A stretch of DNA of 25,993 nt, taken from the IMG/VR virus record IMGVR_UViG_3300031537_000008, positions 1 through 25,993 of that record, one strand, 5' to 3'. Source of the stretch: a virus. A program made the position numbers and the translations under genes. The notes beneath the pieces are model-generated. The model worked only from the letters and a program-made list of their open reading frames with translations, did not search any database and was not told the origin of the DNA. Positions 1 to 25,993 of this stretch are shown piece by piece (position 1 is the stretch's first letter; every line of letters begins with the position of its first letter).

Positions 1-1942
1 CATATTCCCTTCCAAGTTTATTAAGGTTTACCAAAACATCCATTACATCTTCACCGACAATCTTAATATAATTTTCATAAACATCTTTATTTTTTTTTGA
101 AATAATCTGGACCATATTAACAGCTATATTTATAAGGCCTGATTTTACATCAAAAATAGCTTCTTGTAATGGTTTTAATATATTTCCTGTCCCCCTATTG
201 GCCAAAGATATATCTGTAGCAGAACTGCCTTCTGATAATACGCCCAATGAAGAAGGATCTATACCTGTATTTTCCCTTATTTCATTTTTTATAAATTTCA
301 TTTCATTGGCCAATACAGATAAAAGTTCACCATAATTACCACCAATTTGGGTAATTGGCAATACAGCCCCACCTGTGTATCCTTCCCCGATAGGTGTGTC
401 CATATATACCCCCCTTCCATATCTCCAAAACATATCGAAAGCTTCTAATGGTGAAATATTTTTGCCCCCGATTTCCATATTTTGCAATAACCTCATATTT
501 ATTAAATATCCTCCAGGATGTGATTTTGACAATGCATCCTGATATTTAAGCCATAAAATTTGTTGCCTATTTAAAAAGGGGATATTTTTTTCAACCATAG
601 ATCCAAATATTTCATTTTCATTGGTTGCTATTATCCTATAAGCAGATATTGGTAATTTTGGTTCTTTTTTATTTTCCCTATATTGATTTGGGACAAGCCC
701 ATAATCATATACCAGATCTGTATTTACTATCAATGAGCATTGATATGCCCTTCTTATCCTAAATTCATTTATTTTTTGTGATACGCCCCTTTTTTTATTA
801 TAATCAGATGTAGGTTTTACATCTTCTTCATAATTTAGATCATGGTTTATGTCCCCAAATTTATTATCTATTTTTAAAATACGTTTTACATCTGTATCTA
901 TCCAATAATAATGGAACACAGGTATTCTAAAATCCATTATTTTATCACCGTTTATCCGGGCAGGGTTTATTGTATATGATCTATCAAGTTTAGGGTTGCT
1001 AAAATATCCTTGATAAGTTATTGCAGATTTTTTAAGTTCATCAGAACTAAACCCTTTTTGTATAAGTTTGCTTATTTTTTCAAGTGTAAAATAACCAGCA
1101 TATTCTGCATCGTTAAAATCATTTTCCGTTGAATATTGTATTGTCGTATTTTCAGGGTTCATATATTCAATACGGCTTTCATTGTTTTCAGTATCAAATA
1201 TTGTTCTTCCTACAATAAAATTAAAACAAAGTATGTCATCAATAAATTTCCTTTTTATTGTCTTGTTCCAGTTTGATCTTTTTTGTGTATAAAAACCTAT
1301 TTGTTCAATACCTTCTGCCCATTTTGCTTTAAAACCCCCCATTTCCCTATATATATTAAGTTCTTCCCATGTAACTGATTTTGGGAAATTAGTTGGCCGT
1401 TCAAGGGGTATATTATATTGTTGCTGTAATGATTTTGCGTAATCTTGTATTTTTGAATCTATATAAGCTTCATTAAGTTTTTCTATTTCTTCATTTCCTG
1501 ATTGCTCATCAATTGTGTTTACAAAAATAAATTCATCATAATCTGCCATCATACCTTGTATGGCAGATCGTATATTTGGCATTGAAGAAACTATTTTTGT
1601 ATCAAGGTGATCATATCCTTTATATTTATATTCATAAGTTGAATTATCTGTTGTGGTAACCCCAGAAGGTTCTGTTGTACGTAGGATATTTAAATAATAT
1701 CCTTCATCTTGGTTCCCTGTGAGATAATCACGCAAAAGTTGCATATACCCATAATGTCCAATAGGAAAATAATGTTTATTTTGTAAAAGTGCATAAAAAG
1801 CATTTTCAGCAACATTTTTACAATATAATGATTTTATTTTTTCTATAGGGTCAACTTTTTCATGCATAGGGACATGGCTATTCCATTGTTTATATTTTTC
1901 CCTTATCTCTTTATGTTCAGATAATTTATAAATTATGCTCAT
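1..1942 (-). CDS. Phage portal protein (partial, C-terminus beyond left edge)
   Basis: I translated the minus strand from an ATG at 1942. The frame stays open for 647 codons to position 1, so the 3' end lies outside the window. The product would be the dodecameric ring at the capsid vertex through which DNA is packaged. Support is the position 48 bp downstream of the terminase large subunit, the length (over 647 aa, in the range of the long crAss-like portals), and a late segment with GIDPSSLGVLSEGSSATD followed by NRGTGNILKPLQEAI, which resembles the stretch before the long helix of portal proteins. Another stretch reads FIVGRTIFDTE followed by YMNPENTTIQYS. There is no signal peptide. Assignment to the crAss-like type is inference from gene order and size; identity as a portal is fairly likely. 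A structural search of the translation would settle it. Confidence 0.72.
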   Translation of the reverse strand, partial: MSIIYKLSEHKEIREKYKQWNSHVPMHEKVDPIEKIKSLYCKNVAENAFYALLQNKHYFPIGHYGYMQLLRDYLTGNQDEGYYLNILRTTEPSGVTTTDNSTYEYKYKGYDHLDTKIVSSMPNIRSAIQGMMADYDEFIFVNTIDEQSGNEEIEKLNEAYIDSKIQDYAKSLQQQYNIPLERPTNFPKSVTWEELNIYREMGGFKAKWAEGIEQIGFYTQKRSNWNKTIKRKFIDDILCFNFIVGRTIFDTENNESRIEYMNPENTTIQYSTENDFNDAEYAGYFTLEKISKLIQKGFSSDELKKSAITYQGYFSNPKLDRSYTINPARINGDKIMDFRIPVFHYYWIDTDVKRILKIDNKFGDINHDLNYEEDVKPTSDYNKKRGVSQKINEFRIRRAYQCSLIVNTDLVYDYGLVPNQYRENKKEPKLPISAYRIIATNENEIFGSMVEKNIPFLNRQQILWLKYQDALSKSHPGGYLINMRLLQNMEIGGKNISPLEAFDMFWRYGRGVYMDTPIGEGYTGGAVLPITQIGGNYGELLSVLANEMKFIKNEIRENTGIDPSSLGVLSEGSSATDISLANRGTGNILKPLQEAIFDVKSGLINIAVNMVQIISKKNKDVYENYIKIVGEDVMDVLVNLNKLGREY

Positions 1943-1990
1943 CAATAAATATTTTGTAATACAAATGTAGCAATTTTCAAATTATTGTTT

Positions 1991-4276
1991 TTAATACCAA
2001 CCATCTAAACTAATTTTACTAGTATCCATTTTTCTTTTATAATCTATATGTAAACTTTTTTCTGCTTTTAAACAACCAACAACAGAAACAAAAAGATCCC
2101 TGTCTTTCATATTTTGTAATGATCTTATTTGTAAAAATTCTTCAAGTATTTCAGGGTGGTTACAATTTTGTGCATATATATTTACCCAATCTGCACCAAT
2201 ATTGAACAATTCTTCTTTTATGCCACTTTTACCCCCGGTATTCCATCCTGCATTTATTTTTAATTTTCCTGTCCTTATATCTATATCATGTAATAAATAT
2301 CCTGAATAACCATGCCTTATAAAATATTCTTGTATTGTTGATATATTCATTTCGGGATACATAAGTGCCCCATAATATATGCACATATTTAACATATCTT
2401 GGCAATAATCATCTAATGTATTTGGCCTATGTGTATAAGTACATACAAATTTCCCTGTTACATATTCAGATATATCTTTATCAGGTGTATCAATTGTAGA
2501 ATCAAATTTCCACCTTATGGCACCTGATCCTTTAGATTCCCTTCTTGAATCTGTCTGGCTTATCCTATATGTATCTGCACTTGCAACAAATAAATCTGTA
2601 TATTTTGGCCTTTTAATCCCATTTATAGATACTATTTTGCTCCTATTATGATCCGGCATTACCATTGATATTTTAAAAGGGCCATTGTCATCATCTATAA
2701 AATGTACATTGTCATCACCTATATTTATAAAATTACCTATACGTAAATTATTTTTAAACTTAAGTTCTGATAGCCTTTTAACTAATATTGTCCTATTAAA
2801 AAATAAATTATGTGATGCATTGGCAAAACATTCTTTGAAACTTGATGGGTTCTTTCTTTGAAAAGAAGAAAGGCCTACCATATCATCATTTTTAATAAAT
2901 TCTTCTTTTTTTGCAATAAGAAAATTTCTTACCCCCATTGCTTTTCCATTTTTATTTAATATAACGGCCTCCATGCATTCTATTAATTCTGGATCGTCTG
3001 TATCTTCTATAATTGGAAATCCCCATGGATCAATAAAACCAGCATATGATTCTTCGATACTAAAATAAATATTTATCAAACCTGTTGATGTCTGTCCATC
3101 AATACCACGTTTTTCAAACATTGATTTTAAAGTAAAATCTTCAAAGTTTTTACCTACATCAGCATCCATTTCTTCCGCAGTAGACGTATAAATCATAAAA
3201 CCGTTTATTTCTACACCAGGACAAAATGTCCTTTTTACAATATCATGCCTTTTTATTATTTGTGCCTCTATAGTTTTACCTATTTCATCTCCGTGATAAA
3301 AAGTAAGCCTGCTCCCATCATATTTTGTTTCTGTAGATGCCCTATAATCAATAACAGAATTAAGGCCATCTATCATATTTGTGTCCATCATCTGTATTTG
3401 TCCTGCCATATTAAAATTTGGCAATATGGGCTTAAAGAAAAATGGTAACCTTAAAAATGAATATTTTGTCAGCTTTTCATATAAATTCTTTGCATTTTCT
3501 TCTGTATCTGCCTGCATACCATTTAACGCCTCTATTAATGCTGTGGCTATTTCAATATCGATGCTTTTTGTTTTACTGGAATCCCCAACCCTCCTACCTT
3601 TAAGGTTATTTGTCCCCAATATGGTCCTTACACCTATATCTATCATACTAGGCGTACCATCTTCTAATAATATTATTTTACCTTCTTCATCATATTTAAC
3701 TGTTTCTGTTGTTGTTGCTGCATAATGTTGTGCATAAAACCATTTAAAGTCCCTATATCTAAAATCTGGCCTACCATCATTTTTAGATACACCGTTCATT
3801 TTATAATAATTCAAATAAAACCAATGCCAAGGGGTTATATAATATGGTTTTCCTTTAATAAATATCCATTTACCATAAATTCTATATGCCCATTGTTTTC
3901 TTATCCATGAAATAATTGAATTATATTTCATTGAATGGGTCTCTAGTTCGTCCCAAATAGAAAATTGTATCTCTTTTTCAATAGAAAATTGAGAATCTGT
4001 TTTCTTTTTGTCCCTTAAAATTTTTGCCCTTATTTTTTTTTCTAACGCCTTTAGATCATTTGGATATTCTTCATATTCAAATTTTTGTTTTTTATAATGT
4101 AGCCCAAACCCTTCTATTTCTTTCCAATCAGGAGGTTCCGGAACTTCTATCCTAAATTTTTGTAAATTATCATCGTTTTCATTTATATAGATATATTTAT
4201 CATAATCTTTGTACATTGATAAAATTTCAATAGGTAGGATATGAGAATATTTTACCGCGGCCCCTTTTAAATCCAT
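1991..4276 (-). CDS. Terminase large subunit (TerL)
   Basis: This is the ATPase/nuclease motor that cuts concatemeric phage DNA and pumps it into the prohead through the portal. At 761 aa it is longer than most TerL proteins but close to crAss-like ones. Visible motifs are a Walker A-like segment at residues 227-237 (GRRVGDSSKTK), a hydrophobic Walker B with catalytic acidic pair at 324-331 (LTFYHGDE), and a coupling motif at about 362-367 (IYTSTA). The C-terminal RNase H-like nuclease domain has D568 in FVASADTYR, a second likely acidic residue at E650, and acidic residues near 724-726 (MKDRD). The Walker A lacks the classic GxxxxGK[ST] form, which is common in phage terminases. It is followed directly by the portal gene and preceded by a 239-aa gene 11 bp upstream, which fits a packaging operon. 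Confidence 0.85.
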   Translation of the reverse strand: MDLKGAAVKYSHILPIEILSMYKDYDKYIYINENDDNLQKFRIEVPEPPDWKEIEGFGLHYKKQKFEYEEYPNDLKALEKKIRAKILRDKKKTDSQFSIEKEIQFSIWDELETHSMKYNSIISWIRKQWAYRIYGKWIFIKGKPYYITPWHWFYLNYYKMNGVSKNDGRPDFRYRDFKWFYAQHYAATTTETVKYDEEGKIILLEDGTPSMIDIGVRTILGTNNLKGRRVGDSSKTKSIDIEIATALIEALNGMQADTEENAKNLYEKLTKYSFLRLPFFFKPILPNFNMAGQIQMMDTNMIDGLNSVIDYRASTETKYDGSRLTFYHGDEIGKTIEAQIIKRHDIVKRTFCPGVEINGFMIYTSTAEEMDADVGKNFEDFTLKSMFEKRGIDGQTSTGLINIYFSIEESYAGFIDPWGFPIIEDTDDPELIECMEAVILNKNGKAMGVRNFLIAKKEEFIKNDDMVGLSSFQRKNPSSFKECFANASHNLFFNRTILVKRLSELKFKNNLRIGNFINIGDDNVHFIDDDNGPFKISMVMPDHNRSKIVSINGIKRPKYTDLFVASADTYRISQTDSRRESKGSGAIRWKFDSTIDTPDKDISEYVTGKFVCTYTHRPNTLDDYCQDMLNMCIYYGALMYPEMNISTIQEYFIRHGYSGYLLHDIDIRTGKLKINAGWNTGGKSGIKEELFNIGADWVNIYAQNCNHPEILEEFLQIRSLQNMKDRDLFVSVVGCLKAEKSLHIDYKRKMDTSKISLDGWY

Positions 4277-4287
4277 TATGTGAACTA

Positions 4288-5007
4288 TTATTTAAATTTT
4301 TTTATACCACCAAATTTTATATGCTCTATTTCATAAGGAGGATCTATAAGATTATCAAATGTACCTTTTCTTTTGGCTTCTGCTATATTTTCAGGGGTAG
4401 GCATAGATTCTTTTGTAGCTTCAGAATAAAGGGCTTCTCTTATAAGGGTATTTCTATCTTCACGTAACATTTGCCTCTCAATATCTTCTAATATTTTTGA
4501 AAGGTTCTGTATATTTTCTATTATTTCTTTTGTTTTTTCATTTTTGCTAATACTGTCTTCATATAACTTCATATATAACCTTGCCCTTGTTTCTTCAAAA
4601 ACTATATATTTTTGGAACAAATGATCAGATGTAAGCCTTAATATCCTTACTATTAATTTATTTACATATGTATTGTTGCCTAACAGTATTTCTTCTAATT
4701 TATTAGGGAATATTTCTCCTTTTTCAAGTTTAAAACCAGACCATTCAGCAGCTATCCTTTTTCTTTTCATTATATCACTGTCGATATTATGAAAATCTGA
4801 ATCTTGATAAAATAATAGGCATAGCCTTAAAATATTTTCATTTGGTAAAAGTATAAGTTTACCATAATCTTCATTAAATTCAGGCCATTTTTTTAATTCT
4901 GGAAAACTTCTTAAAACTTTGCTTTCTGGCTTTAATTTTAAAACATTATATTTAGCCGAAACAAGTAAATTTTTATCTAAATCCATTGTCCATAGTTTAC
5001 ATAACAA
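4288..5007 (-). CDS. Hypothetical protein in small-terminase position
   Basis: A 239-aa soluble, helix-rich and charged protein with no motif I recognise. It sits immediately upstream of TerL on the same strand, where many phages encode the small terminase subunit, so a DNA-recognition role in packaging is a positional inference only. The C-terminal third (about residues 150-215) is rich in Lys and Glu and could form a coiled coil. The first ATG at 5007 is followed by an internal ATG at 4986 (MDLDKNLLV). A TATATTTG sequence on the minus strand at 5005-5012 resembles a Bacteroidota -7 element and overlaps the first ATG, which would favour the shorter start. However, no well-spaced -33 TTTG accompanies it. 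Confidence 0.6.
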   Translation of the reverse strand: MLCKLWTMDLDKNLLVSAKYNVLKLKPESKVLRSFPELKKWPEFNEDYGKLILLPNENILRLCLLFYQDSDFHNIDSDIMKRKRIAAEWSGFKLEKGEIFPNKLEEILLGNNTYVNKLIVRILRLTSDHLFQKYIVFEETRARLYMKLYEDSISKNEKTKEIIENIQNLSKILEDIERQMLREDRNTLIREALYSEATKESMPTPENIAEAKRKGTFDNLIDPPYEIEHIKFGGIKKFK

Positions 5008-5070
5008 ATATAATGATTTTGAACCAAAAAAAATTATACAAATAATAATAAGTTATTTAATCAAAAATAA

Positions 5071-5220
5071 TTAAAGATTATTTTTCCAATGCATCCTTAA
5101 ATATAATGATTCAACATATTCAATAAACAAATCTTCACATTCGATTAAATTATTAATAAGATCTTCTTTTGAAAGCTTATTATAAATAATTTTCCTATTA
5201 TTAATAGTTTTTTTGTCCAT
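5071..5220 (-). CDS. Small hypothetical protein (49 aa)
   Basis: A minus-strand ORF from ATG 5220 to TAA 5071. It encodes a short charged helical peptide beginning MDKKTINNRKIIYNKLSKED and ending in MHWKNNL. It is the first ORF downstream of the divergent intergenic region, ahead of the 239-aa gene and TerL, so it may be the first gene of the packaging operon. No domain is recognisable. It fills most of an otherwise empty 345-bp gap, but its small size means it could be spurious. Confidence 0.4.
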   Translation of the reverse strand: MDKKTINNRKIIYNKLSKEDLINNLIECEDLFIEYVESLYLRMHWKNNL

Positions 5221-5352
5221 ATTATTATTGTTTTATTATTAATAATATATAACGTTACAAATATATAAAAAATATATTAAAAAAAATATTTAATAATATG
5301 ATATAATATTAAATAATATATGTATTTTTGTTTTGAACATTAAACTAAAAAA
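5221..5352. promoter_or_regulatory. Divergent intergenic control region
   Basis: This extremely AT-rich stretch separates the minus-strand packaging genes from the plus-strand recombinase operon, so outward promoters on both strands are expected. It contains the 8-bp palindrome TAACGTTA at 5250-5257. The same palindrome occurs inside the inverted repeat upstream of the RHH/XRE genes at 21877-21884. On the plus strand TATTTTTG at 5323-5330 fits the Bacteroidota -7 consensus TAnnTTTG, 22 bp before the recombinase ATG, but I see no matching TTTG at the usual upstream distance. The promoter assignment is therefore tentative. Confidence 0.4.
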
Positions 5353-6198
5353 ATGGAGACTCATAAAGAATTAATAAAACAATTTGTACCCTATTATCGG
5401 GTATCAACAGAAAAACAAGGAAGATCTGGTTTAGGTATGAGGGGACAAAAAGATTTAATAGAACATTTTTTCAAAAATGATGAACTTGATGATTATGAAT
5501 TTGTAGAAGTACAAAGTGCAAAAAACATTAAAGATAGGCCAGAACTAAAGATGGCGATAGAATATTGTAAAAATAATAACAAAACACTAGTAGTTGCCAT
5601 AAGTGATAGGCTCAGTAGAAATGTAGAAGATGGTATTTGGCTTTTAAATGAACTTAATGGTAAATTATATGCCTGTGATATACCTACAAATAAAGGCAGT
5701 AAAATGGACAAATACGAATGGGTACAAAAAATAAATTTTGCAGAAAGGGAAAGGGAACTTATTTCAATAAGGACAAAAAGGGGATTATCTATGTCGGATA
5801 AACCAAGAGGAAGAGCAGGGGCAAAAGAATTTTCTGAACATAAAAAAAAATATATTAGTATAAAAATTAGTCAAACAAAAAGACAAAATTTTCAAAATAA
5901 TGAAAAATATCAACTTACTTTAAATTATATTGAAAAACGTGTAAAAGAATTAGGGGAACAAGGATATTTAAAATATACAAATACAGGATCACAAAATGAA
6001 AATATGTTTTCTATTATTGCTAAAGAATTAAATGAATTTAAATTTGAAAGGGCAAGAAAAAATTCTATACATACAGAATATTCTACAAGAAAATCATATT
6101 ATGAAAGAATAGTTAGAAAAACACCTGTTAATTTTTACGATTTATCAAAATATAAATTAAGATTAAGAAAAAAAGAACAAAATGAAAACAAAAAATAA
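5353..6198 (+). CDS. Serine recombinase (resolvase/invertase family)
   Basis: A 281-aa site-specific recombinase. The N-terminal catalytic domain shows the family motif YYRVSTEKQ with the nucleophilic serine at S18, the conserved RPEL segment at 62-65, ISDRLSRN at 83-90 carrying the active-site arginines, and a helix ERERELISIRTKRG at 131-144 matching the E-helix of serine recombinases. The C-terminal 130 residues are very basic and presumably bind DNA. There is no large zinc-ribbon/coiled-coil domain, so this is not a typical large serine integrase. It could integrate the phage, invert a segment or resolve multimers; the sequence does not decide. It opens the plus-strand operon and its last 17 bases overlap an RHH gene that may control it. 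Confidence 0.85.
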   Translation: METHKELIKQFVPYYRVSTEKQGRSGLGMRGQKDLIEHFFKNDELDDYEFVEVQSAKNIKDRPELKMAIEYCKNNNKTLVVAISDRLSRNVEDGIWLLNELNGKLYACDIPTNKGSKMDKYEWVQKINFAERERELISIRTKRGLSMSDKPRGRAGAKEFSEHKKKYISIKISQTKRQNFQNNEKYQLTLNYIEKRVKELGEQGYLKYTNTGSQNENMFSIIAKELNEFKFERARKNSIHTEYSTRKSYYERIVRKTPVNFYDLSKYKLRLRKKEQNENKK

Positions 6199-6322
6199 AA
6201 AACAAAAAAGTATAACTCTTGATATTGAAATTTTTGAAAAAACAAAAAAACAAGCTAAAGTAGAATCAAGAAGTTTTTCAAATATGATTGAAATTATGGC
6301 AAAAAAATATTTAAATATTTAA
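6182..6322 (+). CDS. Small ribbon-helix-helix DNA-binding protein
   Basis: A 46-aa ORF starting at ATG 6182, inside the end of the recombinase gene. The pattern is that of an Arc/CopG-type ribbon-helix-helix protein: a basic arm, a short beta strand (KSITLDIEIFEKTKKQAKVE), then RSFSNMIEIMAKKYL as the second helix. Such proteins bind operators as dimers. The 17-bp overlap with the recombinase suggests translational coupling, so a role as recombination directionality factor or as repressor of this operon is plausible, but that is inference. It is one of three RHH-type proteins in the window. Confidence 0.65.
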   Translation: MKTKNKKQKSITLDIEIFEKTKKQAKVESRSFSNMIEIMAKKYLNI

Positions 6323-6324
6323 GA

Positions 6325-6579
6325 ATGGAAACTTATAATTTTTTATTTAAAAATAAAGAAAAAATAGATTCTTTAAGAAATTATTTATATAACAATAATC
6401 TTACACTCGAAGAAATAGATAAAAGATTATATGAATTTAGTAAATATTTTTATCTTAAAGGAGTAGATCATGGAAGTAATTTAGAAAAAGAAACACAAGA
6501 AAAAATAAAAAATTTTATTAAGAAAAAAAGGAGTAAAATATTTAATGATATTTTTAATAAAATATTAAATAAAAAATGA
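6325..6579 (+). CDS. Hypothetical protein (84 aa)
   Basis: A small, strongly charged and helical protein with no recognised domain. It begins METYNFLFKNKEKIDSLRNY and ends with a Lys-rich tail. It starts 2 bp after the RHH stop codon, and its TGA overlaps the ATG of repeat protein copy 1 (ATGA), so it is translationally linked to both neighbours. Confidence 0.6.
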   Translation: METYNFLFKNKEKIDSLRNYLYNNNLTLEEIDKRLYEFSKYFYLKGVDHGSNLEKETQEKIKNFIKKKRSKIFNDIFNKILNKK

Positions 6580-7706
6580 AAAAAAGTGTAAAAAAAGAAA
6601 TCGAATTTTTAATCCAAGAATTGGATCTTAATTGCTCTGTTGAAGAATTTGAAGACAAAGTTAGTTGGATGCTTATATCTTTATCCCAAAATCTCTCTGA
6701 AGATTTTATCCTGGAGTTCAAAGATAAAGTTAATTGGATATTAATATCAGAATACCAAAAGCTTTCTGAAGAATTTATCCGGGAATTCAAAGATAAAGTT
6801 AATTGGGTATGTATATCTAAATACCAAAAACTTTCTGAAGAATTTATCCGGGAATTCAAAGATAAAGTTAATTGGAGATGGATATCTATATACCAAAAAC
6901 TTTCTGAAGGATTTATCAGGGAATTTAAAAACAAAGTTAATTGGGATTATATATCAATATATCAAAAGCTTTCTGAAGGGTTTATCAGAGAATTCCAAGA
7001 CAAAGTTGATTGGGAATATATATCTTCATCCAAAAAGCTTTCTGAAATTTTTATCCGGGAATTTAAAGATAAAGTTGATTGGAGATGTATATCTCAACAT
7101 CAAAAACTATCTGAAGATTTTATCCAGGAATTACAAGATAAAGTTATTTGGCTAAATATATCTGCATATCAAAAACTTTCGGAAAACTTTATTAGGGAAT
7201 TTAAAGACAAAGTTATTTGGGTATATATATCTGCATACCAAAAGCTATCAGAAGATTTTATCCGAGAATTCCAAAACAAAGTTAATTGGGATGATATATC
7301 TGCATACCAAAATCTTTCAGAAGGGTTTATACGGGAATTCAATTTAAAAATAGATCCAGGTAATTGGATTTATAAAGACAAAGGATTTAAGCTTAAAAAG
7401 ATAAAAGAAACAGGGCTTTATGAATTTTTAGATGCTGACCATATTTTGGCCTACAAGGGGATAAGATCTGATAGATATTCTAATTTTAACTTCCAATACC
7501 GGTATCTAAAAGGGGAAACATATGAATGCCACTGCGATTGCACAGATGATGAAAACTCCTTTGGCCTTTCTGCTTGGACAGAGGAAAAGGCAAGAAAACA
7601 TTGCAATGAACTAGTAATAAAAGTAAAAATAAATGTTGCCGATATCGGAAGGATAGTCCATGATGGCGGGAAACTTAGGTGCTTTAAATTTACTGTATTG
7701 GATTAA
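6576..7706 (+). CDS. 23-residue repeat protein, copy 1 (10 repeats)
   Basis: A 376-aa protein of a four-member family in this window. Residues 1-24 form a charged head (MKKSVKKEIEFLIQELDLNC...). Residues 25-254 are ten perfect-length 23-residue repeats, each built from FKDKV[ND]W, two variable residues, IS, one variable residue, YQKLSE, one variable residue and FIRE. Residues 255-376 form a tail with ILAYKGIRSDRY, FQYRYLKGETYECHCDC, SFGLSAWTEEKARKHC and IGRIVHDGGKLRC. The repeats look like a helical solenoid for binding a protein partner. The tail has the YKG...FQY...G..Y pattern I associate with the phage domain DUF7666, a tentative match. Variable positions cluster after the Trp and around the loop, as expected for a binding surface. 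Function unknown. Confidence 0.85.
   Translation: MKKSVKKEIEFLIQELDLNCSVEEFEDKVSWMLISLSQNLSEDFILEFKDKVNWILISEYQKLSEEFIREFKDKVNWVCISKYQKLSEEFIREFKDKVNWRWISIYQKLSEGFIREFKNKVNWDYISIYQKLSEGFIREFQDKVDWEYISSSKKLSEIFIREFKDKVDWRCISQHQKLSEDFIQELQDKVIWLNISAYQKLSENFIREFKDKVIWVYISAYQKLSEDFIREFQNKVNWDDISAYQNLSEGFIREFNLKIDPGNWIYKDKGFKLKKIKETGLYEFLDADHILAYKGIRSDRYSNFNFQYRYLKGETYECHCDCTDDENSFGLSAWTEEKARKHCNELVIKVKINVADIGRIVHDGGKLRCFKFTVLD
6648..7337 (+). repeat. Tandem 69-bp coding repeat, 10 units
   Basis: Ten consecutive in-frame 69-bp units in repeat protein copy 1, with no partial unit at either end. Many units share stretches such as CTTTCTGAAGAATTTATCCG. Confidence 0.9.
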
Positions 7707-7726
7707 TTATTAAATATAAAATTTAG

Positions 7727-7858
7727 ATGAATAAATTAAAATATAAAAATTATTTTGATAATCTTGATATAGATATGTCAAATAAATTTAAACCTATAGT
7801 TATTAATAAATCAAAGATTAATTATAATAATAAAATTATTATTAAAAATGAAAAATAA
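7727..7858 (+). CDS. Small hypothetical protein (43 aa)
   Basis: ATG at 7727, TAA at 7856-7858, overlapping the start of the methyltransferase gene by 11 bp. The peptide is Asn/Lys/Ile-rich (MNKLKYKNYFDNLDIDMSNK...). It has no domain. Its location between two tightly spaced genes and its overlap with the next start favour a real small gene, but composition bias makes this uncertain. Confidence 0.35.
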   Translation: MNKLKYKNYFDNLDIDMSNKFKPIVINKSKINYNNKIIIKNEK

Positions 7859-8342
7859 AATTATACATTATAGGGACGATTGGATGACCCCACCATCTTA
7901 TTATAATAAGCTTAATAAGATATATAATTTCGATTTTGATCCATGTCCATTTATGCATAATGTTGAAGAGTGGGATGGCCTTAAAATTGCATGGGGAAAA
8001 ATGAATTTTGTAAACCCACCTTATTCTTTAAAATTAAAAGTTGAATTTATAAAAAAAGCTTTGTTTGAATTTAATAATTTTAATAGAAAAAGTATATTTT
8101 TATTGCCAGTTTCCACAAGTACAAAAATTTTTCATAAACATTTAAAATATTTTCTTAATCCAATTAATGATTTTGTAGAAGGAAGAATCCCATTTATAGG
8201 ATGGAATTCAAAAGGCCAAATGGTAAATTGGGATCTTATTGGAAAAAATACTGATGATACAATTGAATATGATGGAAAAATTATACCTCTTCATATAAAA
8301 AATACTGGACAAACAGATAATATGATTATAAAGATCATATAA
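7848..8342 (+). CDS. DNA N6-adenine methyltransferase (phage Dam type)
   Basis: A 164-aa protein matching the phage DNA N-6-adenine-methyltransferase family (PF05869 type). It has DDWMTPP at residues 10-16, a DFDPCP segment at 29-34, and the catalytic FVNPPYS motif at 54-60 (the DPPY-type motif in NPPY form). It would transfer a methyl group from S-adenosylmethionine to adenine in phage DNA, protecting it from restriction or marking it for regulation. The target site is not predictable from sequence. It lies between two copies of the repeat-protein family; its start overlaps the preceding 43-aa ORF and the next gene begins 19 bp after its stop. Confidence 0.88.
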   Translation: MKNKIIHYRDDWMTPPSYYNKLNKIYNFDFDPCPFMHNVEEWDGLKIAWGKMNFVNPPYSLKLKVEFIKKALFEFNNFNRKSIFLLPVSTSTKIFHKHLKYFLNPINDFVEGRIPFIGWNSKGQMVNWDLIGKNTDDTIEYDGKIIPLHIKNTGQTDNMIIKII

Positions 8343-8361
8343 TAACAATTAAATTATAACC

Positions 8362-9354
8362 ATGAAAAAAAGTGTAAAAATAGAAATCGAATTTTTAATT
8401 AAAAAATTGGATCTTAATTGCTCTGTTGAAGAATTTAAAGACAAAGTTAATTGGGATTATATATTAGAATATCAAAAACTTTCTGAAGGGTTTATCAGAG
8501 AATTCCAAGATGAAGTTTATTGGGGATGTATATCAGAATTCCAAAAGCTCTCTGAAAACTTTATCCGGGAATTTCAAGACAAAGTTAATTGGTTTGATAT
8601 ATCTATATACCAAAAGCTATCTGAAAGTTTTATCAGGGAGTTCAAAAACAAAGTTAATTGGTATTATATCTCTGCATACCAAAAACTTTCCGAAAACTTT
8701 ATTATGGAATTTAAATACAAAGTTTATTGGTATTATATATCTAAATACCAAAATCTCTCTGAAGATTTTATCCGTGAGTTCAAAGATAGAGTTGATTGGT
8801 GGGATATATCTGAATACCAAAAGATTTCTGAAGGCTTTATCCGGGAATTTAAAAATGAAGTTTATTGGGAATGGATATCAAAATACCAAAAGCTATCAGA
8901 AGATTTTATCCGAGAATTTCAAGACAAAGTTGATTGGGATGATATATCAAAATATCAAAAGCTTTCAATAAGTTGTATCCGAGAATTCAATTTAAAAATA
9001 GATCCAGACAATTGGCTCTACAAGAATAAAAAGTTTAAACTTGAAAAAATAAAAAATACAGGGCTATATGAATTTCTTGATGCTGACCATATTTTGGCCT
9101 ATAAGGGGATAAGATCTGACCGGTATTCAAAATTTAACTTCCAGTACCAGTATTTAACAGGAGAAACATATGAATGCCACTGCGATTGCACAGATGAGGA
9201 AAATTCTTTTGGCCTTTCCGCCTGGACAGAAGAAAAGGCAAGAAAACACTGCGGGGAACTAGTAATAAAAGTCAAAATAAATGTTGCCGATATAGGTAGG
9301 ATCGTACATGATGGAGGGAAACTTAGGTGCTTTAAATTTACTGTAATCGATTAA
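8362..9354 (+). CDS. 23-residue repeat protein, copy 2 (8 repeats)
   Basis: A 330-aa family member with the same 24-residue head, eight 23-residue repeats (residues 25-208) and the 122-residue tail. The final repeat diverges to KLSISCIRE and is shared with copy 3, including the following FNLKIDPDNWLYK, showing that copies 2 and 3 are related at their repeat-tail junction. Repeats here use many aromatic residues at the variable positions (YY, WW, EW, FD). The leader TTAAATTATAACC directly before the ATG recurs before the RHH gene at 18187 and, in part, before copy 4. Function unknown. Confidence 0.85.
   Translation: MKKSVKIEIEFLIKKLDLNCSVEEFKDKVNWDYILEYQKLSEGFIREFQDEVYWGCISEFQKLSENFIREFQDKVNWFDISIYQKLSESFIREFKNKVNWYYISAYQKLSENFIMEFKYKVYWYYISKYQNLSEDFIREFKDRVDWWDISEYQKISEGFIREFKNEVYWEWISKYQKLSEDFIREFQDKVDWDDISKYQKLSISCIREFNLKIDPDNWLYKNKKFKLEKIKNTGLYEFLDADHILAYKGIRSDRYSKFNFQYQYLTGETYECHCDCTDEENSFGLSAWTEEKARKHCGELVIKVKINVADIGRIVHDGGKLRCFKFTVID
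8434..8985 (+). repeat. Tandem 69-bp coding repeat, 8 units
   Basis: Eight complete 69-bp units inside repeat protein copy 2, in frame, with no partial unit. Confidence 0.9.
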
Positions 9355-9377
9355 TAATTAAATTATATAAAATTAAT

Positions 9378-9809
9378 ATGAATTGGGGAAAGATAAGGAC
9401 TATAAATAGGCTAGCTATAGAAGATTTATGTAATTATCTTTCTTCAAAGTATTCTAAAAAATATGGTGTCCATAAAAATTGTTTTGTTTATATATATGAT
9501 CGTAATAGGGAAATTTCAGTATATACAGGATCAATAAATTTCTTTGTCCCGGATAACCATATTATGGATTATTTAAGCGAAATATGGAATATATATATAA
9601 ATATTATGTCAGATTTAAGGGAAAGTGAAGTAAAAAGATTTTATTTAATAAATTGGATGGAAAAAAAAGTTTTATATGCTACTGAACTAGAGGGCCCTTT
9701 TGATACTTATGATGAAGCATTAATAAGAGCATTTATGGATTGTTTTACAGTGATACAAAGAAAATTACGCACAAAAATTAATAAAAAAAATAAATATAAA
9801 AAAAAATAA
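9378..9809 (+). CDS. Hypothetical protein (143 aa)
   Basis: A mixed alpha/beta protein with no domain I can name. It has a segment GPFDTYDEALIRAFMDC near the C-terminus of the kind seen in many small phage proteins of unknown function, and a Lys-rich end. It is the last gene of the plus-strand operon, and its stop codon abuts the stop of the convergent gene at 9810 with no spacer. Confidence 0.65.
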   Translation: MNWGKIRTINRLAIEDLCNYLSSKYSKKYGVHKNCFVYIYDRNREISVYTGSINFFVPDNHIMDYLSEIWNIYINIMSDLRESEVKRFYLINWMEKKVLYATELEGPFDTYDEALIRAFMDCFTVIQRKLRTKINKKNKYKKK

Positions 9810-10085
9810 TTAATTAATAATTTTTGGTATTATTTCAATATAATCATTTTCTATATATATCCAATCACCACTTTCATTTATTGGAACCAAAGCTTCATAT
9901 GTATATCCTTTATCTATTATCAACCATTTTTGTAATATATTATTATAAACAATATCATCTATAAATATTGTAGTATTTTTTATTTGATAATATAAAGAAT
10001 CATAAGAAATAATAATATTCCCATCATCAAATATAGCTATATCTTCAAGATAAATATCTAATAATGGAATATATACTTTGTTCAT
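9810..10085 (-). CDS. Hypothetical protein (91 aa)
   Basis: A small beta-rich, acidic protein (MNKVYIPLLDIYLEDIAIFD...) with no recognised domain. It is the last gene of the long minus-strand operon and converges with the plus-strand operon end to end. Its start lies 3 bp after the stop of the upstream gene, so it is probably cotranslated with it. Confidence 0.6.
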   Translation of the reverse strand: MNKVYIPLLDIYLEDIAIFDDGNIIISYDSLYYQIKNTTIFIDDIVYNNILQKWLIIDKGYTYEALVPINESGDWIYIENDYIEIIPKIIN

Positions 10086-10088
10086 TAA

Positions 10089-10547
10089 TTAAAAATTATA
10101 TATTTTTAGTTCAAAGTTTTTTTCTCCAATAGTTTCTAAAGCAAGTTTTATACGTTCTTCAGGAACCATTGATAATTTATCTGTAGAATATAATGATCCA
10201 TATATAGATCTATCTCCTATGCATGAAAATCTTTGTGAAAAATTAACATTTTCATTATCTATTGTCAATATATTTCCAGATTTTGAAATTATTGCTTGAC
10301 ATGGAAAAAAATATTTTAATTGTTCAAATATAATTAAAGATAAATTTTCTATTGAAATATCTTCATTTATTATAATAGGTGATTTTAAAAGTTTAGAAAT
10401 AATATTAGGCTTTGCAATAATACACATAATATATGAACTAGATTTAGGGACTATAATAAATGAATATCCATATTGAACACCATTTTCATGTGTTGGTGCA
10501 GCAATATAAGTTTTTTCTTGATAATTTATAGCTATTATAAAATTCAT
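10089..10547 (-). CDS. Hypothetical protein, possible Ntn-hydrolase-like fold
   Basis: A 152-aa protein. The C-terminal part, FSCIGDRSIYGSLYSTDKL followed by PEERIKLALETIGE, resembles the segment of HslV/proteasome-type Ntn hydrolases where an IGSG-like turn precedes two helices. The N-terminus (MNFIIAINYQEKTYIAA) resembles their first strands, but there is no Thr, Ser or Cys at the position that would become the catalytic nucleophile. If the fold is right, the protein is probably inactive or structural. This is a pattern impression only; calling it a hypothetical protein is the safe choice. Confidence 0.55.
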   Translation of the reverse strand: MNFIIAINYQEKTYIAAPTHENGVQYGYSFIIVPKSSSYIMCIIAKPNIISKLLKSPIIINEDISIENLSLIIFEQLKYFFPCQAIISKSGNILTIDNENVNFSQRFSCIGDRSIYGSLYSTDKLSMVPEERIKLALETIGEKNFELKIYNF

Positions 10548-10569
10548 ATTTTTATTAAAATTAAAATTA

Positions 10570-10797
10570 TTAATATGCTTTTTCAGGTTTTCCTATTTTA
10601 ATTATACTTTCATAATCAAGATGTAAATTTCTTATTCCTTCTTTTTTTGATGATTTGTTTACATTAAATAAGATACCATCCCTATCGCTTGCTGTTATTT
10701 CACCGGTTATTATATTTTTATTTATTTTATTTTTTGATAAATAAGTAAGTTCTATTAATTTTCCTTTATAAGGCTTAATTTTTCTATTATTATACAT
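10570..10797 (-). CDS. Hypothetical protein (75 aa)
   Basis: A small basic protein with alternating hydrophobic residues (GKLIELTYLSKNKINKNI, ITGEITASDRDGILFNVN) suggestive of a small beta barrel. No family is recognised. It lies 19 bp downstream of repeat protein copy 3 in the same operon. Confidence 0.55.
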   Translation of the reverse strand: MYNNRKIKPYKGKLIELTYLSKNKINKNIITGEITASDRDGILFNVNKSSKKEGIRNLHLDYESIIKIGKPEKAY

Positions 10798-10816
10798 TAT
10801 TTTAAATTTAAAATTA

Positions 10817-12016
10817 TTAATCGATTACAGTAAATTTAGAGCACCTAAGTTTCCCTCCATCATGGACAATCCTTCCGATATCGGCAACATTTATTTTTAC
10901 TTTTATTACCAGTTCCCCGCAGTGTCCCCTTGCCTTTTCCTCCGTCCAGGCAGAAAGGCCAAAGGAGTTTTCATCATTTGTGCAATCGCAGTGGCACTCA
11001 TATGTTTCCCCTTTTAAATATTGGTACTGGAAGTTATAATAAGAATATCTGTCCGATCTTATCCCCTTGTAGGCCAATATGTGGTCAGCATCTAAAAATT
11101 CATAGAGCCCGGTATTTTTTATCTTTTCAAGTTTGAAGTTTTTATCTTTATAGAGCCAATTGTCTGGATCTATTTTTAAATTGAATTCCCGGATACAACT
11201 TATTGAAAGCTTTTGATATTTTGATATATCATCCCAATCAACTTTGTCTTGAAATTCTCGGATAAATTCTTCATAGAGCTTTTGATATTTTGATATACAA
11301 TACCAATTAACTTTGTCTTGGAATTCCCTGATAAAGTTTTCGGAGAGCTTTTGATATTTTGATATATCAAACCAATTAACTTTATCTTTGAACTCTCGGA
11401 TAAATTCTTCAGAAAGATTTTGAAATGCAGATATATTTCCCCAATCAACTTTATATTGAAATTCCCTAATAAAGTTTTCGGAAAGTTTTTGGTATATAGA
11501 TATACATATCCAATTAACTTTGTTTTTGAACTTCCTGATAAATCCTTCAGAAAGATTTTGATATTTTGATATACAATACCAACTAACTTTGTCTTGAAAT
11601 TCCCTGATAAATCCTTCATAAATATTTTGATATTCTGATATATAATACCAATCAACTCTATCTTTGAACTCCCGGATAAAGTTTTCTGAAAGTTTTTGTG
11701 ATTGAGATATCCAAAACCAATCAACTTTATTTTTAAATTCTCGGATAAAACTTTCAGATAGCTTTTGGTGTATAGATATCCATCTCCAATTAACTCTATC
11801 TTGAAATTCACGGATAAAATCTTCAGAGAGATTTTGGTTTTTTGATATATCATACCAACTAACTTCATGTTTTAATTCCCGCATAAATTCTTCAGAAAGA
11901 ATTTGGTATACAGATATAGATCTACAATCAACTATGTCTTTAAATTCTTTAACAGAGCAATCAAGATCCAATTCTTGGATTAAAAATTCGATTTCTTCTT
12001 TTACACTTTTTTTCAT
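10817..12016 (-). CDS. 23-residue repeat protein, copy 3 (11 repeats)
   Basis: The longest family member at 399 aa: 24-residue head, eleven 23-residue repeats (residues 25-277) and the 122-residue tail with the conserved Cys residues (YECHCDC, HCGELVIKV, KLRCSKF). The first repeat is degenerate (the usual W is C, in VDCRSIS). Repeats 3-4 are nearly identical, at DNA level too, to repeats 2-3 of copy 4. The last repeat matches copy 2 instead. The gene therefore looks like a mosaic of the other copies. It lies just downstream of the DnaA-IV-like gene in the replication operon. Function unknown. Confidence 0.85.
   Translation of the reverse strand: MKKSVKEEIEFLIQELDLDCSVKEFKDIVDCRSISVYQILSEEFMRELKHEVSWYDISKNQNLSEDFIREFQDRVNWRWISIHQKLSESFIREFKNKVDWFWISQSQKLSENFIREFKDRVDWYYISEYQNIYEGFIREFQDKVSWYCISKYQNLSEGFIRKFKNKVNWICISIYQKLSENFIREFQYKVDWGNISAFQNLSEEFIREFKDKVNWFDISKYQKLSENFIREFQDKVNWYCISKYQKLYEEFIREFQDKVDWDDISKYQKLSISCIREFNLKIDPDNWLYKDKNFKLEKIKNTGLYEFLDADHILAYKGIRSDRYSYYNFQYQYLKGETYECHCDCTNDENSFGLSAWTEEKARGHCGELVIKVKINVADIGRIVHDGGKLRCSKFTVID
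11186..11944 (-). repeat. Tandem 69-bp coding repeat, 11 units
   Basis: Eleven complete 69-bp units in repeat protein copy 3. Positions 11662-11809 are 146/148 identical to 18911-19058 in copy 4. Confidence 0.9.
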
Positions 12017-12027
12017 GGTTTTTTCAT

Positions 12028-12456
12028 TTAAGTTAATTGAGATAACATATTATTTATATTAATTGACAAATTAATATTACAATTTTTATATATTGTTTTT
12101 TTTATATTATTTATTATTTTTTTATTATCAATAATATTATAATTTTTTAATAAAAAAATATTTAATGCTTTTTTATAAATAAAATTATATTTTTCTTTAT
12201 ATTCAAATTCTATTTCACAGAATTTTAATATATTTTTTTTTGCATGTAAAATAGTTGCATGATCTTTATCAAAAAATATAGCTACTTCTCTAAGGGATAC
12301 CTTTTTTTTATATAATAAATATGTTATCCACATTGTCCATTGCCTAGCTTGTACATATTCCGTTTTTTTTGTTTTAAAAGATTTTTCATAATTTATATCT
12401 AATTCTTTACATATCATTTTATGTAATTTTTCCATAAATAAATAAAGATTTTCCAT
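12028..12456 (-). CDS. DnaA domain IV-like DNA-binding protein
   Basis: A 142-aa protein whose residues 35-80 match the C-terminal DNA-binding domain of the initiator DnaA. They show VQARQWTMWITYLL for the basic-loop/helix region, SLREVAIFFDKDHATILHA for the helix-turn-helix, and the DnaA signature form DKDHATILHAKKNI. The AAA+ ATPase and the other DnaA domains are absent. By analogy it could bind DnaA-box-like sites to steer or block replication initiation or to regulate transcription. It sits directly downstream of dnaB, which supports a replication role. The C-terminal 60 residues are Asn/Ile/Lys-rich and featureless. An alternative start is the internal Met at residue 8. Confidence 0.75.
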   Translation of the reverse strand: MENLYLFMEKLHKMICKELDINYEKSFKTKKTEYVQARQWTMWITYLLYKKKVSLREVAIFFDKDHATILHAKKNILKFCEIEFEYKEKYNFIYKKALNIFLLKNYNIIDNKKIINNIKKTIYKNCNINLSININNMLSQLT

Positions 12457-12618
12457 ATTATATATTTTTAAGATTAAAATATTTTATTTATTAAAAGTTA
12501 ATAATCATTAAACCTTAACCATTTTAGTTTCGGTGTTGTTTTGTTTTTTTTTTTCATCGTTTACAATATTTTAATATGTTAGTGTTTCAAATCCCAAACG
12601 GGTCATATACGTATCACG
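12457..12618. other. Noncoding gap between dnaB and the DnaA-IV-like gene
   Basis: 162 bp with only very short ORFs. It holds the palindrome ATACGTAT at about 12607-12614 and an oligo-pyrimidine run near 12540. The gap is long for this operon, so it may contain an internal promoter or binding site for the adjacent DnaA-IV-like protein, but no convincing motif is visible. Confidence 0.3.
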
Positions 12619-13998
12619 TTAAAACTCCACTTTATTATATTTATCATTAAATTCATCAAAATCAGATATTTTTGTAAAATTATGATCGTGTTTTAACTTT
12701 ATATCACCAAGTTTTCCGTTTCTATATTTTCTAAATAATATTTCTAAAATACCTTTTGTGCTCATACCATCTTCAAACTCGGTAAAACCATAATAACTTG
12801 GCCTATATAAAAAAGATACTATATCAGCATCTTGTTCTATTGCACCACTTTCACGTATATCAGATAATTGAGGCTTTTTATCAATTCTTGATTCACAAGA
12901 ACGGTTTAATTGTGACAAAGCAATAATAGGTATATCAAGTTCTTTTGCCAAAATTTTTAAATTTCTACTTATATCGCTTACTTCTTGTTCCCTATTTCCC
13001 TTATTATTTGAATATATTAATTGAAGATAATCAATAAATATTATTTTTATATTATGTTTAATTTTTAACCTTCTTGCTTTTGCCCTTAATTCTAAAATTG
13101 TCATATTACTTGTATCATCTATAAAAAGGGAAGCCTTTTCTAATTTAGCTTGTGCCTCTTCTACTTTTAACCATTCATCAGAAGTAAACTTACCATTCAT
13201 ATATTTTTCTGATTCTATACCAGTCAATGAACTGTTTCCTTTTTTATATAGTTCTACTTTGCTCATTTCATATGAAAAATAGGCTACAGGTTCTTTAAAT
13301 ATTAAAGATATATTTATGGCCATTTGAAAAGCTAAAGTAGTTTTTCCCATTGATGGACGTGCTGCTATTATTATTAAATTTGTATTTTGCCACCCATTTG
13401 TATGTTTATCAAGATTTGATATACCTGTTTGTATTCCAGGTACATAATTGTCATTAATTGATAGCTCTTCTAAATTTCTTATTGTATCTATACCAATATT
13501 TCCAATTAATACAGGTTCGTTTATTATATTTTTATTGGTAATATTAAAAATACAGTTCCCTGCATAATCCAATGTATCAGATAAATCAATACTTTCATCA
13601 AATGCCCTATTTTGTATTTCTGTAGATACCCTTATCAATTCCCTTTGTATATATTTTTGTTGTATTATACGGGCATGGAATTCAATATGTGCGGCAGATG
13701 CAATCCTATCTGTCAATTTAGTAAGATAAGCTGGCCCACCTACTAATCCTAAATATCCATTTTTCCTTAATTGTTCTATAACTGTAAGTATATCAATTGC
13801 TTCATTTTTCTTAAATAAATCAAGTATTGAAGAATATATTTTTTGATGTTGGTCATGATAAAAACTTTCTGGCCTTATAATATCTATTATTTCTATCAAA
13901 GAATCTTTTTCTAACATTATGCCACCTAATACAGCTTCTTCTAAATCAATAGCCTGTGGGGGTATTTTACCAAATCCAATTTCTATGTTTTTGTTCAT
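12619..13998 (-). CDS. dnaB: Replicative DNA helicase DnaB
   Basis: A 459-aa hexameric 5'-3' fork helicase. The N-terminal DnaB domain (PPQAIDLEEAVLGGIML at about 13-29) is followed by the RecA-like motor: Walker A ARPSMGKTTLA at 213-223, the FSYEMS segment near 241-246, Walker B IIFIDYLQLI at 319-328, SQLNR at 362-366, and DIRESGAIEQDADIV at 380-394. Length is normal for the family. It lies downstream of the putative initiator and of a small HTH gene. It would be recruited to the origin by the initiator's C-terminal region; no separate DnaC-type loader is seen in the window. Confidence 0.96.
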   Translation of the reverse strand: MNKNIEIGFGKIPPQAIDLEEAVLGGIMLEKDSLIEIIDIIRPESFYHDQHQKIYSSILDLFKKNEAIDILTVIEQLRKNGYLGLVGGPAYLTKLTDRIASAAHIEFHARIIQQKYIQRELIRVSTEIQNRAFDESIDLSDTLDYAGNCIFNITNKNIINEPVLIGNIGIDTIRNLEELSINDNYVPGIQTGISNLDKHTNGWQNTNLIIIAARPSMGKTTLAFQMAINISLIFKEPVAYFSYEMSKVELYKKGNSSLTGIESEKYMNGKFTSDEWLKVEEAQAKLEKASLFIDDTSNMTILELRAKARRLKIKHNIKIIFIDYLQLIYSNNKGNREQEVSDISRNLKILAKELDIPIIALSQLNRSCESRIDKKPQLSDIRESGAIEQDADIVSFLYRPSYYGFTEFEDGMSTKGILEILFRKYRNGKLGDIKLKHDHNFTKISDFDEFNDKYNKVEF

Positions 13999-14054
13999 GT
14001 ATTTAAAAAAAAATTTATTTATTTAAATTAAAAAAAATACCGGGCATACAACAT

Positions 14055-14225
14055 TTAAATTTCAAAATTTTCTTTTATAAATTTATTTAACGGTTCTTCC
14101 CATTTTTTTGATAATTTTTGAACCCCGTTTACTGCTTTTATCAACGTACTGTCAGGCATGTTTAATTCTTGTTCAATAGCACGAATTTTCACAAACTTTT
14201 TATTTTTTTTTAACCAATCAAGCAT
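14055..14225 (-). CDS. Small helix-turn-helix protein (56 aa)
   Basis: A minus-strand ORF from ATG 14225 to TAA 14055. It begins MLDWLKKNKKFVKIRAIEQE and continues LNMPDSTLIKAVNGVQKLS, which reads as a compact helix-turn-helix (IRAIEQELNMPDSTLIKAV). The tail contains KKWEEPLNKFIKENFEI. A well-formed Bacteroidota-type promoter lies 25 bp upstream, so the gene probably heads a transcript that continues into dnaB. Likely a DNA-binding regulator; target unknown. Confidence 0.65.
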   Translation of the reverse strand: MLDWLKKNKKFVKIRAIEQELNMPDSTLIKAVNGVQKLSKKWEEPLNKFIKENFEI

Positions 14226-14250
14226 TTTATTTATTTTTTTTATTAATCAT

Positions 14251-14282
14251 CAAATTTATGGATAATTAAAATATAATCCAAA
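14251..14282 (-). promoter_or_regulatory. Bacteroidota-type promoter for the HTH-dnaB transcript
   Basis: On the minus strand TTTG (14282-14279) is followed after 20 bp by TAAATTTG (14258-14251), matching the -33 TTTG and -7 TAnnTTTG elements of Bacteroidota promoters, whose usual spacing is about 17-23 bp. The -7 element ends 25 bp before the ATG at 14225. Confidence 0.6.
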
Positions 14283-14317
14283 TTATAAGATATATATTTT
14301 TATTAATTTATTTAAAA

Positions 14318-15082
14318 TCATTGCTGCCCTGGATATCTTAATGTAGGTACTTTAGTAGGCAATTTATTTTGGATATAATCTTCTTTTTTTAGCGGATAAA
14401 AATCAGTCCATCCAGAATCTACTGTTTTTACAAGTATTTTAAGTGCTATTGAATAATCATTATTTGAATATTCTTTTATTTTGTTTAATTGTGATTTTTT
14501 TGCACGGGAAGTTAATGAAGCTTTCTTTTTTTGTTTTAAAGGCAAAAATTCATTTATCCAAATGTTTTTAAATTCATCTTTAAAAAAATCAAAATTTTCA
14601 TAAATTTCAATGTCTTTTATTTGATCATTAGTATTAGGATCTATATTAGTATTATAATACTCACAATTTTCGTTGAGAGGGCCCTCACAATTTTCGTTGA
14701 GAGGGGCTCTCAATTTTCGTTGAGAGGTGTCAATTTTCGTTGAGAGGTAATTATCAATTTTTATTAGCATATTCCAATTGATCCCAGTTTTATAATAACT
14801 CTTCCCCAATTCTTTTGATTTCGGGTGCCTTTCTAATATTTTATAATTTATAAGATTATTGATCCTATTGATAATCCCGGTTTTTGTTTTTATTTTTAGA
14901 ATAGGCATATCATTAATAACTTTTGTATGCGATATCCAAAACCATATCCCATCGTTATCAGTATATTTATCTGAAGAAGGATAAAAGTTACAGATATAAT
15001 CAAATATTGCCAAATCAATTATATCTAGTTTAGGAAAATAAGTTTCACTTGCAATTTGATTTATGTTTATGAAATAATTCAT
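14318..15082 (-). CDS. Replication initiator / replisome organizer
   Basis: A 254-aa protein with an N-terminal winged-helix-like domain (about residues 1-105, including LDIIDLAIFDYICNFYP and GIINRINNLINYKILERHP). A low-complexity linker at 112-141 follows. The C-terminal helical domain (about 165-232) has YSIALKILVKTVDSGWTDFYP, a pattern typical of phage replisome organizers and DnaD/lambda-O-like proteins that contact the helicase. The DNA encoding the linker carries four 17-bp iterons, the same arrangement as in lambda gene O. The gene lies upstream of dnaB in the same direction. It would bind the iterons and deliver DnaB. Exact family placement needs a profile search. Confidence 0.75.
   Translation of the reverse strand: MNYFININQIASETYFPKLDIIDLAIFDYICNFYPSSDKYTDNDGIWFWISHTKVINDMPILKIKTKTGIINRINNLINYKILERHPKSKELGKSYYKTGINWNMLIKIDNYLSTKIDTSQRKLRAPLNENCEGPLNENCEYYNTNIDPNTNDQIKDIEIYENFDFFKDEFKNIWINEFLPLKQKKKASLTSRAKKSQLNKIKEYSNNDYSIALKILVKTVDSGWTDFYPLKKEDYIQNKLPTKVPTLRYPGQQ
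14664..14747. repeat. Four 17-bp iterons, candidate replication origin
   Basis: The sequence CAATTTTCGTTGAGAGG occurs four times without mismatch at 14664-14680, 14688-14704, 14711-14727 and 14731-14747, with start-to-start distances of 24, 23 and 20 bp. All copies are in the same orientation and lie inside the initiator gene. The copies are read in three different frames of the protein (LSTKID, TSQRKL, and PLNENCE twice), so it is the DNA sequence that repeats, not a peptide. AT-rich DNA follows at about 14540-14660, a plausible unwinding element. Confidence 0.8.
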
Positions 15083-15235
15083 TATTTTAATTTTAAATAT
15101 TTAACATTTTTTTTCTTAATTGTATTTTGTTTTTAAACTTTATATTTAAAATATGCCTATTTGTTATTTTAATGTATCATATTAAAGACTTTATTGTGTT
15201 TTTATAGTCATGGTTAACTTTTATATTAAAACGTC

Positions 15236-15451
15236 TTATTTCGTCTTATTTTGATTAATATATGGATCGTATTTTTTATAATCAATTTTAGTCTCATAAA
15301 TTATTTTACTCCCCAATTTTTTGTGTATTTCTTCATGTATAGGTTTTAAACAATCATAACAAAGATCATAATCCATAAATTTGTTATAAAATTTTTTACC
15401 ACACTTTTCGCAGTACCTTATTTCTTGATATAATTTGTTTTTAACGCCCAT
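15236..15451 (-). CDS. Small zinc-ribbon-like protein (71 aa)
   Basis: The N-terminal half contains CEKC (residues 14-17) and CYDC (residues 31-34), a spacing expected for a single zinc-binding ribbon, followed by a Lys-rich tail ending NQNKTK. Such small proteins can bind nucleic acid or protein; no specific role is visible. It lies downstream of a structured intergenic element and upstream of the initiator, separated from the latter by 153 bp of noncoding AT-rich DNA. Confidence 0.65.
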   Translation of the reverse strand: MGVKNKLYQEIRYCEKCGKKFYNKFMDYDLCYDCLKPIHEEIHKKLGSKIIYETKIDYKKYDPYINQNKTK

Positions 15452-15480
15452 AGGTATTTTTATAAATGTAACCTGAAAAA

Positions 15481-15576
15481 TAGCCCACCTAAAAATGATC
15501 TATTTCGAACGACCGCCTCTATTACAGATATTTGAATGGGCTATTGGTTGATCCTGCGTTCTCAGAAGGTGGGCTA
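15481..15576. other. 96-bp element bounded by 10-bp perfect inverted repeats
   Basis: TAGCCCACCT (15481-15490) and AGGTGGGCTA (15567-15576) are exact inverted repeats enclosing 76 bp. The segment is richer in G+C than its surroundings. A third copy of TGGGCTA at 15537-15543 could pair with the left arm instead, giving two mutually exclusive stems. On the minus strand, the strand of the neighbouring genes, the 3' arm is followed by TTTTT (15480-15476), as in a terminator. No tRNA, riboswitch or other family could be recognised. Alternatives are a structured leader of the zinc-ribbon gene, an attenuator, a small noncoding RNA, or a miniature insertion with TA ends. Confidence 0.6.
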
Positions 15577-15584
15577 ATAATATA

Positions 15585-16439
15585 CTAGTTTTGTAAAAAT
15601 ATTTTTGAAATATCTTCTACCTGAAACCCAGCAGCTTTTTTATGCCCACCACCGCCATTTGATTTGGCAATTACAGAGCAATCAATTTCATCTTTTGTAG
15701 TATAAAGAGAAATATTCCATTTCTTCCCATCAAATTGAAACGGCATCATAATATCATGTTTGCTTTCATCGTAAACGCTTTTAAAAACATCCGAATTAAA
15801 CCCACCCCCATTTAAGCAAATTGCACGCAATCCATTAAATTCTGTTTCAAAAGATGCTTTTTTACATTGTAATTCGTTTACTTGGGATTGGTATTTCAAT
15901 ATTGTCAACCCTTCATTAATTATTTGCTTAACCAAAGCTTCGTTTTCAAAAACTTCCACAGGGAATGAATCAACACTATTACAATAAATTCGCATTCCGA
16001 ACTGGAAAGGAAGTATTTCGTTTTCCCACCTTTGTTTATCAGAATTTCGCCAAGTATCATATTCACCAAGTAATTTAACAGCATATGGCATTTGTTTTTC
16101 CGGGAATAAATGCTTCCAAGTACCTTCACATGCTGCAATTCCATTTTCTAAAACAGCATGGAAAAAACTTTCACCATTTCCAACAAATTCTTTGTAGTCA
16201 TTTATGGCTGAAATATGATGATCTATCCATGTAAGTTTCCAATTGCTCAATTGTGCTATTTTAACCATAGTTTTCATCGGAAGTGAAACATCTGCCATAA
16301 TAATAGCTTCACCAGTTACTTCTTGTTTAAATGGCTGTCCGTAATCATATCCAATCATTTTTGCTTCTGGATATTTTAATTTAATAATTGCCCCACTTGT
16401 GAAGCCGTCTAAATCTTTGTTGTGATAAATACCAATCAT
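15585..16439 (-). CDS. DHH-family phosphoesterase (NrnB-like)
   Basis: A 284-aa member of the DHH/DHHA1 phosphoesterase superfamily. Metal-binding motifs are HNKDLDG at 6-12, ADVS at 49-52, DHH at 73-75 and GEYDTW at 125-130; the C-terminal DHHA1 motif is NGGGGHKKAAGF at 261-272. Relatives such as NrnB degrade nanoRNAs or cyclic-dinucleotide products. In a phage it could recycle short RNA or remove a nucleotide signal used by host defence; the latter is speculation. Its codon use differs from the neighbours, with Ile mostly ATT rather than ATA, suggesting separate acquisition. It starts 11 bp after the stop of the upstream gene. Confidence 0.85.
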   Translation of the reverse strand: MIGIYHNKDLDGFTSGAIIKLKYPEAKMIGYDYGQPFKQEVTGEAIIMADVSLPMKTMVKIAQLSNWKLTWIDHHISAINDYKEFVGNGESFFHAVLENGIAACEGTWKHLFPEKQMPYAVKLLGEYDTWRNSDKQRWENEILPFQFGMRIYCNSVDSFPVEVFENEALVKQIINEGLTILKYQSQVNELQCKKASFETEFNGLRAICLNGGGFNSDVFKSVYDESKHDIMMPFQFDGKKWNISLYTTKDEIDCSVIAKSNGGGGHKKAAGFQVEDISKIFLQN

Positions 16440-16450
16440 TTTATATATTT

Positions 16451-16774
16451 TTAATTTGTTAAATTATTTAGTAATTCTTTTGCTTTGGTAAACTGTTCTT
16501 CTGTTCTTAAATTTCTTATGATAGAAAATATTTCATATATTTCATCTGCATCTGTTTCGTGAAGTTCTTCTGCTTTTTCCCCATAACTATATCTTATAGC
16601 CTCTAACCATTTATTCCTAAATTTTTCCCCAAATTTTAGATATCTGTTAAATGTTTGTTTTACTTCTTTTGTAATAGAATTATTCCCAATTAGTTCTGAT
16701 AATAATCTTTGGCTTACTTCTTGTACCACCAATATTGAAGTAAATATTTCATTGTTTTTTTTATCTTGTTTCAT
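16451..16774 (-). CDS. Hypothetical helical protein (107 aa)
   Basis: An all-helical, soluble protein (ILVVQEVSQRLLSELIGNNS, then FNRYLKFGEKFRNKWLEAIR) without a recognised domain. Its ATG overlaps the stop of the upstream coiled-coil gene (ATGA), so the two are translationally coupled. Confidence 0.6.
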   Translation of the reverse strand: MKQDKKNNEIFTSILVVQEVSQRLLSELIGNNSITKEVKQTFNRYLKFGEKFRNKWLEAIRYSYGEKAEELHETDADEIYEIFSIIRNLRTEEQFTKAKELLNNLTN

Positions 16775-17040
16775 AATTCATATGATTTACACCATTTTGC
16801 ATTTATACTAACATTAATTTTAAATAGGCTACAATATCCATTATTGTAATTTATACAATTTCTACAAGAAATTTCTTTTTGTAAAATATTAATTGCTAAT
16901 TGATATTCTTTTATTTTTTCTTTTTCATTTTTAATTACAGATTTTACCATATGATTTTTATCTATAATTTTTTCCCAACTATCAAGTTCTTTTTTAGTTG
17001 ATTCAATAGCAATTTTTAATATGGATATTGAATTTTTCAT
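16771..17040 (-). CDS. Coiled-coil protein with C-terminal Cys cluster (89 aa)
   Basis: The N-terminal part is a predicted coiled coil ending in IKEYQLAINILQKEI. The C-terminal 32 residues hold four cysteines, CRNC (58-61), C68 and C81 before a KSYEL end, a pattern common in small phage proteins and likely to bind one zinc. The coiled-coil part is related to that of the adjacent upstream gene (IKEYKLAINILE), so the pair arose by duplication. Its start overlaps the stop of that gene by 4 bp. Confidence 0.6.
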   Translation of the reverse strand: MKNSISILKIAIESTKKELDSWEKIIDKNHMVKSVIKNEKEKIKEYQLAINILQKEISCRNCINYNNGYCSLFKINVSINAKWCKSYEL

Positions 17041-17222
17041 TTATTGTTTATATCTTGCCAGAATTCTAATATATTTATGGCCAATTTATATTCTTTTATC
17101 ATTTTATTTTTTAAGGAAAGTTCTTTTTCATAATTTGATATAGGAGGAACATAATTTTTAATTTCTTCTTCCAAACATTTTAGTTCTAATTTAAGGCTCA
17201 AAATTGGTGAATTAAATTTCAT
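17037..17222 (-). CDS. Small coiled-coil protein (61 aa)
   Basis: A paralogue of the N-terminal half of the downstream gene: a Leu/Glu/Lys helix with IKEYKLAINILE, but lacking the cysteine cluster. It overlaps that gene by 4 bp (ATGA). Function unknown; the shared helix could allow the two products to form a heterodimer. Confidence 0.55.
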   Translation of the reverse strand: MKFNSPILSLKLELKCLEEEIKNYVPPISNYEKELSLKNKMIKEYKLAINILEFWQDINNK

Positions 17223-17244
17223 GATAAAATATTATTAATTTTTT

Positions 17245-17955
17245 TTAAAAAATACCTATACTAAAATCAACATCATTTATATTTTTTAATCCTTTTTCAA
17301 CTAATTTTAATTGTTTATTATAATAATCCTTCATTGCAATTAATTGTTCTTTGCTAAATTTATAGCTCTTTAATTCATTTTTTCTTTCATTTAGGTTATT
17401 ATATCTTTCAACCCCTATCCTTTCAATTAATCCGTCCCTAAACCCGTTTTCATTGCCATGGCCATATTTATTACAATATTTTAATTGCCCAAAAACATTG
17501 TCAGGATGAAATATCAATCCAATATATAATTCAGCTTTAAAAAAATGTCCTGCATCATAATCTGAAATATTGAATGGCAATTGTTTATTGCAACAAATAC
17601 ATTTTTTACCATGATCACGTATCCTAATTAATTTTTGAAATGGTTTCCTGGCTTCTTGTATACATGATGCAATTGTTTTATTTTCAAGTTTTTTGTTTTT
17701 ATTTTCAAGTTTTTTGTTTTTATTTTCAAGTTTTTTATTCTTATCAGCTCTTTTTTTTCCTAATAATTTAGATTTTTCTAAAATTATTTTACCTTCAGAT
17801 GTTTCCAATAACCATTTTGTATAACATCCACATGATATTCCTAATCCATATTTGAAATTAGGCTTATTATATTTAATTTTAGGTATAGATTTGTTACACC
17901 CTTTATAATTTTTTGCTTTACCAATGCCTTTTTTACATATTTTATAATTTATCAT
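17245..17955 (-). CDS. ninG: NinG/Rap recombination nuclease
   Basis: A 236-aa protein resembling the lambda NinG (Rap) family, structure-specific endonucleases that act on Holliday junctions and D-loops during phage recombination. The signature is a zinc/HNH-like core: CICCNKQLPF (119-128), the catalytic-type DAGHFF (134-139), FHPDNVFGQLKYCN (149-162), and NGFRDGLIERIG (170-181). An N-terminal Cys-containing segment (ISCGCYTKWLLETSEG) matches the family's usual beginning. A Lys/Glu linker at about 73-93 contains three copies of KKLENKN encoded by a 21-bp tandem repeat. It lies among replication and recombination genes, as in lambdoid phages. Confidence 0.85.
   Translation of the reverse strand: MINYKICKKGIGKAKNYKGCNKSIPKIKYNKPNFKYGLGISCGCYTKWLLETSEGKIILEKSKLLGKKRADKNKKLENKNKKLENKNKKLENKTIASCIQEARKPFQKLIRIRDHGKKCICCNKQLPFNISDYDAGHFFKAELYIGLIFHPDNVFGQLKYCNKYGHGNENGFRDGLIERIGVERYNNLNERKNELKSYKFSKEQLIAMKDYYNKQLKLVEKGLKNINDVDFSIGIF
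17680..17742. repeat. 21-bp tandem repeat, 3 units, within ninG
   Basis: ATTTTCAAGTTTTTTG followed by TTTTT is repeated at 17680-17700 and 17701-17721, with a slightly diverged third unit at 17722-17742. It encodes three KKLENKN units in the NinG linker. Being 21 bp long, gain or loss of a unit keeps the frame. Confidence 0.85.
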
Positions 17956-17977
17956 ATTAATTTATTTGATTATATTT

Positions 17978-18187
17978 TTAAGTAAAAATAAAATTAATTG
18001 TCTGTTCGTACCCTTCATCAGATCTAATAATAATTTGTTTCCCGTTATTTTTTTGTTCTAAAATTGTTTTAGCTATCTCGATAGCCGAAGCAATAACTCT
18101 TGTACGATTTGATTCTCCAATCATTTTGCTTAAAATGTCAACATTGTTTAGTGTTCGTTCACTAAAATTCATTGATACTTTTTTCAT
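17978..18187 (-). CDS. Ribbon-helix-helix DNA-binding protein (69 aa)
   Basis: MKKVSMNFSERTLNNVDILS followed by GESNRTRVIASAIEIAKTIL is a clear CopG/Arc-type pattern: a short strand, a first helix, the turn NRTR, and a second helix. The C-terminal 20 residues form a possible extra strand pair (KQIIIRSDEGYEQTINFIF). It likely acts as a dimeric repressor. Its leader TTAAATTATAACC before the ATG is the same as that of repeat protein copy 2, and it lies directly downstream of copy 4, so it may have travelled with a duplicated family unit. Confidence 0.75.
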   Translation of the reverse strand: MKKVSMNFSERTLNNVDILSKMIGESNRTRVIASAIEIAKTILEQKNNGKQIIIRSDEGYEQTINFIFT

Positions 18188-18203
18188 GGTTATAATTTAA
18201 TTA

Positions 18204-19196
18204 TTAATCGATTACAGTAAATTTAGAGCATCGTAATTTCCCGCCATTGTGGACAATCCTGCCTATATCGGAAATATTTATTTTGACTTTTATTACTAGT
18301 TCATTGCAGTGTTTTCTTGCCTTTTCCTCTGTCCAGGCAGAAAGGCCAAAAGAATTTTCTGAACTTGTACAATCGCAGTGGCACTCATATGTTCCCCCTT
18401 TTAGATACTGGTACTGGAAATTAAATTTTGAATACCGGTCAGATCTTATTCCCTTGTAGGCCAATATATGGTCAGCATCAAGAAATTCATAGATCCCGGT
18501 TTCTTTTATCTTTTTAAGCTTAAATTCTTTGTCTTTATAAATCCAATTACCTGGATCTATTTTTAAATTGAATTCCAGGATAAATCCTTCTGAAAGCTTT
18601 TGGTATGAAAATATACATCCCCAATCAACTTTGTCTTTGAATTCCCTGATAAATCCTTCAGATAGCTTTTGAAATTTAGATATACATCCCCAATTAACTT
18701 TTTCTTTGAACTCCCTGATAAAGCCTTCGGAAAGCTTTTGAAATTTAGATATATATTCCCAATCAACTCTATCTTTTAATTCTCGGATAAAATCTTCAGA
18801 AAGCTTTTTTGATTGAGATATCCATTCCCAATCAACTTTGTTTTGAAATTCCCGGATAAAGTTTTCGGAAAGCTTTTGATATGCAGATATATTCATCCAA
18901 TCAACTTTGTCTTTGAACTCCCGGATAAAGTTTTCTGAAAGTTTTTGTGATTGAGATATCCAAAACCAATCAACTTTATTTTTAAATTCTCGGATAAAAC
19001 TTTCAGAAAGTTTTTGGTGTATAGATATCCATCTCCAATTAACTCTATCTTGAAATTCCCGCATAAATTCTTCAGAAAGAATTTGGTATACAGAGATATG
19101 ATACCAATCAACTTTGTCTTTAAATTCTTCAACAGAGCAATTAAGCTCCAAATCTTTTATTAAAGAAACAATTTCTTTTTTTACACTTTTTTTCAT
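18204..19196 (-). CDS. 23-residue repeat protein, copy 4 (8 repeats)
   Basis: A 330-aa family member: 24-residue head (more diverged, MKKSVKKEIVSLIKDLELNC), eight repeats (25-208) and the conserved tail, in which NVADIGR becomes NISDIGR. Repeats 2-3 share a nearly identical DNA block with repeats 3-4 of copy 3. The 3' flank (TAATCGATTAATAATTAAAT) is shared with copy 2, so duplication extends beyond the reading frame. It sits between the nuclease-FtsK gene and an RHH gene. Function unknown. Confidence 0.85.
   Translation of the reverse strand: MKKSVKKEIVSLIKDLELNCSVEEFKDKVDWYHISVYQILSEEFMREFQDRVNWRWISIHQKLSESFIREFKNKVDWFWISQSQKLSENFIREFKDKVDWMNISAYQKLSENFIREFQNKVDWEWISQSKKLSEDFIRELKDRVDWEYISKFQKLSEGFIREFKEKVNWGCISKFQKLSEGFIREFKDKVDWGCIFSYQKLSEGFILEFNLKIDPGNWIYKDKEFKLKKIKETGIYEFLDADHILAYKGIRSDRYSKFNFQYQYLKGGTYECHCDCTSSENSFGLSAWTEEKARKHCNELVIKVKINISDIGRIVHNGGKLRCSKFTVID
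18573..19124 (-). repeat. Tandem 69-bp coding repeat, 8 units
   Basis: Eight complete 69-bp units in repeat protein copy 4. The block 18911-19058 matches 11662-11809 of copy 3 with two mismatches in 148 bp. Confidence 0.9.
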
Positions 19197-19205
19197 GGTT
19201 ATAAT

Positions 19206-21329
19206 TTATTTTTTATAAAATCCTTGAAACCTTATTATATTTAAATATTCTGGTGATTTTATTAAACCATCTCCCCGCCCATTTAATGCCTCGGCACCTG
19301 GTTCATCTATTACTACCATTGAATCTATATCTTTAGGTACCCTAAAACATACCTGTACAGGAAAGTTTACCTTGGCATCTCCTGTTATAACTTTTGTGGA
19401 TGCACGTTGGGTAGCAGCTATTATCCTAAAACCTGATGATCGCCCTTTTTGTAATAAAATCTTTAAATTTTCCTCAAGTGTTTTTTTACGTCCAACAACT
19501 TTCATTTTCATTTTAGGAATAGGATCAGATATACTATCACCAAATATGCCTTTAATTTTTTTAGGGGCATAATATCCATCCTGTACTTCCTCTATTATAT
19601 CCAGTTCTTTTCCTTTCTTTGAATTTGCAACGGCATCTGCAAATTCATCAAAAAATATTAGTGTTGTTTTTTTTGACCCAGATTTTACACGTAATTCCAT
19701 TTCTTCAACTAATAACATCATTTGCATTTCAATATCTTCAATATCATAAAATACCTTGACATTGTTTATAGAAGAATAATCTGTAAATTCATATTTTGGA
19801 TCAAATATATATATATCTTCTATGCCCCCTAATAATGCATATTCAACTGTTGATTTCAGAAAAATAGTCTTTCCGGATCCGGTTGCACCACACACAAGCA
19901 TATGTGGAGTAGAATGGTTTTCATGGTCCCAGGCTACTATCTGCTGAAAATTGTCCATGCCTAAAGGTATCCTTGAACCTTCAAGCTTTGAACTGTCCCA
20001 ATATAGATTAGATGAGTTTATTTTTACAGATTCAATTGCTAAATATGATTTTCCATTATGTACGAACAAATCTTTATATATCCGTACATTTGAAACATTA
20101 AGTGCATTGGCAATATCAAGTTTATGCCTGTTTATTATAGAAATTGGGACACCGGCATTTACTTCCAATAAATAAGAATAACTTGAATATCCTTCAAATA
20201 TATGTTGTACTTTTGATATTATCCCAAAAGATCTTAATACATGTTCTATTTTTTCTTCATTTTTCATATCTTTATTGCTCAAATCATATGGTATAAATTG
20301 TTCTGTATATTTTTTAAAGTTCTTTAATATAGTTGGGCTTATTGTGGCCAAGGAAGAATCCCTTATTTTTCTTAAACGTTCTTTTATCATTTCCTTTTTT
20401 GAATCTGGGACATCAAAATCTTCTATTTCTGAAATCATTGTTTTTGCCCAAAAAATATGTATTTCTGCTTTATCTATAAAATTATCGTTCTCATTTATAA
20501 GATAAACATAATCAGGGTTGCTTATTGCCTCAATCATCCTACGTAATGGTTCATATAACATTGCTTCATAAAGCCTTCTTGTACCATCGTCCATTATTAC
20601 CTTAAAAATTTCTAATTGTGATGTTCCATGCCTGTTTTTTGCATATTTGTTTTCTATGAACCAAACCTCATCTATCTTTTTACCTGTTTCTGATTCATAT
20701 CCCAATGTATAAATAATTGCCTGTTTTGAAGCTGAAAATTTTATGTCCTGTTCATCAGAAAACAAACGTTTTGATTTATCGTCTATTATTACTGTTTTAC
20801 CATCATTTGTTTCAACTACACGGTCTATTATAATATGGCATGGAAGGGGGATATCTACCCCATTTATTTTTAACCAGGTAGAAAATTTATATTCTGAACA
20901 TATTACTTTTTTTATTTCAGATTTATACTTAGTAATTTCTGACATAAAATTTCTTAATAGGACAGAAACTATTTTTGTAGCAGAAAGTTTACATTCTTCA
21001 ATACTTGGTGTTGTTTTTTGTATTTTCCAAAGATCGGCAGGTATATCTTCTATATATTCAAAGGCATTTTTTTCAAGATCTACTATGTCCCTGTCAATTT
21101 TATTGATCAAACAGGAAAAATATATGTCAAGTGATGAATGATAAGCTTGTCCTGCAACTGTTACAGGGGATAGTTTTGATTTTATATTATAAATATATAA
21201 CATTTCAAAAGCTTTTTCATTCCTTGCAAAAGTTGATACTTTGGAATATGACCAACTATCTATCAAATAATTAGAAAATAATTCTTCTTGTTCTTCTGGG
21301 GACATGTCCCTATATTTATGTGCTACCAT
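19206..21329 (-). CDS. RecB-like nuclease fused to FtsK/SpoIIIE-type DNA translocase
   Basis: A 707-aa two-part enzyme. The N-terminal third looks like a PD-(D/E)XK nuclease of the RecB/Cas4 type: YSKVSTFARNEKAFEM near 28-43, H64 in GQAYHSS, D169 in HIIIDR, the D-x-K core IIDDKSK at 181-187, and the RecB-family QxxxY at 203-207. No Cas4 iron-sulfur cysteines are seen. From about 360 the sequence follows FtsK: beta-domain-like HKLDIANALNVSNVRIY (402-418), Walker A GATGSGKT at 481-488, Walker B TLIFFDEFAD at 556-565, and LLQKGRSSGFRIIAATQRAS at 625-644. It could translocate on phage DNA while degrading or trimming ends. FtsK's gamma orienting domain is absent. Confidence 0.8.
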   Translation of the reverse strand: MVAHKYRDMSPEEQEELFSNYLIDSWSYSKVSTFARNEKAFEMLYIYNIKSKLSPVTVAGQAYHSSLDIYFSCLINKIDRDIVDLEKNAFEYIEDIPADLWKIQKTTPSIEECKLSATKIVSVLLRNFMSEITKYKSEIKKVICSEYKFSTWLKINGVDIPLPCHIIIDRVVETNDGKTVIIDDKSKRLFSDEQDIKFSASKQAIIYTLGYESETGKKIDEVWFIENKYAKNRHGTSQLEIFKVIMDDGTRRLYEAMLYEPLRRMIEAISNPDYVYLINENDNFIDKAEIHIFWAKTMISEIEDFDVPDSKKEMIKERLRKIRDSSLATISPTILKNFKKYTEQFIPYDLSNKDMKNEEKIEHVLRSFGIISKVQHIFEGYSSYSYLLEVNAGVPISIINRHKLDIANALNVSNVRIYKDLFVHNGKSYLAIESVKINSSNLYWDSSKLEGSRIPLGMDNFQQIVAWDHENHSTPHMLVCGATGSGKTIFLKSTVEYALLGGIEDIYIFDPKYEFTDYSSINNVKVFYDIEDIEMQMMLLVEEMELRVKSGSKKTTLIFFDEFADAVANSKKGKELDIIEEVQDGYYAPKKIKGIFGDSISDPIPKMKMKVVGRKKTLEENLKILLQKGRSSGFRIIAATQRASTKVITGDAKVNFPVQVCFRVPKDIDSMVVIDEPGAEALNGRGDGLIKSPEYLNIIRFQGFYKK

Positions 21330-21335
21330 AATTAT

Positions 21336-21692
21336 TTATATATTTTTATAAAAATTATATAATGAAACAACTATATCATATCCTGGTTTTTCAATTTTTC
21401 CTGTTTCTATTTTATTTATATGAGAATATGAAATTCCTATTTTTTTTGCTACCTCCCTAAGCGTAAGATTTTTATCTTTTCTCATTTTTTTTAAATCAAT
21501 TTCAATATACGGTGGTATAATTTCGTTATCGTTTGAAGGTTCTGCCAACACACAGTTATCAATTAAGTTTTGTACAAATTCTGCAATAAATTCACTTGCA
21601 ATATCAATATCACCATCGTTAATTATTGCTCCATTTTCATCTTGTTCAGCTATCCAATTATATGATTTTTTTATTAATAGTATTTTATCCAT
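21336..21692 (-). CDS. XRE-family transcriptional regulator
   Basis: A 118-aa protein with a C-terminal helix-turn-helix of the XRE/Cro-cI family (residues about 68-115: LKKMRKDKNLTLREVAKKIG, then ISYSHINKIETGKIEKP). The acidic N-terminal 65 residues may be a dimerisation or partner-binding part. It is a candidate repressor of the long early operon. Its gene lies between a small RHH gene with an inverted-repeat operator upstream and the nuclease-FtsK gene. Confidence 0.82.
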   Translation of the reverse strand: MDKILLIKKSYNWIAEQDENGAIINDGDIDIASEFIAEFVQNLIDNCVLAEPSNDNEIIPPYIEIDLKKMRKDKNLTLREVAKKIGISYSHINKIETGKIEKPGYDIVVSLYNFYKNI

Positions 21693-21702
21693 TATTTATA
21701 GT

Positions 21703-21843
21703 TTAATAATCATTGTTATTTTTTTTTAAAAGCTTTCTAATTTGCATTGTACAAAACTTAACTTTACTTTGGCCATTATTTTTTGCCAGTTCAATAAGTT
21801 TTTTGTTTTCTTCTTCAGTAAGAAATATTTTTGTCTCCTTCAT
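21703..21843 (-). CDS. Small Arc-like DNA-binding protein (46 aa)
   Basis: ATG at 21843, TAA at 21703. It begins MKETKIFLTEEENKKLIELA and continues with KVKFCTMQIRKLLKKN, fitting a ribbon-helix-helix protein: a strand KIFLT, helix A, a short turn, then helix B. It lies 10 bp upstream of the XRE gene and 19 bp downstream of a 9-bp perfect inverted repeat, an arrangement expected of an autoregulated repressor operon. Confidence 0.6.
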   Translation of the reverse strand: MKETKIFLTEEENKKLIELAKNNGQSKVKFCTMQIRKLLKKNNNDY

Positions 21844-21862
21844 TATTTAATATATAAAATAT

Positions 21863-21887
21863 ATTTAACGTCAAAGTAACGTTAAAT
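21863..21887. promoter_or_regulatory. Inverted-repeat operator candidate
   Basis: ATTTAACGT (21863-21871) and ACGTTAAAT (21879-21887) form a perfect 9-bp inverted repeat with a 7-bp spacer, upstream of the RHH and XRE genes. The right arm lies in the palindrome TAACGTTA (21877-21884), which recurs at 5250-5257 in the divergent region before the recombinase. This is a likely binding site for the RHH or XRE protein. Confidence 0.6.
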
Positions 21888-21911
21888 TATTAAATATTCC
21901 AAATGAAATTA

Positions 21912-22058
21912 TTACAATATACGTCCAGCATCATTATATTTTTGTTCGATAATATTTTTATTTATTGGGATATTACGTATTTTTTTACGTTTTTTCTTTT
22001 TCATATTTTTTATGAACCATTTAGGATAATCAATATTATTTCGGTTCTTTTTAGCCAC
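21912..22058 (-). CDS. Small basic protein (48 aa, GTG start)
   Basis: From GTG 22058 to TAA 21912. It encodes a very basic peptide (MAKKNRNNIDYPKWFIKNMK, then a Lys/Arg run). An internal ATG at 22004 would give only 30 residues. It might bind nucleic acid nonspecifically. It fits neatly between the RNA ligase and the RHH operator, but size and start codon make it uncertain. Confidence 0.4.
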   Translation of the reverse strand: MAKKNRNNIDYPKWFIKNMKKKKRKKIRNIPINKNIIEQKYNDAGRIL

Positions 22059-22074
22059 AATTTATATTTTTAAA

Positions 22075-22725
22075 TTATTTAAGAAAATCTTTATGTTTGA
22101 TTTTAGTAATTATACGTTCACCATATATATTAAACAGATCTATTTCTGGTTTCATGACCAATCCTTCTGCAAGATAATCTTTATTATGTGCAATTGTAGA
22201 TTTAAATCCATTTTTAACATATTCAATGGCCTGTTCAAGTGTCCAAATACCTATAATTGGAACAATATCAATATCTAACTTTTTAGCAATATCTTCATTT
22301 GATTTTCTATTTAGCCACCAAATTGATGGTACCACAAAACGTTTTACGTCAAATAGAATAAAACTTACTTTATCTGGTAAATAATTTCCACCTTTTTGTA
22401 TTTTTTTTCCATAACCTTCACCATATAAACAAATATTTTCGGCATCAGGAAAACATTTTTTCATTTTTTCAATTGTAAAAGTGTCTTGTAATGATTCAAT
22501 TAAAATTGATGGTATTTGTGCATTATCAGTTTTACCTTTAAACCTTACATTTTTACCATTCCATATAACACGAATATTAGTACCATCAATTTTTTCGGTG
22601 CAAACCCAATTTATGTCCTTTAAAAGTTTAAATTCTGGTTTTGCCCAATTTCCTTCAAGTAAAGTTTTGTTATTGTTTTTTGGATCTCGTAAATATACTG
22701 TTTGAATTTTGTGATATTTTATCAT
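22075..22725 (-). CDS. RNA ligase (Rnl2-like nucleotidyltransferase core)
   Basis: A 216-aa ATP-dependent ligase core. All nucleotidyltransferase motifs are present: motif I TEKIDGTN at 43-50 with the adenylated K45, motif III YGEGYG at 101-106, motif IIIa FILFDVKR at 122-129, motif IV AEGLVMKP at 186-193, and motif V IITKIKHKDF at 205-214. It ends right after motif V, so the C-terminal domain of T4 Rnl2 (about 330 aa) is missing. It probably seals nicked RNA, such as tRNA broken by host defence, by analogy with other phage RNA ligases; the substrate is inferred. Confidence 0.88.
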   Translation of the reverse strand: MIKYHKIQTVYLRDPKNNNKTLLEGNWAKPEFKLLKDINWVCTEKIDGTNIRVIWNGKNVRFKGKTDNAQIPSILIESLQDTFTIEKMKKCFPDAENICLYGEGYGKKIQKGGNYLPDKVSFILFDVKRFVVPSIWWLNRKSNEDIAKKLDIDIVPIIGIWTLEQAIEYVKNGFKSTIAHNKDYLAEGLVMKPEIDLFNIYGERIITKIKHKDFLK

Positions 22726-22740
22726 AATAATAAATATTAG

Positions 22741-23073
22741 TTAAATTAAATGTTTATTTATTTCCTTAGATTCGTCTGCTAATTTGTCAAGTTCCCTGAC
22801 CATTTCCATACCTTCTTTAGAGTTTATACTATAAATTCTACCTTTAGGATATTTATTGTCCCACTCCGAAAAACGCTTAATAAAAGAAAATGCCATATCT
22901 ATAATTTCTTCATTTATCAAAGAGTTTTCTAACTCATTTATAAGTTCTAGCATCATTTCAGCCGTCCTATTACTTAATTGGACACCTGTATAGCGGTTAC
23001 CGTTTTCATCGAACAATTCATGTTGTTCTTTTCTAAACATTTCTAATTTGTATTCTAAATCAAAATCAATCAT
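22741..23073 (-). CDS. Hypothetical protein (110 aa)
   Basis: An acidic, mostly helical protein (QLSNRTAEMMLELINELENS, later GMEMVRELDKLADES) with no recognised domain. Its start overlaps the stop of the dCMP deaminase gene by 4 bp, so it is translated together with it. Confidence 0.6.
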   Translation of the reverse strand: MIDFDLEYKLEMFRKEQHELFDENGNRYTGVQLSNRTAEMMLELINELENSLINEEIIDMAFSFIKRFSEWDNKYPKGRIYSINSKEGMEMVRELDKLADESKEINKHLI

Positions 23074-23525
23074 TTTTTATATTTTTCTACCTTAATTAAT
23101 TTTAATAATTCATCCCTATCAGATAATTTTGAATTATCTAAATAATCATATTTAAATATTATTTTTTTAACTCCTGATTGTATTAAATGTTTTAAGCAGT
23201 TATTACAAGGTGTATGGGTACAATATATAATAGTATTTTCAAGTGAAATACCTTTTTTTGCTGCATATGAAATTATATTCATTTCAGCATGTATTTCAAA
23301 AGAATTTGACCATTCTCTGTGCAATTCTCTATTTTTTTTATCTAAAATATTTAAATCTTTAAATTTTTCTGAACAATTTATAAAACCTGATATAGTCCCA
23401 TTATATCCTTGAAGTATTATCCTATTATCTTTTACAACAACAGCACCTACTTTATATTTTATGCAGTTACTTTCCATAGCTGTTCTTTCAGCTATATCCA
23501 TAAACAATGATGGATATTGTTTCAT
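23070..23525 (-). CDS. dCMP deaminase
   Basis: A 151-aa zinc-dependent cytidine/deoxycytidylate deaminase. The zinc site is HAEMN (H79, with catalytic E81) and PCNNC (C107 and C110). The N-terminus shows MDIAERTAMESNCIKYKVGA, typical of the dCMP deaminase/ComEB family, with NRELHREW before the HAE motif. It converts dCMP to dUMP, the substrate of thymidylate synthase, which suits a phage with AT-rich DNA. No thymidylate synthase is present in this window. Confidence 0.92.
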   Translation of the reverse strand: MKQYPSLFMDIAERTAMESNCIKYKVGAVVVKDNRIILQGYNGTISGFINCSEKFKDLNILDKKNRELHREWSNSFEIHAEMNIISYAAKKGISLENTIIYCTHTPCNNCLKHLIQSGVKKIIFKYDYLDNSKLSDRDELLKLIKVEKYKK

Positions 23526-23537
23526 TAGTTTTAACTT

Positions 23538-23705
23538 TTATAAATGATCAAAATCTATATTATTAAAATCTTTTCCATTTATTGAGTATGTGTCTTCAGC
23601 AAGATCAATTATCATTTCAATTGTATCTGGATTATAATTATTTTCATAATCATACCATTCTGAGTAAAATAAAGTTTTGTCCTTACAAATTATTAAATAT
23701 CTCAT
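23538..23705 (-). CDS. Small hypothetical protein (55 aa)
   Basis: The frame is open upstream to 23771, but the likely start is the ATG at 23705 (MRYLIICKDKTLFYSEWYDY...), just after the stop of the preceding gene; the longer form would overlap that gene by 65 bp. The product is acidic at its C-terminus, and RYLIICKDKTLFYSEWY reads like the first strands of a small beta protein. Function unknown. Confidence 0.5.
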   Translation of the reverse strand: MRYLIICKDKTLFYSEWYDYENNYNPDTIEMIIDLAEDTYSINGKDFNNIDFDHL

Positions 23706-23706
23706 A

Positions 23707-23910
23707 TTATTGATTATTAGTTTTAACTTCAGCATATTTTTTATCAAAAGCCATTTCAATTTCAATAGCATCTTTTATATTAAATTCACCTTCTAGCTTT
23801 AAAATCTTTTCATATGTTTCAATGATTCTGTCTGAAGTCTGATCGTTAACTACAATTTTTTGTAATCCTAGTGCTATTCTTAAGTAATTAATTTTTTCCT
23901 CTCTTGTCAT
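23707..23910 (-). CDS. Small helical hypothetical protein (67 aa)
   Basis: MTREEKINYLRIALGLQKIV followed by IIETYEKILKLEGEFNIKDA predicts an all-helical acidic protein. It resembles small phage proteins of unknown function that sit near SSB genes. It starts 30 bp downstream of ssb and ends just before the next small gene. Confidence 0.6.
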   Translation of the reverse strand: MTREEKINYLRIALGLQKIVVNDQTSDRIIETYEKILKLEGEFNIKDAIEIEMAFDKKYAEVKTNNQ

Positions 23911-23939
23911 TTGTTTTTTTTAGTTTATCGTTTGTCATA

Positions 23940-24389
23940 TCAAAATGGGAGATCATTTTCTTCTCCTGGTGGAACTTGATAAGTTTCAGGTTTCACTTCA
24001 TTGTTTCTGTTTGATCGCTGGTTATAATTATTTTCCTGATGATGAGGTACCGAATTTTCTATTTTACTTGATATTAACTCAACCCTATTAATTATGACCT
24101 CTGTAATATATCTTTTTGTACCATCTTTAGCATCATATGATCGTGTCCTTAACTTTCCCTCAATGTACAATGGATCTCCTTTTTTAACATATTTCTCAAT
24201 TATATCTGCCACATTTCCATACGCTACAAGATTAATCCATTCCGTGTTCTCAACTTTTTCTCCTTGCTTATTTGTATATTTTTCATTACAAGCAATTGAA
24301 AATTGGATTGATTTACTTCCTGATTCGAAAATATGGACATCAGGATCATTTCCAACATTCCCTATAAATATGCATTTGTTTACGCTCAT
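23940..24389 (-). CDS. ssb: Single-stranded DNA-binding protein
   Basis: A 149-aa OB-fold SSB. The N-terminal domain has NKCIFIGNVGNDPDVHIFES, FSIACNEKY, NTEWINLVAYGNVADIIEKY, GDPLYIEGKLRTRSY and YITEVIINRVELI, all in the order seen in bacterial SSB. A flexible Asn/Gln-rich linker follows. The extreme C-terminus ENDLPF is the acidic tip that recruits partner enzymes, slightly different from the standard DDDIPF. It coats single-stranded DNA at the phage fork and in recombination. Confidence 0.95.
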   Translation of the reverse strand: MSVNKCIFIGNVGNDPDVHIFESGSKSIQFSIACNEKYTNKQGEKVENTEWINLVAYGNVADIIEKYVKKGDPLYIEGKLRTRSYDAKDGTKRYITEVIINRVELISSKIENSVPHHQENNYNQRSNRNNEVKPETYQVPPGEENDLPF

Positions 24390-24413
24390 TTTATTTTATT
24401 ATTTATAATTATT

Positions 24414-24857
24414 TCATAATTTATGTCTGTTCTTTAATTTTACTAAAAATAGCCAACTTGTTATCCACCATTTACGTTGTTTTTTACAAATGTCTTGGTA
24501 TATTATATTAGCCATTCTGATAGATATTTCTTCATAATTTTTATAATCCCATCCACAATTAATTGTGTTTTCAGCAAAATGTATAATATCAAACATATAT
24601 CTACGCATAAATTTATTTTTTTTCTTGTTATTTCTATCAAAATAAATCCATGATGCATAATTATACATATCAATTAAAATTCCAATAGTTGATAAAATCT
24701 GTTTCCCATTTTCATCAAACCAATAATTATATTTAAAATTAAAATCAAATTCTTTTATTATTTTTTCAAGTACTTTTTTGTTCTTGGGTTCATTTAAGAA
24801 TTTACCTCCCATAACATTTGCAACTTGTTCAAGGGTTAATTTTTTTAATTTTTTCAT
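24414..24857 (-). CDS. Hypothetical protein (147 aa)
   Basis: The frame opens at an ATG at 24884, but the start at 24857 (MKKLKKLTLEQVANVMGGKF) is more natural; the nine extra residues are mostly Asn. The N-terminal segment KLTLEQVANVMGGKFL may form a short helix-turn-helix-like unit. The rest is rich in aromatic residues and Lys, without a transmembrane segment I would trust. Function unknown. Confidence 0.55.
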   Translation of the reverse strand: MKKLKKLTLEQVANVMGGKFLNEPKNKKVLEKIIKEFDFNFKYNYWFDENGKQILSTIGILIDMYNYASWIYFDRNNKKKNKFMRRYMFDIIHFAENTINCGWDYKNYEEISIRMANIIYQDICKKQRKWWITSWLFLVKLKNRHKL

Positions 24858-24886
24858 ATTATTATTATTGAAATTTATATGCAAGG

Positions 24887-25243
24887 CTACTCAAGTGCTT
24901 CTAACTCTTTTTTTAGCCTATTAAATTCCTTTTGCTTCTCTCTTTTTAGCACTTTGTTTTTGTAAGCTTGTACGTGTGGTTTTATTTGTCGCCACCCATC
25001 AAGTCGTTCTTTTTGCGTTCTAAAACTCATAAAGTCGGTACTTTTTTTTACAATAAAACTACTATCGTAAAAATCAAAGCTATTTTTAGGTTCGTTGGCT
25101 ATCCATAGTTGGAACTCATATTTTTCATCTATCAATACTGTTGCTGTATGCTCCCCACACTTTTTAAATTCAAAGTATCCGTCAATTATTTTTTGCTTAA
25201 AATAGTTCTCAACGTCATTTAATGTTTGTTCTATATTCATCAT
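24887..25243 (-). CDS. Hypothetical protein (118 aa)
   Basis: The frame reaches upstream to 25279, but MMNIEQTLNDVENYFKQK at 25243/25240 is the likely start; the upstream extension overlaps the preceding gene. The product is alpha/beta, ending in a Lys/Glu helix (KREKQKEFNRLKKELEALE) that may form a coiled coil. The gene uses CGN arginine codons and ATT more than the central genes do. No function recognised. Confidence 0.55.
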   Translation of the reverse strand: MMNIEQTLNDVENYFKQKIIDGYFEFKKCGEHTATVLIDEKYEFQLWIANEPKNSFDFYDSSFIVKKSTDFMSFRTQKERLDGWRQIKPHVQAYKNKVLKREKQKEFNRLKKELEALE

Positions 25244-25253
25244 TTTATTATAT

Positions 25254-25715
25254 TTATAGAGTATTAATATTAATTGCAAGCCCTTTTTCTATAAGCCCAA
25301 ATACATCAAAATGCCATTTAAACAAATATTTCATTTCTCTATATGATAAATCATTTTCAAACTCAAGATTTAAATTATTTTTCCAAAAATCAGGTATTTT
25401 TCCATAAACTTCAAAATATTCTTCTTCTTCTATTGAAACAGGCCATAAAACAAATGCCGGAACAAACTTTTTACCGTTAATTTCTATTTCTTTTACTAAA
25501 TCTGTTTTAGGCCTTAATATCAATTCAAATGATTCAAAATCTAAATCAAACCCCTCATTTTCTTGGTATAACAAGCACATATCATCGCCATATAGGCCTC
25601 TTAGTTCAGCAATGTTAGAATTCCCGCTTATCATATATTCCCACCCATTTTTATTAATTGAGACTTGGAGTTTATGAGGTAAATAAGGGGCAAGATGTTT
25701 TAATTCTAATTTCAT
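25254..25715 (-). CDS. Hypothetical protein, KLELKHLAPYLP type (153 aa)
   Basis: The start at 25715 gives MKLELKHLAPYLPHKLQVSI, an N-terminus I recall from small proteins widespread in Bacteroidota phages and prophages, which supports this start over the upstream one at 25760. The rest includes FVPAFVLWPVSIEEEEYFEV and FKWHFDVFGLIEKGLAININ. Function unknown. The recalled N-terminus is part of the reason for suggesting a Bacteroidota host. Confidence 0.65.
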   Translation of the reverse strand: MKLELKHLAPYLPHKLQVSINKNGWEYMISGNSNIAELRGLYGDDMCLLYQENEGFDLDFESFELILRPKTDLVKEIEINGKKFVPAFVLWPVSIEEEEYFEVYGKIPDFWKNNLNLEFENDLSYREMKYLFKWHFDVFGLIEKGLAININTL

Positions 25716-25731
25716 AATTTTTATTTTTATG

Positions 25732-25993
25732 TTAACAACAAGGTGGATCTGGCAGCGCACACCAATGTGTAACGTTTAAATCATCGCTTTCACATTCACT
25801 AACTATTTTACCTTCATCCACGTAAATAACACCATTGCTTTCTGCCCAATGCCAACCCTCATTCGTATCTACTAAGCATCCGAGGCATACCCATTGTTTT
25901 TCTTTATTTGCTAACCATACTGTTTGTAAATTTTCAGGCAATCGCTCATCACACGCCACCCAGTTGCTAACATCAGGTATACTTAATTTTCCA
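25732..25993 (-). CDS. DUF551-like protein (partial, N-terminus beyond right edge)
   Basis: The visible part contains SNWVACDERLPENLQTVWLA and ends with NVTHWCALPDPPCC, matching the DUF551 pattern (W-x-x-x-x-RLP near the start, VTHW-x-x-LP-x-PP at the end). The frame stays open through the right edge (GKLSIPDVSNWVA...). The GTG at 25959, where an ORF caller would start, cuts the conserved SNWV segment, so the true start lies outside the window. The function of DUF551 is not established. Codon use (GCG, CGA, TTG) is less AT-biased than in the neighbouring phage genes. Confidence 0.65.
   Translation of the reverse strand, partial: GKLSIPDVSNWVACDERLPENLQTVWLANKEKQWVCLGCLVDTNEGWHWAESNGVIYVDEGKIVSECESDDLNVTHWCALPDPPCC

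Follow-up and report, generated by a model that had tools for sequence, protein, structure and literature searches.

Four related genes in a 25,993-nucleotide stretch of viral DNA (the window; IMG/VR record IMGVR_UViG_3300031537_000008, positions 1 to 25,993) are best explained, at a probability of about 0.55, as encoding protein-binding solenoids that diversify while attached to an unchanging rIIB-like module, with conflict against hosts or rival phages as the probable purpose. On comparison of the sequences, the repeat arrays are diversified among copies and strains. What is new relative to the first-pass annotation of this DNA is that the repeat family has been named, that the tail was found to resemble the C-terminal domain of rIIB, and that the arrays were found to differ strongly between phages otherwise near-identical.

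Architecture of the four genes

The first-pass annotation had described four open reading frames (ORFs) built from a head, exact repeats and a tail, and these were confirmed in position, strand and length (376, 330, 399 and 330 aa). The split into 24 + 23n + 122 residues is exact for each copy (n = 10, 8, 11 and 8), giving 37 repeats with no indels, and the 69-bp period was recovered independently by Tandem Repeats Finder. The features are as follows.

6576..7706, plus strand: copy A; head 6576-6647, ten 69-bp repeats 6648-7337, tail 7338-7703
8351..8361, plus strand: AT-rich leader AAATTATAACC, immediately 5' of the copy B ATG
8362..9354, plus strand: copy B; head 8362-8433, eight repeats 8434-8985, tail 8986-9351; structure predicted
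10817..12016, minus strand: copy C; head 11945-12016, eleven repeats 11186-11944, tail 10820-11185
17978..18187, minus strand: small ORF downstream of copy D, with a leader identical to that of B and D
18204..19196, minus strand: copy D; head 19125-19196, eight repeats 18573-19124, tail 18207-18572

Each of the B, C and D tails shares 89-90% identity with the tail of copy A. The 11-mer leader also lies 5' of copy D and of the ORF after it, with exact matches at 8351 (plus), 19207 (minus) and 18198 (minus). RNA folding of the four gene ends gave no terminator-like structure (z 0.16 to 1.83).

Repeat family and predicted fold

The window repeats belong to the viral tryptophan repeat gene family (phrog_3532), known from entomopoxviruses and phage G and also used as an annotation in phage BpSp. 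This assignment rests on tandem 23-residue repeats, a near-invariant Trp, and similarity in sequence and fold to named members. The phrog_3532 profile matches the window proteins at E 1.3e-68 to 3.6e-98, and the best BFVD match is the family member MSV027 (E 3.8e-24, 47% identity), with phage G gp563 also matched (E 5.3e-23); both are alike in repeat and predicted fold. One entomopoxvirus member, AMV254, is reported with an F-box in PMC7728225; the F-box does not define the family and is not among the Pfam matches of the window proteins at E up to 1. The portions of the literature on the family name that were available state no function for it, and no functional study of the family was recognised in literature searches.

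Similar multi-copy families had been expected in related phages, and this was borne out; phage G, BpSp and LPJP1 carry multiple repeat-gene copies per genome, as in the window. The window genes differ from these in ending in a DUF7666/rIIB-like tail, which was not found in those isolates. Isolate phage records contain the repeats with no significant tail match (best E 2), so that no isolate is known to link tail and array. The tail-bearing form was found in viral contigs and in one contig of a metagenome-assembled genome (MAG); among 35 pattern matches to the tail in genome contigs, one encodes a relative, on a Clostridium MAG contig. In the tally of 46/54, overlapping loci can contribute one gene twice (L065 and L010, for example), so that its genes are not all independent. 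A scan for further domains in ten repeat proteins from other phages gave only sub-cut-off matches.

The first-pass annotation had also likened the repeats to modular binding solenoids, and structure prediction for copy B agrees. AlphaFold2 returned a confidently modelled solenoid with two short helices per repeat (pLDDT 93.8, pTM 0.86); the predicted helices span repeat positions 7-13 and 18-23 in each of the eight units. Searching the whole copy B model, tail included, against the PDB with Foldseek gave a best E of only 0.25. Sequence searches against solved structures yielded nothing convincing (best E 0.086; ATP synthase subunit b at E 0.13; no match in a third search).

The conserved tail

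Profile comparison makes the tail a distant relative of DUF7666 (PF24703). The tentative resemblance noted at first pass thus survives as distant homology through relatives, since, at E up to 1, the family is hit by 16 of the 43 tails aligned (best E 2.5e-7), but not as a direct match: the four window proteins have no Pfam match to DUF7666 at E up to 1, and two window tails searched alone returned no family at E up to 10. The conserved Cys ascribed to the tail is a local feature, with Cys at tail positions 64, 66, 68, 89 and 115 in 19, 16, 15, 25 and 29 of the 43 aligned tails.

The tail is probably also related to the C-terminal domain of rIIB. Its profile aligns with rIIB of Klebsiella phage Magnus and with gp21 of Vibrio phage Bakedbeans, which is annotated as hypothetical and has a similar layout. 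Alignment by hhalign to two rIIB-type proteins gave 88% and 92%, with weaker values elsewhere (30% for XacN1 rIIB; 68% for Magnus with a larger alignment), and BFVD matches to five named rIIB-type proteins reached E 5e-7 to 2e-6. This resemblance raises another reading, in which the proteins are rIIB-like factors of lysis control or of the exclusion of rival phages, with the tail acting as rIIB does and the array replacing the DNA-binding domains and aiming the tail. A significant N-terminal helix-turn-helix (HTH) was found in three of four rIIB-type proteins scanned (only weakly in XacN1), at the place where the window proteins have repeats. However, Pfam at E up to 1 shows no HTH in any of the four window proteins, their tail being joined to a repeat array instead, and such a direct rIIB-like role is judged unlikely.

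Structural comparison of the tail leans weakly towards an ADP-ribosyltransferase fold. The best Foldseek match to this fold has E 0.043, and 42 of the 50 alignments listed by VIA for the tail alone are PARP domains by title, with Z up to 4.4, a range (below 8) that may mean merely a common arrangement; an uncharacterised protein ranks first, at Z 5.5. KptA reached Z 5.6 with the full-length model and is absent among the 50 rows listed for the tail alone. Tail residues K40, S78 and K117 would occupy the presumed H/R, Y/S and E places, as judged from strand order. Across the last strands (tail positions 112-120), 42 of 43 tails have no Glu.

A match of DUF2204 to copy D (E 6.9e-5, 23 bits, cut-off 20.3) was discounted as probably a chance hit on repetitive sequence; it starts in the head and repeats of D, is weak on C (0.011) and does not appear on A or B. 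Nothing meaningful came from PADLOC (one match at E 0.027).

Divergence between close relatives

The window was compared with a sister contig, G001, which is 99.65% identical across 19 aligned ORFs outside the repeat genes (41/11829 sites differ; the twentieth, 17978-18187, is unmatched and outside this count, and only 718 bases of region 19206-21329 were covered). By comparison, the four repeat genes differ at 430/4317 sites (10%). Repeat blocks are swapped in frame, and repeat number has changed in two copies (B and D, each from 8 to 9). Copy A has 2 differences in the array and 32 in the tail, repeats 1-4 of copy B are exchanged for five others, and divergence in copy C runs from repeat 6 to the end. 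The copy D locus of G001 holds a different nine-repeat version, with head 86% and tail 83% identical; the small ORF at 17978..18187 has no blastn match in G001 and was thus apparently replaced along with copy D. All eight copies are intact and in register. Divergence is likewise elevated in the repeat genes of other relatives, with 36/229 sites differing in the gene versus 60/2275 in the flank for L113, 196/1131 in the gene versus 20/495 and 32/1033 in its neighbours for L008, and an excess in the pair L011/L016 as well. Within the window, exact shared runs reach 98 nt between arrays C and D and 77 nt between B and C (24-36 nt in the other four pairs), which suggests exchange between copies.

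These differences could in principle stem largely from an assembler that, working with short reads, switched from one repeat, copy or strain to another. The 69-bp repeats and the long exact runs common to copies would favour such switching, and next to the replaced blocks the two contigs agree exactly over long stretches, which are possible switch points. Against this, none of the G001 repeats b1-b5 has a match of more than 87% among the window repeats, and they thus derive from some other array rather than from rearrangement of the window, and elevated divergence is also seen in contigs of other sample numbers (L113, L008, L011/L016). An assembly origin is therefore held to be very unlikely.

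Variable positions and selection

Variation after the conserved Trp, claimed at first pass against a constant scaffold, was confirmed in the window and G001, where the four highest entropies fall at repeat positions 8, 12, 9 and 19; the scaffold (W7, I10, L16, F20, I21) is constant. With identical sequences collapsed beforehand, as also for the entropies, the residue counts and the 46/54 tally, pN/pS in this set was 3.33 (95% bootstrap 2.66-4.33) at positions 8, 9 and 12, which were picked on the window itself, and 0.23 outside positions 8, 9, 12 and 19; pS is near saturation and these ratios, like those that follow, are therefore rough. Six other phage groups gave 0.89-1.56 at positions 8, 9 and 12 versus 0.22-0.53 elsewhere, with repeats gathered, from some loci only, by a pattern that restricts scaffold variation. 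At the three positions L010 falls below 1 (0.78-0.99), and the ratios for L011/L016 and LPJP1 cannot be told apart from 1. Phe, Trp, Tyr, His and Cys make up 36% of residues at positions 8, 9 and 12 versus 20% elsewhere. The claim that the variable residues share one face is upheld in part: on a helical wheel, positions 8, 9 and 12 lie mostly on one side of helix 1, away from Trp and Ile, but no group taken alone reaches significance (p 0.08-0.13, from rounded entropies).

The selection estimates bear on the proposal that the arrays are near-neutral repeats in dispensable genes, churned by recombination without a role. Copy B is missing in L008, and the tails of G008 and G009 carry stops or are decayed; absence of the family from related phages with signs of decay, which the first-pass annotation had set against its own reading, was not found overall, although such decayed copies do exist. 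Purifying selection outside positions 8, 9, 12 and 19 in all seven groups, together with the intact, in-register state of the eight copies in the window and G001, leaves near-neutral churn little probability.

TALE proteins, too, are built from two-helix repeats in which two neighbouring residues vary. The least probable reading, that the arrays are sequence-reading nucleic-acid binders (TALE/PUF-like) with positions 8, 9 and 12 as a code, draws on that likeness and on the correlation of positions 8 and 9 (mutual information 1.32, versus a mean of 0.83 and a maximum of 1.16 in 1000 shuffles), but the arrays have neither the basic surface nor the small recurring residue code of TALE and PUF proteins, the eight arrays of the window and G001 having net charge -7 to 0 and pI 4.9-7.0, and the 37 window repeats showing 32 distinct triplets at 8/9/12 and 23 distinct pairs at 8/9, a large number for a base code.

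Proposed mechanism

Under the preferred reading of diversifying protein-binding solenoids, the 23-residue two-helix units are predicted to stack into a solenoid whose variable outer ridge (positions 8, 9, 12 and partly 19) would contact partners, most likely proteins. Comparison of contigs indicates that the arrays change between close phages by block replacement and by point changes at the ridge; shared blocks make exchange, among the copies and with other phages, the probable source of these changes. The constant tail may serve as a common anchor or effector, and the set would most likely recognise variable host factors or rival-phage products, as in counter-defence or exclusion.

A bolder version of this reading is possible, though doubtful. 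It would make the system a phage counterpart of variable immune-receptor arrays, in which several solenoid genes trade blocks of repeats with one another and between strains, leaving near-clonal phages with different binding specificities, each array being wired to an enzymatically dead ADP-ribosyltransferase-like module held in common with rIIB and directed against host defences or competing phages. The WD40 repeats of the Podospora NLR proteins HET-D and HET-E are described in PMC12222747 as undergoing concerted evolution, with few hypervariable sites under diversifying selection and with length polymorphism. Near-identical repeats, few hypervariable sites, length polymorphism and a constant neighbouring domain would be features common to both systems; fold and organism are unrelated, and the parallel is an analogy of possible working only.

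The repeat family is widespread, occurring in large viruses of both bacteria and eukaryotes. Replacement of repeats from strain to strain, with change concentrated at a few positions of surface type, is suggestive of a recognition surface that is under pressure. The probable link between the tail and rIIB may help with the old question of what the C-terminal domain of rIIB does.

Anatomy of the repeat genes and their divergence between strains

Across its 25,993 bases (virus record), the window encodes a terminase large subunit (phrog_6681, E 1.8e-50), DnaB helicase, SSB, dCMP deaminase, RNA ligase, Dam methyltransferase and resolvase-type recombinase, and is therefore a piece of a tailed-phage genome. 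A 707-aa protein at 19206-21329 (-) fuses a PD-(D/E)XK nuclease domain to an FtsK/HerA-type ATPase. Within ORF 14318-15082, a ~24-bp tandem repeat (14660-14748, 89% matches) encodes repeated LNENCE-like residues. The layout of four repeat genes, copies A to D, given by the first-pass annotation holds: a head of 24 residues, 10, 8, 11 and 8 repeats of 23 residues, and a tail of 122. A leader was matched exactly ahead of these start codons:

8351, plus strand, AAATTATAACC, copy B
19207, minus strand, AAATTATAACC, copy D
18198, minus strand, AAATTATAACC, gene after copy D

The sister contig G001 (IMGVR_UViG_3300031371_000015) is collinear with the window, and strain differences are largely confined to the four genes: 430 of 4,317 sites differ there (10.0%), against 41 of 11,829 (0.35%) in other ORFs, 19 of 20 of which align (odds ratio 32). 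The differences are bounded within genes, and three stretches between copies (655, 1,462 and 510 bases) are identical in both contigs. The small neighbour of copy D has no match in G001. At about 12526 the window lacks some 1.24 kb that G001 carries (L108/L112, contig 16335-17573); an ORF on the minus strand of this segment resembles an ASCH-type protein.

Copy A has 32 differences in its tail and only 2 in its array. In copy B five other repeats stand in for the first four; the final four and the tail remain at 97-100%. Copy C diverges from repeat 6 to its end, and copy D throughout, with 8 repeats in the window and 9 in G001; the arrays are known from assembled contigs, and assembly error is possible in any single one. 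The replaced G001 blocks are alike in order (b1/d1, b4/d4/c6 and b5/d5/c7, 86-93%), and within the window C3-C4 matches D2-D3 at 97-100%, as B8 does C11; this suggests that repeat blocks are exchanged between copies.

More distant strains also show raised divergence in the repeat genes. In contig L113, 36 of 229 sites differ in the gene and 60 of 2275 in the flank; in L008 the gene differs at 196 of 1131 sites and its neighbours at 20 of 495 and 32 of 1033. L008 is without copy B, only 37 bases separating the Dam gene from the following ORF; in this relative the Dam gene and the gene at the copy A position flank an IS605 OrfB/TnpB gene (L008:1372-2592). Between L011 and L016, a 21-repeat gene shows 0-18 differences per 69 bases and the flanks mostly 0-3, with three bins of 7, 13 and 17, the last lying within a second small repeat ORF.

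Variable positions and predicted structure

Variability after the conserved Trp (W7) of the repeat was confirmed: in five of seven phage groups no other repeat position varies as much as 8, 9 and 12, and the scaffold is kept, with pN/pS of 0.22-0.53 outside positions 8, 9, 12 and 19 in all seven. The exceptions are L011/L016, where position 19 is slightly more variable than 9, and phage G, where 4 and 15 exceed 12.

pN/pS at positions 8, 9 and 12 (range in brackets)
window+G001: 3.33 (2.66-4.33)
L017/L009: 1.56 (1.19-2.10)
phage G contig L030: 1.38 (1.09-2.03)
L021/L022: 1.28 (1.09-1.49)
L011/L016: 1.11 (0.88-1.48)
LPJP1: 1.05 (0.83-1.41)
L010: 0.89 (0.78-0.99)

Since the positions were picked on the window itself, its 3.33 is biased upward. 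The other six groups, whose repeats were gathered by a pattern constraining nine scaffold positions and not 8, 9, 12 or 19, are the fairer test; the ratio is above 1 in three, indistinguishable from 1 in two and below 1 in one.

Structure prediction of copy B (pLDDT 93.8, pTM 0.86, 30 aligned sequences) gives the solenoid expected earlier, each of the eight units having predicted helices at positions 7-13 and 18-23 of the repeat, followed by an alpha/beta tail fold (tail-only model: pLDDT 95.2, 43 sequences). The variability vector of helix 1 (tested as positions 7-14) lies at 153-168 degrees in 7/7 groups, with W7 at 0, facing away from W7, I10, S11 and Q14, but single groups reach only p 0.08-0.13; for helix 2, p <0.05 was obtained in three of seven.

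Relatives of the repeats and of the tail

All four proteins match phrog_3532 (E 1.3e-68 to 3.6e-98), annotated as of unknown function. A tblastn search of 50,697 phage records with copy B (E 1e-5) matched nine, none covering 80% of the query; Bacillus phage G accounts for two of them, and Listeria phage LPJP1, four Gram-negative jumbo phages (28-31%) and Bacillus phage BpSp, where genes bear the annotation 'tryptophan repeat gene family protein', are also included. Among predicted viral structures, the copy B model matches tryptophan-repeat proteins of entomopoxviruses, four phage G proteins (gp558, gp560, gp562 and gp563) and pitho-, orpheo- and marseillevirus proteins. The family name is published (PMC3901692, PMC6669658, PMC7728225), with no function stated in the excerpts of those papers. 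The four genes are a new variant within a known repeat family of no stated function in the literature found.

In viral contigs, copy B relatives are encoded at 49 loci and tail relatives at 34. Of 54 ORFs matched by the tail, 46 also contain repeats (identical sequences removed; overlapping loci, hence not fully independent), and the remaining eight comprise three rIIB-type proteins and five fragments that are short or broken. Multi-copy families in related phages were recovered, several tail matches occurring in six of eight chosen records: G003 (6), G004 (8), G006 (3), G008 (4, of which two contain a stop), G009 (3, including a decayed one) and G011 (4, two weak), with one each in G005 and G010. 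Repeat genes are numerous in isolates such as phage G, BpSp and LPJP1, with no tail match in the stretches covered.

Against all phage records, tblastn of the tail gave nothing better than E 2. Among the 40 matches listed of 51 records at E 2-7, 28 are named rIIB and 12 are hypothetical or unannotated, many being near-copies from one Klebsiella phage group. The hhalign scores are 92% for Bakedbeans gp21, 88% for Magnus rIIB (68% with a larger alignment) and 30% for XacN1 rIIB; five named rIIB-type predicted viral structures match at E 5e-7 to 2e-6. The suspected likeness of the tail to DUF7666 (PF24703) stands as homology of its relatives, 16 of 43 aligned tails matching. Of 299 genomes from a single phylum, three encode DUF7666, and Ala/Trp-rich repeats follow it in all three proteins (L117, L118, L119), which, like the window genes, have a constant domain adjoining a repeat run.

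KptA is the best solved-structure alignment of the full model (Z 5.6). For the tail alone the top match is an uncharacterised protein (Z 5.5); judged by title, PARP domains make up 42 of the 50 entries listed (Z up to 4.4), and KptA is not among these 50. The ADP-ribosyltransferase (ART) fold also occurs in CNFy domain 4, the Tre toxins and 6kyf. Because the Z values are modest, an ART fold for the tail is a lead; the glutamate expected for ART is missing in 42/43 tails.

Possible role

The gene family is real and exact and, on present evidence, changes unusually fast. The ridge of variable positions would bind proteins, changing partners would drive the diversity of the repeats, and the tail would serve all copies as effector or anchor. 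Among working analogies, the receptor array of Podospora HNWD comes closest (PMC12222747). The preferred setting would be counter-defence or the exclusion of rivals.

Follow-up and report, generated by a model that had tools for sequence, protein, structure and literature searches.

Comparative analysis makes it very likely that a segment of the viral contig IMGVR_UViG_3300031537_000008 (IMG/VR; positions 1 to 25,993, the whole 25,993-nucleotide stretch being referred to here as the window) is a theta-type replication origin embedded in the gene for its own initiator. Intragenic origins of this kind have precedents in phage lambda and in staphylococcal plasmids. The case presented below draws on an array of dyad iterons within the gene, the retention of that array in diverged relatives, covariation between the sites and the predicted recognition helix, and an adjoining A+T-rich tract.

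The initiator gene and its product

The initiator (replisome organizer) gene occupies positions 14318–15082 on the minus strand and encodes 254 amino acids. Its product matches the PHROG 428 replication initiation protein (E 2.8e-5), and relatives are annotated as RepO or DNA replication protein; no Pfam family was matched, a search of NCBIfam returned no initiator family, sequence searches of the PDB were uninformative, and tblastn against plasmids gave no match. An AlphaFold2 model, built from a shallow alignment of 26 sequences, predicts a winged helix with confidence for residues 1–110 (14753–15082, minus strand; pLDDT about 95 over most of the domain), followed by a disordered linker whose start coincides with the stretch containing the iterons. 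The model and the PHROG match together bear out the winged-helix replisome organizer proposed in the earlier note on this DNA. DSSP applied to the model places the predicted recognition helix at residues 67–79 (14846–14884, minus strand), including residue 68. The C-terminal part (14318–14605, minus strand), modeled with low confidence and swapped between phages among the relatives, is a proposed helicase or primosome recruiting module. Top PDB matches to the N-terminal model in Foldseek include the RepA_N N-terminal domains 4pql, 4pt7, and 5kbj (TM 0.56–0.59, probability 0.98–1.00; E 0.009–0.08), with CodY- and MarR-type folds close behind; RepA_N as the nearest solved fold is, at a best E of 0.009, suggestive only.

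Iterons within the initiator gene

The 17-mer CAATTTTCGTTGAGAGG occurs in four exact copies within the initiator gene, at 14664, 14688, 14711, and 14731, with the spacings of 24, 23, and 20 along the window that had been reported previously. Read in the direction of the gene, the iterons take the form CCTCTCAACGAAAATTG and begin at gene nucleotides 336, 356, 379, and 403 (spacings 20, 23, and 24). All are on the minus strand: iteron 1 at 14731–14747 in frame 2, iteron 2 at 14711–14727 in frame 1, and iterons 3 (14688–14704) and 4 (14664–14680) both in frame 0. The copies thus fall in three reading frames, as the earlier note had it, and encode in gene order the peptides (Y)LSTKID, TSQRKL, PLNENC, and PLNENC; the note had listed LSTKID, TSQRKL, and PLNENCE.

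The number of iterons is far above chance. Dinucleotide-shuffled sequence yields 0.05 expected matches at up to three mismatches, with four reached in no shuffle; at the same threshold, the window contains the four intragenic copies and no others. Similarly, the longest k-mer present in four copies in the initiator gene is 17 nucleotides, as compared with 6–8 in 500 synonymous-codon shuffles. The sequences between iterons (ACA, AGAGCC, and TGAGGGC) are unlike one another, which speaks against simple recent tandem duplication. In each copy, the 17-mer makes up the conserved 5′ portion of a dyad of about 20 bp, CTCTCAA-cgaaaa-TTGAGAG, with an A-rich center and a variable 3′ half; the dyad is perfect in iteron 2 (CTCTCAACGAAAATTGAGAG, 14707–14726) and imperfect in the other three copies. 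The exact 17-bp copies described earlier hold; their inverted-repeat form had been overlooked.

An exact search of IMG/VR for the iteron returned one other match, on a contig (L005) that is 98.9% identical in the initiator part and is uninformative on selection because it is too similar. GC skew along the window, which here tracks gene strand, shows no switch at the iterons, and Rfam and tRNA scans gave no match.

Relatives of the initiator and conservation of layout

About 32 distinct members of the N-terminal domain family, not independent of one another, were recovered from IMG/VR, GTDB contigs, and phage genomes; they lie on viral and MAG contigs as well as in phage genomes, few of them coming from surveys that covered 380 and 369 genomes. 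The records imply hosts among the Bacteroidota, Campylobacter, gammaproteobacteria, and candidate phyla, and the MAG labels may reflect mis-binned phage contigs. The first distant relative came from Elizabethkingia phage TCUEAP2; its initiator shares 43% identity across residues 1–135 and has four boxes at the same place, with spacings of 20/22/23 and a sequence of its own, CCCCTAAACGAAAGTTTAG.

Comparison of iterons among homologs had been suggested in the earlier note as a check, and it shows that nearly all relatives keep two to six dyad repeats at the same gene position, each gene with its own site sequence; the exceptions are L022, L026, L038, and L041, whose arrays are degraded or match poorly. 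Synonymous shuffling of 28 scored genes left the arrays of 21 reached by at most one of 60 shuffles; five arrays were weaker and two (L038 and L041) were not significant by the shuffle score, despite degenerate dyads at the expected position. The first repeat score missed the degenerate arrays of L022, L038, and L041, which are visible only when the sites are read as dyads. Dyad centers, several of them picked by eye from scans of the family arrays, lie at about gene nucleotides 298–451, and their spacings are mostly 20–25 or 30–34 bp, equal to two or three helical turns; the sites of most relatives have an A-rich spacer on the coding strand.

The initiators of TCUEAP2 and of Campylobacter phages PC22 and DA10, annotated as hypothetical protein or RepO, share with the window the N-terminal family, array position, and spacing; their iteron sequences and C-terminal parts are unlike those of the window, and the stretches of their records that were examined have no annotated iterons. 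The presence of the same initiator family and layout in Campylobacter phages and in gammaproteobacterial and candidate-phylum contigs points to an old and widely shared module rather than convergence. The earlier note had found the plan surprising in an apparent Bacteroidota phage and had offered convergence or an ancient module as explanations; the comparison favors the latter and speaks against both convergence and specificity to Bacteroidota. No description of this initiator family was found in the open-access papers searched for iterons in Bacteroidota or crAss-like phages.

Covariation of the recognition helix and the sites

In the subfamily with GTTC-type half-sites, residue 68, close to the start of the predicted recognition helix, covaries with the innermost base of the half-site, Gly with A and Ser with G. 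This residue separates all 13 GTTC-type genes, with the mixed sites of L041 labeled G by majority, and is the best column of the N-terminal domain (z 9.5; next 4.0). By half-site count, 43 of 50 are A in Gly genes and 45 of 52 are G in Ser genes. On the tree, the Gly/Ser label changes roughly four times, and well-supported branches force two or more of these changes. Among genes found later, L098 (Gly) fits the rule fully, L078 matches L036 in both site and helix type, L099 has mixed sites like its relative L041, and L075 and L076 do not fit cleanly. Because residue 68 predicts the inner half-site base, the protein of this family very probably reads these sites, and the covariation is evidence, indirect yet specific, that initiators of the family bind their own iterons; the window gene is not GTTC-type, and the rule bears on it only via family membership.

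The A+T-rich tract

The iterons are followed in the gene by an A+T-rich tract (14600–14659, minus strand), a candidate DNA unwinding element containing ATACTA at 14647–14652 and 14629–14634. The 60 nucleotides after the array are 83% A+T, as compared with 73% for the initiator gene, in line with the AT-rich DNA noted previously; across the family, the 60-nucleotide stretch that follows the last iteron exceeds its gene in A+T content in 29 of 29 arrays measured (mean 77% vs. 65%), a set that includes two initiators (L066 and L067) with another N-terminal domain type. In most genes having an ATACTA-type motif, it starts 14–17 nucleotides past the last dyad center, and it often recurs 15–18 nucleotides further on.

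Codon usage in the relatives' genes differs between the tract and elsewhere: the Thr codon ACT accounts for 32/51 in the tract and 99/334 outside it, and the Asn codon AAT for 134/155 and 258/432, respectively. ACT is also enriched in the tract relative to the equally A+T-rich ACA (p 0.009). This codon excess, together with the motif, suggests constraint at the DNA level; because the motif is almost always kept in one reading frame, protein-level selection on the stretch encoding it may also account for the pattern. The ATACTA-type motif, at 14629–14652 and in the relatives, is possibly a conserved unwinding element. At the corresponding place, pSK41 rep carries GATACTGAT repeats.

Modularity of the initiator

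At residues 185–289, one family initiator (L009:4001–4870) shows 100% identity with the C-terminal part of its counterpart in Bacteroides phage C1_85S2P, the N-terminal domain of which is of another type. This pair records a recent exchange of domains on the downstream side of the iterons, involving 105 C-terminal residues and a gut Bacteroides phage.

The initiators of C1_85S2P, BKO1-3, and Flavobacterium phage FCV-1 have, as here, repeat arrays in the linker of the gene; their N-terminal domains are HTH_36 and not clearly homologous to that of the window, and hhalign of the window initiator against those of C1_85S2P and BKO1-3 was not significant. The linker repeats are convincing in two of these three phages (BKO1-3 and FCV-1) and weaker in C1_85S2P, where 3 of 60 synonymous shuffles reach the score. 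Croceibacter phage P2559S, which shares the C-terminal part only, has no linker repeats. Across these genes, the DNA-binding domain and its sites thus appear to travel together as one cassette. Similarly, in PLE satellites, the RepA_N domain is described as covarying with the origin while the C-terminal part is conserved (PMC8263062). The findings in the present family point to separate exchange of two modules, one for origin specificity and one for replisome recruitment.

Comparison with phage lambda and RepA_N plasmids

Lambda O is a fair analogy for the window origin. Four annotated iterons lie in the middle of the lambda O gene, at nucleotides 349–433 (close to the 336–419 found here), with spacings of 20/24/23 (20/23/24 here). 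In both, the sites are dyads with an A-rich center, A+T-rich DNA comes next, and a helicase function is encoded nearby; in the window, as in the lambda type, it is the linker-coding part of the initiator gene that holds the iterons, the linker being disordered in the model, and the A+T-rich tract is directly beside them. The two differ in the dyad spacer (6 in the window, 7 in lambda), and lambda encodes a loader, P, for the host DnaB whereas the window phage encodes its own DnaB. Phage_rep_O (PF04492) is absent from the Pfam matches of the window initiator; against lambda O itself, BLASTP gave E 0.21 on unrelated parts and hhalign gave no match. The only link to lambda O is indirect, in that a Campylobacter relative and lambda O both match PHROG 678.

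The window likewise has semi-palindromic iterons around an A tract inside the initiator gene, as do RepA_N plasmids, whose iterons are described as semi-palindromic and converging on a central poly-A tract (PMC7145576). RepA_N initiators have a winged-helix N-terminal domain of about 110–120 residues, the best, if only suggestive, solved-structure match to that of the window initiator. The rep gene of pSK41 carries four boxes, GTGTC-aaaag-GACAC, mid-gene at spacings of 23/23/23, followed by A+T-rich DNA; its origin is central in rep, the linker residues encoded by the boxes are dispensable, and the A+T tract is required for tight binding (PMC5703833). As compared with the RepA_N systems of pSK41 and pTZ2162, the window has another C-terminal part, a phage-borne DnaB, and other site sequences. 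Pfam RepA_N (PF06970), which pSK41 Rep matches at 2.5e-32, was not matched by the window initiator, and hhalign returned no profile match between the two proteins. Because the plan is shared and direct homology to either lambda O or pSK41 Rep was not found at the sequence level, the window initiator and origin would work like both and are a formal member of neither. The lambda-like origin of the earlier note is well supported by the relatives, spacing, A+T tract, and protein–site covariation; the closest solved structures, however, appear to be RepA_N initiators rather than lambda O, to which no direct sequence homology was detected.

Genomic context

A phage DnaB-type replicative helicase is encoded downstream of the initiator at 12619–13998 on the minus strand (DnaB_C 1.4e-94; DnaB N 5.3e-31), in agreement with the placement just upstream of dnaB given previously, with a 56-amino-acid ORF, possibly a small HTH protein, in between (14055–14225, minus strand). 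Right after dnaB, the 142-amino-acid product of 12028–12456 matches the DNA-binding domain from the C terminus of DnaA (domain IV; E 1.5e-9) and gives no hit to an AAA+ domain. Elsewhere, 17245–17955 encodes a NinG/Rap-type junction endonuclease (PHROG 171, E 1.1e-42), another lambdoid-style function, and 19206–21329 a 707-amino-acid protein combining a PD-(D/E)XK nuclease, FtsK alpha, and an FtsK/SpoIIIE motor, an unusual exonuclease–translocase fusion. Four paralogous genes on both strands (6576–7706, 8362–9354, 10817–12016, and 18204–19196) share a C-terminal domain and 23-amino-acid tandem repeats (KLSENFIREFKDKVNWxxISxYQ; 69-bp unit), with 17 and 16 overlapping 300-nucleotide repeat copies and further copies on contig L005. 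The crAss-like packaging genes mentioned in the earlier note were not established; the terminase shares about 25% identity with those of Cellulophaga phages and Flavobacterium phages, and it also resembles PHROG 6681.

Proposed mechanism and alternative explanations

Under the proposed mechanism, dimers of the N-terminal winged-helix domain would occupy the four dyad iterons, which are spaced at roughly two helical turns and whose A-rich center would favor a bend; the resulting protein–DNA array would strain and open the adjacent A+T-rich tract (about 14600–14659). The C-terminal part could then recruit and load the helicase; the DnaB that the phage itself encodes downstream is the probable partner, and this step is proposed from gene order and analogy only. 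The iteron-encoded linker would act as a tether whose amino acid sequence hardly matters.

An intragenic operator, at which the initiator would block or adjust transcription of both the initiator gene and dnaB while replication starts elsewhere, is an unlikely alternative. In its favor, a DNA-binding protein whose sites lie within the gene that encodes it could form a roadblock, and MarR-like winged helices are typical regulators. However, no iteron-like site lies near the gene start (up to three mismatches, whole window), the conserved one-sided A+T tract is an origin feature unexpected for an operator, and the PHROG annotation is replication initiation. Very unlikely is a centromere-like partition site, or a packaging site, bound by the initiator: tandem dyads to which winged-helix or similar dimers bind are found at plasmid centromeres too, but no gene for a partner ATPase was identified in the vicinity, the neighbor is dnaB, the relatives are annotated as replication proteins, and conservation extends to the A+T tract.

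Less probable still are mRNA hairpins that would affect translation or the stability of the transcript. The dyads could fold, with a C-GAAA-G loop in several relatives; the sites, however, track the recognition helix of the protein, Rfam yielded no match, and arm mismatches on the coding strand comprise 17 G-T, 48 A-C, and 42 others, a spectrum not mainly of wobble pairs, on which ground this reading was rejected. Least credible is a recent tandem duplication or protein-level repeat with no DNA function, for though all copies match exactly and PLNENC is encoded by two of them, they occupy three frames with unrelated spacers, and the relative at 43% identity keeps the number and spacing of boxes and not their sequence. 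Of the earlier note's proposal that selection or recent duplication had acted on DNA, duplication is thus disfavored by the spacers, and the relatives retain the position and spacing of the sites.

Implications

Reading the segment as an intragenic origin provides a predicted origin for a phage without a cultured host. As judged from their sequences, relatives in very different phages keep this layout while changing the letters of the sites. More tentatively, and with rather more doubt than confidence, we suggest that the family carries a readable protein–DNA specificity code, with helix and sites about 100 bp apart in one gene and both moving as a cassette among C-terminal recruiting modules, and that it may unite RepA_N plasmid and lambda-type phage initiators in one ancient lineage of winged-helix proteins with intragenic origins. 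The combination of a winged-helix initiator, dyad iterons at codons 100–150, and a following A+T tract would offer a signature for locating origins in many unannotated phages; additionally, with reader and sites present in each gene, rules of DNA recognition may be derivable from sequence.
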